In this document: piece after piece, positions 1 to 64,000 of the stretch | Numbering within the stretch: position 1 is the stretch's first letter | Layout: each line of letters opens with the position of its first letter | The notes under the pieces: model-generated | Seen by the model: the letters and a program-made list of their open reading frames with translations, nothing else | Database searches by the model: none | What the model was told of the DNA's origin: nothing | Program-made: the position numbers and the translations under genes | NCBI RefSeq assembly: GCF_027213965.1 | Contig: NZ_JAPWGX010000001.1 | Location: 496,001-560,000, forward strand | Source: Maritalea porphyrae | GTDB lineage: Bacteria > Pseudomonadota > Alphaproteobacteria > Rhizobiales > Devosiaceae | Direction: 5' to 3' | DNA length: 64,000 bases

Positions 1-2
1 TG

Positions 3-122
3 AATGAGTGGGCACCCACAGAGAAATACGTCTCGCCAATCCTAAAAGGGTTGGAAACAGCTGACTTTCCAATCGACTATAAGACATTTATGAACGCCAT
101 GATCGACAGAGTCGTTTGCTGA
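3..122 (+). CDS. C-terminal end of an unidentified protein (cut by window edge)
   Basis: An open frame without start runs in from the left edge and ends at TGA 120-122, giving 39 residues that begin NEWAPTEKYV and end IDRVVC. I do not recognise the family from this tail. It is transcribed towards the liv operon, which is on the opposite strand, and a hairpin at 157-178 follows it. It is real coding sequence only if the frame continues upstream, which cannot be seen here. Confidence 0.45.
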   Translation, partial: NEWAPTEKYVSPILKGLETADFPIDYKTFMNAMIDRVVC

Positions 123-156
123 AATAGGTAGTTAGCGGCTACACATTAATTGAAAA

Positions 157-178
157 GCCTGTCGCCACGGCGGCAGGC
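157..178. other. GC-rich hairpin after the partial gene
   Basis: Arms GCCTGTCGC and GCGGCAGGC (one wobble) around a four-base loop. It sits 35 bp after the stop of the partial + strand gene. There is no T tract on the + strand, whereas the minus strand reads TTTTC after the stem. It may be a weak or bidirectional terminator. Confidence 0.4.
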
Positions 179-277
179 GCAAATATGGATTGGGCGGCCT
201 GTGGCAATATTAGAGTAGTCGCCCTGCCCGAACGGTTCCACTTTCAAAGCGATTGATATCATAAACACCTAAAAGAA

Positions 278-308
278 GAGGAGCTCTGTTTCCAAACGAG
301 AGCTCCTC
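278..308 (-). terminator. Rho-independent terminator of the liv operon
   Basis: A perfect 10-bp stem, GAGGAGCTCT with AGAGCTCCTC, and an 11-nt loop lies 58 bp beyond the stop of the livH-type gene. On the minus strand it is followed by TTCTTTT. Position and T-rich tail fit the end of the branched-chain transporter operon. Confidence 0.75.
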
Positions 309-365
309 AAAGAGTGTTTTCAATTCTGGCAATTTACTTTCCAAAAAAACGGATCGCGCACCACA

Positions 366-1253
366 TCACCGCATTGGTTCAGCATTTGTTGCGATGATCC
401 CATTTGGACGCATCATCAAGAATGCAATCAGGGTCAACAGAACCGCTGCGTCGCGATAAATCACATATTGATCGGGCAGAATATAGAGGAAACTGGCTTC
501 CAATAGTCCCAGCAAGAAACCGCCATAAAGAGCGCCCTTTGGGTTAGATAACCCACCTATAATCACTGCAATTAGCGCTTTGACCATAGGGGTTAGACCC
601 ATCGCTGGAAAAACAGCGCCGCGCTGTGCAATCCACATGACGGCGGCGACGCCAGCAAGTACGCCCGACAAGCCAAAAGCCAACATGATCATTTTATTGG
701 CGTTTATTCCCATTGATCTGGCAACGGTAAAATCCGATGCAGCAGCACGTAGCGCAATGCCAATCCGAGTTTTGGTGATGAATGCATTTAGTCCAAACAG
801 TGTCGCAAAAGAGATGATGATGGACATGACTTGCGCTTTGGAAATGAAGACATCTCCAAAGGTCATGTAGCCGGAAAAATAGCTAGGGATAGGAATTGGC
901 TTGGATTTCGGGCTAATGAAAATCTGGAAACTCACGTGCAGCGCCAAAGAGATAGCGAATGAGGTGATGAGCAGCGACATTGGGCTGCGTCCACGCAATG
1001 GCCTGAAGGCAATGCGCTCCATAGCAACGGCCGCAAGCCCCGCTAGAGCGACTGCGAACAAGACCGCTACTGGAAATGGCACACCTGCCGCGAGCATAAA
1101 GAACAAGCCATAGCCGCAAACGGTCATTAGATCGCCATGGGCAAAATTTAGAAAACCAAGCAGTCCAAATACGGTGGCAAGGCCCAAAGCCAGCAATGCG
1201 TAGGTTCCCCCAAGGCTCAAAACGGATATAGCAAATTGGATTAATTGTTCCAT
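366..1253 (-). CDS. livH: Branched-chain amino acid-type ABC transporter permease (LivH family)
   Basis: This 295-residue hydrophobic protein is one of two inner-membrane permeases of a high-affinity HAAT-type importer. The N-terminus (LGLATVFGLLGFLNFAHGDL) is the LivH hallmark and several further membrane segments follow. The loop ALIAVIIGGLSNPKGALYGG is the typical EAA-like contact to the ATPase. Length matches the family (about 290-310). It is the last gene of the four-gene unit livMG fusion, binding protein, livF, livH and lies 9 bp after livF. The substrate need not be a branched-chain amino acid; such systems also import amides, urea or aromatic compounds. Confidence 0.9.
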   Translation of the reverse strand: MEQLIQFAISVLSLGGTYALLALGLATVFGLLGFLNFAHGDLMTVCGYGLFFMLAAGVPFPVAVLFAVALAGLAAVAMERIAFRPLRGRSPMSLLITSFAISLALHVSFQIFISPKSKPIPIPSYFSGYMTFGDVFISKAQVMSIIISFATLFGLNAFITKTRIGIALRAAASDFTVARSMGINANKMIMLAFGLSGVLAGVAAVMWIAQRGAVFPAMGLTPMVKALIAVIIGGLSNPKGALYGGFLLGLLEASFLYILPDQYVIYRDAAVLLTLIAFLMMRPNGIIATNAEPMR

Positions 1254-1262
1254 GGTTAGTTC

Positions 1263-1979
1263 CTACGCCGCGCCCAAATAGGCTTCGTGAATTTTTTTGT
1301 CTTGCGAAAGGTCTGCGGCTCTGCCTTCGCGCACAATATGCCCCAGTTCCATCACATAGGCCCTGTCGGCAACCGCCAGGCTTTTTTTGACGTTTTGCTC
1401 CACCAACAAAATGGTCACGCCTTCTTGGTGCAATTCACTGATCAATTCGAATACTTGGGTAACGATTTTTGGTGCAAGACCCAATGAAGGCTCATCAAGT
1501 ATGAGGAATTTGGGACCAATCATTAGGGCGCGCGCTATGGCAAGCATTTGCTGCTCACCACCAGAGAGCGTGCCAGCCTCTTGGTTGACCCGCTCGCCTA
1601 AAATAGGGAAGCGTTTGACCATTTCGTCCAATCGCACATCACATTTAGCTTTTGGCAATGTAATGCCACCAGCGATCAGGTTTTCTTTCACTGTCAAATC
1701 TGCAAAAACCCTTCGCCCTTCAGGCGACATGACAATGCCCAGTTTTGGTTTTGCTTCTACAGAGGATTTGGCCAAATCGTTGCCATTGAATTCCACCTTG
1801 CCAGCGGAAATGTCCGTTAACCCCATAATGGCGTTTAGCGTGGATGTTTTTCCCGCGCCATTCGCGCCAATGATGGTCACCAACTCGCCTTCATTGACTT
1901 GAAATGAGATGTTTTGCACGGCTTTCACCGGCCCATAGCTCACTTCCAACTGATCAACATTGAGTAGTGTGTTTTTCAT
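1263..1979 (-). CDS. livF: Branched-chain amino acid-type ABC transporter ATP-binding protein (LivF)
   Basis: A 238-residue cytoplasmic ATPase. Walker A GANGAGKT is at residues 38-45, the signature LSGGEQQ at 138-144 and Walker B FLILDEP at 158-164. LSGGEQQ rather than LSYGDQR marks the LivF rather than the LivG branch; the LivG partner is fused to the permease at 3223-5118. The length is normal. It is separated from the binding-protein gene by a strong hairpin (1997-2023) and closely followed by livH. Confidence 0.93.
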   Translation of the reverse strand: MKNTLLNVDQLEVSYGPVKAVQNISFQVNEGELVTIIGANGAGKTSTLNAIMGLTDISAGKVEFNGNDLAKSSVEAKPKLGIVMSPEGRRVFADLTVKENLIAGGITLPKAKCDVRLDEMVKRFPILGERVNQEAGTLSGGEQQMLAIARALMIGPKFLILDEPSLGLAPKIVTQVFELISELHQEGVTILLVEQNVKKSLAVADRAYVMELGHIVREGRAADLSQDKKIHEAYLGAA

Positions 1980-1996
1980 CTATCCACTTTCAAAGT

Positions 1997-2023
1997 GGGG
2001 TGACGCTGACAAAGCGACACCCC
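1997..2023 (-). other. Intercistronic hairpin between binding protein and livF
   Basis: Arms GGGGTGACGCT and AGCGACACCCC (one mismatch) with a 5-nt loop, 18 bp after the binding-protein stop. There is no T tract, so it probably stabilises the upstream mRNA or partly terminates. The same arrangement recurs after the binding proteins of other ABC operons in this window. Confidence 0.6.
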
Positions 2024-2040
2024 GGTATTTGCAATCAAAA

Positions 2041-3201
2041 TTATGAACGAGGTGATGGAATTTCACTTGGTTCTAATTTGATAGATTTGATGTGAACGCC
2101 CTCGCCGCCTTGGATTTGCATCACATGCACAGGCAGATTGGGAAGCGCCCCAAAACCTTTGAATGTGACTTCACCGATTTCGGTTTTCACATTTTCCAGT
2201 TCACCAAATGCTTTGCGGACCGATAGCGGGTCGATGGTTCCGGCGCTCTCAATGGCTTTTTCAAGCATGCGCATAAACGAGTAGCCAACCATTGCTGGAT
2301 AAACGCTATCCTCGTTGCCATAGGTTGCTGCGTAATTTGCAACAAACGCTTCAGCTTCTGGGCTAGAAGATGGCGCGGCCATTGTTACGTAGTAGACGCC
2401 TTCAACAACTTCACCTAAGCCCCGAACAGCCGGTTGATCTAGCACATCGGGCCCCAAGTATGCTGACTTGATCCCTGCGGCGCGCAGTTGATTGATGAAA
2501 ACCGGAAAATCATTATCGAATGGCATGGCCACGATCACATCAGGTTCTTCGGGAAGTGCCTTAATTGATGCAATGATTGTTGAGAACTCTTGTTGGTCAT
2601 ATGCAAACTCTGAATTCCCAACAACTGAACCACCTGCCTCGACGAACTTTTCCTCAAAGTAACGTGGCAAGTAGTCTGTGTAAGGATCAAATTGAGAAGT
2701 GACCAGATAGGCGGTTTTTGCTTTCAAATCCTGGGCGGCAAACTTTGCGTAAACTCCCCCCATATGCGCGTCGGACATCATAACAAGAAACGAGCCTTCG
2801 CCCAAACGTGCGGGGATTGTTGGTTGAGACGCAATCGTGTGAACCGCCAACATGTCTTTGCGTAACGCTTGTGTGCCCGCGGACACCGCGTAAGGCACCA
2901 AAGCCGATGTGATGAAGGCGTGCATTTTTTCGCTCGCCATGACTTCTGCGGTTGAAACGGTTGATTTTTGAACGTCAGAAGCATCATCGCGCTCAATCAA
3001 TTCAATTGGGTATTTGCCCAAGAACCCACCGCGCGCATTTGCTTCAGTTTGATACATTGAAACGCCTTGCATAAATGGCGCATCATATGACGCCATAAAG
3101 CCGGTTTTGGCGTTCACAGCACCAATCACAAAGTCTTCTGACATCGCAGGCATCGTTCCGAGCGCAGCAACTGCTGTTGCTAATAGAATTTTCCTAATCA
3201 T
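2041..3201 (-). CDS. livK: Periplasmic substrate-binding protein of the branched-chain-type ABC transporter
   Basis: The 386-residue product has a Sec signal peptide (MIRKILLATAVAALG, cleavage after about residue 21). The mature start SEDFVIGAVNAKTG is typical of periplasmic-binding type 1 proteins of the Liv/Ami/Urt class (Peripla_BP_6). The ATG at 3201 follows GGAGGGAAGA at ideal spacing and is preferred over the possible start 12 bp upstream. It lies between the fused permease/ATPase gene and livF. The ligand cannot be read from the sequence. The nearby glutamine-synthetase-like and P450 genes make an amide or amine a possibility, which is inference only. Confidence 0.88.
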   Translation of the reverse strand: MIRKILLATAVAALGTMPAMSEDFVIGAVNAKTGFMASYDAPFMQGVSMYQTEANARGGFLGKYPIELIERDDASDVQKSTVSTAEVMASEKMHAFITSALVPYAVSAGTQALRKDMLAVHTIASQPTIPARLGEGSFLVMMSDAHMGGVYAKFAAQDLKAKTAYLVTSQFDPYTDYLPRYFEEKFVEAGGSVVGNSEFAYDQQEFSTIIASIKALPEEPDVIVAMPFDNDFPVFINQLRAAGIKSAYLGPDVLDQPAVRGLGEVVEGVYYVTMAAPSSSPEAEAFVANYAATYGNEDSVYPAMVGYSFMRMLEKAIESAGTIDPLSVRKAFGELENVKTEIGEVTFKGFGALPNLPVHVMQIQGGEGVHIKSIKLEPSEIPSPRS

Positions 3202-3222
3202 TCTTCCCTCCACTTTGGACGT

Positions 3223-5118
3223 TTAGTCGTCCATTTCTTCGCCGATATAGGCTTCTATGACGTGCGGATCCGCCTGAACCTCCTGAGGGGTTCCGCTCGC
3301 AATTTGTTCGCCCTTATTGACCACATAGATCTGATCACAGAGCGCCATGACCATTGGAAGGTCATGTTCAACCAACAAGATTCCGCAGCCGATGCGCTGC
3401 ACAATTTGTTGCAAAAGGTCTGTAAGGTCTTTGGTTTCTTGGTCGTTCATGCCAGCAGCAGGCTCGTCCAAAATAAGGAACTGTGGTTCAAGAGCCAGAG
3501 CGCGTGCGATCTCAAGACGTCGCTGATCGCCATAGGCCAAACCATCGGCCTGCTCTTGATATTTATTTTCCAGCCCCAAAAAGGCTAACCAATTGAGCGC
3601 CAATTGCTCTGCTTCTACCCGAGACATATCGGGGCGCGAAACATTGACCGCAGCTATGACGTTTTCAAGCGCGCTCATGGCACCAAACGTTCTAATGTTT
3701 TGAAAGGTTCGGCCTAGTCCAATTTTTGCCAATTCACTGGCACTCGCCAGCGTTACGTCATTCCCGTTGAGCTGAATTGAACCACCTGTTGCAAAAAGAT
3801 TGCCGGTGATGACGTTAATGAATGTGCTCTTCCCCGCACCGTTTGGACCGATCAGTCCAACGATTTGGCCCGCTTTGACTTCAAGATTGATTTTATCCAT
3901 CGCACAAAAAGCACCATAGGATTTTTGCAGATTTGTTGTGGTGAGTACCGCGGTTTCATCAACGTGGTAGTTGGGCTTATTCGAATGGGCAGTTTTCTCT
4001 GCAAATACATTCGGGAACAAACGCTGGAACCATTGGTGCGCAGCGATCTCCTTGTATCCCGCCACCCCTTCTGGGCGATAATAGAGCACCAGCAAGATCA
4101 AAAGTGAAAACGACAGAGCTGTTAGGCCAAACACGTTTGGCATAATAAAGCCAAACGCCAATTCAGTGCCCGAATACCCATTGAGGAATTCCTCAGTCTT
4201 TTTGAAGATCTCTTCAGCAAAACTAACAAATATTGCGCCAACAACGGCACCAGTGAGCGAGCGATAGCCACCAACGATCACCAACACGATAAGCGCAAAG
4301 GTTTTGTCGAGATAGAATGAAGACGGCGACACCACACCAACGGAATGGGCAAACAATGCACCAGCTGCCCCCATGATCGCAGCGCTAACCACCCAGACAC
4401 CAAAAATTGGTCGCTCCGAGCGTATGCCGATTGAGCGCGCAGCTGGTTCGTTTTCTCTAAAACTTTCTGCAGCGCGGCCGATGCGGCTCGATTTTACGGC
4501 GAACGCAATCATCAGCGCCAGCGCCAACAAACCAAGAACCAGCGGCCAAGTAACCTGCTCGGTTGGCAAAGCATATAGTGACTGCTTGCCGTTGGTAAGC
4601 GGCTTCAGGCCGATAAATAGCAAATAGGCGATGACCAGGAAACCAAAGCTTGCAATGACGGCAGATGTTTCGCGCAGTCGCTGCATAACAAAACCTGTTA
4701 GCACCCCAACAATTGCGGCAGCACACGTAGCTGGCACAATGGCCGCGACCAACGGCCATTCCACATTTAACAATGGTGCGGGCAACTGTGGTAGCAAAAT
4801 TGGCTTTATCGTGGATGGAATGGTGAACCACGCGGACACATAGGCGCCGATGCCAAAGAAGACGACATGGCCAAGCGAAAGGATGCCCGTTGAGCCGCAA
4901 AACAGCCCAAGACCAACGCCTGCAATAATATTGATGGCGGCGATTTTCAACAAACGTTCACTGGCGAAGCCAAGCCCTGCAATCAGCGCTAGAACCCCGC
5001 ACACCAGCAAGAATAGCGAGACTGCGCTGAAGACAGAAACCCTTGTTCGTTGGTCAAAAAACGCCGAAAACTTCGACGCGCGCGCAGTTTCGCTTTGCGC
5101 CATACCGATACTGCTCAA
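3223..5118 (-). CDS. livMG: Fused LivM-type permease and LivG-type ATPase
   Basis: One polypeptide of about 631 residues joins an inner-membrane permease (roughly residues 30-370, with LivM-like segments such as AGVGLGLFCGSTGILSLGHV) to a complete ATPase (about 390-631) with Walker A GPNGAGKST, signature LAYGDQRRLEIARAL and Walker B FLILDEPAAGMNDQE, a typical LivG sequence. Start: a TTG at 5118 sits 5 bp after GGGGGAGG, whereas the in-frame ATG at 5103 has no Shine-Dalgarno and a start at 5175 is also open. Fusions of LivM to LivG are known in proteobacteria. It is the first gene of the operon and is preceded by an inverted repeat. Confidence 0.88.
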   Translation of the reverse strand: MSSIGMAQSETARASKFSAFFDQRTRVSVFSAVSLFLLVCGVLALIAGLGFASERLLKIAAINIIAGVGLGLFCGSTGILSLGHVVFFGIGAYVSAWFTIPSTIKPILLPQLPAPLLNVEWPLVAAIVPATCAAAIVGVLTGFVMQRLRETSAVIASFGFLVIAYLLFIGLKPLTNGKQSLYALPTEQVTWPLVLGLLALALMIAFAVKSSRIGRAAESFRENEPAARSIGIRSERPIFGVWVVSAAIMGAAGALFAHSVGVVSPSSFYLDKTFALIVLVIVGGYRSLTGAVVGAIFVSFAEEIFKKTEEFLNGYSGTELAFGFIMPNVFGLTALSFSLLILLVLYYRPEGVAGYKEIAAHQWFQRLFPNVFAEKTAHSNKPNYHVDETAVLTTTNLQKSYGAFCAMDKINLEVKAGQIVGLIGPNGAGKSTFINVITGNLFATGGSIQLNGNDVTLASASELAKIGLGRTFQNIRTFGAMSALENVIAAVNVSRPDMSRVEAEQLALNWLAFLGLENKYQEQADGLAYGDQRRLEIARALALEPQFLILDEPAAGMNDQETKDLTDLLQQIVQRIGCGILLVEHDLPMVMALCDQIYVVNKGEQIASGTPQEVQADPHVIEAYIGEEMDD

Positions 5119-5131
5119 TCGATCCTCCCCC

Positions 5132-5217
5132 TTTGCATCGTTTGAATTGATGCAAATATTCACCGCCCCCAACATTCAACGACGTCGGCCGGCGGTTTAC
5201 ACATCACTTGTGTACAT
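5132..5217 (-). promoter_or_regulatory. Control region of the liv operon
   Basis: Two sites lie before the operon. An inverted repeat TTTGCATC / GATGCAAA with a 9-bp spacer (5132-5156) falls just before the Shine-Dalgarno. Further up, TTGTGTACAT (5208-5217) fits the T-GT-NN-AC-A pattern of FCD-type GntR operators and resembles the TGTATACA sites near the GntR gene. No clear -35/-10 pair was found. Binding is inferred. Confidence 0.35.
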
Positions 5218-5341
5218 ATTCAAAGATAATTGTTTGAAAGTCGCAATAAAAGCGATATTTTTGGCAGTTTACTGTTATGTATCGTAACTTAATTTTACCC
5301 GACCGACTATTGCGACAATGGAACTGCCAAATATAAACAAA

Positions 5342-5369
5342 CGATCTCAGATACTTATACCTGAGATCG
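5342..5369 (-). terminator. Terminator of the glutamine-synthetase-like gene
   Basis: A perfect 9-bp stem CGATCTCAG / CTGAGATCG with a 10-nt loop begins 30 bp after the stop at 5399. On the minus strand it is followed by a T-rich run (TTTGTTTATATTT). It separates this gene from the liv operon. Confidence 0.7.
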
Positions 5370-5398
5370 CTCTATGCTTGAATTTGACAACTAAAACA

Positions 5399-6694
5399 TT
5401 AGAAATTGTGCAGATAGCGGTCGGTCTCCACTTGCGTAACCTGTTTATTCACAAATTCAATTTCACGTTCCGCCTGTTTTACAATCACGGCTAGCCGGTC
5501 TTTGCCGACCACGTCTTGCATAAACTGAGACTGTTTTGCGCGTCGAACGGCCTCATCAAGGGACAATGGCAAGGGCTCATCATCACTATCTTCATATGCG
5601 TTGCCCTCGATATGAGGACCAGGTTTCAGACCAGCTTCAATTCCATCTAGACCAGCCGCAATTTCACATGCCAACAAATAATATGGATTGCAGTCGGCGG
5701 AAGCGTCGCGCTTTTCAATACGCACTGCCGTGTCTGATCCATCAATCACACGCAATCCAACCGTGCGGTTATCATATCCCCAGCTGGCGTTCATGGGGCA
5801 AAATGTATAGGGCTGACGGCGACGATAGGCGTTTGGCGTCATTGATGTCACCAAAGACATTTCCGCCATTCGCGTTTGCAAACCTGCCAAGAATGCCAAA
5901 CCGGTTTTGTTGATCGTTTTGTTGGTTGCGAATTGGTTTTTGCCGTCTCTCCACAATGAATAGTGCGTATGAAACCCGCTGCCACTTTGATCGATGTACG
6001 GCTTGGCCATAAATGTAGCAAGATAGCCATGCTTAAGTGCAAGTTCTTTGACCATCGCACGGAAAAGCACAACGCGATCGGCGGCTTTGAGTGCCTCACC
6101 ATACCGAATATTCACCTCAACTTGCCCTGCGGCATATTCTGGGTTCGACTGCTCAATAGGAATGCCAAGGGCGTTCAAGTGCTCGCGGATGGGACCAAGA
6201 ACATGCTCCATTTCAGCCATGCGGTTGATGCCATAGACTTGGTTGCCAGAAAATGTCGGCTTCCCGGTTTCTGGGTCCAGCAAATAGAACTCAAGCTCTG
6301 TGCCGACTTGAACCTCATAGCCCATTTTGGCCGCCCGCTCGACTTGAGCAACAAGCGCATTGCGTGGATCGATTGGCACGGGCTTATGGTCAAGCCCCTC
6401 AGCGCGCGCCATACAAATTGCCACGCCCTCTTCCCAAGGTGACGCCACGGGCACGTGAGATGGGAACATATGCATGTCCACATAGCCGTTATCGAAACTA
6501 CAATATGGCGTGTCCCAGACATCACTGGTCATGTCCATTGCAAAAAGCGCAGCGATAATGGCATTGCCATCGTTGCACGTGCGCTCCCATTGCGTTGCGG
6601 GAATGCGCTTGCCGCGCATAAAGCCGTTAACATCGCCAACGCCCAACACAATAGTGTGCGTTCCCTCTGGCAAAGTATAATCTGAAAACCCCAA
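5399..6694 (-). CDS. Glutamine synthetase family ligase (gamma-glutamyl-amine synthetase type)
   Basis: An ATP-dependent ligase of the glutamine synthetase fold. The N-terminal beta-grasp (LGVGDVNGFMRGKRIP) is followed by the catalytic domain with metal-site motifs GTELEFYLLD and NPEYAAGQVEVNI, the ATP-site segment GSGFHTHYSLW and the Arg-rich NAYRRRQP. At about 431 residues it lacks the adenylylation region of GlnA and matches PuuA/GlnA3-like enzymes that glutamylate amines. Start: TTG 6694 follows AGGGGAGAG; the ATG at 6733 has no Shine-Dalgarno. It is divergent from the GntR gene and close to P450, GABA aminotransferase and two class I amidotransferase-type hydrolases, which suggests a role in amine catabolism rather than ammonia assimilation. 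Confidence 0.85.
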   Translation of the reverse strand: MGFSDYTLPEGTHTIVLGVGDVNGFMRGKRIPATQWERTCNDGNAIIAALFAMDMTSDVWDTPYCSFDNGYVDMHMFPSHVPVASPWEEGVAICMARAEGLDHKPVPIDPRNALVAQVERAAKMGYEVQVGTELEFYLLDPETGKPTFSGNQVYGINRMAEMEHVLGPIREHLNALGIPIEQSNPEYAAGQVEVNIRYGEALKAADRVVLFRAMVKELALKHGYLATFMAKPYIDQSGSGFHTHYSLWRDGKNQFATNKTINKTGLAFLAGLQTRMAEMSLVTSMTPNAYRRRQPYTFCPMNASWGYDNRTVGLRVIDGSDTAVRIEKRDASADCNPYYLLACEIAAGLDGIEAGLKPGPHIEGNAYEDSDDEPLPLSLDEAVRRAKQSQFMQDVVGKDRLAVIVKQAEREIEFVNKQVTQVETDRYLHNF

Positions 6695-6894
6695 AGGTCT
6701 CTCTCCCCTTTTGTCTTTCCAGAAATTTTGCATTTTTGTATTCAGTATGCAAGAGTTTCATAATATCAAATTCGAACAGATAATGTTATGTTTTATGCAT
6801 GTAATTAGTATTTGAACTTATTTTTTGTTCGTTATTCGTAATTTAAGTTGGTTCGAATGCGGTTGTCTTGAGCAACTGCTTGTCGTATGGCAAC

Positions 6895-6985
6895 TGTATA
6901 CAAAGAAATTGGCAAGGCGGCAGACATGGCAACATTCAAAAAGATAAATGCTCCAAGAATTCGACTTGCTGATGAAGTGTATACA
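6895..6985. promoter_or_regulatory. TGTATACA sites at the start of the GntR gene
   Basis: TGTATACA occurs at 6895-6902, 24 bp before the preferred GntR start, and again inside the gene at 6978-6985 in the larger palindrome GTGTATACAC. The same core is found as TTCTGTATACAGAA before the P450 gene. The pattern T-GT-NN-AC-A is the usual operator of FCD-type GntR proteins, so autoregulation is likely. The site within the gene could be chance. Confidence 0.45.
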
Positions 6986-7597
6986 CAGATCATCAATGCC
7001 ATCCACGAGGGTCAGATTTCGCCGGATCAGCGCCTGGTTCAGGAAAAACTGGCGGCAGAACTTGAGATCAGCCGCACACCAATCCGCGAAGCTTTGTTGC
7101 GATTAGAGCAAGAAGGCATTCTAACGCTATCTGGTCGTGGCGGCTTCATAATCCGGCAGATTGAACTTGAAGAAGTACATGAAATATACCACACGCGCGC
7201 AGCTATTGAAGGATATGCAGCACGGCTTTTGACCGAAAGCGGTGATGAAAAGCTGTTTAAGCAGATTGAAGCTGTAATAACACTTGAAGAAACGCGCGAC
7301 TTGAAAACAGCTGCAGATTTCTATGATGCCAACAAAAACATCCATCGCGCTTTTGTTGAAAGAACAAACAATCGCTATTTGCTAGATATGTTTGACCAAA
7401 TGTGGAACCGAGGGTTTTCATTCCATTTGTTCGCAACGATCAAAGAACATGAACTGGAAAAGTCTCTGGGCGAGCACCAGGCTCTATGTGATGCGCTAAA
7501 GGCTGGCGACCCTGCCGCCGCTGAAATGGCTATGCGAGCACATATCAACGACGGCCTGGATCTGCAACTTGGTGCATTGGCAGAAGAAGCGGCCTAA
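6926..7597 (+). CDS. GntR-family (FCD-type) transcriptional regulator
   Basis: A 223-residue regulator with an N-terminal winged helix (about residues 10-75, including QEKLAAELEISRTPIREALL with the GntR signature RTPIREAL) and a C-terminal all-helical FCD ligand domain. The ATG at 6926 has AAGGCGG upstream and leaves the TGTATACA motif outside the coding region; an in-frame ATG at 6887 would place the operator inside the gene. It is divergent from the glutamine-synthetase-like gene, and its 3' end overlaps the convergent alcohol dehydrogenase by 4 bp. Likely a repressor of the surrounding amine/P450 genes (inference from shared motifs). Confidence 0.88.
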   Translation: MATFKKINAPRIRLADEVYTQIINAIHEGQISPDQRLVQEKLAAELEISRTPIREALLRLEQEGILTLSGRGGFIIRQIELEEVHEIYHTRAAIEGYAARLLTESGDEKLFKQIEAVITLEETRDLKTAADFYDANKNIHRAFVERTNNRYLLDMFDQMWNRGFSFHLFATIKEHELEKSLGEHQALCDALKAGDPAAAEMAMRAHINDGLDLQLGALAEEAA

Positions 7598-8688
7598 CCA
7601 ATTGAAAAATCAATGATGGTGCGGATGCCCTGCCCTTTGCGCATATCATCAAAGCCGTCATTGATCTGATGCAACGGAATCCGTCCGGTCAGCATATCAT
7701 CAAGATTGAGACGACCGTCCAAATAGAATGCCACCAACCGCTGCATATCGGTTCGGAACTGGTTTGATCCCATATCGCATCCCATAACTCGACGCTCTGC
7801 GATAAACTGCATGAAGGGCAACGACACTTCTGCGTCTTGTGACATAAGCCCGATCAACACCAATGTGCCGTTTTTGCGCAACATCATAAAAGCGTCGCGC
7901 GCCAATTGGGGTGAACCGACGGCTTCAAATGCATATTCAGCCCCCTTGCCCAGCGTTATCTGTATAACCTGATCCACTGGCGAGGCAGTTTTGGAGTTTA
8001 TGACGTGGGTTGCGCCAAATTTCTTCGCCATCGCCAATCGATCGGCATTAATATCAATCGCGATAATATTGAGTGCTCCGGCCATTCGCGCGCCTTGCAC
8101 TGCATTCAGGCCAACCGCGCCACAGCCAATAACCACAACGCTCGAACCAAGCTCAACTTTTGCGGTGCGCATAACCGCACCAATGCCCGTTGTGACCCCA
8201 CAACCAATCAAAGCGGCCTTGTCTAATGGCATCGCTTTGTCGATTTTGGCCAGCGCATGTTCATGCACCAACATATGGTCAGCGAAAGCTGATAGGTTCA
8301 TGAACTGTTGCACAGAACTGCCCGCCTGCATCAGGCGCGGCTCTTCTTTGTCATCACGGTTGATGGACGCTTGATCTTCACAAATCGAAGGGTGTCCAGA
8401 AAGGCACTGATGACAAGATCCGCAAAAAGCGGACAAACAGCCAATAACATGGTCGCCGGGCTGCAAATAGCTCACCCCAGCCCCTACTGCGCGCACAATG
8501 CCTGCGGTTTCGTGCCCAAGAACAGCAGGCGCAGGCACAGGCAAATGCCCGTCCATGAAGTGCAAGTCTGTGTGGCAAAGTCCTGTTGCCGCAACTTCAA
8601 CCAACACTTCATTATGCCCCGGATTGGACAGTGTAATCTCTTCAATTTCTAACGGCTGACCCGCTTGTCGAAAAATTGCAGCTTTCAT
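7594..8688 (-). CDS. Zn-dependent medium-chain alcohol dehydrogenase
   Basis: A 364-residue NAD(P)-dependent oxidoreductase. Catalytic zinc ligands are in GLCHTDLH (Cys and nearby His) and LGHETAGIV. The structural zinc loop is CGSCHQCLSGHPSIC with four Cys. The Rossmann motif is VIGCGAVGLNAVQGA. Length and four-Cys loop fit the class III-like aldehyde/alcohol dehydrogenase group. The ATG at 8688 follows GGGGGACAC, so the extra upstream residues are not used. It forms a minus-strand pair with the alpha/beta hydrolase and lies between the GntR and P450 genes, so it probably oxidises an alcohol or hydrated aldehyde intermediate of that pathway. Confidence 0.85.
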   Translation of the reverse strand: MKAAIFRQAGQPLEIEEITLSNPGHNEVLVEVAATGLCHTDLHFMDGHLPVPAPAVLGHETAGIVRAVGAGVSYLQPGDHVIGCLSAFCGSCHQCLSGHPSICEDQASINRDDKEEPRLMQAGSSVQQFMNLSAFADHMLVHEHALAKIDKAMPLDKAALIGCGVTTGIGAVMRTAKVELGSSVVVIGCGAVGLNAVQGARMAGALNIIAIDINADRLAMAKKFGATHVINSKTASPVDQVIQITLGKGAEYAFEAVGSPQLARDAFMMLRKNGTLVLIGLMSQDAEVSLPFMQFIAERRVMGCDMGSNQFRTDMQRLVAFYLDGRLNLDDMLTGRIPLHQINDGFDDMRKGQGIRTIIDFSIG

Positions 8689-8699
8689 AGTGTGTCCCC

Positions 8700-9494
8700 C
8701 TAGTTCTCTAGCTCTTGCCAAAACGTTTCAAGTTGTGCGTTTACAGCAGTTGGATTCTCCAAATTGGCAATATGTCCGGCGTCTGGAATGATAGATGCTC
8801 GCGCGTTGAGCAACTCTGCGGCAATGCGTTCGGCATAGGCCGGCGGTGTCTCGGCATCCAACGCACCTGCCAAAACAAGCGAGGGCACGTTAATGGCCTT
8901 TAGCTTTGCTAGCGCGTCGTGCTCAGCAATCAGATGCGTCGTCAGCTTCAGGCCCTGTTTTGTGGCACGAGACATGGCGCCAATCGCTTCTTGTCGAACT
9001 GTGTTCCTGCAGTCCGGTGCAACAATGGCATTGATCATTGAGGCGCTAAACTCCGCCACTGAAACGTCACTGTCCAACTGCCCGCAAATCGAATGGGTAA
9101 ACTCTTTTGGATCCGCATCACCGCCCAAACCGAATTTTGGCGAACTATCCATAATCGTCATCGACGTCATATGTTGGGGATAGACCGCAGCAAAATGCTG
9201 CAAAATCATTCCGCCAACGGACAGACCAACAAAGTGGGCTTTTTCCAAACCCAGCGTTTTCGTGACAAAATGGTGAAGCGCCGCAACAACCTCTTGCATG
9301 CGGGCATTGTCCGCTAACGGCGCTGAAATACCAAACCCTGGCATGTCCCAGGCAATGCATCTGTACGCTTTGGAAAAACGCTCAAATTGCGGCCGCCAAG
9401 CGGTCTTTGAACCGGCCATTGCATGCAAGAATATGATGGGTGATCCTGCGCCGCATTCAAGCCAGGACACACCATCGACTGTCGTATTTTTCAT
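8700..9494 (-). CDS. Alpha/beta-hydrolase fold protein
   Basis: A 264-residue serine hydrolase. The nucleophile elbow is GLSVGG in HFVGLSVGGMIL, the oxyanion segment is FLHAMAGSKTAW, and the late Asp/His pair lies in LAGALDAETPP and PDAGHIANLENP. This layout resembles 3-oxoadipate enol-lactonase and BphD-like C-N/C-C/ester hydrolases. Start 9494 has GGGGAGAG upstream. It is the first gene of a minus-strand pair with the alcohol dehydrogenase and diverges from the P450 gene across a region containing two GTATAC motifs. A lactone- or lactam-type substrate would suit the pathway, but that is a guess. Confidence 0.8.
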   Translation of the reverse strand: MKNTTVDGVSWLECGAGSPIIFLHAMAGSKTAWRPQFERFSKAYRCIAWDMPGFGISAPLADNARMQEVVAALHHFVTKTLGLEKAHFVGLSVGGMILQHFAAVYPQHMTSMTIMDSSPKFGLGGDADPKEFTHSICGQLDSDVSVAEFSASMINAIVAPDCRNTVRQEAIGAMSRATKQGLKLTTHLIAEHDALAKLKAINVPSLVLAGALDAETPPAYAERIAAELLNARASIIPDAGHIANLENPTAVNAQLETFWQELEN

Positions 9495-9597
9495 AAGCTC
9501 TCCCCTTTTCATCACGTCTTAAATGGAGAATAATCGCTGCAACTACAGCAACTTACACTCGTCCACTTTTTGTAAAAATCCCCTCTACAATTTGCTC

Positions 9598-9630
9598 GTA
9601 TACAGCATACATGAATTTCTGTATACAGAA
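9598..9630. promoter_or_regulatory. Putative GntR operators between hydrolase and P450 genes
   Basis: The perfect 14-bp palindrome TTCTGTATACAGAA (9617-9630) lies 26 bp before the P450 start. A second GTATAC core at 9598-9603 is spaced 23 bp away, about two helical turns. The same core precedes the GntR gene. Joint control of the divergent hydrolase/dehydrogenase and P450/reductase units by that GntR is inferred. Confidence 0.55.
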
Positions 9631-9656
9631 TTCAGAGAAATTTTTGAGGGATGGCT

Positions 9657-10922
9657 ATGACCAATCAACCAGTTTTTGAAACCGACCTAAATGATCCGCA
9701 TTTGTTTGATGATGGGATACCGCACGAGGTGTTTTCTAACATGCGTTCGACGAGCGGCCTGGTGTGGAATCCCATCGGCGAAGAAGGCGATGGTTTTTGG
9801 TGCGTTGGTCGTTTTGAGGATGTGGCAGAGGTTTCGCGTCACCCCGAGATTTACAGCTCCGGGGTTGGTCACATTCAAATCTACACCATTGATGAGGATG
9901 CGCTGGAGGCTCGCGCATCCATGATTGATATGGATCCCCCTGCCCACACAAGGCTGCGTCGCTTGGTCAACCCGGGGTTCATTCCCCGCAACATTCGAGA
10001 CTATGAACCAATTGTGCGTGAACGGGCGTCAAAGCTTCTCGACGACTTGATCAAAGATGGTGGCGGCGATTGGGTTGATCGTGTGGCAAAGCCTATTCCC
10101 ATTGGCATAATCTGCGACATGCTTGGTGTTCCTGAAGAAGACCGCAACTATATGATTGAATTGACGGACCATCTGGTCGCTGGCACCTCCGCAAAGCCTT
10201 TGGACCCGAATGCCTATGGCAACACTATTCCACTGCGCCTTTTGCCGTTTAACAGTCCTGCAGCTTTTGCCCTATCCGAGTATGCGCGCGAACTGGGCGA
10301 AAAACGCCGCGTAGACCCTAAGGACGATGTGGTGTCGAAATTGGTTCACACAGAAATCGATGGTGAAAAACTGACCGATGCCGAATACACCAACTTCTTC
10401 CGTTTGTTGATTTTTGCCGGCAATGAAACAACACGCTCGGCTATGTCCAACTTGGTGCTGCAAATCGTTCAATTCCCTGAGGTCTTTGAGAATCTCAAAC
10501 AAAATCCAGATTTGATGGAAGGCGCGGTTGAAGAAATTGTTCGCTACGCTTCTCCTATTTTGTATTTCCGTCGCACAGCAACACAAGACACCGAACTATC
10601 GGGCACCAAAATCAAAAAAGGGGAAAAGGTCGTTATGTGGTATGCGGGTGCCAATTTCGACGAAGGTCGTTTTGACGACCCGCTTTCCTACAATATTGAT
10701 CGACCAAAACAACCCCACGCCGGTTACGGTGGCGGGGGTGTTCACACCTGCCTCGGCGCAGGCCTCGCGCGGATTGAGTTGCGGGTTTTGCTCGAAGAAA
10801 TTCTGAAGCGCAATATGGGGTTTGAGATCAAAGAAAAGCCTGAATATGTACATTCGAATTTTGTGAATGGCATTGAGCATTTGCATGTCACTGTGACAGG
10901 AACCCCAGGAGCCGGCAAATGA
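9657..10922 (+). CDS. Cytochrome P450 monooxygenase
   Basis: A soluble bacterial P450 of 421 residues. I-helix oxygen motif is FAGNETTR, K-helix EEIVRY (ExxR), heme loop GYGGGGVHTCLGAGLAR with Cys as proximal ligand, and MDPPAHTRLRRLV is the conserved C-helix region. The start at 9657 is 6 bp after GAGGG; the ATG at 9651 directly abuts it. It overlaps the reductase gene by 4 bp (ATGA), so the two are translationally coupled and probably form one monooxygenase. By context (GntR, glutamine-synthetase-like ligase, GABA genes) it may hydroxylate a secondary or cyclic amine like the CYP151 enzymes. The family number cannot be assigned by eye. Confidence 0.92.
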   Translation: MTNQPVFETDLNDPHLFDDGIPHEVFSNMRSTSGLVWNPIGEEGDGFWCVGRFEDVAEVSRHPEIYSSGVGHIQIYTIDEDALEARASMIDMDPPAHTRLRRLVNPGFIPRNIRDYEPIVRERASKLLDDLIKDGGGDWVDRVAKPIPIGIICDMLGVPEEDRNYMIELTDHLVAGTSAKPLDPNAYGNTIPLRLLPFNSPAAFALSEYARELGEKRRVDPKDDVVSKLVHTEIDGEKLTDAEYTNFFRLLIFAGNETTRSAMSNLVLQIVQFPEVFENLKQNPDLMEGAVEEIVRYASPILYFRRTATQDTELSGTKIKKGEKVVMWYAGANFDEGRFDDPLSYNIDRPKQPHAGYGGGGVHTCLGAGLARIELRVLLEEILKRNMGFEIKEKPEYVHSNFVNGIEHLHVTVTGTPGAGK

Positions 10923-12046
10923 ATGCCTTAACCTCAGCACATCAACTTGTGCCAATCTCGTCACCCGCTATGCGGGCCTTTCGAGTGACCCGGATTGTAA
11001 ATGAGTCCTCGATCATCAAGAGTTTTTGGCTCAAACCACAATCCGAAGAAACACTGAATTTTGTCCCCGGAGAATATTTGGTGTTTGAAGTACCAGCAGG
11101 TCCAAATGGTGAAACCTTGAAGCGTGAGTATTCAATTTCCGGATCGACAGACGAGCAGCTGCGCGTTTCAATAAAGCTCGAAGAAAGCCCAAATGGCACC
11201 ACTTATCCTGACGGTCTTGTTTCAACCTATTTTCACAAATCGCTTAAAGAAAATGATGTCGTTTGTGCATTTGGACCTACTGGAAAGTTCCTCCTAGATC
11301 GGAACAGCGATCGGCCTGTTGTCTTGTTGAGTGGCGGCGTGGGGCAAACGCCTTTGATTGCAATGGCACATGATTTGGCACAACGTGGAACGTGCCAAAC
11401 GCAAATCATCCATGCGTGCGAAAATGGTGAGGTTCACGCTTTGCGCGATGAACTGGTCGCCCTATGTGAGGCGGCTGACAATTTGGACGTGCATTTTGTT
11501 TACCGAACGCCTACGCAAAACGACAAAACCAACAAGCGGTTTGACAGCGAAGGCGTTGTCACCAAGGCGTTGCTGCAAACACTTCTGCCAGTTGACGACT
11601 ACACATTTTATCTTTGTGGGCCCGGCCCATTTATGCAGGCAATGTTTGAGTTACTGCTTGAATTGGGCATCGCTGAAGAGCGTATCAACTATGAGTTTTT
11701 TGGCCCTGCAACGGTTTTGAAACGTTCTGGAACAAATGCGACACAAAGTGAGACAAAGAGAGACAGTGTCATGGCAACGTCTAACGATACGCAACCCATT
11801 GTAAAATTTGGAAAATCCGGCATTGAAGTTGCTTGGGACCCCTCATTAGAGAACCTTTTGGACTTTGCTGAAGAACATGGCCTGATGCCAGACTTTAGCT
11901 GCCGCGCGGGGACATGTGATAGCTGTAAAACAAAGCTTTTGTCTGGTGAAACAGAATATATATCAGAGCCTATGGAGCGTCCTGCGGGCGATGATATCTT
12001 GATCTGTTGCTCCGCCCCAACTAAAAATATCACGTTGGATTTGTAG
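10919..12046 (+). CDS. FAD/NAD(P)-binding reductase with C-terminal 2Fe-2S ferredoxin domain
   Basis: A 375-residue electron-transfer protein. The N-terminal flavin-binding barrel has REYSISGS, the NAD domain LLSGGVGQTPLIAMA and the YLCGPGPFMQAM segment. After a linker around residues 265-285 a plant-type ferredoxin domain follows with CRAGTCDSCKTKLLSGE and a distal CCSAP that supply the four cluster cysteines. The order FMN/FAD-NAD-2Fe-2S is that of phthalate-dioxygenase-reductase-like proteins. Coupled to the P450 gene, it should deliver NAD(P)H electrons to it without separate ferredoxin and ferredoxin reductase. Confidence 0.9.
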   Translation: MNALTSAHQLVPISSPAMRAFRVTRIVNESSIIKSFWLKPQSEETLNFVPGEYLVFEVPAGPNGETLKREYSISGSTDEQLRVSIKLEESPNGTTYPDGLVSTYFHKSLKENDVVCAFGPTGKFLLDRNSDRPVVLLSGGVGQTPLIAMAHDLAQRGTCQTQIIHACENGEVHALRDELVALCEAADNLDVHFVYRTPTQNDKTNKRFDSEGVVTKALLQTLLPVDDYTFYLCGPGPFMQAMFELLLELGIAEERINYEFFGPATVLKRSGTNATQSETKRDSVMATSNDTQPIVKFGKSGIEVAWDPSLENLLDFAEEHGLMPDFSCRAGTCDSCKTKLLSGETEYISEPMERPAGDDILICCSAPTKNITLDL

Positions 12047-12055
12047 GTCAGAACT

Positions 12056-12751
12056 ATGAAAATCGGAATATTGCAAACAGGCCATGTTGTTGGTGAACTG
12101 CTTGAAAATCATGGTGATTTTGACGGCATGTTTAGAAAACTTTTGGACGGTTATGGGTTTGAATTTGAAACCTATAATGTCGTGGACAATGAGTTTCCTA
12201 ACTCCCCCACACAAGCTGATGGCTGGCTGATAACTGGCTCTGCACATGGTGCATATGAAGACTTGCCTTGGATTGCCAAACTTGAAGACTTTTTGCGACA
12301 AACATACGCAAAGGACGTTCCAATTGTTGGAATTTGCTTTGGACATCAAATACTTGCCAAAGCCATGGGCGGCGAAGTCGTCAAGTACGATCAGGGATGG
12401 TCGATTGGCAATCAAGCCTACGCACTCGCGGCGCCACTTGATGAAAAGGTCCGTGTTGTGGCTTGGCACCAGGACCAAGTGACGAAGCTACCAGAACATG
12501 CAGAATGCTTGGGGAGTTCGCCATTTTGCCAAAACGCTTTCGTACGTTATGGCAACACGGCTTTCACGATGCAGGCTCATCCCGAGTTTGGCACTGCATT
12601 TGGCAAAGATTTGATGGAATACCGCAAAGACAGCTTGCCCCATCCCCTGATCGAAGAGGCGCGCGCCCATTTTGATGAAGGTCTGGATCAAGAAAAAATG
12701 GCCGCTCAAATTACTAGCTTCTTCAAAGAACGCACGCTGAAAGCTGGGTGA
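12056..12751 (+). CDS. Class I glutamine amidotransferase-like protein (GMP synthase/GuaA-like hydrolase domain)
   Basis: A 231-residue single-domain protein with the Cys nucleophile in GICFGHQILA, the oxyanion-side LITGSAHGAYED and the His/Glu pair in MQAHPEF, so the Cys-His-Glu triad is complete. There is no synthetase domain. Stand-alone proteins of this type are annotated as GMP synthase-like, but in catabolic clusters they may hydrolyse gamma-glutamyl amides. It lies 9 bp after the reductase gene, in the P450 operon, and a glutamine-synthetase-type ligase is nearby. I therefore infer removal of a gamma-glutamyl group. A bidirectional terminator follows. Confidence 0.82.
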   Translation: MKIGILQTGHVVGELLENHGDFDGMFRKLLDGYGFEFETYNVVDNEFPNSPTQADGWLITGSAHGAYEDLPWIAKLEDFLRQTYAKDVPIVGICFGHQILAKAMGGEVVKYDQGWSIGNQAYALAAPLDEKVRVVAWHQDQVTKLPEHAECLGSSPFCQNAFVRYGNTAFTMQAHPEFGTAFGKDLMEYRKDSLPHPLIEEARAHFDEGLDQEKMAAQITSFFKERTLKAG

Positions 12752-12779
12752 ATAAGGGGCGCTTGCTGCGCCCCTTATT
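12751..12779. terminator. Bidirectional terminator between P450 operon and gabTD
   Basis: A perfect 12-bp stem, AATAAGGGGCGC and GCGCCCCTTATT, with a 5-nt loop fills the 29 bp between the convergent stops. The A/T ends provide a short U tail in each direction. Confidence 0.8.
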
Positions 12780-12780
12780 G

Positions 12781-14268
12781 CTATTCAATACCGCCGAAAC
12801 ACAGATATTTTGTTTCCAAATAGTCGTCCGTTCCGTACTTGGACCCTTCTCGCCCCAAGCCAGATTGTTTGATGCCGCCGAACGGCGCAACCTCGGTGGA
12901 AATTAGTCCGGTATTGATGCCCACCATGCCGTATTCCAAAGCCTCTGCGACTTTCCAGACGCGGGACAGATTGTTGGCATAAAAGTAAGAAGCCAAGCCG
13001 AATTCTGTGTCATTTGCTTGGGCAATTACATCATCAACATCCTTGAACTTGAACAAGGGCGCGACGGGGCCAAAAGTTTCGTCACGCGCGACCATCATCG
13101 ATTTGTCAACATTGGTTAGTACTGTTGGTTCAAAAAACGTGCCACCTTTTTTATGTCGCATACCGCCTGCCAACACAGTTGCGCCTTTCGCTACTGCGTC
13201 GGCGATGTGGCTTGAGACCTTTTTGACCGCTTTTTCATCGATCAAGGGGCCGGTGCTTGTTCCTTCTTCAAGACCATTACCGACGTTGAGTTTACTCACC
13301 GCTTCAGCCAGCTTTTGAGAGAAAGCGTCATAAACGGCGTCTTGGACATATATTCTGTTTGCACAAACACACGTTTGACCGTTATTGCGGTATTTGGCGA
13401 TCATGGCACCTTCGACTGCTGAATCCAGATCGGCATCATCAAACACAATGAAGGGGGCATTGCCGCCAAGCTCCAAGCTGATTTTCTTAATGTCATCAGC
13501 GCATTGTCGCATCAGTATTCGGCCAACCTGGGTTGACCCCGTAAAGGTGAGTTTTCTCACAATCGGATTGCTGCACAGCTCTTGGCCAACTTCAGATGCT
13601 TTTGAACTCGTTATGATGTTGAGCAGCCCATCCGGTAAACCGGCGCGTTGTGCCAACTCGGCCATCGCCAAAGCCGACAGAGGTGTTTCAGATGCAGGCC
13701 GCGCGACCACAGCACAACCCACAGCTAGCGCCGGGCCCACTTTTCGCGCAATCATGGCGTTGGGGAAGTTCCACGGCGTAATTGATGCAACAACTCCAAT
13801 TGGTTGCTTGAGCACGACGATGCGTTTGTCTTCTTGATGGCCGGGAATTGTGTCGCCATAGATGCGTTTGGCTTCTTCGGCGAACCACTGGATGAAGCTC
13901 GCGCCGTAAAGGATTTCGCCCTTTGCTTCGGCGAGTGGTTTGCCCATTTCTGCGGTTAGGATGACCGCAAGATCATCGGCATTTTTGACCAACAGGTGAT
14001 ACCATTTCATCAATATTTCTGCACGATGCTTGCCGGTTTTCTTCGCCCATTCTCGTTGGGCTTGCTGAGCAAAACTGATGGCCAATCGCGTTTCTTTGAC
14101 ACCCAAGTCGGGCACAGTGGTGATTGTGTCGCCACAGGCCGGATTTTGTACGGTGATGATCGCGCCACCATCAGCGTCAACCCATTGCCCATTGATGAAC
14201 GCTTGGCTTTTGACCAAACTTCCATCCTTGAGCATTGGAATAATGTTTCTTGACTTGCCCATTCTCAT
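12781..14268 (-). CDS. gabD: NAD(P)-dependent succinate-semialdehyde dehydrogenase
   Basis: A 495-residue aldehyde dehydrogenase with the substrate/cofactor loop ITPWNFPNAMIARK, the general-base Glu in SLELGGNAPFIVFDDADLD and catalytic Cys in NGQTCVCANRIYV. The double-Cys CVC around the nucleophile and the overall sequence match GabD, which oxidises succinic semialdehyde to succinate. Its ATG overlaps the gabT stop (ATGA), so the pair is translationally coupled. Together they convert GABA to succinate. GabD enzymes can also act on glutarate semialdehyde. Confidence 0.9.
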   Translation of the reverse strand: MRMGKSRNIIPMLKDGSLVKSQAFINGQWVDADGGAIITVQNPACGDTITTVPDLGVKETRLAISFAQQAQREWAKKTGKHRAEILMKWYHLLVKNADDLAVILTAEMGKPLAEAKGEILYGASFIQWFAEEAKRIYGDTIPGHQEDKRIVVLKQPIGVVASITPWNFPNAMIARKVGPALAVGCAVVARPASETPLSALAMAELAQRAGLPDGLLNIITSSKASEVGQELCSNPIVRKLTFTGSTQVGRILMRQCADDIKKISLELGGNAPFIVFDDADLDSAVEGAMIAKYRNNGQTCVCANRIYVQDAVYDAFSQKLAEAVSKLNVGNGLEEGTSTGPLIDEKAVKKVSSHIADAVAKGATVLAGGMRHKKGGTFFEPTVLTNVDKSMMVARDETFGPVAPLFKFKDVDDVIAQANDTEFGLASYFYANNLSRVWKVAEALEYGMVGINTGLISTEVAPFGGIKQSGLGREGSKYGTDDYLETKYLCFGGIE

Positions 14269-15545
14269 TGTGCTGCCGCCTCTTTGATCGCTTGTTCGAG
14301 GATGTCCATGGCTTCTTCAAAAAGCTCAGATTCAATTGTAAGTGGGGCAAGAAAGCGAATGACATTGCCGTACACACCACAAGTGAGCAAGACCAGCTTG
14401 TTCGCCAGCGCGAGGTCTTTCACCTTTGCTGTGAATGCTGGATCAGGTTGCCCATTCAAGTCGTTAAACTCAACGGCCACCATCATGCCCACGCCGCGCA
14501 CGTCTGCGATTTGGGAGACGTCTTTTGAGATGTTTTTTAAGCGCTCTTGCAACAGCGCGCCCATTTGAATTGCGCGTTCACACAATTGTTCTTCTTCAAT
14601 TACATCCAAAACAGCATGCGCTGCAGCAATCGCCAAAGGGTTACCGCCATATGTGCCGCCCAACCCGCCTGGTTCCGGAGCATCCATTATGTCGGCGCGT
14701 CCTGTGACTGCAGCTAGTGGCATCCCTCCGGCAAGCCCCTTGGCCATGCATGTCAGGTCAGCTGCGATGCCGTAGTTCTCCATGGCAAAGTGTTTTCCGG
14801 TGCGTGCAAAACCCGTTTGGATTTCATCCGCAATCAGGACCATGCCCTGCTGATCGCACAACTTTCGCAAAGCATCCATAAGCTCTTGAGGAACAGGATA
14901 GAACCCGCCCTCACCTTGGATTGGCTCAATAATGATCGCAGCAACACGCGTCGCTTCAATTTCACTTTTGAATATCCGCTCTATCCCGGCCAAACTATCT
15001 GCAACGGACACACCATGTACCTCAATTGGGAAAGGCGCATGGTAGATATCGGGCATCATTGACCCGAATTTCGTTTTGTAGGGCGCAACCTTGCCCGTAA
15101 GCGACATGCCCATATATGTTCGGCCATGGAAGCCCCCGCTAAAAGCGATCACCCCGGTGCGCCCTGTGTGTGCGCGGGCGATCTTTATCGCGTTTTCAAC
15201 GGCTTCTGCCCCGGTAGTCACAAAGGCCGTCTTTTTCTCAAAGTCACCTGGCACCAAATTGTTTAACCGCTCGGCCAAATGAACGTAGTTTTCATAAGGC
15301 AATACATGATGACAAGTGTGCGTAAATTGGGCCAGTTGGGCCGTAATTGCCTCAACAATCTTTGGATGCCGATGGCCGGTGTTTACAACCGCAATACCGG
15401 CTGCAAAATCGATATATCGGTCGCCGTTTTGATCCACAACTTCTGCGTTTAACGCGCTTTTTGCAAAGATCGGGTTCATCAATCCAACCCCTTTTGGCAA
15501 AGCGGTAGCGCGGCGCTGCAAGAGCGCTTGATTTAGATCTTCCAT
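14265..15545 (-). CDS. gabT: 4-aminobutyrate aminotransferase (class III)
   Basis: A 426-residue PLP-dependent class III aminotransferase. PLP phosphate-binding TTGAEAVENAIKIARAHTG, cofactor Asp in LIADEIQTGFARTGKHF and Schiff-base Lys in CMAKGLAGGMPLAAV are all present. Sequence and pairing with gabD indicate GABA:2-oxoglutarate transamination to succinic semialdehyde; 5-aminovalerate is often accepted too. The ATG at 15545 follows GGAGA, so the five upstream residues are discarded. It is the first gene of gabTD, 40 bp after the YeiH-type gene on the same strand, and could be read through from that operon. Confidence 0.92.
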   Translation of the reverse strand: MEDLNQALLQRRATALPKGVGLMNPIFAKSALNAEVVDQNGDRYIDFAAGIAVVNTGHRHPKIVEAITAQLAQFTHTCHHVLPYENYVHLAERLNNLVPGDFEKKTAFVTTGAEAVENAIKIARAHTGRTGVIAFSGGFHGRTYMGMSLTGKVAPYKTKFGSMMPDIYHAPFPIEVHGVSVADSLAGIERIFKSEIEATRVAAIIIEPIQGEGGFYPVPQELMDALRKLCDQQGMVLIADEIQTGFARTGKHFAMENYGIAADLTCMAKGLAGGMPLAAVTGRADIMDAPEPGGLGGTYGGNPLAIAAAHAVLDVIEEEQLCERAIQMGALLQERLKNISKDVSQIADVRGVGMMVAVEFNDLNGQPDPAFTAKVKDLALANKLVLLTCGVYGNVIRFLAPLTIESELFEEAMDILEQAIKEAAAQ

Positions 15546-15585
15546 TTTAGGTCTCCACATTTAAGGCGCGGCGCGTGCCGCGAGC

Positions 15586-16605
15586 TTAGAAATACGTCAG
15601 AACAAGCAAGGCAAATCCCGCAATCCAGATCGTTTCAGCGACCACCATGATCATTGCGGCGGGGCCGACCTCAAACAATTCTTTCAAAGATGTTTTCACC
15701 CCAAGTCCTGCCACTGCAGCCACCAACGCCCATTTTGAAAGTCCCGTAAAAACGTCAGCTGCAAACGGCGGAATCCAGCCAAATGAATTGATGATGACCA
15801 GCGCAACGAAACCAACCAAGAAGGGCGGGAAACGATTAATTTTTTTGTCCGCCGCTGGTTTTCGATTGGCGACAATGATGCTGATGATGGCAACGACGGG
15901 CACCAGCATGGCGACCCGCATGAGTTTAACAACAGTTGAAGTTTCACCTGCTAGATCCGACACTGTGTACCCGGCGCCAACCACCTGCGCCACATCGTGA
16001 ATGGTGGCACCGAAGAACACACCCGCCTGTATCTCGTTCAGCCCAAACCCGCTTGCAATCAATGGGTAGACGATCATGGCAATCGTGCTCAAAGACGTCA
16101 CTGCAACAACAGTAAAAATCGTGTCTCGCTCGACGATGGTTTGCTCAGACTTTGGTAAAGCCGAACTGATTGCCAAGGCGGCGGACGCCCCACAAATGCC
16201 AACAGAGCCGGCCGTGAGCAAGCCAAACCATTTGGTTTTGCCAAGCATTTTTGCCAAAACAAGACCAAGTAAGACTGTGGATACCAAACCCCCTATGACA
16301 ATGACCGTTGTCATAGCTCCCAAATTGAGCACTTCATTGATCGTAATCCGAGCACCCAGAAAAGCGACACCAATCCGCAGAATTGTTTTTGAGGAAAACT
16401 GAACCCCTTCCATGAATTTGCCGGTTTCGTCGACAAAATTGAATGCCATACCCAAAAGCAACGCAAACAGCATTACTGGTGCGCCGTAGTTCGTGCCCAA
16501 AAAAGTTGCTGCCATGGCAATCGTTGCACAAAGCACCATGCCAGGCAGCAAAGTTTGGAAACGATCGCGCGCGATCTTGGGGAGGTCATTTTTCACAAGG
16601 GACAA
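15586..16605 (-). CDS. YeiH/YadS-type putative sulfate (sulfite) exporter, UPF0324 family
   Basis: A 339-residue integral membrane protein with about ten hydrophobic segments. Conserved features are GTNYGAPVMLFALLLGMAFN near the N-terminus, TAGSVGICGASAALAISSAL and GATIHDVAQVVGAGY, all hallmarks of the UPF0324/Cons_hypoth698 family. The family is annotated as a putative sulfate exporter, but transport has rarely been shown. Location 20 bp after the TTC38-like gene, in a unit with a desulfinase-like enzyme and CoA-transferase, fits export of sulfite or sulfate. A TTG start with a weak Shine-Dalgarno is used here; the N-terminus is uncertain. Confidence 0.82.
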   Translation of the reverse strand: MSLVKNDLPKIARDRFQTLLPGMVLCATIAMAATFLGTNYGAPVMLFALLLGMAFNFVDETGKFMEGVQFSSKTILRIGVAFLGARITINEVLNLGAMTTVIVIGGLVSTVLLGLVLAKMLGKTKWFGLLTAGSVGICGASAALAISSALPKSEQTIVERDTIFTVVAVTSLSTIAMIVYPLIASGFGLNEIQAGVFFGATIHDVAQVVGAGYTVSDLAGETSTVVKLMRVAMLVPVVAIISIIVANRKPAADKKINRFPPFLVGFVALVIINSFGWIPPFAADVFTGLSKWALVAAVAGLGVKTSLKELFEVGPAAMIMVVAETIWIAGFALLVLTYF

Positions 16606-16625
16606 TCCAATTTGATTGAGTTCAG

Positions 16626-17957
16626 CTAGTCTGCAACGGCGGCGTTTGCCCGTGCACCGAACATGTCACTAAGGGGCGATGATGGCTTCATCAAAGTACG
16701 TTCGGCTAGTAATCCGTTTGCCATAGATTGGTCGCCAGATCGAATGGCTGCTTCCAACAAAGTGAGATTGATCACATCACGCTGTGCAATGGAGCCGCCA
16801 ATCATGTGCGCGTTATGACGTGCGTTTGCTAAAAGGGTTTTCGCCGTTTCGTAATCTGCGCGCCCGAAGGCTCGAATGCCCTTGACGATTGGAAGGCCCG
16901 CCAGTTTGATAATGTCGGAGCTTGCTGTCGAGCCGTCTAAATTGTCTTCCAGCGCCGCAACCAACTTGTCTGCTTGTTGGTCGCGTCCAGTGGCGACCAT
17001 GGACATCATGGCATGCATATCATTGAACGGCATATAGGCTTGGTCCAGATAATTCTCGTAATTGTTGGCAGCAGGCACCCATCTTTCGCCCACATCCACA
17101 CCGTCCAAATGTAAGCGCCACAACAATGCTGCTGAATCATGCATGTCCATCATTTCTGATTGCGGGCTAACAGCCATATATTGGTCGTGCATTTGTAGAG
17201 CGGTTTCAAACTCGCAGTTTTCTATCCAATACAAAGACAAATGCCAGCGATTATGGATCGACAAATAGTTATTATTTGCCCACTTGTCCTCGCAGTCTTG
17301 CATAAATGAGATGCCGTTCTTGGTCTTGCCCTGCATCTCGTAGCAGTGGGCCAAGGCGTGAACACCCCAGGTGTCTTTTGGATTTAGGGAAACGCATTGC
17401 AGCGCCCTCGCCTCGGCTTGTTGGTAATGCCCCGCTTCTTCCATGCCAAAAGCCTGCATGCCCAAAATGTAGGAATATTCTGGGTCAGCTTCTGACCAAT
17501 GAGACATGACGCGTGCAGGCCGGTCTCGGGTAGAGCTGACGTGACCTAGAAGAAAGTCTGTTTGGTGGCCAAATTGCAGCGCACATAAATCGCGTGGATG
17601 ATCAAAAAGTATATCCGCATATGCTTGGGAAGCAGCATAAAAATCGCCATCAATCCAAAGCTTGATTGCTTTAATGTGCCCGCGCTCTCTTTCGTTTGCT
17701 TTGTCGAAAAGGGGTGCGAGCAAATGATATTGCGCAGCCAAATCCTTTTGACGTTCCTTATTGCTGGCCACCAAATACATGCCAGCCAAAAAGCAGCGAG
17801 CCATAATGAAATCGGGCGAGCGCTCCAAAACTTCACGAATAATGGCAACGGGATCGGGGGCATAACCCAGCATCAAAACCGCGGCCCTGTGGAACTCGTC
17901 GATATCATGCTGATTGTTGTGCGATACCGGTGCACCAAAGCCGTCAAAATATGTCAT
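16626..17957 (-). CDS. TTC38-like tetratricopeptide repeat protein
   Basis: A 443-residue soluble helical protein without signal peptide or membrane segment. Degenerate TPR helices run through most of it (for example DPEYSYILGMQAFGMEEAGH and NPKDTWGVHALAHCYEMQG), and the HxxxHCYE and HNRWHLSLYW segments are typical of TTC38-like proteins. Its biochemical role is unknown. The ATG at 17957 lies 6 bp after GGGGGGACGG. It lies between the exporter and the acyl-CoA-dehydrogenase-fold gene and is probably cotranscribed with them, so a part in the same sulfur/CoA pathway is suggested. Confidence 0.75.
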   Translation of the reverse strand: MTYFDGFGAPVSHNNQHDIDEFHRAAVLMLGYAPDPVAIIREVLERSPDFIMARCFLAGMYLVASNKERQKDLAAQYHLLAPLFDKANERERGHIKAIKLWIDGDFYAASQAYADILFDHPRDLCALQFGHQTDFLLGHVSSTRDRPARVMSHWSEADPEYSYILGMQAFGMEEAGHYQQAEARALQCVSLNPKDTWGVHALAHCYEMQGKTKNGISFMQDCEDKWANNNYLSIHNRWHLSLYWIENCEFETALQMHDQYMAVSPQSEMMDMHDSAALLWRLHLDGVDVGERWVPAANNYENYLDQAYMPFNDMHAMMSMVATGRDQQADKLVAALEDNLDGSTASSDIIKLAGLPIVKGIRAFGRADYETAKTLLANARHNAHMIGGSIAQRDVINLTLLEAAIRSGDQSMANGLLAERTLMKPSSPLSDMFGARANAAVAD

Positions 17958-17983
17958 TGCCAACCGTCCCCCCCAAACTCATT

Positions 17984-19183
17984 TTAAACAGAACCGTGCA
18001 GCTTTTGATAGCCGTCACGTGTTTGCGGTAGTTTCATTCCCAATTCAGAACCGGCAACTTGATTTCGAAGCATTTGCGCTGTTCCGCCACCAATTGTGAA
18101 CATGCGCGCATCACGCGCCATCCGCTCCATCGGCAAAGAACGGCCATAGCCGTTCGCGCCATGAATTTGCAGAGCCGAATTGGTTACGTTGATCGCGTTT
18201 TCCGCTGCGAAAATCTTGGCTTGAGCGGCCATGTTTTTGTCTGGATATCCGGTACCGCCGCTTTTTGCTGCTTTGTAAATCAACGCTTGGGCCGCTGCTA
18301 ATCCTGTTGCCATATCGGCCAACATCCATTGAATACCTTGGAATTCGGCAATTGGGCGGCCAAACTGTTCACGTTGCTTTGCGAAGTCTAGCGCACGCTC
18401 ATATGAGCCTTGCGCGATACCATGCGCAACGGTAGCAGCGCCAACACGTTGGCCATTATAGGCACTCATCAAAAATCCAAAGCCGTGTTTGAAACCTTGC
18501 GGCAATTTCACCACGTGCGCGTCAGGCACAAACATATCCTCAAAATGCACATGAGTTTCAGGAATGCCGCGCAGTCCCATCGCGAATTCACGCTCACCTA
18601 TGCGCAAACCCGCAGTTGCATCGCGAAATGCCAAGAAGCCGCCAATGCCTTGCTCGACACCATCTTCAATTACGCGCGCAAAGATTAAATGAACCTTGGA
18701 GACGCCACCGCCGGTGATCCAGTGCTTCTCGCCATTGAGAACATAGCCTTCGCCCTTGCGCACTGCAGTTGTGGTCATGTCTGTTGCGGCGCTACCAGCG
18801 CCCGGCTCGGTTATGCAAATCGCTGGTTTGTCACCGGCAAGCACATAACTGGCCGCCAGTTTTTTTTGCGCATCGTCGCCATATCCCATGATGGCACCAA
18901 TGCCGCCCATATTGGCTTCCACAACAATCCGCCCCGATACGCCGCAGTTGCGCGCGATCTGTTCAATCACCAACACCACATCAAAATAACTTAACCCAGC
19001 CCCGCCATATTCTTTGGGAATAGTCATGCCCATAAAGCCAGCTTCAGTAAGCTTTTCAACGTTGTCCCAAGGATAAGCTTCATCCTTATCAACCTGCGCT
19101 GCACGCGATTTGATATGGCCGTCAGACAGATCCTTGGCCCGTGCTTGAAGTTCAATTTGCTCTTTGCTCAGGTCAAACAACAT
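17984..19183 (-). CDS. Acyl-CoA dehydrogenase-fold flavoprotein, candidate 3-sulfinopropionyl-CoA desulfinase
   Basis: A 399-residue acyl-CoA dehydrogenase fold: flavin motifs ICITEPGAGSAATDM and WITGGG, and the C-terminal helical domain with REQFGRPIAEFQG. The usual catalytic Glu near the C-terminus (YEGT) is Gly366 in TIGGGTAQ, and the alternative isovaleryl-type Glu position is Gln245 in YNGQRVGA, so dehydrogenation looks impossible. Arg85 (VSGRIVV) and Gln245 match, within a residue, the active-site Arg84/Gln246 I recall for the desulfinase AcdDPN7 of Advenella. That enzyme splits 3-sulfinopropionyl-CoA into propionyl-CoA and sulfite. It overlaps the CoA-transferase stop by one base. Confidence 0.68.
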   Translation of the reverse strand: MLFDLSKEQIELQARAKDLSDGHIKSRAAQVDKDEAYPWDNVEKLTEAGFMGMTIPKEYGGAGLSYFDVVLVIEQIARNCGVSGRIVVEANMGGIGAIMGYGDDAQKKLAASYVLAGDKPAICITEPGAGSAATDMTTTAVRKGEGYVLNGEKHWITGGGVSKVHLIFARVIEDGVEQGIGGFLAFRDATAGLRIGEREFAMGLRGIPETHVHFEDMFVPDAHVVKLPQGFKHGFGFLMSAYNGQRVGAATVAHGIAQGSYERALDFAKQREQFGRPIAEFQGIQWMLADMATGLAAAQALIYKAAKSGGTGYPDKNMAAQAKIFAAENAINVTNSALQIHGANGYGRSLPMERMARDARMFTIGGGTAQMLRNQVAGSELGMKLPQTRDGYQKLHGSV

Positions 19184-20454
19184 TACTCTCCTGCTGGCCG
19201 CAATCTGGCCACTTGTTCATCATCAAAATCTTGCATGTTTTTCGCTGCACGGAACTGCTCGAGTTCGCGCAGAATTTCGTCGGTATCAGCGCCACAACGC
19301 GGCGGAGCACGACGGTAAGTTACCGGTGTCTTTGAGAGTTTCGCTGGATTTCCAATTAGCTCAACATGGCCGGACTTGGCATTTTTATCTTGCATCGAAA
19401 CGCGCATTTCGCGCGCCGCAACTTGCTCACTGCCAAACAACTCAGGCAACGTATTGATTGGGCCACCTGGAATACCTTCAGCTTCCATTTGCGCCAGCAA
19501 GTCAGCTTTCCTTACCCCCAGCAACTCCAATCTCAATATGCGCACAAGCTCCTCGCGATTGAGCAATCGGTCCGCATTTTTGATAAAACGTTCGTCTTTG
19601 GCGATATCATTGCGTCCGATGATGGCGCAAAACTTCACGAACTGTGCATCATTACCAACAGCTACAATTAGGTGACCATCAGCCACCTCAAAGACTTGAT
19701 AGGGCACAATATTGGGGTGCTGATTGCCGCGCCGCACCGGGGTCTTGCCCGAAAGTAAATAATTGGTGCCTTCATTGACCAACCACGCGGTTTGAACATC
19801 TGCTAGCCCAAGGTCAATATGCTGACCCTCGCCGGTTTTTCCGCGGTGGTGCAGAGCGGCCAGCAAACTGGTCGCCGCGTACATGCCGGTCATAACGTCG
19901 GATATGCCAACAGCAACCTTCATGGGCTCACCTTCAGGCTCGCCGGTAAGGCTCATTATTCCGCCGAACCCTTGCGCTAGCAGGTCATATCCAGGACGAT
20001 GGGCATTTGGGCCAGTCTGTCCAAAACCAGAAATTGAGCAATATATGAGCTGAGGGCAGCGTGCTGAAAGCGTTGCGAAATCAAGTCCGTATTTCGCCAG
20101 TCCGCCGACTTTGAAATTCTCCACGAAAAGATCACATGTTTCAGCCAGCTGGCGCACAGTTTCAGCATCATCGGGATTTGATATATCAAGCGCTATTGAA
20201 CGCTTATTGCGATTTGCCGAAAGATAATAGGCACTTTCGCTACTCTGCGACCCATCACAGTTTTGAACAAATGGAGGCCCCCACGTCCGCGTGTCGTCAC
20301 CAACTCCCGGGCGCTCAACTTTTATTATGTCAGCACCAAGATCACCCAATAACTGTGTGCAAGTGGGCCCCGCAAGAATTCGGCTAAGGTCAAGAACGCG
20401 CACACCTGCGAGCGGACCCTGCACCATTTTTTGCTTCTGATCGCCAACGCTCAT
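19183..20454 (-). CDS. Family III CoA-transferase (CaiB/Frc/BaiF type)
   Basis: A 423-residue enzyme that moves CoA between carboxylic acids via an aspartyl-CoA thioester. N-terminal VRVLDLSRILAGPTCTQLLGD, IIKVERPGVGDDTR, the GYDLLAQGFGG segment and the likely catalytic Asp (about residue 186, GISDVMTGMY) are all present. The start at 20454 follows AGAGGTGGGG. Its stop overlaps the next gene (TAATG). Next to a desulfinase-like protein it would be the activating enzyme, for example succinyl-CoA:3-sulfinopropionate CoA-transferase as known for ActTBEA6. Other dicarboxylate-like acceptors are possible. Confidence 0.85.
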   Translation of the reverse strand: MSVGDQKQKMVQGPLAGVRVLDLSRILAGPTCTQLLGDLGADIIKVERPGVGDDTRTWGPPFVQNCDGSQSSESAYYLSANRNKRSIALDISNPDDAETVRQLAETCDLFVENFKVGGLAKYGLDFATLSARCPQLIYCSISGFGQTGPNAHRPGYDLLAQGFGGIMSLTGEPEGEPMKVAVGISDVMTGMYAATSLLAALHHRGKTGEGQHIDLGLADVQTAWLVNEGTNYLLSGKTPVRRGNQHPNIVPYQVFEVADGHLIVAVGNDAQFVKFCAIIGRNDIAKDERFIKNADRLLNREELVRILRLELLGVRKADLLAQMEAEGIPGGPINTLPELFGSEQVAAREMRVSMQDKNAKSGHVELIGNPAKLSKTPVTYRRAPPRCGADTDEILRELEQFRAAKNMQDFDDEQVARLRPAGE

Positions 20455-20555
20455 CGTGACATCCCCACCTCTCTGGAGGATCAATATCACCCAGAAAATT
20501 CCTTGTTGCAGCGACCATAAATATTAAATAAGCTAAACAAAAGCGATTAAATATT

Positions 20556-20570
20556 CAGAATAGTGTTCTG
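20556..20570. promoter_or_regulatory. Candidate LysR box in the divergent promoter
   Basis: The inverted repeat CAGAA-tagtg-TTCTG is centred 30 bp before the LysR start and about 110 bp before the CoA-transferase start. Position and size fit a LysR-type recognition site; no experimental support. Confidence 0.35.
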
Positions 20571-20592
20571 TTTCGTAACATAAGGAAATACC

Positions 20593-21459
20593 ATGAACAT
20601 ACGGTTTTTGCGGACGATGGTGGCGATATCGCAGTATCCATCGTTCTTTGCGGCAGGTGAAGCACTGGGATTAAGCCACTCCGCAGTTAGTGTTCATGTG
20701 AAGTCATTAGAAGACGAGCTTCAAATCACACTTGTTGATCGCTCTCGCCGCCCACCCGTGCTTACGGATAAAGGAATTGCAATGGTCGAGCACGCAAAGC
20801 GCATGCTTGAAATATCCGATGAAATCAAAGCATTAGCGAGCGAAGAGACGCTGATCGGCAGGCTTTCAATCGGGGTAGTGCCTTCGTCGCTGATAAATCT
20901 GGTCCCCCCAGGGCTGGCGGCCTTACGCCAAAGCCACCCAAGGCTCCAAATCCGCTTAAAAGCGGACCTTTCACAAGAATTGGCACAGCAAGTTCGCAAT
21001 CGCGATATTGACGTCGCAATTGTCACCGAACCGGGCCAAGTTATGGAGGGCTTGCGCGCGCAGAGCATTTGCGAAGAGCCACTAAACATTATTGCACCTG
21101 CCAGCGCCAAAGAAGAAACAGCTAGAGAACTTCTTAGCTCACATCCATTCATCTGGTTCAATCGCCGAACTTGGGCGGGTCAACAGATTGAAAGGCATTT
21201 GATAGAACAAAAAATTCATGTTCAGTCGGTGCTGGAAGTGGACACATTGGAGGCCATCGAGTCGTTGGTGCGCAACGGCATTGGCATTTCGATTGCGCCT
21301 AAAAGGGTCTGTTCACCAGAGTATTCGGACGATTTGAAGATCGTTCCATTAGGCGAGCCGCAGATATACCGCGAACTTATCATGGTAGACCGCATCAACA
21401 ACCCAAGGGCAAAACTTGTTGATGCTTTGTATGCTGAACTGGTGGCCCTTGTTGCTTGA
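20593..21459 (+). CDS. LysR-type regulator of the CoA-transferase/desulfinase-like operon
   Basis: A 288-residue LTTR. The winged helix covers about residues 1-60 (FFAAGEALGLSHSAVSVHVKSLEDEL), followed by a periplasmic-binding-like effector domain (IGVVPSSLINLVPPGLAALR). The ATG has AAGGAA upstream. It is divergently transcribed from the CoA-transferase gene with 138 bp between the starts, the classic arrangement for an activator of its neighbour, with the effector presumably the acid substrate or its CoA ester. The sulfinopropionate clusters I recall also carry LysR genes, though this is not decisive. Confidence 0.9.
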   Translation: MNIRFLRTMVAISQYPSFFAAGEALGLSHSAVSVHVKSLEDELQITLVDRSRRPPVLTDKGIAMVEHAKRMLEISDEIKALASEETLIGRLSIGVVPSSLINLVPPGLAALRQSHPRLQIRLKADLSQELAQQVRNRDIDVAIVTEPGQVMEGLRAQSICEEPLNIIAPASAKEETARELLSSHPFIWFNRRTWAGQQIERHLIEQKIHVQSVLEVDTLEAIESLVRNGIGISIAPKRVCSPEYSDDLKIVPLGEPQIYRELIMVDRINNPRAKLVDALYAELVALVA

Positions 21460-21615
21460 TCCGATCAAGTCAAACTTCACCGTATTTGGAACTGTTTTGG
21501 CAAATCACAGAAATCCGTTTACAGCAGAGCGCCTACGTGTGGAATGGCAAAGAATATGCCAATCAAGGCCTTTAATTCTTATTCCCTTCTGCGCGTCTGC
21601 TCTGTCATTCTCCCT

Positions 21616-22404
21616 TTAAAGGGGGATGAGTTTCCCAGAATAGACGTGCACGCTTTGGCTAAACATCGCGAACAGCGCCTGAGAGACTTGATCGCTGAGT
21701 GCAGAAAACTCTGCATGCCATTGCACTCCATAAAAGAAATTTCGGTCTGGATCGCAGAATGCCTCAACTAATCCATCTTGGGATATTGCTTCGGAGCGCA
21801 AACTATCTGCTAAAATGTCGACGGCTTGCTTATGGAGCGAATTCACTTCCGCGCGGACTAATCCCAGATGTTCACGTAAACGACCATCTTGGACCAATTC
21901 AACAATATGGGACGGCGCGTATCGCGTTTCTGGTGGCCCATCTTGTGGTCGAACGCAATGGTCAGCAAACGACAGGTTGCCATACAGATCATTTCGCAAC
22001 GTTCCACCTAAAGCGACGTTCATTTCTTGCATACCCCGGCAAATACCCAGCATGGGCACATCTTTTTTGTGCGCCAGTTTAATCAACTGCAAAACTGAAC
22101 GGTCTCGCTGAGGATCGAATGGTCCGTGAGATTGCAGGTTGCCCACACCACCATAGTGGTGTGGCTCCACATTTGTTGTGTCGCCAGTCAGTAAGATTCC
22201 ATCTACAATTTGCACCAAGTCTTCTAACGCATCTGCGCTAGCGCTTGTCGGCACTACAATGCAATTGGCGCCCACCGCTTCACTTACGGCTCTGCAGTAT
22301 TTATCATCAACCGTTTGGGTTGGCAGGCCTGCTTCAAAGCCAGAATTTGCCATTACGGCTATCAAAGGCAACCGATTTCGAGTGTTTTTCATCTGCTCTT
22401 GCAT
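21616..22404 (-). CDS. puuD: Gamma-glutamyl-gamma-aminobutyrate hydrolase family protein (PuuD-like)
   Basis: A 262-residue class I amidotransferase-fold hydrolase. N-terminal PLIAVMANSG, VDGILLTGDTTNVEPHHYGG, the Cys nucleophile in LGICRGMQEMNVALGG and His/Glu in GVQWHAEF are the full set of PuuD residues. PuuD cleaves gamma-glutamyl-GABA to glutamate and GABA in the putrescine pathway. Two start codons 12 bp apart are possible and neither has a strong Shine-Dalgarno. It is the last gene after a polar amino-acid ABC permease and binding protein, so it may process an imported gamma-glutamyl compound. A glutamine-synthetase-type partner lies at 5399-6694. Confidence 0.85.
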   Translation of the reverse strand: MQEQMKNTRNRLPLIAVMANSGFEAGLPTQTVDDKYCRAVSEAVGANCIVVPTSASADALEDLVQIVDGILLTGDTTNVEPHHYGGVGNLQSHGPFDPQRDRSVLQLIKLAHKKDVPMLGICRGMQEMNVALGGTLRNDLYGNLSFADHCVRPQDGPPETRYAPSHIVELVQDGRLREHLGLVRAEVNSLHKQAVDILADSLRSEAISQDGLVEAFCDPDRNFFYGVQWHAEFSALSDQVSQALFAMFSQSVHVYSGKLIPL

Positions 22405-22420
22405 CCCGAATGGGTGAACT

Positions 22421-23401
22421 TTATCGCTTCAATGATCGCGAATAATAAATCTCAATTTTGTGCTGCACATATTCCAAGACCATCGATAACAGCCAATAGA
22501 CAACAGAAACGGTGATCAGCATTTCAAGTATTCTAAAATCTGCGCGCCCTTGGGTGCGGGCTATGAACATTATGTCCCAAACCCCGACAACAGATACCAA
22601 CGATGAATCTTTAAGCATTGCGATGAACTGGTTGCCGGTAGGCGGCACGATAAATCGCATTGCTTGTGGCATGATTACCTTTTGGAAAGTGCGCAACCGG
22701 CTCAACCCTAGAGCGTCCGCGGCTTCCCATTGACCCAGCGAGATCGATTGAATGCCAGAGCGGAAAATTTCCGTCATGTAGGCCCCATAAACCAAACCTA
22801 GAGCTGCAATGGCTGCAGGAATTGGTTCCACCACAATGCCGATTTGTGGCAGGCCGAGATAGATCAAGAAAAGCTGCACCAGAAGCGGCACGCCACGGAA
22901 ATATGAAGTATAGAAGCCACCAACCCCTTGCAAAATGCCAATACCAGACATTTTGGCCGTTGCGCCCAACAGGGCCAACACAAATGCCAGCGATATGGAA
23001 AGAGCCGAAACGTAGATTGTGGTCACCAACCCTTGAGACAGCAAAAAGGGTAACTTCTTTCCAATGAATGCATAACTCAAATCAAATGAGTAGAACGCCC
23101 CCATTGCGAATGCAGCTAGCAATATCCAAGTTGCAAACTGCTGAACCAGGCTAGGTAGTGCCAAAAGTAAAAGGAAACTGCCAACGGCTAGGACATAAAT
23201 GACCAGTGAGACAGAAGCACTTCCCCACCAACCGGCCAACGCCTGTTCGTTCATGGCCACCAAAAATAGCTGACCAAAACCACTGCGGTTCAAGCCAAGC
23301 GATAAGGCAAACACCATTGGAACAATCGCGAATATAAAAGCTGCCTTGAGACGGGGCGCACCCCGTCTCAAACCATTTGTTAAAGTGACCATGTTGGGCA
23401 T
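22421..23401 (-). CDS. Polar amino acid ABC transporter permease (HisM/GlnP family)
   Basis: The C-terminal two thirds (from about residue 115) are a normal His/Glu/Gln-type permease: GLVTTIYVSALSISLAF, FRGVPLLVQLFLIYLGLP and the EAA loop EAADALGLSRLRTFQKVIMP. The first 115 residues add three or four extra membrane segments not usual in this family. Start uncertain: a perfect hairpin (23346-23371) falls within codons 11-19, so translation may begin further in. The gene lies 3 bp after the binding-protein gene. No cognate ATPase gene is next to it, so an ATPase encoded elsewhere must serve the system. Confidence 0.85.
   Translation of the reverse strand: MPNMVTLTNGLRRGAPRLKAAFIFAIVPMVFALSLGLNRSGFGQLFLVAMNEQALAGWWGSASVSLVIYVLAVGSFLLLLALPSLVQQFATWILLAAFAMGAFYSFDLSYAFIGKKLPFLLSQGLVTTIYVSALSISLAFVLALLGATAKMSGIGILQGVGGFYTSYFRGVPLLVQLFLIYLGLPQIGIVVEPIPAAIAALGLVYGAYMTEIFRSGIQSISLGQWEAADALGLSRLRTFQKVIMPQAMRFIVPPTGNQFIAMLKDSSLVSVVGVWDIMFIARTQGRADFRILEMLITVSVVYWLLSMVLEYVQHKIEIYYSRSLKR
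23346..23371 (-). other. Perfect hairpin between binding protein and permease reading frames
   Basis: An 11-bp perfect stem TTGAGACGGGG / CCCCGTCTCAA with a 4-nt loop, 34 bp after the binding-protein stop and inside the annotated 5' end of the permease gene. Position matches the hairpins after other binding-protein genes in this window, suggesting that the true permease start may be downstream. Confidence 0.6.
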
Positions 23402-23404
23402 TGC

Positions 23405-24235
23405 CTACTTAACTGTGACCAAATCTACGCCATGCCATTTGACTGAAAGTGCAGCCAAAGTTCCATCGTCCCGCATTTGCTCAACAACTTCTGCGATCTT
23501 TGCATTCAGTTCCGCATCACCCTTGTCGGTTGCAATGCCAAGCGGTTCGTAAAACACCGGATCACCAATTTGCTTGACTGGCATCCCGCGTTCTACCGCC
23601 TGTGCAACAACTGAAAGTGATTGAATTAGGCCATCCATGCGCACCCCATCGCCAACGGATAGATCATCAAACTCATTGATATCCGAATAGAGCTTCACTT
23701 CGCTGGGTGAAATATCATAGGTGAACTCAGGTGCGCCAACCACATCCATCTCAAGACGATGTTCCAGATAGGCATGGTAGGTCGAAGACCCAACAACACC
23801 CATGACTTTGCCATCTAAATCTGATGGTTTTGTCGCCGAAGAGTTTTTGTGCACAGCAACAACAGCTGGCGAAAAATAGTAAATCGCTGGAAAATCGAGA
23901 ATTTCAGCGCGACTCTTTGTTGGTGTCATGGAACCAATCACCATGTGCCACCGACCAGACCAATTGCCGGCTGTCATCACTTCCCAGCCCGGCGTGATGA
24001 ATTTGACTTCCACACTCATCCGCTTGGCAACTTCTTTGGCAACCGAAATGTCAAAGCCTTGCAACTGGTTATCATCGCCCAAAAAGGAATTTGGTCGGTA
24101 ATCTGAGTTGGTGCCAACAATCAGCATTTTGTCAGCCATAATTTTATCCAGAACTTCGCCCGCAAATGCTGACGCGCTCGCGCCCAACACCATAACCGCT
24201 GCGGCTGTGCCCAAAAGAGCTTCTTTTAATTTCAT
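23405..24235 (-). CDS. Polar amino acid ABC transporter substrate-binding protein
   Basis: A 276-residue periplasmic protein with signal peptide MKLKEALLGTAAAVMVLG...ASAFA and mature body of the family 3 solute-binding fold: LIVGTNSDYRPNSFLGDD, LQGFDISVAKEVAKRM and VMGVVGSSTYHAYLEHRL. The ATG at 24235 directly precedes the signal sequence and the longer frame upstream is discarded because it runs into the divergent promoter. It is the first gene of the unit with permease and PuuD-like hydrolase. The ligand is probably an amino acid or gamma-glutamyl amine, the latter being inferred from PuuD. Confidence 0.88.
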   Translation of the reverse strand: MKLKEALLGTAAAVMVLGASASAFAGEVLDKIMADKMLIVGTNSDYRPNSFLGDDNQLQGFDISVAKEVAKRMSVEVKFITPGWEVMTAGNWSGRWHMVIGSMTPTKSRAEILDFPAIYYFSPAVVAVHKNSSATKPSDLDGKVMGVVGSSTYHAYLEHRLEMDVVGAPEFTYDISPSEVKLYSDINEFDDLSVGDGVRMDGLIQSLSVVAQAVERGMPVKQIGDPVFYEPLGIATDKGDAELNAKIAEVVEQMRDDGTLAALSVKWHGVDLVTVK

Positions 24236-24333
24236 TGTCTTCTCCCTTATTCGCTTCCCCCCCCAAAAAAAAGGAGCAAGAAACACCAGGAGCAACCATG
24301 GGGCGCTCGCTAAGAATCTCAAAATCGATTTGC

Positions 24334-24365
24334 TTGACACAATTCATAGAAAATCTCTATAGATT
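24334..24365 (+). promoter_or_regulatory. Sigma-70-like promoter of the LysR gene, apparently leaderless
   Basis: TTGACA (24334-24339), an 18-bp spacer and TATAGA (24358-24363) are followed only 7 bp later by the ATG at 24370, so transcription would begin at or very near the start codon. No Shine-Dalgarno is present. The palindrome AATCT-ctat-AGATT (24352-24365) overlaps the -10 element and could be the autoregulatory LysR site. Confidence 0.55.
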
Positions 24366-24369
24366 GTTT

Positions 24370-25317
24370 ATGAAAACACCCAAACGCTTTGTTCCAACCC
24401 TCACAGAACTTCGCGCTTTAAGCGCCGTTTCAAGGCACAAATCTGTGTCAGCTGCAGCGGAAGAACTGAACGTCTCTCAGCCGACAGTGTCCTACCATAT
24501 CAAACGGTTAGAGGAGAGATGGGAAACTAAATTGTTCCGCACGCAAGGCCGATCATTGGTGCAAACCGAATTTGCACAAGACCTGTTGCATGATGTTTAT
24601 GCAATCAATGAAAGCATAGATAAACTCTCGCAAAGACTGAATGAAAAAGGCGCGCAAAAACCACTTTCCATCAGCACATCTTCTTCATTTGCTTCGATTT
24701 TTTTGGTGCCACGGATCGAGCAGTTTCGTCGCAGGTATCCGCAAACACCCATTAGGGTAAATGTTGCAAATCGATTTGTTGATTTTTCCGAGGATCAAAT
24801 AGACATCGCCATCAGGCTGCTCACCAAGCCGGCCCAAACGATGTCGTTGACCGAACCAAACATGGTGATCCCACTTCCCAACGAAACCATGCGCATCGTA
24901 TGCTCGCCGCAATATTTGGATGAACTCAAACAACAAACTGGCGACTTCAAAACTGACCCAACAAGTATTCTTGGGCATGCCAAAATCATCGATGAAGATG
25001 GTACTTTTTATTGGAGTAAGTTCTTATCCATTTACGCGCCAAGATTTACCGACGAAAGCCGCGCAGACTTATCCTACAATAATGCAGACTTGGTTTTGCA
25101 GAGCGCGATTGCTGGACAAGGCATTGCCATTGTGCGCGAACTATATGTTGCTGATGCCATTTCCAAAGGTGAACTTGTGGAGCCGTTTACAGCCACAATT
25201 CCTTGCGAGCGCATGTTTCAATTCGTCTTGCCCGAAACCCGCATGCAGTCTGCGGTGGGTCTGGCGTTTATCGATTGGTTGGGCAAAGAAATTCAAGCGG
25301 CCAAACTGCGGACATAA
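24370..25317 (+). CDS. LysR-type transcriptional regulator
   Basis: A 315-residue LTTR with helix-turn-helix AAAEELNVSQPTVSYHIKRLEERW near the N-terminus and an effector domain ISTSSSFASIFLVPRIEQFRR of the GcvA/AmpR-like subgroup. The start at 24370 is set by homology (the DNA-binding domain begins LTELRALSAVSRH) and by the promoter immediately upstream. It is divergent from the amino-acid ABC/PuuD-like unit and probably controls it. The gene appears to be leaderless. Confidence 0.88.
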   Translation: MKTPKRFVPTLTELRALSAVSRHKSVSAAAEELNVSQPTVSYHIKRLEERWETKLFRTQGRSLVQTEFAQDLLHDVYAINESIDKLSQRLNEKGAQKPLSISTSSSFASIFLVPRIEQFRRRYPQTPIRVNVANRFVDFSEDQIDIAIRLLTKPAQTMSLTEPNMVIPLPNETMRIVCSPQYLDELKQQTGDFKTDPTSILGHAKIIDEDGTFYWSKFLSIYAPRFTDESRADLSYNNADLVLQSAIAGQGIAIVRELYVADAISKGELVEPFTATIPCERMFQFVLPETRMQSAVGLAFIDWLGKEIQAAKLRT

Positions 25318-25432
25318 AACTAGACTGCGCGTTGAGCGCCCTTCAACCCGCTCACTGCGATCATTTCATTTTCTGTCTACAATTATTTGGGACATACTCT
25401 ACTCAAAACTGTGTGACGAAATGCATCGCACC

Positions 25433-26374
25433 TCATCTCGAGCCAACAGGCGTTTTCAACTGATTATACAACTGTTCAGTTTTCCGATCGTGAGAAGAGG
25501 CACCACCTAGACTTGAAACGCAAATTGAGGCTTGTTTGTTCCCCGCCAACAAACATTCGGCTGAAGTCCTGCCATCAAGCCATGCCGAGATAAACCCTGC
25601 ATTGAAGGCATCGCCGGCCCCGGTTGTGTCAACCACCTCTCTCGCAATTGCTGGCGAATGAATTTGATCGCCACTTTGGATCAGAGACGCACCATCGGCA
25701 CTTTTTTTGACGACCACAAGGCAGCTTTCGCCAAATGTTGCGTTTACATCTGACGCCACAATCTCATCGGTTTGCAAAATAAACTGCAGCTCTGCTAGGT
25801 TTGGCAAAAAAACATCAACTTGTGAGATCAATTTTGTGGCGTCACGATGATGCATCGCACCCTCATCCCAAGAGCAATCAAGCGAGACTGTTAGGTGTGC
25901 TTGGCTCGCCCAATCCAAGAGCTGTGGGCATTCAATCAGCGTTGCCAGCTCGGCAATATGCAGGTGACGATATTCGCCGCTCTCAAGTTCCTTTTGGCAG
26001 GCCGCAGGTACTGCAAAACCGCCTCTTCTTGTCAAAAATGCTCTGTCACCATTATGGGCCATGGCAATTGTGGTTTGAATTCCCCATTCGGGCGACGCCA
26101 CAACACAGGGGCCAACATCAATATCTGCAGAAAAAATCTCTTCGTGAATGAGGGCATCAAAAGGTGCAGCCGGCAAAACAGCACAAAGCGCGGTGGTTTT
26201 TCCACAACTCACAAGGTGTGCTGCCGTTATGTAGGCGCCGCCGCCCGCATGCACGCCAAATTTATCGGCGAAAACTTCTTCACCGAGAACGGGCATGCGC
26301 GCAAATTCAGAAAACACGAAATCGCAATACACCCGCCCTACGGTAAGGATTTTACCGGACTTGCCTATACTCAC
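25433..26374 (-). CDS. PfkB-family carbohydrate kinase
   Basis: A 313-residue ribokinase-fold kinase. N-terminal GGGAYITAAHLVSCG (substrate-side Gly-rich motif) and C-terminal VDTTGAGDAFNAGFISAWLDG with the catalytic Asp are complete. It phosphorylates a sugar or nucleoside hydroxyl; the substrate cannot be predicted from the motif. The GTG start overlaps the ATPase stop by 4 bp, making it the last gene of the sugar ABC operon 32013-25433. It should act on the imported sugar after processing by the lyase and deacetylase encoded nearby. Confidence 0.88.
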   Translation of the reverse strand: MSIGKSGKILTVGRVYCDFVFSEFARMPVLGEEVFADKFGVHAGGGAYITAAHLVSCGKTTALCAVLPAAPFDALIHEEIFSADIDVGPCVVASPEWGIQTTIAMAHNGDRAFLTRRGGFAVPAACQKELESGEYRHLHIAELATLIECPQLLDWASQAHLTVSLDCSWDEGAMHHRDATKLISQVDVFLPNLAELQFILQTDEIVASDVNATFGESCLVVVKKSADGASLIQSGDQIHSPAIAREVVDTTGAGDAFNAGFISAWLDGRTSAECLLAGNKQASICVSSLGGASSHDRKTEQLYNQLKTPVGSR

Positions 26375-27429
26375 AGAATTGAATTCTGAGTTTGTGTGTC
26401 AAAGAAATGAATTTCATCTGCTGGCGCATTCAAACGAACGATATCGCCCATTTGCGGATGCTGTCGACCCGGCGCACTGGCAATGACTTCATTGTCCCCC
26501 ACTTGCACATAAAGCAGCGTTTCGGTCCCCAATGGCTCAACCAGCAGTACTTTGCCCTCCATCAAACAGGGTGCCCCGTCCGCAACGGGCACCAATGCAC
26601 TTGGCCGTATGCCAATCGTGATGCTGTCCACCTTGGTATCCCTTGGCAAGTCTATCGTTAGATTGTCAGCTACCTGCACACCTTTATCGGTACGTTGACC
26701 TTCCAACATGTTCATTGAAGGCGCACCGATGAACTGAGCGACAAACATATTTTTCGGACTTTGAAAAACTTGCGAAGGCGTTCCAACCTGCTGAATGTAA
26801 CCATCTTTCATAATCACAATTCGATCCGCCAGTGTCATGGCTTCGACTTGGTCGTGGGTCACAAAGATGATTGTCGTCCCCACACGTTGGTGCAGTTTTT
26901 TGATTTCCAACCGCATTTGCGTGCGCAATTGGGCATCCAAATTTGAAAGCGGTTCATCAAACAAAAACACCGCTGGATCGCGAACCATTGCCCGGCCGAT
27001 TGCAACTCTTTGGCGTTGACCACCGGATAATTGGGAGGGCTTACGATCAAGCAGATCGGTCATGCTCAACAACGCCGCGACCTCTTCGATCTTCTTTTCT
27101 TTTTCTTCCTTTGGCAGCTTTGCCGTGTGCAGACCGAAACCGATATTTTTGCGCACACTCATATGCGGGTAAATCGCGTAGTTTTGGAACACCATCGCAA
27201 TATTGCGCTCTTTTGGCTCCAAGTTATTGACCACTAGATCATTGATTTGAACTTCGCCTTCACTGACCTCTTCAAGCCCGGCAAGCATGCGCAACGTGGT
27301 TGATTTACCGCACCCAGAGGGTCCAACAAAAACAATGAACTCACCGTCACTCACCTCGAGATCTATGCCATGAAGGACCTCGGTTTTACCGTATCTTTTC
27401 GTCAGTTTTTTGAGTGAAACAGTTGCCAC
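26371..27429 (-). CDS. ugpC: Carbohydrate ABC transporter ATP-binding protein (UgpC/MalK family)
   Basis: A 352-residue ATPase: Walker [11 protein letters not shown]-loop MVFQNYAIYPHMSV, signature [19 protein letters not shown], Walker [17 protein letters not shown] and the C-terminal TOBE/OB regulatory domain (ITIGIRPSAL). A GTG start follows the upstream stop after one base. It energises the permease pair at 28924-30702. Placement after the lyase gene shows that the enzyme and transporter genes are interleaved in one operon. Confidence 0.93.
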   Translation of the reverse strand: MATVSLKKLTKRYGKTEVLHGIDLEVSDGEFIVFVGPSGCGKSTTLRMLAGLEEVSEGEVQINDLVVNNLEPKERNIAMVFQNYAIYPHMSVRKNIGFGLHTAKLPKEEKEKKIEEVAALLSMTDLLDRKPSQLSGGQRQRVAIGRAMVRDPAVFLFDEPLSNLDAQLRTQMRLEIKKLHQRVGTTIIFVTHDQVEAMTLADRIVIMKDGYIQQVGTPSQVFQSPKNMFVAQFIGAPSMNMLEGQRTDKGVQVADNLTIDLPRDTKVDSITIGIRPSALVPVADGAPCLMEGKVLLVEPLGTETLLYVQVGDNEVIASAPGRQHPQMGDIVRLNAPADEIHFFDTQTQNSIL

Positions 27430-27430
27430 C

Positions 27431-28927
27431 TCAATTCCCCCTTTTAGAAGCTAGCTGGTTGAACGATTTTTCACGTTCGTCATCTGCCACTTGTTGTTTT
27501 TTAAGGTTAGCTGCAAGGTTTTCTTTGAACAGCTTTATCTGCTTTTGGTATCCGTCTAACGACGCGCGCAAGGCATCTGGGCCCGGCCCGCCAAATCGGT
27601 CTCGAACTTTTACAAAGTGTTCAGCGGCCACCGCGCGCTGATACATCTCGAGATCCAAACAGGATTTTTGGCCGATGGATTCACCAAAATGCACCAAGAA
27701 ATCTTCGTACCCTTGTGCCAAACCAACGTTCTTTGCGATCACTGACTTGGCGGTTTGTGCTGCCACTTCGTGCGCTTGGCGGAACGACAATCCGTCTTTG
27801 CGCACAAGCGTATCAGCCAACTCGGTTATCGTGATGCAAGACGCATCCGTGTTTTGGCGCACTTTATCTGCATTGATTGAAAGGGCTGGAACAAATGCGC
27901 TAAGAAGCTGCAAAACACGGCCACCACTCTCAAACGCGGCGTACCCGGCCTGTTGCACTTCCCCCTCACTATCGTTCATATCGGTGAACGGGGTATTGTG
28001 CATATTGTTGACCATCATGTCACAGCGCCCAACGCTCAAAGATGACAACAGCCGTAGATGTTCTATTGGCACCGGATTGCGTTTTTGCGGCATAATCGAG
28101 CTGATCTGAACAAAGCTGTTTGGCACATAGAGTTGACCAACTTCAAAAGCACTCCAAAACTGAAAATCCTGAACCAAACGCCCCAGATGTAAAAACAGTA
28201 GTTTCATAGCTGAATAAAGTCCGGTCACGTAATCAACGGACGCGATGCACCCATACGCGTTTTCCTGTGGCGCGCCAAAACCAAGCAAATTTGCCATGCG
28301 ATGGCGATCAATTGGAAAACCACTGGTTGTGATGGCTGCGGCCCCCATTGGGCATTTATCCAAAGACTTACGTGCAAGTTCCAAGCGCTCAATATCGCGC
28401 AACAACACTTCGGTGGCCGCACCCAAATAGTGCCCAAAGGTACTGGGTTGGGCAGGTTGGCCATGGGTATAAGCGACAATCAGTGTGTCACTTTCCCTTT
28501 GGGCCGTTGAGACCATTTGGTCCGCCAAATTTTGGGCCAGTGCAAGCAGAGCGTCCGTGCGTTGCTGAAGCACCAACTTAAACACGGTATGGTCCATGTC
28601 GTTGCGACTGCGGGCTGTGTGCAAAGCGCCAGCGATATCGGGTCCAAGTCGAGATTTGAGCTCCGCTTCAACCAGAAAGAAATAGTCTTCGAATTCGCCG
28701 GTATATTGCAGACCGTCAACATCAACATTTTGGTCAATGTGAAGCAGCGCATTTGCTATTTTTGCTGCGGTTTCTTCATCAACGATCTTTGTTTCGGCCA
28801 GCATCACCAGATGAGCTTGATTGATCGCTCGAATTGGCTGCACATAGTGCGCCTTGGCCCCTTCGAAAAGCGGAGCCAAAACGGTATCTTTGTAAGTCTC
28901 ATTCGGAAATTTAGTTGTGTCCTTCAT
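27431..28927 (-). CDS. Argininosuccinate lyase-like protein (aspartase/fumarase superfamily)
   Basis: A 498-residue homotetrameric-type lyase. Superfamily motifs: HTARSRND at 103-110, catalytic His in THGQPAQPSTFGHYL from residue 154, and the flexible catalytic Ser loop SSIMPQKRNP at 276-285. It lacks the N-terminal WGGRF of canonical argininosuccinate lyase and has MD for the QV after RSRND, so it is a divergent branch. A biosynthetic ArgH would not normally lie inside a sugar ABC operon. It overlaps the next permease gene by 4 bp. I infer elimination of fumarate from an N- or O-succinyl/malyl-type conjugate, not arginine synthesis. Confidence 0.75.
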   Translation of the reverse strand: MKDTTKFPNETYKDTVLAPLFEGAKAHYVQPIRAINQAHLVMLAETKIVDEETAAKIANALLHIDQNVDVDGLQYTGEFEDYFFLVEAELKSRLGPDIAGALHTARSRNDMDHTVFKLVLQQRTDALLALAQNLADQMVSTAQRESDTLIVAYTHGQPAQPSTFGHYLGAATEVLLRDIERLELARKSLDKCPMGAAAITTSGFPIDRHRMANLLGFGAPQENAYGCIASVDYVTGLYSAMKLLFLHLGRLVQDFQFWSAFEVGQLYVPNSFVQISSIMPQKRNPVPIEHLRLLSSLSVGRCDMMVNNMHNTPFTDMNDSEGEVQQAGYAAFESGGRVLQLLSAFVPALSINADKVRQNTDASCITITELADTLVRKDGLSFRQAHEVAAQTAKSVIAKNVGLAQGYEDFLVHFGESIGQKSCLDLEMYQRAVAAEHFVKVRDRFGGPGPDALRASLDGYQKQIKLFKENLAANLKKQQVADDEREKSFNQLASKRGN

Positions 28928-29808
28928 CCTTTAAGACCTGCCATGACGACACCGCGAATGATGTATTTTTGGAATATCAAGAAGACGATCAAAGTTGGAA
29001 TCGTCGCCAAAGCCGCACCAGTCATAATCAGTTCCCATTCAACAGATTGCTCAACACTGAACGTGGTTAGTCCCACTGGCAATGTGTACAATTCAGGACT
29101 ATTGGTCACGATAAGCGGCCAGATGAATGCGGTCCAATTGCCGAGAAACACAAATATGGCAAGCGCGGCAAGAGCTGGTGTCACCATGGGCATTGCCACG
29201 CGCCACCAAATCTCAAATTCGTTCAACCCGTCTATGCGGGCCGCTTCAAGAAAATCATCAGGCACTGTCTCAAAGAATTGCTTCATCAAGAATGTACCAA
29301 AAGCGGTCATAACGCCGGGAAACATGATGCCCCAATAGCTATCCAACCAGCCGAATGTTTTTGCCATCATGTACCAGGGAATAATCAGCATTTCTGTTGG
29401 GATCATAAGCGTTGAAAGGATCGCTATAAAAACGATCATCCGACCGCGGAACTCAAATTTGCAAAGCACATACCCAACCAGAGAGTCGAAAATCACAGCA
29501 GAAACGGTTGTCGCGGTGGCGATGATTAGCGAGTTGAAGAACCAGCTATAAAAACGGCCGTCTTCCAAGACGTACACATAATTGTCTAGTGTTGGCTCAT
29601 CGGGGATAATCGACAGATTGTAGATTTCATGCGGCCATTTCAAAGAAGTGGAGAGCATATAAACGATGGGCAGTACCATGAGAATTCCGCCGCCGAACAA
29701 GAGAACCCATCGCGCGATTTGCCCTATGTCAAATTGGTTTCTCCTCGGCATTGTTTTGGCCACATCGAGCGTGGCTGAAGAGCCTTTTATGCTTGCTGAG
29801 TTCGCCAT
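28924..29808 (-). CDS. Carbohydrate ABC transporter permease (MalG family)
   Basis: A 294-residue inner-membrane permease with six predicted membrane segments. The EAA loop EAARIDGLNEFEIWWRVAMPM is clear, and the C-terminus IFQKYIIRGVVMAGLKG is a family hallmark of CUT1 MalG-type partners. The start codon abuts the stop of the MalF-type gene. It works with that protein and the UgpC-type ATPase. Confidence 0.92.
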   Translation of the reverse strand: MANSASIKGSSATLDVAKTMPRRNQFDIGQIARWVLLFGGGILMVLPIVYMLSTSLKWPHEIYNLSIIPDEPTLDNYVYVLEDGRFYSWFFNSLIIATATTVSAVIFDSLVGYVLCKFEFRGRMIVFIAILSTLMIPTEMLIIPWYMMAKTFGWLDSYWGIMFPGVMTAFGTFLMKQFFETVPDDFLEAARIDGLNEFEIWWRVAMPMVTPALAALAIFVFLGNWTAFIWPLIVTNSPELYTLPVGLTTFSVEQSVEWELIMTGAALATIPTLIVFLIFQKYIIRGVVMAGLKG

Positions 29809-30702
29809 CTATTTATCCCTCATAATGTAGAGTTGAGTCAGGCTTACGATCAGCAAGACGGTGAATAGAACAACGGTTTGCGCGGCGGCATAGCCCATAT
29901 CGAACGAGCTGAAAGCTGTTTCATAGATCATCAAAACCAAAGGCTTGGTCGAGTTTAGCGGACCGCCAGGGTTGTTTGATGTCATGTTAAAGACTTGGTC
30001 GAAAATTCGCAGGAAGCCAATTGACGACAGCACAACAAGAAATACGATTGTCGGCTTAAGCAATGGCAGCGTTATGCGCCAGAGTGTGGTCCAAGACCCA
30101 ACCCCGTCAATGCGCGCTGCTTCATAATATGTTTGCGGTATGGCCCTCAATCCGGCCATAAAAATGATGATTTGAAAACCCAGGCCAGCCCACACAGCTG
30201 GTGCCAAAATCGATGGAAGTGCCCATGTGGTTGAGTTCAAAAACTCAAATTGTGGAATGCCAATTGTGGCAAGGGCATTGTTGAACAAACCGATCGGTAC
30301 GGGCTGATAGAACCATCTCCACAACCATGCCATAGCAACAGTTGAGGTCATGAAAGGCAGAAAATACAATGCTCTGATGGTGCCATGCATAAAGCGGACC
30401 TTGTCCAAATTATAGGCAATGACAAACGAGATCAAAAGACTAATTGGAGTGCCGAGCAACAAATAGATAAAAGTGTTTTTGAATACTTTCCAGAATACGG
30501 GATCGGCAAATAATTTGGTGTAATTGTCAATGCCTGTCCACGTGCGTGCGCCCAAGAGGTTCCATTCCTGAAATGACAGTGCGATCGCGTTAAAAGTCGG
30601 ATAAAAGCGGATCAAACAATAAAATATTGCTGGCACAGCTAAAAAGGTCCATGCCCACACAACTTGTTTTTGCTTTATGGTCAGCGCACCATAGAAATTC
30701 AT
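29809..30702 (-). CDS. Carbohydrate ABC transporter permease (MalF family)
   Basis: A 297-residue permease with membrane segments beginning WTFLAVPAIFYCLIRFYPTF and the EAA loop EAARIDGVGSWTTLWRITLPL. The ATG at 30702 has GGAGAG upstream; the longer frame crosses the intercistronic hairpin and is not used. It is the second gene of the operon after the solute-binding protein and is immediately followed by the MalG-type gene. CUT1 family. Confidence 0.92.
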   Translation of the reverse strand: MNFYGALTIKQKQVVWAWTFLAVPAIFYCLIRFYPTFNAIALSFQEWNLLGARTWTGIDNYTKLFADPVFWKVFKNTFIYLLLGTPISLLISFVIAYNLDKVRFMHGTIRALYFLPFMTSTVAMAWLWRWFYQPVPIGLFNNALATIGIPQFEFLNSTTWALPSILAPAVWAGLGFQIIIFMAGLRAIPQTYYEAARIDGVGSWTTLWRITLPLLKPTIVFLVVLSSIGFLRIFDQVFNMTSNNPGGPLNSTKPLVLMIYETAFSSFDMGYAAAQTVVLFTVLLIVSLTQLYIMRDK

Positions 30703-30721
30703 AATTCTCTCCAAACGAGCA

Positions 30722-30748
30722 AGTGGCCCCACAAATTGCGGGACCACT
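30722..30748 (-). other. Intercistronic hairpin after the sugar-binding protein gene
   Basis: Arms AGTGGCCCCAC and GCGGGACCACT (wobble pairs) with a 5-nt loop, 12 bp after the binding-protein stop and 20 bp before the MalF start. No T tract. It likely protects the highly expressed binding-protein message. Confidence 0.6.
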
Positions 30749-30759
30749 AAGGTCAAGGG

Positions 30760-32013
30760 TTAGTTGTAGTACTCGTCTAGAATTTTCTGCTCTTCGGCAG
30801 CTGCAGCAGCGATGGCATCCTCGGGAGACTGGCCCTCAAGGAAAATGCGCTGTGTTGCATCCATCAGAACTTGACGCTGGCCGGACTCGTTAGCAAATAC
30901 CGTCGTTTTTGCGTAACCCAAACCGTTGATGAATGGCCCAAACACTGGGTTCATCTTGTTTTCGTCAGTTAGTCCAGCAGAAGGTTTAGCGGGCAGTTCG
31001 CCAACTGTATCAAGCCAAATCTGCATAGCCTCATCTGTTGTAATGAACGCTATAAACTTCTTTGCAGCTTCGGCTTTTTCACCAGTCGCTTTTGAAGTTA
31101 GAGCGTTTACCCAATAGCTTGAGTAGTTGGATTTCATGCCATCTGGACCGGCCGGAAGCTCTGCAACGCCCCACTCAAGTCCGCGAGTGCTGTCCAATGC
31201 GCCAATGCGGAAAGACCCGTCGATGTGCATGCCTGCACGACCTGCCTTAAAAGCAGCTTGTGGCTCATCCATAAATCCAAAACTTGTGACTTCATGAACA
31301 GTCTGAAGATCGGTGTACCATTTCAGCGCAGCCGCGCCCCCAGCATCTGCGTAGGTGACTTTAGCGTTTGAAGCGTCATATGGCGCCCCACCAAATTGGC
31401 GAACAAGTACTTCGCGGAACCAGTGATGATCCTGAGCGTTCATGCCGGTTGTGATACCAACTTGTGTCAAGTTGCCTGAGCCGTCTTTTTTGGTCAGTTT
31501 TTTCGCTGTTTCAATCAACTCATCCAGCGTTGCTGGCGGTGCTTCAATGCCCGCTTCAGCAAACAAACGCTTGTTATAGAACAAAGCGAGCGAGCGAACC
31601 GCTGTCGGCAAGGCCATATATTGGCCGTCTCGTTTCATCGCCTGAACCATTGGGAAATACTCAGCCTCAATTTGTTCTGGTGGGAACATATCGGTTGGCA
31701 GAGGCGTAATGAGCTCTGCATCAACATAGTCGTTCAACCAGCCATAAAACAGTTGGACAACATCTGGGCCTTCGCCAGCTGGAATAGCTGCTGCGACCTT
31801 TGTGCGATAGTCAGCGTAGGGAAATGTGGTTTGCTTGACAGTGATATCAGGGTTCGCTGCTTCAAACTTCTCGATGAGAATATCCATCGCTTGAATTCGC
31901 GCGTCAAAAATATACTGCCAATATTCAATTTCTACCGCCAGACTGGCCCCAGATGACATGGCAACAACAGCGCCAGTGGTCAACCCGAGTAGCTTCTTCT
32001 TCCATGAAGTCAT
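30760..32013 (-). CDS. Extracellular sugar-binding protein (CUT1 ABC transporter)
   Basis: A 417-residue family 1 solute-binding protein. Signal peptide MTSWKKKLLGLTTGAVVAMS with cleavage near SLA-VE; mature part begins EIEYWQYIFDARIQAMD, followed by FEAANPDITVKQ and GPDVVQLFYGWLNDYVDAEL. The ATG is preceded by GAGGAGGAAAT. It is the first gene of a six-gene operon (binding protein, MalF, MalG, lyase, UgpC, PfkB), divergent from the ROK/PIG-L pair. The ligand is likely a sugar or amino-sugar conjugate. Confidence 0.92.
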   Translation of the reverse strand: MTSWKKKLLGLTTGAVVAMSSGASLAVEIEYWQYIFDARIQAMDILIEKFEAANPDITVKQTTFPYADYRTKVAAAIPAGEGPDVVQLFYGWLNDYVDAELITPLPTDMFPPEQIEAEYFPMVQAMKRDGQYMALPTAVRSLALFYNKRLFAEAGIEAPPATLDELIETAKKLTKKDGSGNLTQVGITTGMNAQDHHWFREVLVRQFGGAPYDASNAKVTYADAGGAAALKWYTDLQTVHEVTSFGFMDEPQAAFKAGRAGMHIDGSFRIGALDSTRGLEWGVAELPAGPDGMKSNYSSYWVNALTSKATGEKAEAAKKFIAFITTDEAMQIWLDTVGELPAKPSAGLTDENKMNPVFGPFINGLGYAKTTVFANESGQRQVLMDATQRIFLEGQSPEDAIAAAAAEEQKILDEYYN

Positions 32014-32130
32014 TTCGATTTCCTCCTCATCGATTTCACCTCAGCGCAGAAATTGTCAGTATAATCAATTGTGTAGCTGAATTATCTGACAGACTCTTAG
32101 GTTTTGTTTCCGGCTGATTGAGACAAAGTG

Positions 32131-32181
32131 TTGACCATCTGAGCAAACAAATCAATACTTAACTCAAGTTAGTTGAGTAAA
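32131..32181 (+). promoter_or_regulatory. Promoter and ROK operator candidate
   Basis: TTGACC (32131-32136), 17 bp and AATACT (32154-32159) form a plausible promoter for the ROK gene. It is directly followed by the inverted repeat TTAACTCAA-gttag-TTGAGTAAA (32159-32181, one mismatch), an ideal position for autorepression. The divergent binding-protein promoter should lie in the same 190-bp gap. Confidence 0.5.
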
Positions 32182-32202
32182 TAATTTCTGATCGGAGGAA
32201 AC

Positions 32203-33390
32203 ATGCCTATCGGAATCGTTGGCGGAAATGCGGAGCGTAATCGAGACCACAACCAAAGAGTTGTGCTTGAATATGTGCGCACAAATGAGCCGGCCGGGCG
32301 CGCAGAGATCGCACGCAGCTGTAGTTTGAGCATCCAAGCTGTTTCCAATATTGCCGCTGTTTTGGAATCCCAAGGATTGCTCAAACCTGACGGTCACAGA
32401 ACCGGCGTTCGGGGAAAACCTGCTTTGCAATACCGCTTCAACCCCGACGGGGCATTTGCTGTTGGTGTTGAACTTCGCCCAGATGCAATTGTTGTGTCCT
32501 TGCTCAACCTGTCAGGCGAATTGTCATATTCTAAGCGCATAACCAGCGTGGTAGCCGATCCACAAACGGCTGTGCTGCAAATCCTGGGTTTGTTGGAAGA
32601 AGCAATGACTGAAACAAACCGCGAAAGGTCCCATCTTTTAGGGGCTGGAATCGTGATGCCGGGACCATTTGGGCAAACAGCCCTGACCAGTGCAGGTGAA
32701 GCGGTGTTACCGGGTTGGGACAACCTAGATCCACAGGAAGTTTTCGAAAAATCGTTGAACTGCCCAACATTGATTGAAAATGATGCGACCGCCGCGGCCG
32801 TATCGGAGCGTGTTGCAGGCGTTGCAAAGGGGCTGGACGATTTTTGCTTCGTTTATTTTGGGGCAGGCATCGGCCTTGGCGTAATTTCAAACGGACATAT
32901 CCAACGCGGTGCATATGGCAACGCCGGTGAAATTGGCCATATCATTACCCAGTTTCAAGGGAACCAATGCGCATGCGGCAACAAAGGTTGCTTGGAAACA
33001 TATGCCAGTAGATTTGCAGCAATCCAATATATGCAAAAGTTTGGCATCGACCTTTCAACAGGTGCCGATTTCGCAAAATTGTTGCAAGAATCTAACCCAC
33101 ATATGTTGGACTGGCTTGATCAAGCGGGGGGGCACTTGTCGCAGGTTATCGGCACGCTTGAAAACTTATATGATCCCCAAACAATAATTCTAGGCGGCGC
33201 ACTTCCAGACACGGTTATTGATGCCCTTATTGAGAGGATTGAGCTTCCAGTTGGCTCCGTATCTAACCGTGCCGATCGCCAAATCGCGCGGTTGGTACGT
33301 GGCTTTTCTGGCCGACAAACCGCTGCCATCGGTGGTGCGGCAATGGTCATCCATCAAACAATCACACCTTCACATTTAACCCTAGCCTAG
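32203..33390 (+). CDS. ROK-family transcriptional repressor
   Basis: A 395-residue NagC/XylR-like protein. The N-terminal winged helix (GRAEIARSCSLSIQAVSNIAAVLE) joins a sugar-kinase-like ROK domain with AGIVMPGPFG, IENDATAAAVSE, FGAGIGLGVI and the zinc-binding CACGNKGCLETYAS segment. The ATG lies 5 bp after GGAGG. Divergent from the sugar ABC operon and followed after 6 bp by the PIG-L gene. It presumably senses the imported sugar or its phosphate and represses both directions. Confidence 0.9.
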   Translation: MPIGIVGGNAERNRDHNQRVVLEYVRTNEPAGRAEIARSCSLSIQAVSNIAAVLESQGLLKPDGHRTGVRGKPALQYRFNPDGAFAVGVELRPDAIVVSLLNLSGELSYSKRITSVVADPQTAVLQILGLLEEAMTETNRERSHLLGAGIVMPGPFGQTALTSAGEAVLPGWDNLDPQEVFEKSLNCPTLIENDATAAAVSERVAGVAKGLDDFCFVYFGAGIGLGVISNGHIQRGAYGNAGEIGHIITQFQGNQCACGNKGCLETYASRFAAIQYMQKFGIDLSTGADFAKLLQESNPHMLDWLDQAGGHLSQVIGTLENLYDPQTIILGGALPDTVIDALIERIELPVGSVSNRADRQIARLVRGFSGRQTAAIGGAAMVIHQTITPSHLTLA

Positions 33391-33396
33391 GCGAAT

Positions 33397-35787
33397 ATGA
33401 ACATGAGCATTTCTGACGGCGAGCGCTTGCAACAGGCTTATGCCAGACCAAAAGCCACCCAGCTTTGGAAAGCCCTTCAATCCCTAAAGTCGGTCACCTC
33501 TTTTATGAACACTGGCGCACATCCGGATGATGAAACATCGCGCATGATTGCAGCTATTGGGTTTAGAGACGGTGTGAAACTCTCCCACGCCTGCTCTACG
33601 CGCGGCGAAGGCGGCCAAAACGCGATCGGCACCGAAACAAAGGTGAAATTGGGCATTGTTCGCACGCGTGAGATGGAACGGGCGGCTGAAGTGCTCAACA
33701 TGACCCAATATTGGCTTTGTCAAACACCTAATGACCCGCTCGGTGATTTTGGGTTCTCCAAAAGCGGCGAAGAAACCTTAAACATTTGGGGGGAAGACCG
33801 CACACTGGAGCGATTTGTGCACATCCTAAGGCAAGAACGGCCGGATATCATCGCTGTCACTTTTTTGGATGTACCTGGTCAACATGGCCACCACCGTGCG
33901 ATGACGCAAAGTGCGTTTAAAGCTGTAAAGCTTGCAGCTGATCCAACGTACAACCCAGAAGCAGGGCTTGATGTATGGCAGGTGAAAAAGCTCTATTTAC
34001 CCGCTTGGTCTGGCGCAGGCGACGCCTATGACGATGATCTGCCACCGCCAACGAAAACGGTCTCCATTGATGGCAGCGGCGGCGACCCAATTTTGGGTAT
34101 GGATTACTCGCAAATAGGCGAGGTATCGCGCAGTTTCCACATGACACAAGGCATGGGCAATTGGCACGAAGCGGGCGCACAAATTTCATGGCCGCTAAAT
34201 CTTGCTTGGGCGGCAGACGGGCATGGCGGTGATGAAGCATCGATCTTTGACAATTTACCCCGCACACTAACAGATCTGGCGGACTTTGCTGGCGCGCCTG
34301 AACTTACAAATATGTTGAGTTCCGCTCAAAGCCACATTGATACAGCTCTAGCCCAATGGCCCAATTATCAAGAAGTTCGCACCGCCTGCGCGTTGGCGCT
34401 AGAAGATGTTCGCAATGCACTCGCCGCCTGTTCTCAACCGGCAAAGGCTGAAGTCGAACATCGATTGTTGGCCAAAGTTGAACAGCTCAGCAAAGCTCTT
34501 TTTTTGGCAGGCGATAGAACCTTGCGCCTGGAATTATCATCCTACGAGGTGCGCCCAGGTGAAATAATAACCGGCACAATTCTTACGCCTGCAGGCGAAG
34601 TTCCAGATTTTGAGGTAATAGCACCAACAGGGTGGAACATCACAAAAACCCATGATCTGGCATTTAATGTCGAAATCCCCAAACATGAAAAACCTTCGGA
34701 TCCTCTTCCAGATGTGTGGCATCCAAATCGGGCCAATGCGCAATTGTTTGTGCGAATGAATCTTGCGGAAAGTGGCCAACAGTTCACCGTTGAAATTGAA
34801 GCCGAGGAACGTATCAACGTTGTTAGTGCCCACGAAGTCACACTGGATAAAACGGCCCTTATCTTCAACCTTCAGGACGCTAAGGATATTCAAGTTCACG
34901 TCGAACGAAAATCACCGCAAGGCGCATCGCTGACAATAAGCGGCGACCTACCGTTTGATGTTGACTGCACAGATGACAAAATTGTCATTTCAAAGAATAG
35001 CAATTGTGGCCCTGGTCTGTACAAAGCCGGTGTAATTCTTGATGGTACGCCGGCAGCTTTTCAACACCGAATGTCTTACCCCCATACAGGGGCAATGACC
35101 TATGCTGAAGCTGCTGAAATCCGCCTGTTGGCCCTCGACCTTGCACGACCCAGCGGAAAAATTGGGTATATTTCGGGCGGAAGTGATCGATCTGGATATT
35201 GGCTCGGCCAAGCAGGCTTCGACATTTGCGAGATAACCGATGAAGCACTGTTGCGTGGCGATTTTAGCGAATTTGACACAATTTTGGTTGGCGTGTTCGC
35301 CTTGCGCACGCGCCCGGCTCTTGCTGAGCAGATAAAAAATCTTCACAAATGGGTGCACGCTGGCGGCAACCTTGTCAGCCTTTATCATCGCCCGTGGGAC
35401 AATTGGGATCCAACTAATTCCGCGCTTGCCCCCCTAACCATAGGCAAGCCATCCCTGCGTTGGCGCGTGACAGATCAAAATGCTCAGGTCCAAACTCTAT
35501 TACCGGAGCATCCCTTGCTCGTTGGCCCCAACAAGATCACAGCTCAGGACTGGAATGGTTGGGACAAAGAACGTGGACTTTACTTTGCATCAACATGGGA
35601 TAGCCAATACGAAGCATTAATTTCAATGGCCGATGTAGGCGAGCCCCCGTTAAAAGGGTCCCTTCTTTCAGGGCGATTTGGCAAGGGTCGACATACTCAC
35701 ACGAGCCTGATTTTCCACCATCAATTGGAACAGCTCGTCCCAGGGGCCTACCGCCTAATGGCAAATTTGCTGAATAGGTGCGATTGA
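33397..35787 (+). CDS. Large PIG-L family deacetylase with C-terminal amidotransferase-like domain
   Basis: A 796-residue protein. The N-terminal PIG-L/LmbE domain (about residues 30-250) has zinc-binding AHPDDE at 41-46 and HGHH at 163-166, typical of Zn-dependent N-acetylglucosaminyl deacetylases. The middle region (about 370-530) looks like beta-sandwich modules. The last 250 residues (GYISGGSDRSGYWLGQAGFD through GRFGKGRHTHTSLIFHHQLE) resemble the class I amidotransferase-like domain of large PIG-L proteins. No signal peptide is seen, so it is probably cytoplasmic. It follows the ROK gene closely and is probably part of the same sugar-conjugate catabolic set as the ABC operon with lyase and PfkB kinase. 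Confidence 0.8.
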   Translation: MNMSISDGERLQQAYARPKATQLWKALQSLKSVTSFMNTGAHPDDETSRMIAAIGFRDGVKLSHACSTRGEGGQNAIGTETKVKLGIVRTREMERAAEVLNMTQYWLCQTPNDPLGDFGFSKSGEETLNIWGEDRTLERFVHILRQERPDIIAVTFLDVPGQHGHHRAMTQSAFKAVKLAADPTYNPEAGLDVWQVKKLYLPAWSGAGDAYDDDLPPPTKTVSIDGSGGDPILGMDYSQIGEVSRSFHMTQGMGNWHEAGAQISWPLNLAWAADGHGGDEASIFDNLPRTLTDLADFAGAPELTNMLSSAQSHIDTALAQWPNYQEVRTACALALEDVRNALAACSQPAKAEVEHRLLAKVEQLSKALFLAGDRTLRLELSSYEVRPGEIITGTILTPAGEVPDFEVIAPTGWNITKTHDLAFNVEIPKHEKPSDPLPDVWHPNRANAQLFVRMNLAESGQQFTVEIEAEERINVVSAHEVTLDKTALIFNLQDAKDIQVHVERKSPQGASLTISGDLPFDVDCTDDKIVISKNSNCGPGLYKAGVILDGTPAAFQHRMSYPHTGAMTYAEAAEIRLLALDLARPSGKIGYISGGSDRSGYWLGQAGFDICEITDEALLRGDFSEFDTILVGVFALRTRPALAEQIKNLHKWVHAGGNLVSLYHRPWDNWDPTNSALAPLTIGKPSLRWRVTDQNAQVQTLLPEHPLLVGPNKITAQDWNGWDKERGLYFASTWDSQYEALISMADVGEPPLKGSLLSGRFGKGRHTHTSLIFHHQLEQLVPGAYRLMANLLNRCD

Positions 35788-35817
35788 ATTGAGCCATTTG
35801 CCAAGCGCCTTTGTGGC

Positions 35818-36285
35818 ATAGCGACTTAAAGACCAAATATCTGCAACGCCACTCGCTGTCTGCCAACTGGCAAGAGCGGCGGAAAATCATTCTGGGGCTG
35901 TAAAACCTAGAGAATTTTTCGCTATTTTGAAGAAAAACTGAATTGTTTGAAAAGATGGCTGGAGATATTTTTTATTCATAACGGGTTTGTAGTGTGATGT
36001 TGTTGATTTCCTGAGGAGCTCAAAAAGTGTAGCAACGAAAATACCACAAAAAATTTTGTATTTCAGCCCCTCACCTGGAATTCAGAGCCCTGCTCTACCA
36101 AAAACGCAATGCAGATTCCGCGGTTTTGATTGCAATTAGACGGTTCTGCATCGCATTTTGCAGATTCACGATTGTCACTAAGTGGGCTTGCAGTTGCATA
36201 CTATACATTGGCTCATTGGCAGCGACTTGCAAAACATCAGACACTCAACAAAAGGTACGTTCTATTCGAATTGCGGATGAATTTC
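35818..36285 (+). repeat. Dispersed degenerate repeat, copy 1 (recombinase tail and flank)
   Basis: The segment starts with the last 27 codons of a serine-recombinase reading frame (TKYLQRHSLSANWQERRKII then stop at 35902) and continues with about 380 bp of noncoding sequence. It aligns with 54238-54945: shared stretches include GAAAAGATGGCTG, GATTCCGCGGTTTTGATTGC, CTCATTGGCAGCGACTTGCA and GGTACGTTCTA. Copy 1 lacks about 140 bp present after the stop in copy 2 and most of the tandem units. Both copies have the same orientation. Its right end directly abuts the truncated xylulokinase gene. Confidence 0.8.
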
Positions 36286-36288
36286 ACG

Positions 36289-36468
36289 CTAATCTTGCAT
36301 AGCGCCAGCAAGCGCAGCGATCCAATGTTTTGGGTTATGTTTTGACGAGCCGGAATGCGGACAGCGCGTTTCAAGGTGCCGTTCCACCGATCTCAAAAGT
36401 GCGCCGTTCGCGTCGACAAGCAATTCGTGCACCCCGGACATGCTAAGGTCTATTCCAAGGTGTGCCAT
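36289..36468 (-). pseudogene. xylB: Truncated xylulokinase gene (N-terminal 59 codons)
   Basis: On the minus strand an ATG lies 3 bp after the mtlK stop and opens a 59-codon frame. It starts MAHLGIDLSMSGVHELLVDA and continues with RPHPGW-like CPHSGSSKHNPKHWIAAL, the N-terminus of FGGY-family xylulokinase (ATP-site motif DLSMSG for DLGTSG). The rest, over 400 residues, is missing and the frame ends at the border of the dispersed repeat. In Rhodobacter sphaeroides xylB follows mtlK in the polyol operon, so this is the expected next gene, cut off by a rearrangement. Confidence 0.8.
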
Positions 36469-36471
36469 GCG

Positions 36472-37980
36472 TTAGCTCTCAAGATAGGTGTCAAGCGCGA
36501 CGCCTATACCCTGGTCCCAAATCATGGCTAACCAGCGGTCAAAAGCAGCAGCGAATTCGGAATCATCCGCCACATCCCCATAATATTGCCGCTGCGCACG
36601 CCAAACGGCGGGATCGTTTTTGCTACGGCCTGCCGCTACACGTAATTCTTCCCAATTCGGGTCGTTCGGCTCAATCTTGCTGCCATTTTCCCTAGTGCCT
36701 GCACACATGCGCGCCCACGCAGCTTCGACCAACGCCAGTCCCTCAAACGGGGCGCCCGCTGCGATCGCGTCGCGAAGCGAAGGTACCAAGAACCCTGGGT
36801 GTCGTGACGACCCGTCGAAGGCGACGCGCCGCGTCGTATCTGCAATCCGAGGATTACCAAAACGATAGTTGAGTAGGTCAATATATTCCGCAGGGGTTTT
36901 CCCGGGAACGGCCTGCACATGCGGCGCAATCTCCTCACGCGCCACCTTATTGAAAAGCGCTGCAATCTGCACATGCGCCATGCAGTTGGCAATCGTGTCG
37001 ACTTGAAGCAGTTCCCCGACATTGGCGATCACCTGATGGCCGCCGTTCAACAAACGAATTTTCATTGCTTCGTAGTCGTGAACATCCTTTGTGATAGTGG
37101 CCCCAACCTTTTCCCAAGCCGGGCGACCCGCGCAAAAATCATCCTCAATCACCCATTGGCGGAATTCTTCATGGGTGACCGGAACAGCGTCGTCGATGCC
37201 GATTTCGCGCGCCAGACGCAACTCATTTGGGCCGGTAGCCGGAACTATGCAATCGACCATAGAATTTGGGAAGCTGCAATTTGCATTAATCCAATCGGCC
37301 AAATCGGGATCAGAAAGCCGCGCTAGAGACACCACTGTTTGGCGCAATATTTCCCCATTTCCCTGCAAATTGTCACAGCACAATCCAGTGAAGGGTCCTA
37401 TTCCAGTTGCGCGGCGCAGCCTGAGTGCTGCGACCATTGCGCCAAAGGCGGTCATTGGCCGGTCAGGATATTCAGCGTCGTGAAGTATATCGGGATGTTG
37501 TGCGTCAAATCCCTTTGTCGCTGGATCGATATAGTACCCGCCCTCAGTCACGGTGAGAGACACAATGCAAATTTCGGGTCGACTCATCCGTTCGATCAAT
37601 GCGGCATTGCTCGCCTCGACGGGAACGTAATCGATCATAGAACCTATTACTTCGGCAGAACAGCCGGAAGGATCCAGCTCGATCAGCGTTGTCAGGTAAT
37701 CCTGTGCTGCCATCTTCTTGCGTTGAGTCTCATCAAATGGGCGGATACCAGCACCAACGATTGCCCAGCCAAATGCTTCGCCCGTCTGCATCAGCCTGTG
37801 TAAATACCAAGCCTGGTGCGCGCGGTGAAAGTTGCCCACACCAATATGTACGATTCCGGCCTCAAGCTTAGTACGATCATAGTTTGGTCGCAGGATCGTT
37901 GAAGGCAAGTCGGACAGCGCAGCGTTACTGAGCTCCGCAAAACGGGATTCAGACAAAAGTTCCTCCATCAGCTCATCCAT
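36472..37980 (-). CDS. mtlK: Mannitol 2-dehydrogenase (polyol-specific long-chain dehydrogenase)
   Basis: A 502-residue NAD-dependent enzyme oxidising mannitol to fructose (also arabitol to xylulose). N-terminal nucleotide-binding region GIVHIGVGNFHRAHQAWYLH and active-site Lys/Asn/His set in MKIRLLNGGHQVIANVGELL are typical of the family; the length is normal. The first ATG overlaps smoS by 13 bp, and a second ATG at 37968 overlaps the smoS stop as TGATG and is an equally good start. It is the last intact gene of the polyol operon; xylB after it is truncated. Confidence 0.93.
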   Translation of the reverse strand: MDELMEELLSESRFAELSNAALSDLPSTILRPNYDRTKLEAGIVHIGVGNFHRAHQAWYLHRLMQTGEAFGWAIVGAGIRPFDETQRKKMAAQDYLTTLIELDPSGCSAEVIGSMIDYVPVEASNAALIERMSRPEICIVSLTVTEGGYYIDPATKGFDAQHPDILHDAEYPDRPMTAFGAMVAALRLRRATGIGPFTGLCCDNLQGNGEILRQTVVSLARLSDPDLADWINANCSFPNSMVDCIVPATGPNELRLAREIGIDDAVPVTHEEFRQWVIEDDFCAGRPAWEKVGATITKDVHDYEAMKIRLLNGGHQVIANVGELLQVDTIANCMAHVQIAALFNKVAREEIAPHVQAVPGKTPAEYIDLLNYRFGNPRIADTTRRVAFDGSSRHPGFLVPSLRDAIAAGAPFEGLALVEAAWARMCAGTRENGSKIEPNDPNWEELRVAAGRSKNDPAVWRAQRQYYGDVADDSEFAAAFDRWLAMIWDQGIGVALDTYLES

Positions 37981-38741
37981 TGTCCGCCGTCCACGTTGTA
38001 GGTTTGCGCGACGACGTAGTCGCTTTCACTAGTTGCGAGAAATATCGCCATCCCGGTGAGGTCTTCGGCTACCCCCATGCGACCGTAGGGGACAGCATCG
38101 CCGACCTCTTTTTTCTTCTGTCCAGGGCGCTTGCCCTCATGTTTCGCAAAGAATGCGTCCACTCCGTCCCAATGCTCGCCATCGACGACGCCAGGAGCAA
38201 TGGCGTTCACATTAATGCCATGACCGATCAAGTTGAGACCCGCAGATTGTGTCAGGCTGATAACAGCAGCTTTCGACGCGCAATAGACTGCGACGAGCGG
38301 TTCTCCGCGTCTGCCAGCTTGACTTGCCATATTGATAATCTTGCCACCCTTACCGCGTTCGATCATGTGACGTGCCACCGCCTGCATCGTGAACAGAGTG
38401 CCCGCGACATTGATGTCAAAAATGGCGTCAAATTCGCTGCGCTTGATTGCGACAAGTGGATCTGCTGTAAACCGCGCCGCATTGTTGATTAGAATATCTA
38501 TTTGCCCAAACTGTTCGACGGTCTTGGCCACTGCGGCTTCGATGCTGTCCTGCTGTGTCACATCCATTTCCACAGCAATTGCAGCATCCCCAATCCGAGA
38601 CGCAGTTTCACGTGCGCGGGTTATGTCAATGTCCGCGATGGCCACGCGCGCGCCTTCGCGCACATAAGCTTCAGCGAATGCACATCCGATACCGCGAGCC
38701 GCGCCGGTGATGAGTGCGGTTTTTCCTTTCAGACGCATCAT
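37968..38741 (-). CDS. smoS: Sorbitol dehydrogenase (SDR family, SmoS-like)
   Basis: A 257-residue short-chain dehydrogenase: TGAARGIG cofactor loop, NNAA, catalytic Ser in [17 protein letters not shown] (Tyr-x3-Lys) and the C-terminus [14 protein letters not shown]. As I remember it, the sequence is very close to R. sphaeroides SmoS, which oxidises sorbitol to fructose and galactitol to tagatose. ATGATG at its start overlaps the stop of the ATPase gene. It supplies the second polyol dehydrogenase of the operon. Confidence 0.93.
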
Positions 38742-39742
38742 CGGATCGCCCGACCGCTTTCATCAAACCGATGTAGCTTCTTCATGTCAGGTGTCAAAAA
38801 GACTTTGGTACCGTATTCGAGTTCAAGATCACCACCAGCACGCACTGTGAGCGGCTCGTTCGATCCATCGAAGTGTACATGGACGAACGTATCTGAACCA
38901 AGGTGTTCGGACACTCCAACAACACCTTCCCATTCACCTGCAGTATCTGAAATTGACAAGTGTTCGGGACGAATGCCTATAGTATGCGCGTTGTATTTAG
39001 CAGCAACTTCTCCAGACAGGAGATTCATCTTCGGCGAACCAATGAAACCTGCGACAAACACATTGCACGGACTCTTATACAGTTCCAAAGGGCTCCCAAC
39101 TTGCTCGATTACGCCAGATTGAAGCACCACGATTTTGTCGGCCATGGTCATCGCTTCGACCTGATCGTGCGTAACGTAGATCATCGTCGTGCCCATTTGC
39201 TTATGCATTTCACTGATTTCTAACCGCATTCCAACGCGCAGCGCCGCGTCCAAATTAGAAAGCGGTTCGTCAAACAGGAACGCGGAAGGATCACGGACAA
39301 TCGCTCGTCCAATGGCCACCCTTTGACGTTGACCGCCCGAAAGCTGCCCTGGTTTTCTCTCAAGATAGTCGTTCAGATTCAGTGATGTTGAAGCGGCTTC
39401 GACACGCTTATCGATCTCTGCTGGCTCCATGCCCGACATCCGTAACGGAAAGGCGATGTTCTTGCGCACTGTCATATGCGGGTAAAGGGCATAGGATTGA
39501 AACACCATGGCCAAGCCGCGTTTGGATGGTGTGACGTTGGTGACGTCTTCACCATCAATAATCACCTTGCCTGCAGTCGCATTTTCAAGACCCGCGATCA
39601 GTCGAAGCAATGTTGACTTGCCGCAACCAGAGGGACCAACGAAAACGACAAACTCACCTTCATCGATGCTCAGGTTTAGCGGCGGTATGACCTCGGTGTC
39701 GCCAAACGATTTGGCGATATTTTCAAGTTTGATGCTTCCCAT
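38738..39742 (-). CDS. smoK: Polyol (sorbitol/mannitol) ABC transporter ATP-binding protein
   Basis: A 334-residue CUT1-type ATPase with Walker [11 protein letters not shown]-loop [33 protein letters not shown], Walker [16 protein letters not shown] and a C-terminal TOBE domain ([12 protein letters not shown]). It lies between the second permease gene and smoS, exactly as in the R. sphaeroides operon. Paralogue of the UgpC-type ATPase at 26371-27429, serving a different importer. Confidence 0.93.
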
Positions 39743-39751
39743 TTCGAAATC

Positions 39752-40588
39752 CTATTTCACTGCGCCAAAGGTTAGACCCCGGACCAATTGTTTTTGACAG
39801 AACCAGCCGAGCACCACGATAGGTCCAATTGCTGCGGTAGATACTGCGGAGAGCCGTCCAAAGAATAATCCCTCTGGGGCACGATTGCCCTCGATTAGGC
39901 TGGAAAGCGTAGCTGCGTCGGTGGTGGTCAACCTCACGGTCCAATATGCTTCATTCCAACAGAATATGAAGGTGAGCAATGCGGTTGACGCGATTCCGCC
40001 CCATGCAAGTGGGATCAAAATCTCTTTGATCTCGCCCCACATGTTCACACCGTCCATCTTGCCGGCTTCCATAATTTCTTTCGGGATTTCCTTGAAATAA
40101 GAAAACAACATCCAAATCACAATTGGCAGGTTGACCAACATCAGCACGACAATGACGAGAAACTTCGTGTCATAGATCCCAAGAAAATTCTTCGTTAGGA
40201 AAGTCATTGGATAAAGCACGGCAGCCGCCGGCAACATTTTGGTGGACAGCATCCACATCAAAACATCCTTGGTGGAGCGGGACGGGTCGAACGCCATCGC
40301 ATAAGCACAAGGCACGCCGACGACCAAAGCGAAAAATGTTGCGAAAACTGAAGTAATGACTGAGTTTTTCAGAAAGCGCCAATAGTCATAGTTGTCGACC
40401 ATATTCGCATAGTTTTCGAACGTGGGTGTAAACGTGAATAGGAACTCTGGTTTCACCGCGTCCGCATCTGTCTTGAAACTAGTGAATACCAGCCAGAAGA
40501 TTGGAAAGAAGATGACGATCGCAGTGATCCAAGCCAAGGCTGGCCAAAAAACGCGGGAAAATCTTGATTGCTCTGCAACGATAGCCAT
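39752..40588 (-). CDS. smoG: Polyol ABC transporter permease (SmoG/MalG family)
   Basis: A 278-residue inner-membrane permease. EAA loop EAGKMDGVNMWGEIKEILIPL and C-terminal FCQKQLVRGLTFGAVK are typical. Six membrane segments are visible. Six bp separate it from the SmoF-type gene and 9 bp from smoK. Partner in uptake of sorbitol or mannitol. Confidence 0.92.
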   Translation of the reverse strand: MAIVAEQSRFSRVFWPALAWITAIVIFFPIFWLVFTSFKTDADAVKPEFLFTFTPTFENYANMVDNYDYWRFLKNSVITSVFATFFALVVGVPCAYAMAFDPSRSTKDVLMWMLSTKMLPAAAVLYPMTFLTKNFLGIYDTKFLVIVVLMLVNLPIVIWMLFSYFKEIPKEIMEAGKMDGVNMWGEIKEILIPLAWGGIASTALLTFIFCWNEAYWTVRLTTTDAATLSSLIEGNRAPEGLFFGRLSAVSTAAIGPIVVLGWFCQKQLVRGLTFGAVK

Positions 40589-40594
40589 GTATCT

Positions 40595-41533
40595 CTACTC
40601 CATCAAAGACTTGCTGATCATTCTTAGAAGGAAGACCGCAAGTACATTTGCTAAGATAACCGCAAAGATGCCTGTCGCACTCGCAGCACCGATGTTGTTG
40701 GTTGCCATTTCGCCGATAAGATAGGGCAAATTCTTGTTGCCATTGCCGCGACTGACGATTTCGATCTCGGCATAAAGCGACAGATGAAAAATAGCCTGGA
40801 TCATCACTACAATCGACACTGGGCGTGCCAGATGTGGCAAAGTCAAAAAGCGGAACATTGACCATTTTCCTGCACCATCAAGAATCGCAGCCTCTTTTTG
40901 TTGCTGATCCTCCGATTGGAGCGACGTCATAAATATAAGCACCGCAAAAGGCGTCCATTGCCACGTCACCATCAAAATAACCGCGATGGCAGATGTCTGA
41001 GAGGCGCGAAACGATATTGGTATTAGCTCTGGCCAAAGCGAGAAAAACCAACCCACAAGCGGTGCATCCTGCAATGTGGCCACAACCTCATTCAAACCGC
41101 CCACTGCAATCCCTTGCAAACCCAAGACAGGGTCCAGGATCATATTGATCCATAGTACCGCATTCACCGCGGGCATGACAAAGAAAGGAGAAATCAGCAT
41201 AACCCTAACGATGCCTTGGCCCGGAAATGTCCGATTAACAAGAATCGCAATTGCCAAACCAAGAACAACCGTCAAAACGATGATCGATGTAACAATGAAA
41301 ATCGAATTATAAACAGCCAGCCAGAACCCGTCATTGTTCCAGACAAACAAATAGTTTCCAAACCCGCGCCAGTTTTCAATGCTGGGGCTCGTCCATTCAG
41401 GACGAATTGAGCTCGCCAAAACATAGCGAATGAAGGAAAAGAACAAAGTAATACAAAGCGGAACCAGCATCCATGTTAAGAGCAGGATCACCGCGGGCGC
41501 CTGCATTAGACGCGAAAGCTTTCGGTCGGCCAT
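40595..41533 (-). CDS. smoF: Polyol ABC transporter permease (SmoF/MalF family)
   Basis: A 312-residue permease starting MADRKLSRLMQAPAVILLL, the usual N-terminus of SmoF-type proteins, with FIRYVLASSIRPEW characteristic of the polyol subfamily and the loop EAAILDGAGKWSMFRFLTLPH. The ATG at 41533 is preferred over an in-frame start 78 bp upstream that would run into the intercistronic region. Confidence 0.92.
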   Translation of the reverse strand: MADRKLSRLMQAPAVILLLTWMLVPLCITLFFSFIRYVLASSIRPEWTSPSIENWRGFGNYLFVWNNDGFWLAVYNSIFIVTSIIVLTVVLGLAIAILVNRTFPGQGIVRVMLISPFFVMPAVNAVLWINMILDPVLGLQGIAVGGLNEVVATLQDAPLVGWFFSLWPELIPISFRASQTSAIAVILMVTWQWTPFAVLIFMTSLQSEDQQQKEAAILDGAGKWSMFRFLTLPHLARPVSIVVMIQAIFHLSLYAEIEIVSRGNGNKNLPYLIGEMATNNIGAASATGIFAVILANVLAVFLLRMISKSLME

Positions 41534-41649
41534 TGGCACACCCTTTACGTTCAATTGTTCTCTAGAGTCATTTTCGTTCAATCGCTTGTCAAGCAACCAT
41601 GGTCGCTGCAAATGGCTGCCGGAGAAACGATGCGCAGTGTTTTACTGAC

Positions 41650-41682
41650 GAAGGGTTCGGATATCCGATATCCGAACCCTTC
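41650..41682 (-). other. Intercistronic hairpin after the polyol-binding protein gene
   Basis: A perfect 14-bp stem GAAGGGTTCGGATA / TATCCGAACCCTTC with a 5-nt loop, 24 bp after the smoE stop. A T5 tract follows on the + strand only, so in the operon direction it lacks a U tail and probably limits downstream expression or protects smoE mRNA. Confidence 0.7.
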
Positions 41683-41705
41683 TTTTTGGGCGGGAGAGCT
41701 ACTGT

Positions 41706-42992
41706 TTATTCGTAGTAACCAGCTTCTCTCATGATAGCATCAGCTGCCGCTTGTGATGCTGCCAGTGCTTCGTCTACAGATTTGGCACCGGAGAGCGCCG
41801 CAGCCATTTCCTGTGCAACGGCACTCCCGACTTGAGGGAATTCTGGGATAGCCGCGAATTGAACACCAACATATGGCTTCACTTCTGTGGCTTCAGGTGC
41901 AGCAGATTGCAGCGCCGTAATTTCAGCCTCGGCGAACGGAGCCGCAGCAAGAAACTCTGGATATGCATAAGTTGATGTACGCGTACCAGTTGGCACCGAA
42001 CCCCAACCAAAGTCTGGGTGGTTGGCGACAGCCAAAACGTATTCTTTGGATGTTGCCCATTCGATGAATTTCTTAGCCTCGACAGCATTAGGTGAACCAG
42101 CAGGTACTGCCATTGCCCAAGCCCACAACCAGTTAGCACCAACGGGGTTACCAGCGTGCGGTGATTGCGCATAAGCAACGCCATCAACTTCTAGGAAGGA
42201 CGCAGCGATTGTGGCGTCGATCCACATCCCGCACTTGCCTTCGTTATAAAGCGCTAAAATTTCGTTGAATGAGTTGCCTTCAGATCCTGGAGGGCCATAG
42301 GTGCCAAGCAAATCAACATAGAAATTGATCGCCGCACGCCACTCATCTGAATCAATGGCTGGACGCATATCTTTGTCAAACCACGCACCGCCAAACGAAT
42401 TTACAACTGTTGTGATGAAGGCCATATTGTCGCCCCAGCCTGGCTTACCGCGCAAGCACGCGCCATAAATACCTTGGTCTGGGTTGTGGATCGCTGCTGC
42501 AGCCGCCTTTATGTTGTTCCAGTTGTCGCTATCGGCGATGGTAACACCTGCTGCATCGGTCAAATCCTTGCGATACATAACCATGGAAGATTCACCATAA
42601 AACGGCGCAGCGTAAAGCGTGCCATTGTGTGATAGGCCATCGCGAATTGGCGACAGCATGTCTTCAAGGTCATATTCAGCACCGAACTCAAGCGGTTCAA
42701 TCCAACCGGCAGCGCCCCAAATCGGCGCTTCTTGCATGCCGATGTTGATAACATCATATTGGCCACCACCCGTGGCAGTGTCTGAAGTTACCTGTTCGCG
42801 CAACACCCCCTCTTCAAGCGAGACCCAGTTTAGCTCAACACCCGTTTCTGCGGTGTAGGCTTCAGCCACTTTTTGCATGTTGATCATATGACCGTTGTTC
42901 ACGATCGCAATGGTCAACTCTGCTGCATTAATGGCAATCGCGCTAGTGGCGCAAACCGCAAGCCCAAGAGCTGCAGATTTCAATGTTCTCAT
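41706..42992 (-). CDS. smoE: Sorbitol/mannitol-binding protein of the polyol ABC transporter
   Basis: A 428-residue solute-binding protein with signal peptide MRTLKSAALGLAVCATSAIA and mature start NAAELTIAIVNNGHMINMQK, a recognisable SmoE opening. YDVINIGMQEAPIWGAAGW and the C-terminal AADAIMREAGYYE are also typical. The ATG at 42992 has GGGAGGAAAAT upstream. It is the first gene of smoEFGKS-mtlK, preceded by a clear promoter. Confidence 0.93.
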   Translation of the reverse strand: MRTLKSAALGLAVCATSAIAINAAELTIAIVNNGHMINMQKVAEAYTAETGVELNWVSLEEGVLREQVTSDTATGGGQYDVINIGMQEAPIWGAAGWIEPLEFGAEYDLEDMLSPIRDGLSHNGTLYAAPFYGESSMVMYRKDLTDAAGVTIADSDNWNNIKAAAAAIHNPDQGIYGACLRGKPGWGDNMAFITTVVNSFGGAWFDKDMRPAIDSDEWRAAINFYVDLLGTYGPPGSEGNSFNEILALYNEGKCGMWIDATIAASFLEVDGVAYAQSPHAGNPVGANWLWAWAMAVPAGSPNAVEAKKFIEWATSKEYVLAVANHPDFGWGSVPTGTRTSTYAYPEFLAAAPFAEAEITALQSAAPEATEVKPYVGVQFAAIPEFPQVGSAVAQEMAAALSGAKSVDEALAASQAAADAIMREAGYYE

Positions 42993-43009
42993 ATTTTCCT
43001 CCCGAAAAA

Positions 43010-43091
43010 TTGTCACTCTGATAATGACAACACAAGGAGGAGCATAGTAACAAACATAACGGCGGTCAACATTAAAATTTACGCGCGTAAA
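43010..43091 (-). promoter_or_regulatory. Promoter and LacI operator of the polyol operon
   Basis: On the minus strand TTGACC (43064-43069 on +), a 17-bp spacer and TATGCT (43041-43046) form a good sigma-70 promoter. The perfect 14-bp palindrome TTTACGCGCGTAAA (43078-43091) lies upstream of the -35 and has the CpG centre typical of LacI-family operators. A second inverted repeat, TTGTCA-N9-TGACAA (43010-43030), covers the start of the transcript. Together they allow looping or either activation or repression by the adjacent LacI protein. Confidence 0.6.
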
Positions 43092-43118
43092 CTTTAGTTC
43101 CTTTGAGCATGTGCATTG

Positions 43119-44150
43119 CTAGGCAGATGCGCGCATGATCAATTTACCATCAAACAGTATTGTTGTCCCTGTACCGCTTCGCTCATCCTTGTTAATCAAC
43201 TCAAGCAGCATTTTGACACTGCGTGCAGTAATCGCTTCATAGTCGTGGGACACGGTGGTTAGCGTGGGACACGTGAAACTCGAGAATGGGTGGTTATCAT
43301 GCCCAGCTACGCGAAGTGCACAATCCTCGCTAAGTCCAACGCGCAATCCAAGCTCATAAGCGGCAGCCAAAAATCCAATAGCCAAACGATCATTCGAACA
43401 AAAGATTGTGCCAGTCGCAAAAGCTTTGTCTACCAAAGCCTTCCTGCCTTCGCGAAAACCTATCTCTTCAAGACTCCATCCCTCACCCTCGGCCTGAATA
43501 ACATGCGGCGTGTGACCCATCAGCTCCATCGTCTCGATATAGGCATTGCGTCGTTTGTTCGCGTTTGGGTTCGGCGGATTGCGCATTTCGAAGAATACCG
43601 GAGGCTCACCACTTCTGACTAAATACTCTAGCATGACTTCTATGGCTTGAGCGTTATTGTGGCCCACAAAGGCCTCTCCCGTAACTTCAATATTAGCGTC
43701 AAAACTAACGGTGGGCACATCTGCGCAAAATGCTTCGATTGCAGCACGATCCGAAGTCCGCCCCAACGGCGCGATTAGGACACCTGCTGGTTTAATTGAT
43801 CTAAGTGAGGCAAGATTATCTATTTCCAATGCAGGATCACCATGAGAGCTAAGCAAAATCGGCTGAAACCCTGCTGCAATCACTAGAGTTTCAATTCTTC
43901 GCGCCATTTCAGCAAAGAATGGATCGGCCAAATAAGGAACCACTATGCCAACATTCTTTGTAAGCTTTCTGTTTTGATTAATGGCAAAAATATTCGGCCG
44001 ATAGTCACACTTTGCAAGTGACTCCTCGATCTTGTCTCGCGTTCTAGAGCGAACACTCTGTGGATCGTTAAAGTACTTTGAAATTGTAGGTCGTGAGAAT
44101 CCGCTAAATTCAGCAAACTCTTCCATATTCTGGATTTTTGGTTTTCTCAT
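43119..44150 (-). CDS. smoR: LacI-family regulator of the polyol operon
   Basis: A 343-residue regulator. Helix-turn-helix MEEFAEFSGFSRPTISKYFN with the hinge helix further on, then a periplasmic-binding-like core (VGIVVPYLADPFFAEMARRI) and the effector-site segment TIFCSNDRLAIGFLAAAYELG. The ATG at 44150 follows AGAGG; an upstream TTG is less likely. It is placed upstream of smoE in the same direction with its own promoter. R. sphaeroides SmoR is a different regulator type as far as I recall, so the symbol reflects position only. Confidence 0.82.
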   Translation of the reverse strand: MRKPKIQNMEEFAEFSGFSRPTISKYFNDPQSVRSRTRDKIEESLAKCDYRPNIFAINQNRKLTKNVGIVVPYLADPFFAEMARRIETLVIAAGFQPILLSSHGDPALEIDNLASLRSIKPAGVLIAPLGRTSDRAAIEAFCADVPTVSFDANIEVTGEAFVGHNNAQAIEVMLEYLVRSGEPPVFFEMRNPPNPNANKRRNAYIETMELMGHTPHVIQAEGEGWSLEEIGFREGRKALVDKAFATGTIFCSNDRLAIGFLAAAYELGLRVGLSEDCALRVAGHDNHPFSSFTCPTLTTVSHDYEAITARSVKMLLELINKDERSGTGTTILFDGKLIMRASA

Positions 44151-44512
44151 AGCACCAAACCTCTTCAAAATTGACCTAGACTTTACAATTTCTTATCGCG
44201 CGGCAAAAATCAATTACTTTTAGCCTTCCATCAAGTGAAGTCCGAGCCTGGACCATTTGCTTTCACCAAATGCGCCTGCCTTTCAAACGATCTGCGGGCA
44301 AATAGGAATAGGTCTTTCTCCGCAAAATCCGTTAGTCATATGCTGCTGCGGGGCATACAGTTTTACTCTTTAGTTTGGTTCGTAGCGCATTTAGAAAATC
44401 AGCACAGTTTTTGCTGTCGTAGCATTCGGCTATTGCACTTGCTTACCACTTTGCAATTACCACAAGGAGCTCCAAGCTGACTCTCATCAATCGGATTTTG
44501 CTTGGCCTTTGG
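44151..44512. other. Spacer upstream of the LacI gene
   Basis: About 360 bp without a recognisable gene on either strand. The first part must hold the LacI promoter; nothing else stands out. It marks the left edge of a decayed region that continues to about 46490. Confidence 0.5.
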
Positions 44513-44809
44513 CTAGGCGACTTTTAATCGATCAACGCTCTTGCCTCTTGCCTCGTTGATAGCCCCAACGTCAACAACCAATGTAATCGGAAGCGAGGCA
44601 CTTCGGTTAGAGACCACAAATTGAATGCCCGCACCGATTAAACCCGTTTTGCTTTTTCCACGCGCGAAACAATCGACATTTGTTGGTGGTCTTGCGGAAT
44701 CCTGCCCCACAAATGTCTCGATGACGTGGATATCTGATACTGAGAAATTTGCACGTGCAGCTTCAGGTACACTTTCAAAACAAAAGCATACCGGCGCTTT
44801 GTCATCAAT
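44513..44809 (-). pseudogene. Unidentified C-terminal gene remnant
   Basis: A 98-codon open frame on the minus strand has no ATG; the only starts are internal (for example GTG at 44710) without a Shine-Dalgarno. The protein text (VIETFVGQDSARPPTNVDCF, ITLVVDVGAINEARGKSVDR) looks like real protein, not random translation, and ends at a stop, so I read it as the tail of a broken gene. The family is not recognised. A very small functional gene cannot be excluded. Confidence 0.3.
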
Positions 44810-45092
44810 TCATCCCTACCATCGCGGTTACAGATTGGCGCCCCGCGATGTCCGACATACGACCACGCTTAATAAGGAAACGATCGATGAACTCGGCGTC
44901 CGACAATTTGGCAATCCAACTTGAGCATATCAGGAAAAATGCCGTTGCAAACTATGTCGGCTGCCCTGGCACTCCAATTCAAAGTTCAGCTCATGAACTT
45001 CAAGCTCGTGCACTAAAGAGCCTTTGCGCAAAGATTACTTGTGCGGATTTGACCTCGCGCTGTCCGTTGTCAGAAATTTTGAACCCCATTGA
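44810..45092. other. Decayed sequence before the RHS remnant
   Basis: Just upstream of the RHS frame, short in-frame bits interrupted by stops (DLALSVVRNFEPH) suggest that this is the eroded 5' part of the RHS-like gene. No intact gene is visible. Confidence 0.35.
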
Positions 45093-45495
45093 AACCACTA
45101 CTACGACCCCAATACTGGACGGTTTACGCAAGCTGATCCGCTGCAGTTGTGGATCCGGATGGGCGCTTTGAGTGCGTTAGTTAGTGGGATGTCGGCGAAA
45201 GGGTGCTTGTTGGCGCGGGTAGTGGTCCCAAGTGGAAACTGCCCCCACGTGGTTTACCAAAAGCTGGACACCACGCCCCAGCAAGAAAGGTGATGGCATA
45301 AAATGGGGGTCGAAGATTGATCCGCGCACTCATATTCGAAGTATGAATGGCAAAGGCGACAACCAAAATCTTTGGCAGAAAGATGACGATATTAAGTGGC
45401 AGAAGATTGGAAAACCTTTGGACAAAAACGGCAATCCTACAATCCGAGATTCTAAGCGTTCTCATATAAATCCAGACGATTTCAAATTCAAATAG
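45093..45495 (+). pseudogene. RHS/polymorphic toxin gene remnant with C-terminal toxin-like tail
   Basis: The frame at 45093 gives NHYYDPNTGRFTQADPLQL, the end of an RHS core. The expected VDPDGRFE motif follows directly but in another frame (from 45149), so the usual 15-20 residues between them are deleted. A third frame (about 45250-45495) carries the C-terminal tail, with PSKKGDGIKWGSKIDPRTHI and GKPLDKNGNPTIRDSKRSHI, ending DDFKFK and stop. Tails with WGSKTDPxTHIR / LDKNGN / HIPLxEFKF are common at the ends of bacterial polymorphic toxins. Two frameshifts or deletions make the gene nonfunctional. The toxin activity is unknown. Confidence 0.6.
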
Positions 45496-45506
45496 GAACG
45501 AAAGCA

Positions 45507-45918
45507 ATGAGTTACCTAGTTCAGATTATCGAGCCTCTGGATGCCTGGCTGGATCGCATCGTAGTACTGCTGCGACAGGGTTGGGGATGTTGAGCTGCAA
45601 CGAGAGGTATGGGTAGAAAGGAAGTCCATCATTAACAGTTCTAACGAGATGATGTCCCAGTTTTTGGACGGCAACTATTGTCACTCGTTTGTGGTCCAAA
45701 ACTGCATGTCACATGAACAGCGTCAGCTTTGTATCAGTGAGTTGAGACCAATAGATATGGAAAACCATGATTTAGATGAAGCTGAGCTTTTCGAGACAGC
45801 CATTTGGAACGAGCTGAGTAAACTCAGCTCCAAGCTTGCTGAAAATTTGCTCAGAAACCCGCCGACGCTTATCAGACTGTCAAAGCATGTTCTGGAGGTT
45901 ACCAAGCATACATCGTAA
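45507..45918 (+). pseudogene. Frameshifted small gene after the toxin tail, candidate immunity gene
   Basis: ATG 45507, with GGAACG upstream, opens MSYLVQIIEPLDAWLDRIVV and stops at 45591. A frame shifted by +1 continues DVELQREVWVERKSIINSSN and runs to 45918 through EMMSQFLDGNYCHSFVVQNC and MENHDLDEAELFETAIWNEL. Joining the two frames near 45580 gives an acidic protein of about 135 residues. Size, acidity and position 11 bp after the toxin tail fit an immunity gene of a polymorphic toxin. The family is not recognised. Confidence 0.45.
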
Positions 45919-45922
45919 ACTG

Positions 45923-46111
45923 GTCGTATCAACAACTGCTCTTGGCGTAATTGTTCAAGATCAGATTTTTGATCGCCTTTGTACACTCCAAGCTGAACAA
46001 GGGTTTTCAATTGTCTTGGTCACACACGACCTCGAGTTGGGTGTTGAAAGTTGTGAGCAGATTGTGACGATGTTTGCGGGAATGCAACGAAGCGGTCGTA
46101 AGCTGATTTGA
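45923..46111 (+). pseudogene. Remnant of an oligopeptide-type ABC transporter ATPase
   Basis: The frame reads [20 protein letters not shown] then [20 protein letters not shown] and [13 protein letters not shown]. This matches the region after Walker B of DppD/OppD ATPases (TTALDVTVQAQILDLL, SIVLITHDLG, VAVMYAGR). Walker A, signature and Walker B motifs are missing, so only about 60 residues remain. It is fused out of context to sequence after the immunity-like remnant. Confidence 0.6.
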
Positions 46112-46460
46112 TCTAGAGAGCGGCATCAAAAATAGTACTGGGTGCCCTGCGATTGGCGTATCGCAAAGCAATACTATCTGAGCGACTATTTTTCTGGGTT
46201 GCGCCCCACTAATCAGTATCTTGCATTCGCGGCCCAGAACCGACCTTAGCCGCAAAATAAATATAGCACTTCAATTTCCCTAAAGCCGACATCGTGCACT
46301 GACAAAACCTCTCAATCATCGAAAGGCGGCCGTCTCGACTTATTAACCACGGCGCGATTTGTAGCCCGCTTATCAAGTAGGCGGAGATTGATCACTCGTC
46401 GAATTTTACTGGGACCGTAGTCCGGTGGTAAATGGACGAATGCCTCCGCTTGGCGCAGCA
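46112..46460. other. Intergenic stretch without recognisable genes
   Basis: About 350 bp with stops in all frames and no conserved motif found. It forms the right edge of the decayed region before the RbsABC-like operon. Confidence 0.45.
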
Positions 46461-46482
46461 TTGTGGCGACTTGCCGCCACAA
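46461..46482 (-). terminator. Hairpin at the end of the RbsABC-like operon
   Basis: A perfect 8-bp stem TTGTGGCG / CGCCACAA with a 6-nt loop lies 6 bp beyond the stop of the ATPase gene. No U tract follows on the minus strand, so it may end the transcript with Rho or protect the 3' end. Confidence 0.5.
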
Positions 46483-46488
46483 ACGCAA

Positions 46489-47241
46489 CTAGACCCCTGT
46501 GATCATCGATACAATCTCATTTTTGTCTGTCTTTACCGTTTCTCGAATGCCAATTTGCTGACCACGGCGCAGGACGCAGATGCGGTCGGAGAGGCGAAAT
46601 ACTTGGTCTAGACTGTGACTAATGATGAGGACAGCGAGGTCGCGCTCTTTGAGGCTTGCGACAAGCTTTTCAACCTTTGCTGTTTCTGCCACACCCAGTG
46701 CCGCTGTTGGCTCATCCAGCAAAACCAGTTTTTTTGCCCAATGGGTTGCTCTGGCGATTGCAACACCTTGGCGTTGTCCACCTGACAGATTGCGAATGGT
46801 GGTTCGAGCAGAGGGGATGCGAACGTCAAGATCTTCAACGAGCTGCTCGGTCTCAGCAATCATTTTCTTGCGGTCCAACTGGAAAAGTGGCCCACGTGTT
46901 TGCTCGCGACCAAGAAACATATTCATGTAAACAGCCTGCTCATCAGCCAATGCAAGGTCTTGATAAACAACCTCAATACCAGACGCGCGTGCTTGGGTCG
47001 CGTCTTTGAAATTGACCTCATCTCCGTCAAACGAAATGGTGCCGGTTGTAGGGGTGTATACACCTGATATGATCTTAATCAGGGTCGATTTACCAGCCCC
47101 ATTGTCACCAACAAGTGCAACAATCTCTCCCGCTTTCAGATCGAGCGAAAAGTCCTCAATTGCGACCACACCACCGAAGGATTTGTGGATATTTTCAAGC
47201 CGCAGTACGTCCTGAGGCACATCAACAGTTTGACTATTCAT
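46489..47241 (-). CDS. Monosaccharide-type ABC transporter ATP-binding protein (single-domain, FrcA-like)
   Basis: A 250-residue ATPase with Walker A GDNGAGKST, signature LSGGQRQGVAIARATHWAKK, Walker B LVLLDEPTAALGV and the H-loop IISHSLDQVFRLSDR. It is half the size of RbsA (two fused ATPase domains) and matches single-domain CUT2 ATPases such as FrcA. It has AAGGTAG upstream that overlaps the stop of the YhfX-type gene, so it is coupled to it, and it ends the operon. Confidence 0.9.
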   Translation of the reverse strand: MNSQTVDVPQDVLRLENIHKSFGGVVAIEDFSLDLKAGEIVALVGDNGAGKSTLIKIISGVYTPTTGTISFDGDEVNFKDATQARASGIEVVYQDLALADEQAVYMNMFLGREQTRGPLFQLDRKKMIAETEQLVEDLDVRIPSARTTIRNLSGGQRQGVAIARATHWAKKLVLLDEPTAALGVAETAKVEKLVASLKERDLAVLIISHSLDQVFRLSDRICVLRRGQQIGIRETVKTDKNEIVSMITGV

Positions 47242-47245
47242 TTGA

Positions 47246-48451
47246 CTACCTTAGGTTGGGCCAAGCTTCTTCTTGACCAAAAATATTCTCGATTGTCACA
47301 ACTTTTGGCGTAACTTTGGAAATGCCTGACACGCCTACAGTGTATCCGCGCTTTACAAATGCCTGCCCTCTAAAGCCGAACACAACGCTATCACCAGATT
47401 TGGGTGAAACATTTTGTGTCGCATCAATCATGCCGTAATAATCGATTGCGCTTGTTGGTGGAATTTCAACGCTTGCGAGTGCGTTTGCTTGAGCCGTTGG
47501 CGTTGAAGACACAATTGCCTTCAAGTCATAGTCTGGAAACACGGGATCAATATATAGACCGCCGCCAAAGCAATAGGCTTTATCTTCATGCAGATGGGAG
47601 ACTTCGCTGAGGTAAACCGCAGCTGGAAGTTCAGGCAGGTCTTTAACGGCGTGTAATGGGGTGGTCCCATGCAAGGCATTGCCAGGCTCACATTGGGTTG
47701 CACCTGCGTTCGCCAAAGCTTCAAGAACAACGGAAGACGTGGTGCCAGGCGCATTGATTTCTATATCGTTGTAGCCTGCATCCACTAGAGCCATGGCAGC
47801 CGCTTCCAAGGTGGAAAGGTTGTGAGTTGGCAAGACCTCGTTGCTTTCTTGGTTGAAGAGCAGAGCGGGGAAAGTCGTGATGCCAGCAAACCGTGCACCA
47901 TCTAACTGATCGACGACACGGGCAAAGGCCACTATCTCTTCGGCTTTCACACCGCCTTCATGGCCTGAGTAGAAAGTGTCTCCGTCAGCTTTAATGCGGA
48001 CAAGCAAATCTTGAACACGTCCAGCTTTTTTTGCGGCCGCCGCCGCTTCCCGTGCCTTTTCAATGCTAAAGATCGTCCAATAGTCTGGTTTGATGTAACT
48101 CGCAACAAGATCAGCTTCGAATTTAGGAACTTGCACGAGATGACCAACATGACCCACTGGCAAACCGGCCCGAGTGCAAGCCACCGCGCAGGCAACATCC
48201 ACGGCAACTGCACGATCGACGCCGCCGCGCACAGCTGCTTGGCAAAATCCTGAATTGCGTCCAACCTGTTTGGTCATGGCAAAGACCTTCATGCCCAAAC
48301 GATCGCCTTCCGCGCGCAATATTGCGGCGTTATGCTCCACGGCATCCAAGTCGAGAACATATGCATTGGCAGGGATTTTGCCTGCCTGATGCAAAGCGAT
48401 AGCTGTCTCGATGAGTTTTGGGTTTCTTCTTCGAATAAGGTCGAGAAACAT
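47246..48451 (-). CDS. YhfX-type PLP-dependent protein (alanine racemase-like fold III)
   Basis: A 401-residue fold-type III PLP enzyme related to alanine racemase N-terminal domains and closest, by recollection, to E. coli YhfX: AYVLDLDAVEHNAAILRAEG, the Lys-bearing KVFAMTKQVGRN, VPVGHVGHLVQVPKFEAD-type segment and EINAPGTTSSVVLEAL. The Lys in MTKQ is the expected PLP anchor. YhfX function is unknown; amino-acid racemase or decarboxylase-like chemistry is plausible. It lies inside an ABC operon between the permease and ATPase genes, so it probably acts on the imported compound. Confidence 0.78.
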   Translation of the reverse strand: MFLDLIRRRNPKLIETAIALHQAGKIPANAYVLDLDAVEHNAAILRAEGDRLGMKVFAMTKQVGRNSGFCQAAVRGGVDRAVAVDVACAVACTRAGLPVGHVGHLVQVPKFEADLVASYIKPDYWTIFSIEKAREAAAAAKKAGRVQDLLVRIKADGDTFYSGHEGGVKAEEIVAFARVVDQLDGARFAGITTFPALLFNQESNEVLPTHNLSTLEAAAMALVDAGYNDIEINAPGTTSSVVLEALANAGATQCEPGNALHGTTPLHAVKDLPELPAAVYLSEVSHLHEDKAYCFGGGLYIDPVFPDYDLKAIVSSTPTAQANALASVEIPPTSAIDYYGMIDATQNVSPKSGDSVVFGFRGQAFVKRGYTVGVSGISKVTPKVVTIENIFGQEEAWPNLR

Positions 48452-48459
48452 GGATGCTC

Positions 48460-49413
48460 CTATCGGTTTACGTCGCGCAATGAAATGGCGACTGCAATCA
48501 GAATTATTAATCCTCGGACGATCATTTGGTCCGAAACAGAAAGGCCCATCAATATAAGGCCATTATTGAGCATGCCCATCATAAGCGAGCCGACTAGGGC
48601 GCCAATGATCGTACCTTTCCCGCCATTCAGTGCAGTGCCGCCTATGATCACCGCAGCGATTACGGTCATTAGGTCACTTTCGCCCAACGTGTATCGCGCT
48701 GATTGCAAACGACCGGCATAAAGTAGACCTGCAAGGCCAGCACAAGCGCCACAAACCATCATCACCAGCATGCGAACACGCGGAACCTTGATGCCAGAAA
48801 CTTGCGCCGCGCGCGGATTGTCGCCTGTGGCCAAGACGTGTGCGCCGAATTTGGTTTCGCGGAATACGAAATGACCTAGCGCAACTGCGCCGATGGTCCA
48901 CAAAACAAGTGAAGGTACACCAAAGAGCGAACCGGAGCCGAATAAATCAGTGAAAGTTGAATTAAGAACGGGCACAGACCTAAGGTCCGTCATGGTGCGG
49001 GCAATGCCAGCAAATAGGCCCATAGTTGCCAATGTCACAAGGAAAGACGGCAAGCGCAAATAAGCGACGAGTATGCCGTTGAAAAATCCAATTGCAACTC
49101 CAACGCCTAATCCTGCCAAAATGCCAAAAAACAGTGGTTGCTCGCCAAGCACAACAGCGCTCGCGAGCGCAGAAACAGCAACAATCGAGCCAAAGGACAG
49201 ATCGATTTCTCCGGCTGCGAGGACGAACACCAATCCTATCGCCATAATTGTTGTGGGAGCGGTTTGTAGGGCGATGTTGACCAAGTTCCGCTGGGTCAAA
49301 AACCCATCATCGCCTAAAGTTATGGCGAAGAACACGAAGATCAATAGAAAGCCAATATAAACCACATATTGTGTCAAATTCAGCTTCTGTGAGAGTTGGG
49401 CTAGCTTTTGCAT
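48460..49413 (-). CDS. Monosaccharide-type ABC transporter permease (RbsC family)
   Basis: A 317-residue membrane protein with family signatures FVLAAGEIDLSFGSIVAVSA, GFFNGILVAYLRLPSFLVTL and AVIIGGTALNGGKGTIIGAL. The ATG at 49413 has AGGA 8 bp upstream and is preferred over a TTG two codons earlier. About ten membrane segments. It functions as a homodimer with the FrcA-like ATPase and the binding protein. Confidence 0.92.
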   Translation of the reverse strand: MQKLAQLSQKLNLTQYVVYIGFLLIFVFFAITLGDDGFLTQRNLVNIALQTAPTTIMAIGLVFVLAAGEIDLSFGSIVAVSALASAVVLGEQPLFFGILAGLGVGVAIGFFNGILVAYLRLPSFLVTLATMGLFAGIARTMTDLRSVPVLNSTFTDLFGSGSLFGVPSLVLWTIGAVALGHFVFRETKFGAHVLATGDNPRAAQVSGIKVPRVRMLVMMVCGACAGLAGLLYAGRLQSARYTLGESDLMTVIAAVIIGGTALNGGKGTIIGALVGSLMMGMLNNGLILMGLSVSDQMIVRGLIILIAVAISLRDVNR

Positions 49414-49456
49414 TTGCAAAATCCTGTAATGCGAGCGGCGGGGTAAACCGCAAAAA

Positions 49457-49479
49457 TGGGGGCAGCGATGCCGCCCCCA
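49457..49479 (-). other. Intercistronic hairpin after the RbsB-like gene
   Basis: Arms TGGGGGCAGC and GCCGCCCCCA (one mismatch) with a 3-nt loop, 17 bp after the binding-protein stop. No T tract. Another example of the post-binding-protein hairpin seen in this window. Confidence 0.6.
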
Positions 49480-49495
49480 GCTAGGTCAAAGGGAG

Positions 49496-50545
49496 TTATT
49501 GGGTCAGGCTCTTTGGTGCTTCGCGGTGAAGTGAAAGCATCCAGCCTTCATTTATGTTTTTATTGGTCACGGTCACAGCAGGTGCCACTACAAATGCTGG
49601 GCTGGATTGGCCAAGTAACCCGCGTGCAGCTGATGCTGCCAAGGCGCGGCCAAGTTCATATGCCTCGTCTGCAACCAATGCAGCAACGTTTCCACCACGA
49701 ACCATGTCGAGTGCGATTGGTTCAGACAGATCAAGCGTTACGATCTTGGTGTCTTTGTTGCCATTGGTGCGAAGTGCAGACAAGACGCCCTCAGCGGGAC
49801 CGGCCCATGTTACGTAAATGCCACCAAGATCTGGGTGCTTGAGCAACATCGCATTGGCAATTTCTTCAGCCCGTGCAGGGTCGCTGATGCCAGCGGAAGC
49901 AACAATTTCCATGTCAGGATAATCGTTTTCGATTGTTGTCTTAAAAGCGTTGTCGCGCTGGTTGGTCACATAATATGTGGCATCGTGGAAGATCCATCCA
50001 ACTGAGCCTTTTCCGCCCATATTTGCTGCCAGTGCATCAGCGGCTTGCTTACCCATCTGGAAAAGATCGTCGGTTACAATAGATGCATATTGCTCACCAT
50101 GTTCGTAGCCTGCCGGTACGTTAGATAAGAACACCAATTGTACGCCAGTTTCGGTTGCTTCTTTAAATGCAGCGGCAGATGCAACAGGATCGAGCGGCAA
50201 GGCCAACACGATGTTTGGCGATTTTGCCATGACGGTTTCGATATCGCTGCGCTGTTTTGCAGTATCAAATCCCGCGTTGGTTGTTGCTACAACTTCAATG
50301 CCTAAACGGTCAAATTCATCCGTTGCACCCAATGAAACGGCGCTTACAAAATCTGACTGATCATGCCAAACAAACGCCGCCTTGTAGTTACCTGCCTTAA
50401 GCGCGGCAACGTCACTGTCTGCAACTGTTACTTCTGACGATGGGGTTGCGGCTTCGCCATTTGGGCCAACTGTTTGTGCCCATGCTGAGCCAGATAATGC
50501 CAAAGCGACAACCGCAGATAGAGCGGTTTTCGATAGATAGTGCAT
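49496..50545 (-). CDS. Periplasmic sugar-binding-like protein (RbsB family)
   Basis: A 349-residue protein with signal peptide MHYLSKTALSAVVALALSGSAWA and a type 1 periplasmic-binding fold: KAAFVWHDQSDFVSAVSLG, IVLALPLDPVASAAAFKEA and GGIYVTWAGPAEGVLSALR. A GAGGAG Shine-Dalgarno precedes the ATG. Binding proteins of this family carry pentoses, autoinducer-2 or other small polar ligands. With a PLP enzyme and an M20 peptidase in the same operon the ligand may be amino-acid-like. Confidence 0.88.
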   Translation of the reverse strand: MHYLSKTALSAVVALALSGSAWAQTVGPNGEAATPSSEVTVADSDVAALKAGNYKAAFVWHDQSDFVSAVSLGATDEFDRLGIEVVATTNAGFDTAKQRSDIETVMAKSPNIVLALPLDPVASAAAFKEATETGVQLVFLSNVPAGYEHGEQYASIVTDDLFQMGKQAADALAANMGGKGSVGWIFHDATYYVTNQRDNAFKTTIENDYPDMEIVASAGISDPARAEEIANAMLLKHPDLGGIYVTWAGPAEGVLSALRTNGNKDTKIVTLDLSEPIALDMVRGGNVAALVADEAYELGRALAASAARGLLGQSSPAFVVAPAVTVTNKNINEGWMLSLHREAPKSLTQ

Positions 50546-50563
50546 ATTGATTTCTCCTCGTTA

Positions 50564-51814
50564 CTATTGGTTTTCGATCTCGCAAAAACTGACGATGAAC
50601 TCCGCGAAAGCAATGATGCCGGTAAGATATTCATCGATTGAAATACGCTCCTCCAGCGTATGACAATGCGCGATATTTCCGGGCGCACAATAGATGGTTG
50701 GGCACCCAAGTCTTTCAATTAGGAACGGTGCTTCAGACCAATATGGCGCACCCTGAATTTCTCCCCGATCAGGCATGTGTTCGGTGATGATCTTTGCGAA
50801 TTTTGTAATTGGCTCTAGCTTAGGCGAGATGTCTGTTGGTGAACCGCCAAATTTGTGGTCGCGACCTGCTGGATAGGTGATGTTGAAGGAACAACCCGAA
50901 TTGGCCAGGCCGTCTTCAATGGCCTTTTCAAGTTCAGCTACGGCTTCGTCCAAGCTTTGTCCTGGCAATAATTTGCAAATCAGGGAAAGTTTGCATTCAC
51001 CGGGCACTGCAATGTAACCACCGCCTTGCACCTCGGTCACCAAAATGAACGGCCGGCCAACAAGTTCATGGTGTGCTTGTTTAGACATTGCGTCTGATAG
51101 TGCCCAAATCTGTTCAAGAACTTTATGACTAGCTCTTAGAGCGTCAATGCCTTGCTCTGGCACGCCGAAATACGCTGATTTACCGACGATCTCGACATCC
51201 GCGATGAAAAAGCCCATTTGAGCTGGAAAAACCTGCAATTGGGTGGGCTCAACATAGATGGCAAAATCAGGGTTGTTTTCGCCTAGGAATGCCTCTGAGC
51301 GCGTCAGGTGGTCAATGCCAGCACTAACGCCTGTACCTTCTTCACCACTTTCTTCATCGCCAATAAACGCGAATGAAACATCGCCTTTGAGCCGAATGCC
51401 AGTTGCATCAATTAGATCAAGTGCCGCAAGGCAGGTGCAAATACCACCCTTAAGATCACCGGTACCCCGCCCCCACATTTCGCCGTCGATAATTGGACCA
51501 CCAAATGGATCTTCTCGTTGATCCCCGGCCCATTTTTCACGCCATCCATTCACATGGACAGTATCGGTGTGGCCTGCAAATAGTAGGTTTTTCCCGCCGC
51601 CGGATCCTGGCCGTTTACCGAAAATGTTTGGACGGTTGGGCAAAAATTCTTCAAGGACTGGCGTGAGGAGTCGCACACTCATTTCGTCGTACAAGTAGGA
51701 AACAAAATTGACCTCGTTGCCTGTGATGCTGTTTTTGCTCACAGCACCACGCAGCAAGGAAACTGCCTTGTCGCGATCCAGTTGGTTTTGAAGTTTTTCG
51801 GCCAGGCTAACCAT
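50564..51814 (-). CDS. M20-family metallopeptidase (ArgE/DapE type)
   Basis: A 416-residue zinc amidohydrolase. Metal-ligand motifs LFAGHTDTV (His), MWGRGTGDLKGGI (bridging Asp), FIGDEESGEEGTG (Glu pair) and the dimerisation domain with GVPEQGIDALRASHK are present; the C-terminal His lies in GNIAHCHTLEERI. It would remove an N-acyl group or split a dipeptide-like amide. The ATG at 51814 overlaps the ROK stop by 8 bp. It lies between regulator and binding-protein genes, so it probably processes the imported compound. Confidence 0.87.
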   Translation of the reverse strand: MVSLAEKLQNQLDRDKAVSLLRGAVSKNSITGNEVNFVSYLYDEMSVRLLTPVLEEFLPNRPNIFGKRPGSGGGKNLLFAGHTDTVHVNGWREKWAGDQREDPFGGPIIDGEMWGRGTGDLKGGICTCLAALDLIDATGIRLKGDVSFAFIGDEESGEEGTGVSAGIDHLTRSEAFLGENNPDFAIYVEPTQLQVFPAQMGFFIADVEIVGKSAYFGVPEQGIDALRASHKVLEQIWALSDAMSKQAHHELVGRPFILVTEVQGGGYIAVPGECKLSLICKLLPGQSLDEAVAELEKAIEDGLANSGCSFNITYPAGRDHKFGGSPTDISPKLEPITKFAKIITEHMPDRGEIQGAPYWSEAPFLIERLGCPTIYCAPGNIAHCHTLEERISIDEYLTGIIAFAEFIVSFCEIENQ

Positions 51815-53021
51815 CCACCAGCGCCTCCAACTTCGACAGTTTGGCCGGCGGCAAACTAATTTCCGCACCTGGAATGCCACCAGTGAGCAAAGTCGCATGA
51901 ACCTGGCTCAAACCAACAGATGCAGCACCGATCAGCGCTGCGCGGCCACCCAAACCGCTTATCCCAAGTTCCGTAGTGGATCGAGAAATGCGTGCCAGTT
52001 GCAGTTTAACGCGCTCAAAGAGTTCCGTGCGTCGACCGATGGAGCCGCCAAAGATGATTTGCTCGGGATCGGTAATCGCCATAATTGTCGCACATGCTCG
52101 CGCGACCTCTTTGGCCACACTATCAAGTACAATTCGTGCATTCTCATCTTCATTAAGTCGGTCAAATATTTCCGGGACCTGAAGTTGCTCGCCGGTCAGT
52201 TTTTTGTAGTGGGCTCGAATGGCGTCCGTCGCGGTTGCGCGTTCCAACGCACCTTGACGCAAAGACTCTTCATCAAACGGGTCAGCGCCAAAAGGAAGGT
52301 AACCAAGTTCACCGGCAGATCCGTTTTTACCACGAACCAATTCTCCACCGACCATGATGCCCGCACCAATGCCGGTTCCAATCGCAATATAGGCGATGTC
52401 ATCAAATCCATGGCCGATGCCACCCCAATGTTCGCCAAGAACAGCAAGATTGACATCGTTCTCGACGATAACATCAACGCCTAGTTCGGCCCGTAATTCA
52501 CCGTTAAAATCGATCTCATCCAGATGAGCAATATTTGGCGCCATAAGAACAGCACCCGTTTCAGCGTCAGGCACACCAGGAACCCCAACTACCACCAATC
52601 GTAACTTAGCGAGAGGTAGCTCTCGCTCTGCCATGACGGAACGACAAAGCTCAGCGACTTGCTTCACCACATCTCGGCCTCCGTTTGGGCTGGTCTTCTC
52701 CGAAGCGTCGCCAAATATTGTGCAGGACAAATCCGCAATAGCGACGCGGACATTGGTGCCACCCAAATCAACAGCTGCAACAAAGGCGGCATCTGGCACA
52801 ACTTCGTAATTCATCGCCGCACGACCAACAGAGCCTTTATGAAGACCAACCTGACGAACCCATCCTTCATCTTCGAGCTGTTTTACCACCTCAGAAAGCG
52901 TTTGTTTCGACAATCCCAATCGCTTTGCAATGGCAGCACGCGAAATCGGCCCCTCGTGCGCAATTGTCTCAAAAACACTACACTTATTCAGTTTGCGTAT
53001 ATTGTTCGCTGCTTCGGTCAT
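51807..53021 (-). CDS. ROK-family transcriptional repressor, first gene of its own operon
   Basis: A 404-residue regulator with winged helix ISRAAIAKRLGLSKQTLSEVVKQL and a ROK domain (AAVDLGGTNVRVAIADLS, VENDVNLAVLGEHWGG, IGTGIGAGIMVGGELVRG). The zinc-binding CxCGxxGC motif of ordinary ROK proteins is absent; PFDEESLRQGALERA stands in its place, so it may not bind zinc. The ATG at 53021 is chosen over the TTG one codon upstream. There is no Shine-Dalgarno because a large palindrome reaches to 5 bp before the start. Autoregulation of the whole operon down to 46489 is likely. Confidence 0.88.
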   Translation of the reverse strand: MTEAANNIRKLNKCSVFETIAHEGPISRAAIAKRLGLSKQTLSEVVKQLEDEGWVRQVGLHKGSVGRAAMNYEVVPDAAFVAAVDLGGTNVRVAIADLSCTIFGDASEKTSPNGGRDVVKQVAELCRSVMAERELPLAKLRLVVVGVPGVPDAETGAVLMAPNIAHLDEIDFNGELRAELGVDVIVENDVNLAVLGEHWGGIGHGFDDIAYIAIGTGIGAGIMVGGELVRGKNGSAGELGYLPFGADPFDEESLRQGALERATATDAIRAHYKKLTGEQLQVPEIFDRLNEDENARIVLDSVAKEVARACATIMAITDPEQIIFGGSIGRRTELFERVKLQLARISRSTTELGISGLGGRAALIGAASVGLSQVHATLLTGGIPGAEISLPPAKLSKLEALVDG

Positions 53022-53026
53022 CAAAT

Positions 53027-53083
53027 CAATCTATTAGTTCGGTAAGTTGACGAACTAATAGATTGTGTTTTGAAATTTGTCAA
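53027..53083 (-). promoter_or_regulatory. Promoter and perfect palindromic operator of the ROK operon
   Basis: A perfect inverted repeat with 15-bp arms (53027-53041 and 53051-53065; core TATTAGTTCG) and a 9-bp spacer ends 5 bp before the start codon. On the minus strand TTGACA (53078-53083), a 17-bp spacer and TATTAG (53055-53060) place the -10 inside the distal arm. A ROK dimer bound here would block both RNA polymerase and translation initiation. Confidence 0.72.
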
Positions 53084-53663
53084 GCTACACCAAATTTAAG
53101 GAAGAAAAACATCCGCGAGGCTCACTATAAATTGACGCGGAAGTCCGAAACCCCAGAGTTAAGACACAAAGAAAGTTCCCAACCAATGCTCAGCTTAACA
53201 AGGAAGCTGAAAAGATCGGTACGGATAGGAAAATCTAATCGGTGACCGTAGTCGGTGTAGGTTTGATGTATGAGGGGAGCGTTCATCCGTTTGAACCGAC
53301 AGCTGAGGTTCAGCTAATGTCTGCGTTCCACCCATTGCGGTCCTATCCAAACTCAAAAACTTCACCTGCGAGATGTTGAGCTGGCGCGAAAAAGGGCGCT
53401 TTGGCGCACACAATATCGAGGTTATTGGACTTAACTGGTAATTTGGCTTTGAAAAGTTGAACATCGAGGAATGGAGAACAAGCTCTTTGCGCACCAGCTA
53501 ACCACGACGACTTCAAACCCGGACAACGAGCGACAACACGCTAAACACCCTGACACGGTTCCCATTTTCACCAAGATTTGCCCAATCAAAGACTGAACTT
53601 ATGCCAAAAAGGAAGCACTTGTGTGGCAGCCCGCTGGGGCATGAATTTAAGAAAATGATTGCT
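53084..53663. other. 580-bp stretch of decayed DNA
   Basis: Short frames only, none recognisable, on both strands. It lies between the ROK promoter and the DUF3489 remnant and is probably the eroded left end of an integrated element. Confidence 0.4.
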
Positions 53664-53681
53664 GCCCGGTTTCGGGCTTTT
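53664..53681 (+). terminator. Small terminator-like hairpin before the DUF3489 gene
   Basis: GCCCG-gttt-CGGGC followed by TTTT. A short but canonical intrinsic terminator shape, 48 bp before the DUF3489 start. It may end a lost upstream gene. Confidence 0.5.
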
Positions 53682-53728
53682 CTCGGTGCAAGGTGCTTTC
53701 GCCTTGTTTAGATCGAGAGGAGTTCCAA

Positions 53729-53962
53729 ATGACTAAAGATAACTACCCTTCAAGTAAAACCCAACAACTAGCCCGGCAACTGGCAGAGCCAATCAGGGTC
53801 AAGATGTCCACCATCGTAAATCGACTTGTTTGGCAACCTCAAAGTGTGAGATTAGCAGCGTCTAGATTGCGAAAGGGAGGCGTTGACGTTGCGATGTCCC
53901 GCTCTGTTCGATCTGGAGAGACTGTGTATTCTATTGGAAATGCAAAACCGACGGAGGCTTAG
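53729..53962 (+). CDS. Short DUF3489-like protein (possibly decayed)
   Basis: A 77-residue protein with a good Shine-Dalgarno (GAGAGGAG). The core LVWQPQSVRLAASRLRKGG and the ending SGETVYSIGNAK match the DUF3489 helix-turn-helix motif (WQPHTVRAAISRLRKAG). Full-length relatives are usually 80-200 residues with an N-terminal low-complexity part. In alphaproteobacteria DUF3489 genes stand next to DUF2924 and serine-recombinase genes, and a recombinase remnant does follow here. Function unknown; probably part of the element. Confidence 0.6.
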   Translation: MTKDNYPSSKTQQLARQLAEPIRVKMSTIVNRLVWQPQSVRLAASRLRKGGVDVAMSRSVRSGETVYSIGNAKPTEA

Positions 53963-54047
53963 AATGGTATCCTTGTTGCCCTCCCCTCCTCTGCTTTCTA
54001 AAAGCAATGTTATCGACGAACCAAAGTTCGATTTTGGTGAGCTCTAA

Positions 54048-54323
54048 GGTGAACAAGACAAAACGCTCATCCAAAACCTTGCTATGGCGCATTACTATTT
54101 GAATGAGATAGAGTCCGGAAAGCATATCGATGAGATTGCAACAGCCAGCAACACATCCAAGCGTCGCATCATGCAGATTATCAACCTCGCATTTGTTGCA
54201 CCAGACATTGTGAAGTCGATTTTTCAAGGCAAACAACCGTGCGGCTTAACGACCAAATATCTGCAACGCCACCCGCTCCCGGCTGACTGGCAAGAGCAGC
54301 GGAAAATCATTCAAGCGCTCTAA
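54048..54323 (+). pseudogene. C-terminal remnant of a serine site-specific recombinase
   Basis: The 91-codon frame after an in-frame stop at 54045 contains LIQNLAMAHYYLNEIESGKH, IVKSIFQGKQPCGLTTKYLQ and RHPLPADWQEQRKIIQAL then stop. This is the helix-turn-helix tail of large serine recombinases of alphaproteobacteria (pattern LAPDIVEAILxGxQP and LPLDWxxQR). The catalytic resolvase domain and zinc ribbon are missing, and the DUF2924 gene expected in front is not recognisable. The element cannot move by itself. Confidence 0.65.
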
Positions 54324-54945
54324 CCCACGAGCGATGCACAAATCTAAAACCTGTCAGCCTCAAAAAGCGCAAACGAGACTTTTGCGCAATATGGGCCAGA
54401 TCTTGTTCCACGCAGACGTCTCGCCACGCAGCACCACGAGCTAATGCGCTGAAAAACCTAAATGATTTACAGTCATTCTAACGATATTCTCAAATGCTTG
54501 AAAAGATGGCTGTGGATTTTTTTTATCGCTAACGGGCCTGCGGGGTGTTGTTGTTGATTTCCCGAGGAGTTCATAAAGTGTCGCAATGGAAATACCACAA
54601 AATATCTTTGTATTTCAGTCTATTACCTTGAGGTCCAAACCCCATCCCAACAAAAATGCAAAGTAGATTCCGCGGTTTTGATTGCAATTATATGCACGCA
54701 ACCGCTCGCTCCGAAGCCTATATACAGTTCTGCAATGCGTTAACTGGCTCTCGATTGTCGCTACGCGGGATCGCTTTGTCGTTAAGTGGGATTGTATTGC
54801 GGATATGTGGGACCAGATTGCAGTTGTATACTCTACATTTTCTCATTGGCAGCGACTTGCAAACCAAAACAACCAACAGGGGGATTTGGGAGCGTAAAAC
54901 GTCAAACACTGAACAAACGGTACGTTCTAATTCGAATTGCAGTTG
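54238..54945 (+). repeat. Dispersed degenerate repeat, copy 2 (recombinase tail and flank)
   Basis: Direct-orientation partner of 35818-36285. It begins within the recombinase tail (TTKYLQRHPLPADW versus TKYLQRHSLSANW in copy 1) and extends about 620 bp beyond the stop. Shared blocks include GATTCCGCGGTTTTGATTGC, CTCATTGGCAGCGACTTGCA and GGTACGTTCTA. Copy 2 is longer through 140 bp after the stop and extra tandem units at 54751-54812. The two copies bracket 18.4 kb with the polyol and RbsABC-like operons. Confidence 0.8.
54751..54812 (+). repeat. Three imperfect tandem units of about 21 bp
   Basis: Units 54751-54770, 54771-54791 and 54792-54812 share the pattern TTGTCG-TA-G-GGGA (for example GTCGCTACGCGGGA and GTCGTTAAGTGGGA). 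A weaker fourth unit may precede them. Copy 1 retains only one (GTCACTAAGTGGGC). They could be protein-binding iterons of the recombinase element or part of its attachment region. Confidence 0.55.
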
Positions 54946-55269
54946 AAAATAAACCCGTTTGAGGATGAGTAGCGAGCTGTGTGGATTAGCTGAAGTTCGA
55001 TGTTGGCTTTGCGGACAAACCGACCAAGCTCAATAACTACATAATCTTTGAGCTTGGGCGGAGAACGGAACTTCATCAAAAGTGCTAGGCAAAACCGAAC
55101 GGTCGTTGAAGCAGACGTACGTTGATTAGAATACTTGTAGCCCACACCACCATGAACGCAAACCATCCCTTCAAAAGTGGAGATCGAAACGGCAAGCTGT
55201 TGCCGAATTTGTTTTTCAAGTTGTTGATTAGCGAACAGTGGGTACACCTCCGTCGAAAACAGTCGCCGT
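54946..55269. other. Spacer between the repeat and mmsA
   Basis: About 320 bp with one open frame on the minus strand that runs into the mmsA 3' end. It has no recognisable domain, and I judge it noncoding. No clear terminator for mmsA was found. Confidence 0.4.
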
Positions 55270-56769
55270 TTACCCCAGTGTTGGCATAGAGAATTGCGCG
55301 TCATTTCGCACGCCAGTTGGCCACCGGCTAGTGGTGGTTTTCATTTTGGTGTAAAAACGAACGCCTTCCATGCCATGCATATGGTGATCGCCAAACAGTG
55401 AGTTTTTCCAGCCACCAAAACTGTAAAAGGCCATTGGCACAGGAATGGGCACGTTGATGCCTACCATGCCAACTTCAATATCTTGGCTGAACGAGCGTGC
55501 AGTATCGCCATCCCGCGTGAAGATGGAAACGCCATTTGCATATTCATGTCCGTGGATCACTTCAACGGCTTCGGCATAAGATTTGGTGCGCACTACCGTT
55601 AGTACTGGGCCGAATATTTCTTCTTTATAGATCGTCATATCTGTGGTGGCGTTGTCGAACAGGGAGCCGCCGATGAAATATCCGTTTTCGTGTCCATCAG
55701 GTTTTGTGAGGTCCCGGCCGTCAACCACCAACTCAGCACCCTCTTGAACGCCTTGGTCGATATATGAGGTAACTTTTTGGAGGTGTTCACCAGTCACAAG
55801 CGGACCCATTTCCATGCCCGGTGTTAGGGATGGTCCAACTTTGAGCGCCTTAATTTTGGGAACGAGTTTGGCGATCAATGCGTCAGCTACAGCATCCGTA
55901 ACCGGCACAGCAACCGAAATTGCCATGCAGCGTTCGCCAGCTGACCCAAAAGCCGCACCCATCAGGGCGTTGGCCGCCATATCCAAATCTGCGTCCTGCA
56001 TAATGAGCATGTGGTTTTTAGCACCACCAAGGGCTTGCACGCGTTTGCCATTGGCCGTGCCTTTCTGGTGGATATATTGGGCAATTGGGGTGGAGCCCAC
56101 AAAGCTGATGGCTTTAACGTCAGGATGCTCAAGCAATGCATCCACCGCAACTTTGTCGCCATTGACCACATTAAACACACCGTCCGGCAGACCTGCCTCT
56201 TTTAACCATTGTGCAATCAATATCGGCGCGGAAGGGTCGCGCTCACTGGGTTTGAGAATAAACGTATTCCCCGTTGCCAATGCTACAGGAAACATCCACA
56301 TGGGAACCATGGTTGGAAAGTTAAATGGGGTGATACCTGCAACCACGCCAAGGGCTTGACGCACCATGTGGCTATCAACGCCAGTGCCCACATTTTCTGA
56401 AAACTCGCCCTTGATCAGGTGTGGGATGCCAGTTGCAAATTCAACAACTTCTAAACCGCGCGTAACTTCACCTTGCGCATCGTCAAATGTTTTGCCGTGC
56501 TCATTGGAAACCACTTGTGCCAATTCGTCCAATCGATCCCACAGGATTGATTTGAACTTGTCCAAAATTCGAGCGCGTCGAAGAGCTGGCGTTTTCGACC
56601 AAGCAGGCCATGCAGCTTTTGCAGCAGCAACAGCCACATCAACCTCATCAACACTCGCCAAGGATACCCTTCCAGACACCTCGCCAGTTGATGGATTAAA
56701 GACGTCTTTGGATTGCCCTGAAGTTCCTGCAATCACATTATTTGAAATGAAGTGACCAATCTCGATCAT
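55270..56769 (-). CDS. mmsA: CoA-acylating methylmalonate-semialdehyde dehydrogenase
   Basis: A 499-residue aldehyde dehydrogenase that converts (methyl)malonate semialdehyde to propionyl- or acetyl-CoA with NAD and CoA. MmsA marks: [38 protein letters not shown] and catalytic Cys in [15 protein letters not shown]. Length and C-terminal [20 protein letters not shown] are typical. The start has GAAGGAAT upstream. It follows the DapA-family gene on the same strand after 144 bp. It may serve beta-alanine, valine or inositol-derived semialdehydes. Confidence 0.93.
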
Positions 56770-56913
56770 ATCGGTATTCCTTCGTGAGTTGGCTATTTAG
56801 TGGGTTTGTACGTTTGGTGCTGTTTCTCCGGTGAGGGAAACCGAACAGGCGTTTTGGTCTGGCAAAGCGCGAAGTCTTTACCGGCCATCACTAGTGTCAA
56901 AAATCTGCGCAAA

Positions 56914-57894
56914 TTATTCGTTTTCTCTCAGTACTAAGGGCTGTTTCTGCAGACCACAGTTTTCGAATTCATGGCGGGTGATAGCTTTTTCTTCGTCTGT
57001 AAGTTCCAACATTGGGTGTCGGACAAATCCTCCTGCTTGCCCTAAGAGTTCTTGCCAGTACTTGCCATGCGCCTGTGGTTTGCCAGCAGGTTTGGATTTG
57101 CGTATTGCTTCACGAACAGGATCAAGACTGTCACATACACGACGGGCTTCTACAAAGTTTCCGTCAAACGCCAGCTTCGTATACTCGTGCATACGTTTAT
57201 CGTTCTTAGTTTGAAGCTGATATGGTGGTGAAGAACAAAGGTAGAGCTTCCAACCCAATTCTTCCACATTGTCCAACCACTCATCTTCAGACGAAGTTGA
57301 AACATGTATTTTGTCGCCAATCATACGCGATAGCCGTTTGTACATTTCACGCGGAACAGAGTATTTGATTGCAACAATATTGGGCAGCTCCGCTATACGC
57401 GCACAGGTCTCTGGTTCCATAAGATAACCGCTGTCCGGGTGGCTCCACATTGCAATGCCAATATCGAGATTGTCGCAGAGGTATTTGTAGTAATTGTATA
57501 GGACTTCGTCCCGATCTTGGCAAAAGCTCAATACCGGTGCGTGAACAACAATGTAATCTGCGCCACAATTCTGCGCGTGTAGCGCAAGTTCAAGCACTGT
57601 AGTTACGTTTTGATCGGACGCCGACATGATTGTGCCGGCTTTGTCGCCACACTCTTCGACTGCTATTTCAAAATTTCGTTTACGTTCCTCCAGCGACATC
57701 GAAAAGAACTCGCCCTGTTTACCCGCAATAAATAGACCTTGAATGTCCAGATCATCAATCCAATGGCGAATGTTTGAACGTAGCCCAATTTCATTAAGTG
57801 CTCCATCAGCTTCGAAAGGGTTCAAAGCCGCTGCCCATATGCCGTTCATGTTTTCGCGTGCGTAGTCTTTTGCATCAAGTTTTGAGTATTTCAT
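56914..57894 (-). CDS. Atypical dihydrodipicolinate synthase/N-acetylneuraminate lyase family protein
   Basis: A 326-residue TIM-barrel aldolase-fold protein with the Schiff-base Lys177 in NIVAIKYSVP. Other catalytic positions are changed: the usual TTGE is KQGE (Lys59, Gln60) in IAGKQGEFFSMSLEER, and the proton-relay Tyr of YNVP is Trp150 in IAMWSHPDSG. It is therefore not a lysine-biosynthetic DapA but likely a lyase or dehydratase on another 2-oxo acid. The ATG at 57894 begins the conserved N-terminus. Divergent from aspartate dehydrogenase and upstream of mmsA, so probably part of one catabolic module. Confidence 0.78.
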   Translation of the reverse strand: MKYSKLDAKDYARENMNGIWAAALNPFEADGALNEIGLRSNIRHWIDDLDIQGLFIAGKQGEFFSMSLEERKRNFEIAVEECGDKAGTIMSASDQNVTTVLELALHAQNCGADYIVVHAPVLSFCQDRDEVLYNYYKYLCDNLDIGIAMWSHPDSGYLMEPETCARIAELPNIVAIKYSVPREMYKRLSRMIGDKIHVSTSSEDEWLDNVEELGWKLYLCSSPPYQLQTKNDKRMHEYTKLAFDGNFVEARRVCDSLDPVREAIRKSKPAGKPQAHGKYWQELLGQAGGFVRHPMLELTDEEKAITRHEFENCGLQKQPLVLRENE

Positions 57895-58113
57895 TTGTAC
57901 ATCTCTTTCAAAGACCCAGTTTCGCGGTCCGGCGCCTTGACCGACTAACAAGTCTTGGCATTAGGCAAATTTGCGCGCTTGTGTGCTGTCCAATTGATCA
58001 TGGAAGAGCGCGTTGCGGTAATACAAAGACCGAAACCTGATATAAGCAAAATGGATATCTAGAGACACTGATTGCGCGATATGTTGATATTGGATGCTTG
58101 CGAAGGAGATCTG

Positions 58114-58893
58114 ATGAGTATTGCTATTTTGGGCGATGGGGCCATCTCTGCATTTGTTAGAAAACAGCTAGCAGTTCATAAAATTGAGGTGCGTACGCTT
58201 TTGGTGAGACAAGGCAGCCATGTAAAGGATGGCGATAGTTGTCTCCGCGTTTCTGACGTCGCCGATCTTCCAGCAGATACAAAATTGCTTGTTGATTGTG
58301 CTGGTCACGAAGGTCTTCGTGAGCATGGTGTAAAAGCATTAGCGTCAGGAATTGATGTGTTGACGATTTCTATTGGGGCATTGGCCAACAAAGAATTCGA
58401 GGCTGAATTGATGAACGCCGCAGTGCGAGGTAACGCGAAACTACAACTAGCAAGTGGCGCGATCGGCGCACTCGATGCACTTCGTGCTGCTAGCACGGGC
58501 ACACTAACTCGCGTAAATTACATAGGCCGCAAGCCTGCACTTGGGTGGTTCGGCTCACCAGCGGAGGACAAAATCGACCTTGCTAACCTCGCAAAAGCGA
58601 CTGTTCATTTCGCTGGCACTGCGCGCGAAGCCGCACTAGCTTATCCAAAGAATGCAAACGTTGCTGCGTCGGTTGCAATATCTTCACTTGGGTTTGATAA
58701 AACCACTGTAGAATTAATTGCTGACCCTGAGATAAACGCCAATACGCACGAAATTGAGGCTCATGGGGATTTTGGTGAGATGCGATTTTCCATTTCAGGC
58801 AAATGCTTGCCTGACAATCCGCGAAGTTCTGCATTGGCGGCGATGAGTGTCGTAGCTGCCATTTTAGAAGAACGCAGACTGATAAAGTTCTAG
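58114..58893 (+). CDS. nadX: L-aspartate dehydrogenase-like protein (NadX family)
   Basis: A 259-residue NAD(P)-dependent enzyme. Rossmann start MSIAILGDGAIS, LLVDCAGHEGLREHGVKALA, SGAIGALDALRAAS and the C-terminal domain with PKNANVAASVAISSLGFDKT and EIEAHGDFGEMRFSISG match NadX/DUF108. These enzymes interconvert aspartate and iminoaspartate/oxaloacetate. The ATG at 58114 follows AAGGAGA. The gene sits with a LysR, aldehyde dehydrogenase and TRAP transporter rather than NAD-biosynthesis genes, suggesting catabolism of aspartate or an analogue. Confidence 0.85.
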   Translation: MSIAILGDGAISAFVRKQLAVHKIEVRTLLVRQGSHVKDGDSCLRVSDVADLPADTKLLVDCAGHEGLREHGVKALASGIDVLTISIGALANKEFEAELMNAAVRGNAKLQLASGAIGALDALRAASTGTLTRVNYIGRKPALGWFGSPAEDKIDLANLAKATVHFAGTAREAALAYPKNANVAASVAISSLGFDKTTVELIADPEINANTHEIEAHGDFGEMRFSISGKCLPDNPRSSALAAMSVVAAILEERRLIKF

Positions 58894-58902
58894 GAGCAAA
58901 AC

Positions 58903-59850
58903 TTGGCTGCAAAATATAGTAGGATCGTTGATCGTGCCCTTACAAGACTGAAGCTGAAACAGCTCCGCCTTTTAGTCGCTGTAGGAAAGCACGGAAACAT
59001 CCAGGCCGCAGCCAGAGAGCTACATGTGTCTCAGCCTGCTGCAACCAAAATGATTCAAGAGTTAGAATTAGATTTTGAGGTAAAACTTTTCGAACGCACC
59101 AACCGAGGGGTCATACCAACGGTCTACGGAGAGGCGATGATCCGTCATGGAAAACTCATTTTTGCTCAGATTTCAAACGCTGCTCAAGAGCTTGATGATC
59201 TGACCGAGGGAACGAGTGGCCGCGTCGTTATTGGCACCTTGCTAGCAGCTTCCTCTCAGTTACTGCCACTGGCAATTGAACAGGTTTTGAGCAAACGTCC
59301 CAATGTCACCATTAAGGTTGTTGAGGGCACAAATGAAGTGCTAATGCCCGGCCTTAGGGCAGGCGAAATCGACCTCATCGTTGGAAGGCTGCCCATCCAT
59401 CGTCATCGCGATAAGCTGGCGCAAATCCCATTGTTCAGTGAGCGTATTCAACTGTTGGTTGGCAGTTCCCACCCGCTTTGCAAAAAAACCAATGTTACTT
59501 TCAATGATTTGAAAAATTACGGCTGGATTTTACCGCCGATTGAGACTTCTCTGCGCAGCCAGATTGATCGATATTTTGTCGATATGGAGCAGTACCACCC
59601 GCCGGTTACAATCGAATCCGTTTCCTACTTAACAAATAGAGGTTTGTTAGCGGGAAACAGCAATTTGATCGCCGTTATGCCAGCGCATATTGCTACCCAT
59701 GATGTTCGATTGGGTTTGCTGCAGTATTTGTCGTTCAAGCTGCCATTTGAAACCGGATCGGTCGGCATTTCTTATCGCGGTGAAGATCAATTGTCGCCTG
59801 CTGGAAACGCCGTACTATCTGCGCTTTCAAGCGTAGCAGAAACACTATAG
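58903..59850 (+). CDS. LysR-type regulator (GbpR/CbbR-like)
   Basis: A 315-residue LTTR with helix-turn-helix QAAARELHVSQPAATKMIQELE and an effector domain (GRVVIGTLLAASSQLLPLAI, LRAGEIDLIVGRLPIHRHRD) like galactose-binding-regulator GbpR. It starts with TTG at 58903, 6 bp after TAGGAGC; no nearby ATG fits. It follows nadX by 9 bp and is probably cotranscribed, convergent with the aldehyde dehydrogenase gene. Confidence 0.88.
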   Translation: MAAKYSRIVDRALTRLKLKQLRLLVAVGKHGNIQAAARELHVSQPAATKMIQELELDFEVKLFERTNRGVIPTVYGEAMIRHGKLIFAQISNAAQELDDLTEGTSGRVVIGTLLAASSQLLPLAIEQVLSKRPNVTIKVVEGTNEVLMPGLRAGEIDLIVGRLPIHRHRDKLAQIPLFSERIQLLVGSSHPLCKKTNVTFNDLKNYGWILPPIETSLRSQIDRYFVDMEQYHPPVTIESVSYLTNRGLLAGNSNLIAVMPAHIATHDVRLGLLQYLSFKLPFETGSVGISYRGEDQLSPAGNAVLSALSSVAETL

Positions 59851-59885
59851 CCACCCCGGTTTCAGCGGCTTGCCAGATGCACAGC

Positions 59886-61319
59886 TCAATCCAGTACCAT
59901 CTTGTGAGAAACGTTTTTTACAACCGTGTAAAGATGTAGACCTTCTTCTCCGCCTTCGCGACCATAGCCGCTGGACTTAACTCCGCCGAATGGCGTTTCG
60001 GGTAGCGAAGCCTCAAGTGTATTTATGGACAGGTTTCCTGTTTCAACACCCTCGATTAACTGCTCCGCGTTCGCAGACGAATGTGTAAAACCATAGGCAG
60101 CAAGCCCAAACGGCAGCTTGTTCGCTTGATAGATGCCGTCTTCGAGCGACAACATTGAATTGATAATCGCGATCGGGCCGAAAGGCTCCTCTTCCATAAT
60201 TTTTGCGTTATCAGGAACATTGGCCAAAACCGTGGGCTCAAAGAAGTAACCGCAATCACCAATGCGTTTGCCACCTGTGCGCAACTCAGCACCCTTGGAT
60301 ACCGCATCCTCAACAAGACCGATCATGGCTACCAAACGCCTTTCATTGGCAACAGGGCCCATCTGCGTTGCTTCATCCAAGCCCGGACCAACAACGGTTT
60401 GCTTCGCACTGGCAACAAACCTGTCGGTAAAACGTTCGAACTGATCCTGCCCGACATAAAAACGCGTTGGCGATGTGCAGACTTGCCCGGCGTTGCGATA
60501 CTTACGGTCTGCACATGTTGGCGCCACTTGAACTGGATCTACGTCATCGCACACGATTACAGGCGCATGCCCGCCCAACTCCATCAATACCGGCGTCATG
60601 TGTTCTGATGCCAAATTCGTGAGGTGTTTGCCCACAACCGTGGAGCCAGTAAATGCAACTAACCTAATTTTGTCCCGGGGGATAAGGAAATTTGAAATCT
60701 CTGCTGGAACGCCGAACACCAAATTCAGCACCCCGTCAGGCAAACCCGCATCCTGAAAAGCACGGGCAATATGCAGCGCGCCAGCTGGCGTTTCTTCTGC
60801 GGCCTTTAGAATTATTGAACACCCAGCGGCCAAGGCACCAGCAATTTTGCGGGCCGGTTGACTCATGGGGAAGTTCCAAGGCGAGAACGCTGCTACCGCA
60901 CCGATAGGCTGTCGCAATACCGTATGCCGCATACCTTGAACACCCGGAATGGCACGTCCATAAAGGCGCTGGCATTCGCCAGCATCCCATTCAAGAAACT
61001 CACTGCCACGAATGACCTCAAGTTGGGCTTGCTGAAAAGGTTTACCGTGTTCCAACGTGATAGCATAAGCAATCTCATCTTGCCGTTCTCGCAAAAGCCG
61101 CGCGGCCTTAATAATGATGTCGCTTCTGTCACGTGGAGCGGTTTTTCGCCAAATGGCAAACCCGCGGTCAGCAGCATCCAGTGCATCTTCCAAATCAGAT
61201 CTTCTAGCCACAGGCAGTGCGCCAATCACACTTTCATTCGCTGGATTGACGACTGGCAATGTCTCACTAGTTTTTCGCCATTCTCCACCGATGAAAAGAT
61301 CAAGTTTTGGGTATTCCAT
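59886..61319 (-). CDS. NAD-dependent aldehyde dehydrogenase (succinate-semialdehyde/GabD-like)
   Basis: A 477-residue aldehyde dehydrogenase: FSPWNFPMSQPARKIAGALA, VLMELGGHAPVIVCDDVDPV and catalytic Cys in NAGQVCTSPTRFYVG. NAGQVCTSPTR and the C-terminal SSGYGREGGEEGLHLYTVVK place it near SSADH, alpha-ketoglutarate-semialdehyde and glycolaldehyde dehydrogenases. The ATG at 61319 begins the usual MxYPKLxLFIGGEW motif; a longer frame upstream is not used. It lies downstream of the TRAP operon on the same strand, after a terminator. Confidence 0.87.
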   Translation of the reverse strand: MEYPKLDLFIGGEWRKTSETLPVVNPANESVIGALPVARRSDLEDALDAADRGFAIWRKTAPRDRSDIIIKAARLLRERQDEIAYAITLEHGKPFQQAQLEVIRGSEFLEWDAGECQRLYGRAIPGVQGMRHTVLRQPIGAVAAFSPWNFPMSQPARKIAGALAAGCSIILKAAEETPAGALHIARAFQDAGLPDGVLNLVFGVPAEISNFLIPRDKIRLVAFTGSTVVGKHLTNLASEHMTPVLMELGGHAPVIVCDDVDPVQVAPTCADRKYRNAGQVCTSPTRFYVGQDQFERFTDRFVASAKQTVVGPGLDEATQMGPVANERRLVAMIGLVEDAVSKGAELRTGGKRIGDCGYFFEPTVLANVPDNAKIMEEEPFGPIAIINSMLSLEDGIYQANKLPFGLAAYGFTHSSANAEQLIEGVETGNLSINTLEASLPETPFGGVKSSGYGREGGEEGLHLYTVVKNVSHKMVLD

Positions 61320-61503
61320 GTTGAGCTGTTCTCGCTTGTTTGCATCTGTATCCCTCTTTTTTAGCCAGCTCCTCCCCCTCAACCAATAGATATGAAGTGA
61401 TACAGTTATAGACATAAGGAATATCTGATCTTGGCAACAATCCGGCCTTTAAAGTCGTGCCCAATCAACAGTTTAACCCACAAACACTTTGGTCCAGGAA
61501 CGA

Positions 61504-61536
61504 CAAAAGACACGCTCGAATTGAACGTGCCTTTTG
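61504..61536 (-). terminator. Terminator of the TRAP operon
   Basis: On the minus strand CAAAAGGCACG pairs with CGTGTCTTTTG (one G-U) around an 11-nt loop and ends in TTTTG. It lies 70 bp after the dctM stop, before the aldehyde dehydrogenase promoter. Confidence 0.6.
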
Positions 61537-61605
61537 CCATCATTTACTGTTTCAGTATTTAGAGAAAGCGCAGCAAATGTTCCAACTGCTAAATCAGGAG
61601 AACAA

Positions 61606-62892
61606 CTATTTGGAAACTCCATAGACCATGTTGGGCAAAAACGTGGAGATCGTCGGGATAAATGTTATCAAAATCAACAACACCAACATGGCGAATATGA
61701 AGGGCAAGACGCCTTTTACAACTTCTCCAACTTTCGCTTTGGACGCATTGGCCAAAACGAACAGGTTGAGGCCGATGGGTGGTGTAAGCAATCCAAGTTC
61801 CATATTGATAATCATCATGATCGCAAAATGAACTGGGTCAATTTCAAGCGCTATCATGATCGGCACAATCAGCGGCAATGTGAGAAGGAGTGTAGCGAAT
61901 ACCTCCAAAATCATACCCAGCATGAGCAAGATCACATTAATCACCAGCAAGAATTGCCATTTGGACATGCCGCTCTGTGTCACCCAATCGAGCAAGGTAC
62001 GAGTTAAGCCTGTTTCTGTGAGCCAGTGACTAAAGCCGAAAGCCATAGCTACAATGATCATGATTGTTGCACTTGATCGAATTGCTTGAGCCAGAATTGT
62101 AGGCACATCAGACCACTTGATTTGACGGTATACATATATCGCTAGCAAGATTGCCAAAGCGGTCGATAAGCCAGCGGCTTCGGAAACGGTAACTATGCCA
62201 CTGTAAATGCCCCCTAAAACAATCACTGGAAGCATTAACGCCGGCAATGCAATCCTATTTGTACGGACAAATGTTTTGAAGCTCGGACGTGGTTCACGTG
62301 GCAGCTTTTCCTTGCGGGCGATAAACAATATGACAGCCATAAACAATCCAGCCTGCAAAAGCCCAGGTATAACGCCTGCCAAAAACAGTCTAGCAATCGA
62401 TGTATCCGTAATCACAGCGTAAACGATCATGGGGAGACTAGGCGGGATTAGAATGCCCAATGTACCTGAGGCGCCAATGACACCAAGAGTAAAGGGCCGA
62501 GGGTATCCACGCGAAGCCATTGCCGGAACTAGAATGACCGCCATTGCCAAAGCTGTCGCAACACTTGACCCAGAGATAGCGGCGAAAATTGTGCATGTTA
62601 CAACGCAGACGAACGCTAATCCGCCTCGTGCCTGGCCAACCCAAGTACTCGCAGCATCAATTAGCGCGCGAGAAATGCCGCCAGTATCCATGACACGCGC
62701 AGCCATTACGAATAAGGGCACAGCGACCAGTGTTGGAGAGTTCATCTCATCGATGATTTTTTGCGCGAGCCCAATAAGTGGCCGACCATCTAAGGAGTAA
62801 CTTACACCCGCCACCATTCCCAAAACCAGGAAAATTGGTGCGCCAAAAACCAAAAGAAAGATGAACAGTACAGCTGCTATAGGAACCGACAT
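61606..62892 (-). CDS. dctM: TRAP transporter large permease (DctM)
   Basis: A 428-residue membrane protein with about twelve hydrophobic segments. Conserved text includes AISGSSVATALAMAVILVPA, IGASGTLGILIPPSLPMIVY and MELGLLTPPIGLNLFVLANA. Energy coupling is to ion gradients. Its ATG overlaps the stop of the small subunit gene (TAATG). Length is normal (425-430). Confidence 0.95.
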   Translation of the reverse strand: MSVPIAAVLFIFLLVFGAPIFLVLGMVAGVSYSLDGRPLIGLAQKIIDEMNSPTLVAVPLFVMAARVMDTGGISRALIDAASTWVGQARGGLAFVCVVTCTIFAAISGSSVATALAMAVILVPAMASRGYPRPFTLGVIGASGTLGILIPPSLPMIVYAVITDTSIARLFLAGVIPGLLQAGLFMAVILFIARKEKLPREPRPSFKTFVRTNRIALPALMLPVIVLGGIYSGIVTVSEAAGLSTALAILLAIYVYRQIKWSDVPTILAQAIRSSATIMIIVAMAFGFSHWLTETGLTRTLLDWVTQSGMSKWQFLLVINVILLMLGMILEVFATLLLTLPLIVPIMIALEIDPVHFAIMMIINMELGLLTPPIGLNLFVLANASKAKVGEVVKGVLPFIFAMLVLLILITFIPTISTFLPNMVYGVSK

Positions 62893-63386
62893 TATTGCGA
62901 AAACTCCGTGTCACGATCGGACACAATCCGAATGAGGTGAAAAACGAAACCCGAGGCCATGCCAATACAAGCGATTGGCAAGATGGCATAGTAGATCCAA
63001 ATCGGGAACCGCAAGCTGCTCGACGTTCTGTCGTCGTAAGAAAAAGCTTCATGTGCGACGCGCCAACCGTACCAAGCAAGCCACGTCATAAAGGAGATCG
63101 CAAGAACTGCGATACCAATCTCGACGAAACGCTTCCAGTTTTTAGGGAGCATACCGAGCACCAATTCGGTGCGAATATGGGCTCCGCGAGCAGAAACCTG
63201 CCCTAGAGAGGTCAGCACCGACCACATCATAAGATAGACGATAATCTCATCGGCCCAATCAACGAGTGCAGCGGTGTAGAAATACCTCGCTGCAGCCTGT
63301 TCCGCGACGAGGCAGAGGGCAACAAGCGCTGGCCCAGAAATCAACCACAGTTCTAGTTTGGTTAGGAAATGCTGAAATCTTGACAT
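62892..63386 (-). CDS. dctQ: TRAP transporter small permease (DctQ)
   Basis: A 164-residue four-helix membrane protein: LISGPALVALCLVAEQAAAR, VDWADEIIVYLMMWSVLTSL with the family Arg-Gly-Ala-His-Ile-Arg motif (SARGAHIRTELVL). It lies between the binding protein and DctM genes, 24 bp after the former. Confidence 0.93.
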   Translation of the reverse strand: MSRFQHFLTKLELWLISGPALVALCLVAEQAAARYFYTAALVDWADEIIVYLMMWSVLTSLGQVSARGAHIRTELVLGMLPKNWKRFVEIGIAVLAISFMTWLAWYGWRVAHEAFSYDDRTSSSLRFPIWIYYAILPIACIGMASGFVFHLIRIVSDRDTEFSQ

Positions 63387-63410
63387 ACAAGTTACCCTCT
63401 ACTCTTTTCG

Positions 63411-64000
63411 TTATGGCAATTCTGCCAAGATGGCTTCGTATAGCGCCATGCTGGAACCTAGTTCGCCAACTAATGCTGGCTCATTAGCGATCATCTCAGC
63501 ACGCGTCGCTGCCACATCAGCAGCGTCTGGAACCGTAATAACGACACCATTGTCAATTAGAGTTTGACGAGCTTCTAATTGAGCATCAGCGGCGGACGCG
63601 CGTCCATCATCAATCATGTCTGCCCAAGTAGAGCTCAGCAACTCCTTCACACTATCTGGCGCTTTGTGCCAGAACGTGTTGCTGACCAAAGGTACGAAGA
63701 AGCCAAAGTACTGATTGTCTTCGAAGGCTGTTTTTACACCCGATTCATAAAGCTTTGCTGATGCCGCAGATTCGAAAGTCGTAAGCAACCCATCAACTGT
63801 GCCTTGCTGCAAAGCAAGTGGAGTGTCAGGCCATGGCAAAACTGTTGGAACAGCACCTAAAGCTTTAAAGCGTGCGGTATTTGCAAGCCCACCTGGGATG
63901 CGAATTTTGGCACCTTTGAGATCGTCAAAACTTGTAATGGAGCGCCCCGCGCCGAATGTGTTTCCTGCGCCAAAGCCCATCCAACGGCCCAAAACAACTG
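63411..64000 (-). CDS. dctP: TRAP transporter substrate-binding protein (DctP), N-terminus outside window
   Basis: The last 196 or so residues of a DctP/TeaA-like periplasmic protein, open to the right edge. GRSITSFDDLKGAKIRIPGG carries the conserved Arg (RIPGG) that binds the carboxylate of the ligand; PWPDTPLALQQGTVDGLLTT is also a family hallmark. The ligand is thus an organic acid or amino acid. Neighbouring aspartate dehydrogenase and semialdehyde dehydrogenase suggest an aspartate-like or C4 acid, which is inference. Confidence 0.9.
   Translation of the reverse strand, partial: VVLGRWMGFGAGNTFGAGRSITSFDDLKGAKIRIPGGLANTARFKALGAVPTVLPWPDTPLALQQGTVDGLLTTFESAASAKLYESGVKTAFEDNQYFGFFVPLVSNTFWHKAPDSVKELLSSTWADMIDDGRASAADAQLEARQTLIDNGVVITVPDAADVAATRAEMIANEPALVGELGSSMALYEAILAELP

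Follow-up and report, generated by a model that had tools for sequence, protein, structure and literature searches.

Which compound does the P450-containing gene cluster of Maritalea porphyrae break down, and to what end products? We analysed the cluster in a window of 64,000 nt (GCF_027213965.1, NZ_JAPWGX010000001.1), the whole stretch of DNA considered, whose positions serve as coordinates throughout. The initial annotation had placed a cyclic-amine degradation cluster at 5399-15545. Profile scans find all of its genes at or near their expected positions and in the expected families: a GntR regulator, a glutamine synthetase (GS)-like gene without GlnA features, a Zn alcohol dehydrogenase (ADH), a hydrolase, a P450, a fused reductase, a glutamine amidotransferase (GATase)-type hydrolase, and gabTD. 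The gene set is real, but the interval ends too soon: the minus-strand gabDT operon, with intergenic gaps of -4 to 26 nt, reaches 20490, and a LysR regulator lies at 20593-21459. We propose, giving the idea an even chance, that the cluster encodes a catabolic route whose substrate is a small amine containing sulfur, probably related to methionine, and whose end products are propionyl-CoA and sulfite.

The upper part of the cluster begins with the GS-like gene (5399..6733, minus strand; PF00120, E 4e-89), a putative amine-glutamylating gamma-glutamylamide synthetase that scores under the curated cut-offs for GlnA (210/429 bits), PuuA (202/650) and type III (239/470). A GntR/FCD regulator (6887..7597, plus; PF00392 and PF07729) is divergent from it. 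On its other side, 223 nt away, is a putative amine importer of the branched-chain-amino-acid ABC type (366..5175, minus) with four genes for a permease, an ATPase, a binding protein and a fused permease-ATPase; the binding protein is similar to LIV-type PRK15404 (81 bits against a cut-off of 477). A 15-pair terminator-like hairpin (5339..5372, minus) sits just 3' of the GS-like gene, before the importer. It is the only stem that we record, as the longest, because terminator-like hairpins in the region are not enriched (23 versus 21.4 in shuffles); sigma-70 pattern counts are also at shuffle level.

The Zn ADH (7594..8721, minus) belongs to the class I/III branch; among solved proteins 7aas, an S-(hydroxymethyl)glutathione dehydrogenase, scores highest (274 bits), with class I ADHs reaching 264 bits. 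The alpha/beta hydrolase (8700..9515, minus; PF00561) has a GLSVGG nucleophile elbow and no solved relative at E 1e-20. The P450 (9651..10922, plus; PF00067, motifs GGGVHTCLG and AGNETT) is, among solved structures, nearest to CYP125MRCA (370 bits), followed by CYP125/124 at about 275 bits, with CYP268 also close. Overlapping the P450 gene by 4 nt is the gene for a one-piece NAD(P)H/FAD/2Fe-2S reductase (10919..12046, plus; PF00970, PF00175, PF00111), a single 375-aa protein combining an FNR part with a C-terminal 2Fe-2S ferredoxin domain (CRAGTCDSC, GGVGQTP, REYS). The class I GATase-type hydrolase gene follows 9 nt further on (12056..12751, plus; PF00117, GICFGHQ, HPE). A PuuD-like C26 protein beyond the LysR gene (21616..22404, minus; PF07722, E 1e-56) may supply the pathway with another gamma-glutamyl hydrolase; it scores 151 bits to PRK11366, under the cut-off of 266, and is 39% identical to the hydrolase of sister cluster L090.

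The lower part is the gabDT operon. As the initial annotation had it, GabT and GabD lie downstream, and both pass curated family cut-offs. The GabD-type semialdehyde dehydrogenase (SSADH; 12781..14268, minus) scores 742 bits to TIGR01780 (cut-off 646) and 825.6 to PRK11241 (828, 2 bits short), and the GabT-type GABA transaminase (14265..15560, minus) 729 bits to NF005692 (cut-off 724), passing TIGR00700 as well. From 5399 to 20490 GabD is the sole aldehyde dehydrogenase, and profile scans of that interval find no PuuB- or PuuC-like gene. Next come a YeiH/PSE-type putative sulfate/sulfite exporter (15586..16605, minus; PF03601, E 9e-64; TIGR00698 126 bits, under the cut-off of 233), a tetratricopeptide (TPR) protein discussed below (16626..17963, minus), and a protein of the acyl-CoA dehydrogenase fold (17984..19183, minus). 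The last scores 653 bits to the 3-sulfinopropanoyl-CoA desulfinase family NF042439 (cut-off 600) and 505 bits to 5af7; six further desulfinases scanned (L006, L007, L090, L140, L144 and L091) also pass this cut-off. Arg84, which we take to be a key desulfinase residue, is kept in 10/10 sequences aligned with 5AF7, the window's included. In the window's protein the YEG motif of dehydrogenases reads GGG, with loss of the catalytic Glu; YEG is replaced by AGG in a described 3-sulfinopropanoyl-CoA desulfinase (PMC8360864). The score above the cut-off and the expected key residues thus mark the protein, by sequence, as a predicted desulfinase. PMC11659651 mentions the enzyme solely through a reference.

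Adjoining the desulfinase gene are a class III CoA-transferase (19183..20490, minus; PF02515), a proposed succinyl-CoA:3-sulfinopropionate CoA-transferase, and the divergent LysR gene (20593..21459, plus). The transferase matches NF052585 at 497 bits, under the cut-off of 750; the Paraburkholderia transferase encoded next to acdA also stays under it, with 502 bits. This match prompted us to consider a glutarate branch (piperidine to 5-aminovalerate, glutarate and glutaryl-CoA), which we rejected: as a glutaryl-CoA dehydrogenase the acyl-CoA dehydrogenase homologue reaches 213/470 bits, as a desulfinase 653, and it lacks the catalytic Glu. GABase, a mixture of GABA transaminase and SSADH, is described as turning homohypotaurine into 3-sulfinopropionate (PMC11396700), and this chemistry ties GabT/GabD to the desulfinase. 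In Advenella, LysR, class III CoA-transferase and Acd genes are reported as clustered, with SucCD rather than the neighbouring transferase activating 3-sulfinopropionate (PMC5373536); in Variovorax, Act, AcdA and the exporter Pse form one published route (PMC6370202).

Are the two parts one unit? A pattern-based scan yielded loci L003-L081, the best 80 of 82 being kept, so the at least eight clusters that we describe are not a census. The GS-like gene lies beside the P450 gene in the window and at 7/7 other loci whose P450 is at least 58% identical (GS identity 38-81%), and near just one of 73 more distant P450 relatives (L009-L081, from the best 80 of 82), which argues against a chance arrangement. 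Counting the window, eight genomes or plasmids with a P450 of 58% identity or more were found, across three bacterial classes, and the desulfinase is present in all eight. Judged from these neighbourhoods, the GS/P450 half and the desulfinase/TPR half form one conserved unit. Within it, GabT/GabD are found in four of the eight clusters and the exporter likewise in four (homologues in L004, L005 and L090). A GntR homologue occurs in L003-L006, L090 and L087 (46-74%) and in L008 (26%), with none seen in L007; the one-piece reductase is next to the P450 in the same six loci and was not seen in L007 or L008. These last two, from Acidimicrobiia, have two P450s, no close ADH, and no GabT genome-wide at E 1e-60. 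At the importer position L003, L004 and L005 carry a matching importer (64-79% identity) and L006 a PotD-like transporter; the L090 cluster has an APC permease, a PuuD-like C26 hydrolase in place of the GATase and a reshuffled gene order. On a plasmid of Mesorhizobium, the cluster genes are followed by those for propionyl-CoA carboxylase and methylmalonyl-CoA mutase. The desulfinase has no match at E 1e-60 in G222, the single genome found with a 49% identical P450; the 20 kb read there encode a PuuC-like aldehyde dehydrogenase and an AptA omega-aminotransferase instead, and neither TPR protein nor hydrolase, a set to be expected if the alcohol that the G222 P450 forms is C-bound and not S-bound.

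Among the 73 control loci (L009-L081) at E 1e-8, homologues are rare for GS (1), reductase (1), hydrolase (2), ADH (3) and GabT (2) and absent for GATase, TPR protein, exporter and cysteine dioxygenase (CDO); CoA-transferases number 7, and the 14 acyl-CoA dehydrogenase homologues are ordinary family members at 22-33%. The P450 itself matches only the own genome among 136 of its family (E 1e-60) and 398 of its phylum (E 1e-110), two of 385 of its class, the own genome among them (E 1e-100), and, in the class to which L006's genome belongs, one of 369 (G882; E 1e-100). We dropped the desulfinase as a specific pathway marker, since at E 1e-120 it matches 50/385 genomes of the class, own included. 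Twenty of the 49 others, read at one place each, show a TTC38-like gene in four and a CoA-transferase match in four (two at 33-34%), and no P450, GS or match to two CDO query proteins.

These observations suggest the following route. 3-Methylthiopropylamine (decarboxylated methionine, an S-alkylated 3-aminopropanethiol) would be imported, and the GS-like ligase would gamma-glutamylate it, masking the reactivity of the amine. The P450 and its reductase would hydroxylate the terminal S-methyl group, the class III-like ADH would convert S-CH2OH to an S-formyl thioester, and the alpha/beta hydrolase would free formate and the thiol. The thiol would be oxidised to the sulfinate, with the TTC38-like protein or the P450 as candidates, and the GATase-type hydrolase would strip the glutamate to yield homohypotaurine (3-aminopropanesulfinate). 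GabT would then transaminate homohypotaurine and GabD, as a 3-sulfinopropanal dehydrogenase, oxidise the product to 3-sulfinopropionate; the CoA-transferase would activate this acid, the desulfinase cleave its CoA ester to propionyl-CoA and sulfite, and the exporter expel sulfite or sulfate. We are fairly confident of the lower half, from homohypotaurine onward. The upper half is tentative, at somewhat less than an even chance, and its substrate is proposed for one reason, the C3 amino-sulfur skeleton. The tight operon, a second GabT elsewhere in the genome (G000:C44, 65% identical to the cluster's), the P450 near CYP125/124/268 and the ADH near S-(hydroxymethyl)glutathione dehydrogenase all speak for the pathway. 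Against it we count the no more than moderate likeness of ADH and P450 to S- or methyl-oxidising enzymes, with class I ADHs scoring almost equally, the presence of GabT/GabD and exporter in just half of the clusters, the divergent gene content of the Acidimicrobiia clusters, the frequency of the desulfinase in the class, the sub-cut-off scores of CoA-transferase and exporter, and the use of SucCD in Advenella.

The step from thiol to sulfinate directed our attention to the TPR protein, which we take to be TTC38-like; this family is not known to have a function in bacteria or man. Its AF2 model (pLDDT 88) is a TPR superhelix, and a structure search returned TPR solenoid proteins, headed by Rap proteins (8rsv, Z 19.1, rmsd 4.5, 329 aligned) tied with other TPR rows at Z 17-18. 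No thiol dioxygenase is among the structure matches listed, which carries no evidential weight. The TPR gene adjoins the desulfinase gene in six clusters, the window's among them, and is not adjacent to it in L090. It occurs near desulfinases in 4/20 contexts without the P450 module and at 0/73 control loci. In Advenella and Diaphorobacter a CDO homologue stands where these clusters have the TPR gene, beside the desulfinase in Diaphorobacter; in Paraburkholderia the CDO gene is about 6 kb away, and the annotation shown for Ruegeria and Sulfitobacter contexts has neither gene. The CDO family (PF05995, E 0.001) has no match in the own genome and matches one of seven cluster genomes (L006's), with a Bacillus subtilis control matching; PCO/ADO-type PF07847 matches in 0/7 genomes, and in no control either. 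The position beside the desulfinase where others have a CDO homologue, the recurrence near desulfinases without the P450 module, and the invariant residues (His/Glu/Trp/Arg) led us to ask if the TTC38-like protein is the missing oxidase; its His/Glu/Trp suggest an active site built into the TPR scaffold. In that case, which we consider a long shot, decarboxylated methionine would gain its first complete route in this cluster. In man, genetic evidence links TTC38 to X-22162, a urine metabolite without an assigned identity (PMC7878905).

A thiol oxidase would be superfluous if the P450 turned the glutamylated thioether into a sulfone and then hydroxylated its methyl group, the alpha-hydroxysulfone falling apart into formaldehyde and sulfinate, and ADH and hydrolase treating the C1 unit; the ends of the pathway would be unchanged. 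This sulfone route, which we consider unlikely, accounts for the lack of a CDO-family match in the own genome and for the class III-like ADH, and agrees with the two P450s of the Acidimicrobiia clusters. It would, however, have the single P450 of the proteobacterial clusters perform three oxidations, and it gives the conserved TPR protein nothing to do. Alternatively, the substrate may be a different thio-amine or an S-oxidised relative (DMSP-amine, 3-methylsulfinylpropylamine or a longer S-alkyl group), the lower half serving homohypotaurine or 3-sulfinopropionate. Chain length is fixed solely at the C3 sulfinate stage and the importers vary (LIV-type, PotD-like, APC); no methyltransferase-type demethylase is evident among the cluster genes scanned, and nothing else specific opposes this reading, to which we assign the same low probability as to the sulfone route.

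Two readings would take sulfur out of the upper half. The cluster could be a composite in which GS, P450, ADH and GATase convert a sulfur-free alkylamine such as butylamine, by way of gamma-glutamyl-GABA, into the GABA that GabT/GabD use, with the desulfinase operon serving a separate organosulfur acid. Its parts parallel the Puu pathway, GabT and GabD are GABA-family enzymes, no desulfinase match is found in the G222 variant, and desulfinases lie away from a P450/GS module in 20/20 places read; the Ipu pathway is a further parallel (PMC6776027). Against a composite, the desulfinase is linked in 8/8 clusters of three classes despite reshuffled order (L090) or GabT/GabD not being found, gabDT lies inside the desulfinase operon, and no aldehyde dehydrogenase other than GabD itself is encoded from 5399 to 20490; we regard this reading as improbable. 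The cyclic amine of the initial annotation, with ring opening by the P450 and a path through GABA to succinate, agrees with the presence of GabT/GabD and with Gulosibacter GS genes numbered next to pipA-type P450s (PMC9477822). It is unsupported here, because a pyrrolidine, piperidine or morpholine pathway needs no desulfinase, CoA-transferase or sulfite exporter, all encoded in the same operon, and the sulfinate-eliminating desulfinase speaks likewise against succinate as end product. GabT/GabD are not conserved with the P450 as the desulfinase is (4/8 versus 8/8), the reductase is one-piece rather than separate partners, and the P450 is nearest CYP125/124 among solved structures. A steroid- or terpene-type P450 with no conserved GS link had been named as evidence against that claim; the outcome is split, the P450 being similar to steroid/lipid terminal hydroxylases (CYP125, CYP124, CYP268) and the GS-like link being conserved. 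We rejected the cyclic amine on the desulfinase operon and the conservation pattern, and consider it very improbable. What survives is the idea of an amine-degradation cluster; its ligase, P450 and GATase-type hydrolase probably act on gamma-glutamylated intermediates, following Ipu logic (PMC6776027).

If true, the sulfur-amine pathway gives bacteria a route for homohypotaurine, whose metabolism is described as having received no significant attention so far (PMC11396700), and above it for the amine of decarboxylated methionine, an intermediate in the decarboxylation route to DMSP, described as lacking known genes (PMC11306096). The titles and abstract openings of the papers listed on 3-methylthiopropylamine degradation, homohypotaurine and 3-sulfinopropionate or 3SP-CoA do not describe this cluster. 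Glutamyl protection, P450 and desulfination would combine to take carbon, nitrogen and sulfur off a single molecule, and the TTC38-like family would gain a concrete, testable place.

The Puu putrescine pathway also places gamma-glutamyl protection and its removal ahead of GabT/GabD-type enzymes; the logic is shared, with no PuuB- or PuuC-like gene here and a GS-like protein under the PuuA cut-off. The pip/mor clusters have a GntR-type regulator, and a separate ferredoxin and reductase in contrast to our single 375-aa protein. Going by locus numbers, their PipA/MorA P450s likewise neighbour a GS-like gene, and the passages on them in PMC9477822 mention no sulfur module. The Ipu isopropylamine pathway (IpuC, P450, amidotransferase) resembles our proposal in glutamylation, P450 oxidation of the amide and deglutamylation (PMC6776027), and differs in its separate ferredoxin and reductase, against a one-piece reductase and desulfinase coupling here. 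Aminobacter plasmid pSR5 carries a similar gene set, by inference an Ipu cluster, with P450 and GS at 30% and 34% identity. GABase on homohypotaurine shares the gabDT chemistry, as an assay reaction there and a proposed natural catabolic role here (PMC11396700). Also among the closest known systems is the 3-mercaptopropionate/3-sulfinopropionate route of Variovorax paradoxus TBEA6 and Advenella mimigardefordensis DPN7 (Mdo, Act or SucCD, AcdA, Pse), which has in common with ours the class III CoA-transferase, desulfinase key residues, LysR, exporter type, and propionyl-CoA plus sulfite as products (PMC5373536, PMC6370202). In our case no CDO-type mercaptopropionate dioxygenase is found in the own genome, and the cluster has an amine entry (GabT/GabD, GS-like ligase, P450, gamma-glutamyl hydrolase), with the TTC38-like protein in the operon. 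The modules are known; their combination is new.

All nine genes listed in the initial annotation are present, with exact or nearly exact coordinates and in the families assigned, and they fall into three strand blocks. In the first, the glutamine synthetase-like (GS-like) gene (-) is opposed to the GntR gene (+); in the second, the hydrolase and alcohol dehydrogenase (ADH) genes (-) are opposed to those for the P450, the reductase and the GATase (+); the third holds gabD and gabT (-). The interval drawn earlier breaks off within the third block, and the operon reaches 20490. The strand that carries gabT also carries, upstream of it and spaced by -4 to 26 nt, genes for a YeiH/PSE-type exporter, then a TPR protein, then an acyl-CoA dehydrogenase-family protein and, last of the run with its end at 20490, a class III CoA-transferase; a LysR gene starts at 20593, divergent from this operon. 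At 21616-24340, a PuuD-like C26 hydrolase gene precedes same-strand genes that, by eye, encode a permease and a binding protein of the amino-acid ABC type, possibly another gamma-glutamyl unit adjoining the cluster. Translations from 25433-62892, also viewed by eye, comprise several sugar-type ABC transporters, sugar kinases, a PIG-L-like deacetylase, dehydrogenases and a TRAP permease, and this part looks like ordinary carbohydrate catabolism.

The original observation is confirmed and extended, and the cyclic-amine degradation proposed earlier is replaced by a probable sulfur-amine pathway. The decisive gene encodes the acyl-CoA dehydrogenase homologue. Against the 3-sulfinopropanoyl-CoA desulfinase model this protein scores 653 bits, above the cut-off of 600, and against that for glutaryl-CoA dehydrogenase 213 bits (cut-off 470); its best solved relative is 5af7 (505 bits), a sequence that also carries the code 5ahs. 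When the window protein and nine further sequences are aligned with 5AF7, the key residue Arg84 is retained in 10/10, and the dehydrogenase Glu motif YEG reads GGG in the window protein and AGG in 5AF7. Loss of this motif is described for the desulfinase in PMC8360864, where 5AHS is given as sulfinopropionyl-CoA desulfinase.

A pattern-based P450 scan of an 84,980-species genome collection, with the best 80 of 82 matches kept, gave 79 loci. Among these best 80 of 82, P450 identity is 58-81% in six loci (L003-L008) and 28-45% in L009-L081, the 45% belonging to a 137-residue fragment. With window proteins as queries, a GS-like gene adjoins the P450 in all of L003-L008. The one-piece reductase was not seen in the two Acidimicrobiia clusters, L007 and L008. 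A plasmid search added a further cluster on Mesorhizobium loti pML2037 (L090, NZ_CP016080.1; P450 69%), where ADH, hydrolase, P450, reductase, APC permease, GS, TPR, C26 hydrolase, exporter, desulfinase, CoA-transferase, LysR and GntR genes are reshuffled, followed after GntR by an XRE regulator, two propionyl-CoA-carboxylase-type subunits and methylmalonyl-CoA mutase; this cluster adjoins trb conjugation genes. The desulfinase is present in 8/8 cases (the window, L004-L008, L090 and, on a second contig, the genome of L003). This second contig (L106) holds at its end the CoA-transferase, desulfinase, TPR and gabT genes and the start of gabD, and since L003 stops inside gabD, the two are consistent with a single broken operon. 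Because L004 and L005 are closely related (97% between their P450s), the number of independent clusters is seven. In the 73 distant P450 loci L009-L081 (1.17 Mb), used as control, a GS-like gene is near one, and GATase, exporter and TPR genes are near none. Among 136 genomes of the family, the P450 (E 1e-60) and the desulfinase (E 1e-130) were found only in the own genome, a confinement that fits horizontal gain. A single clade (support 0.99) unites the desulfinases of the window, L090, L004, L006 and L106 in a tree that places the L007 and L008 sequences elsewhere, its deep branches being weakly supported; because of this placement, the Acidimicrobiia clusters may have acquired their desulfinase from another branch.

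Gene content varies between clusters. GabT/GabD were found in four of the eight (the window, L003 with L106, L004, L005), as was the exporter (the window, L004, L005, L090). For import, the window and L003-L005 have an LIV-type system, L006 a PotD-like one and L090 an APC permease. A PuuD-like C26 hydrolase stands in L090 in the position of the others' GATase, a replacement that supports a predicted gamma-glutamyl hydrolase role for both. The own genome holds a second GabT, 65% identical to the cluster copy, which therefore need not be the housekeeping one. Each Acidimicrobiia cluster has two P450s, and GabT was not found in either genome at E 1e-60. The GATase match of L007 is weak, and the stretches read there gave no match to the CoA-transferase, the ADH or the hydrolase; L008 has weak matches for ADH (27%), hydrolase (34%) and CoA-transferase (34%). 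Downstream of the L008 cluster, past fumarylacetoacetase-like and aldolase-like genes (by eye), lies a PLP decarboxylase gene (18559-19953), whose best NCBIfam match is diaminobutyrate decarboxylase (196 of 900 bits); it may supply an amine or have no connection with the cluster.

After these clusters, the closest full-length P450 (about 49-50% identical) belongs to genome G222, whose sister cluster (L087, contig 10, 4850-14649) comprises ADH, GntR, GS (63%), one-piece reductase, P450, GATase, the omega-aminotransferase AptA (above its family cut-off) and an aldehyde dehydrogenase resembling PuuC (605 of 850 bits). No alpha/beta hydrolase of the cluster type was seen there, the aldehyde dehydrogenase being present instead, and the genome gave no desulfinase at E 1e-60. 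This cluster resembles an alkylamine pathway of the Puu kind that begins with a P450.

Because GABase (GABA transaminase plus SSADH) is described as converting homohypotaurine to 3-sulfinopropionate (PMC11396700), gabT, gabD, CoA-transferase, desulfinase and exporter can be read as one continuous pathway. Its lower half would run from homohypotaurine through 3-sulfinopropanal, 3-sulfinopropionate and the CoA ester to propionyl-CoA and sulfite. The upper half would, by analogy with Ipu, involve glutamylation, P450 oxidation of the amide and amidotransferase release, and the simplest amine yielding a C3 amino-sulfinate would be an S-alkylated 3-aminopropanethiol. 3-Methylthiopropylamine is a natural compound of this type. 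It is described as a DMSP-pathway intermediate in PMC11306096. The nearest solved relatives of the P450 are CYP125, CYP124 and CYP268, terminal methyl hydroxylases among them (entry names steroid C26-monooxygenase and methyl-branched lipid omega-hydroxylase); that of the ADH is an S-(hydroxymethyl)glutathione dehydrogenase, class I enzymes scoring only slightly lower. We infer upper steps in which the P450 would convert S-methyl to S-CH2OH, the ADH would yield S-CHO and the hydrolase would set the thiol free, a scheme employing every one of the three genes. Conversion of thiol to sulfinate would require an oxygenase; no CDO-family match was obtained in the own genome, and of seven cluster genomes only that of L006 has one. 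An uncalibrated search for the PCO/ADO family (PF07847) matched 0 of 7 genomes.

The TPR protein, which we take to be TTC38-like, is the sole cluster protein without an assigned role, which makes it a speculative candidate for this oxidation, and has only weak TPR matches in Pfam. Residues invariant over 12 homologues (five from outside the cluster) include H200, H204, H235, H239, E173, E174, W197 and W238, together with R281, R292, W293 and GGSxAQR. An AlphaFold2 model from six sequences (mean pLDDT 88, pTM 0.85) is an all-helical TPR superhelix, and the structural matches listed for it are TPR solenoid proteins. Among 20 other desulfinase places, sampled singly from 20 of the 49 further genomes that have a match, a TTC38-like gene lies within 6 kb of the desulfinase in four (L141, L143, L144, L152), directly adjoining it in L141 (7674-9173; desulfinase 9037 onward) and L144 (4747-6183; desulfinase 6208-7398). 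The P450/GS module is not near the desulfinase in these four, and the TTC38-like gene occurs in 0/73 control P450 loci; the chance of all four matches falling in 20 of 93 loci is ~0.002, calculated by hand and a rough guide, as the sets differ in taxa. Against a TPR-desulfinase pairing, 16/20 places have no TTC38-like gene, and the TPR gene of L090 does not adjoin the desulfinase. L143, where a TTC38-like gene is also in context, has a luciferase-like monooxygenase gene (LLM-type, by eye; 8402-9406) directly before the desulfinase.

The modules are known singly; their joining, the use of an amine as entry point to 3-sulfinopropionate catabolism and the repeated association with a TPR protein were absent from the papers listed, as judged by titles and abstract beginnings. 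The Ipu pathway is outlined in PMC6776027 as glutamylation of the amine by IpuC, oxidation of the amide by a P450 system and a postulated product release by an amidotransferase. An Ipu-like set (APC permease, oxidoreductase, ferredoxin, GS-like, P450, ferredoxin, GATase) lies on Aminobacter sp. SR38 pSR5, a plasmid typed conjugative, its P450 being 30% identical to that of the window. The Variovorax route is described with Mdo, SucCD or Act, AcdA and the sulfite/sulfate exporter Pse (PMC6370202). In Advenella, PMC5373536 describes a grouping of a LysR gene, class III CoA-transferase, Acd and mercaptopropionate dioxygenase, with propionyl-CoA and sulfite as products. Activation of 3-sulfinopropionate in Advenella is ascribed there to SucCD.
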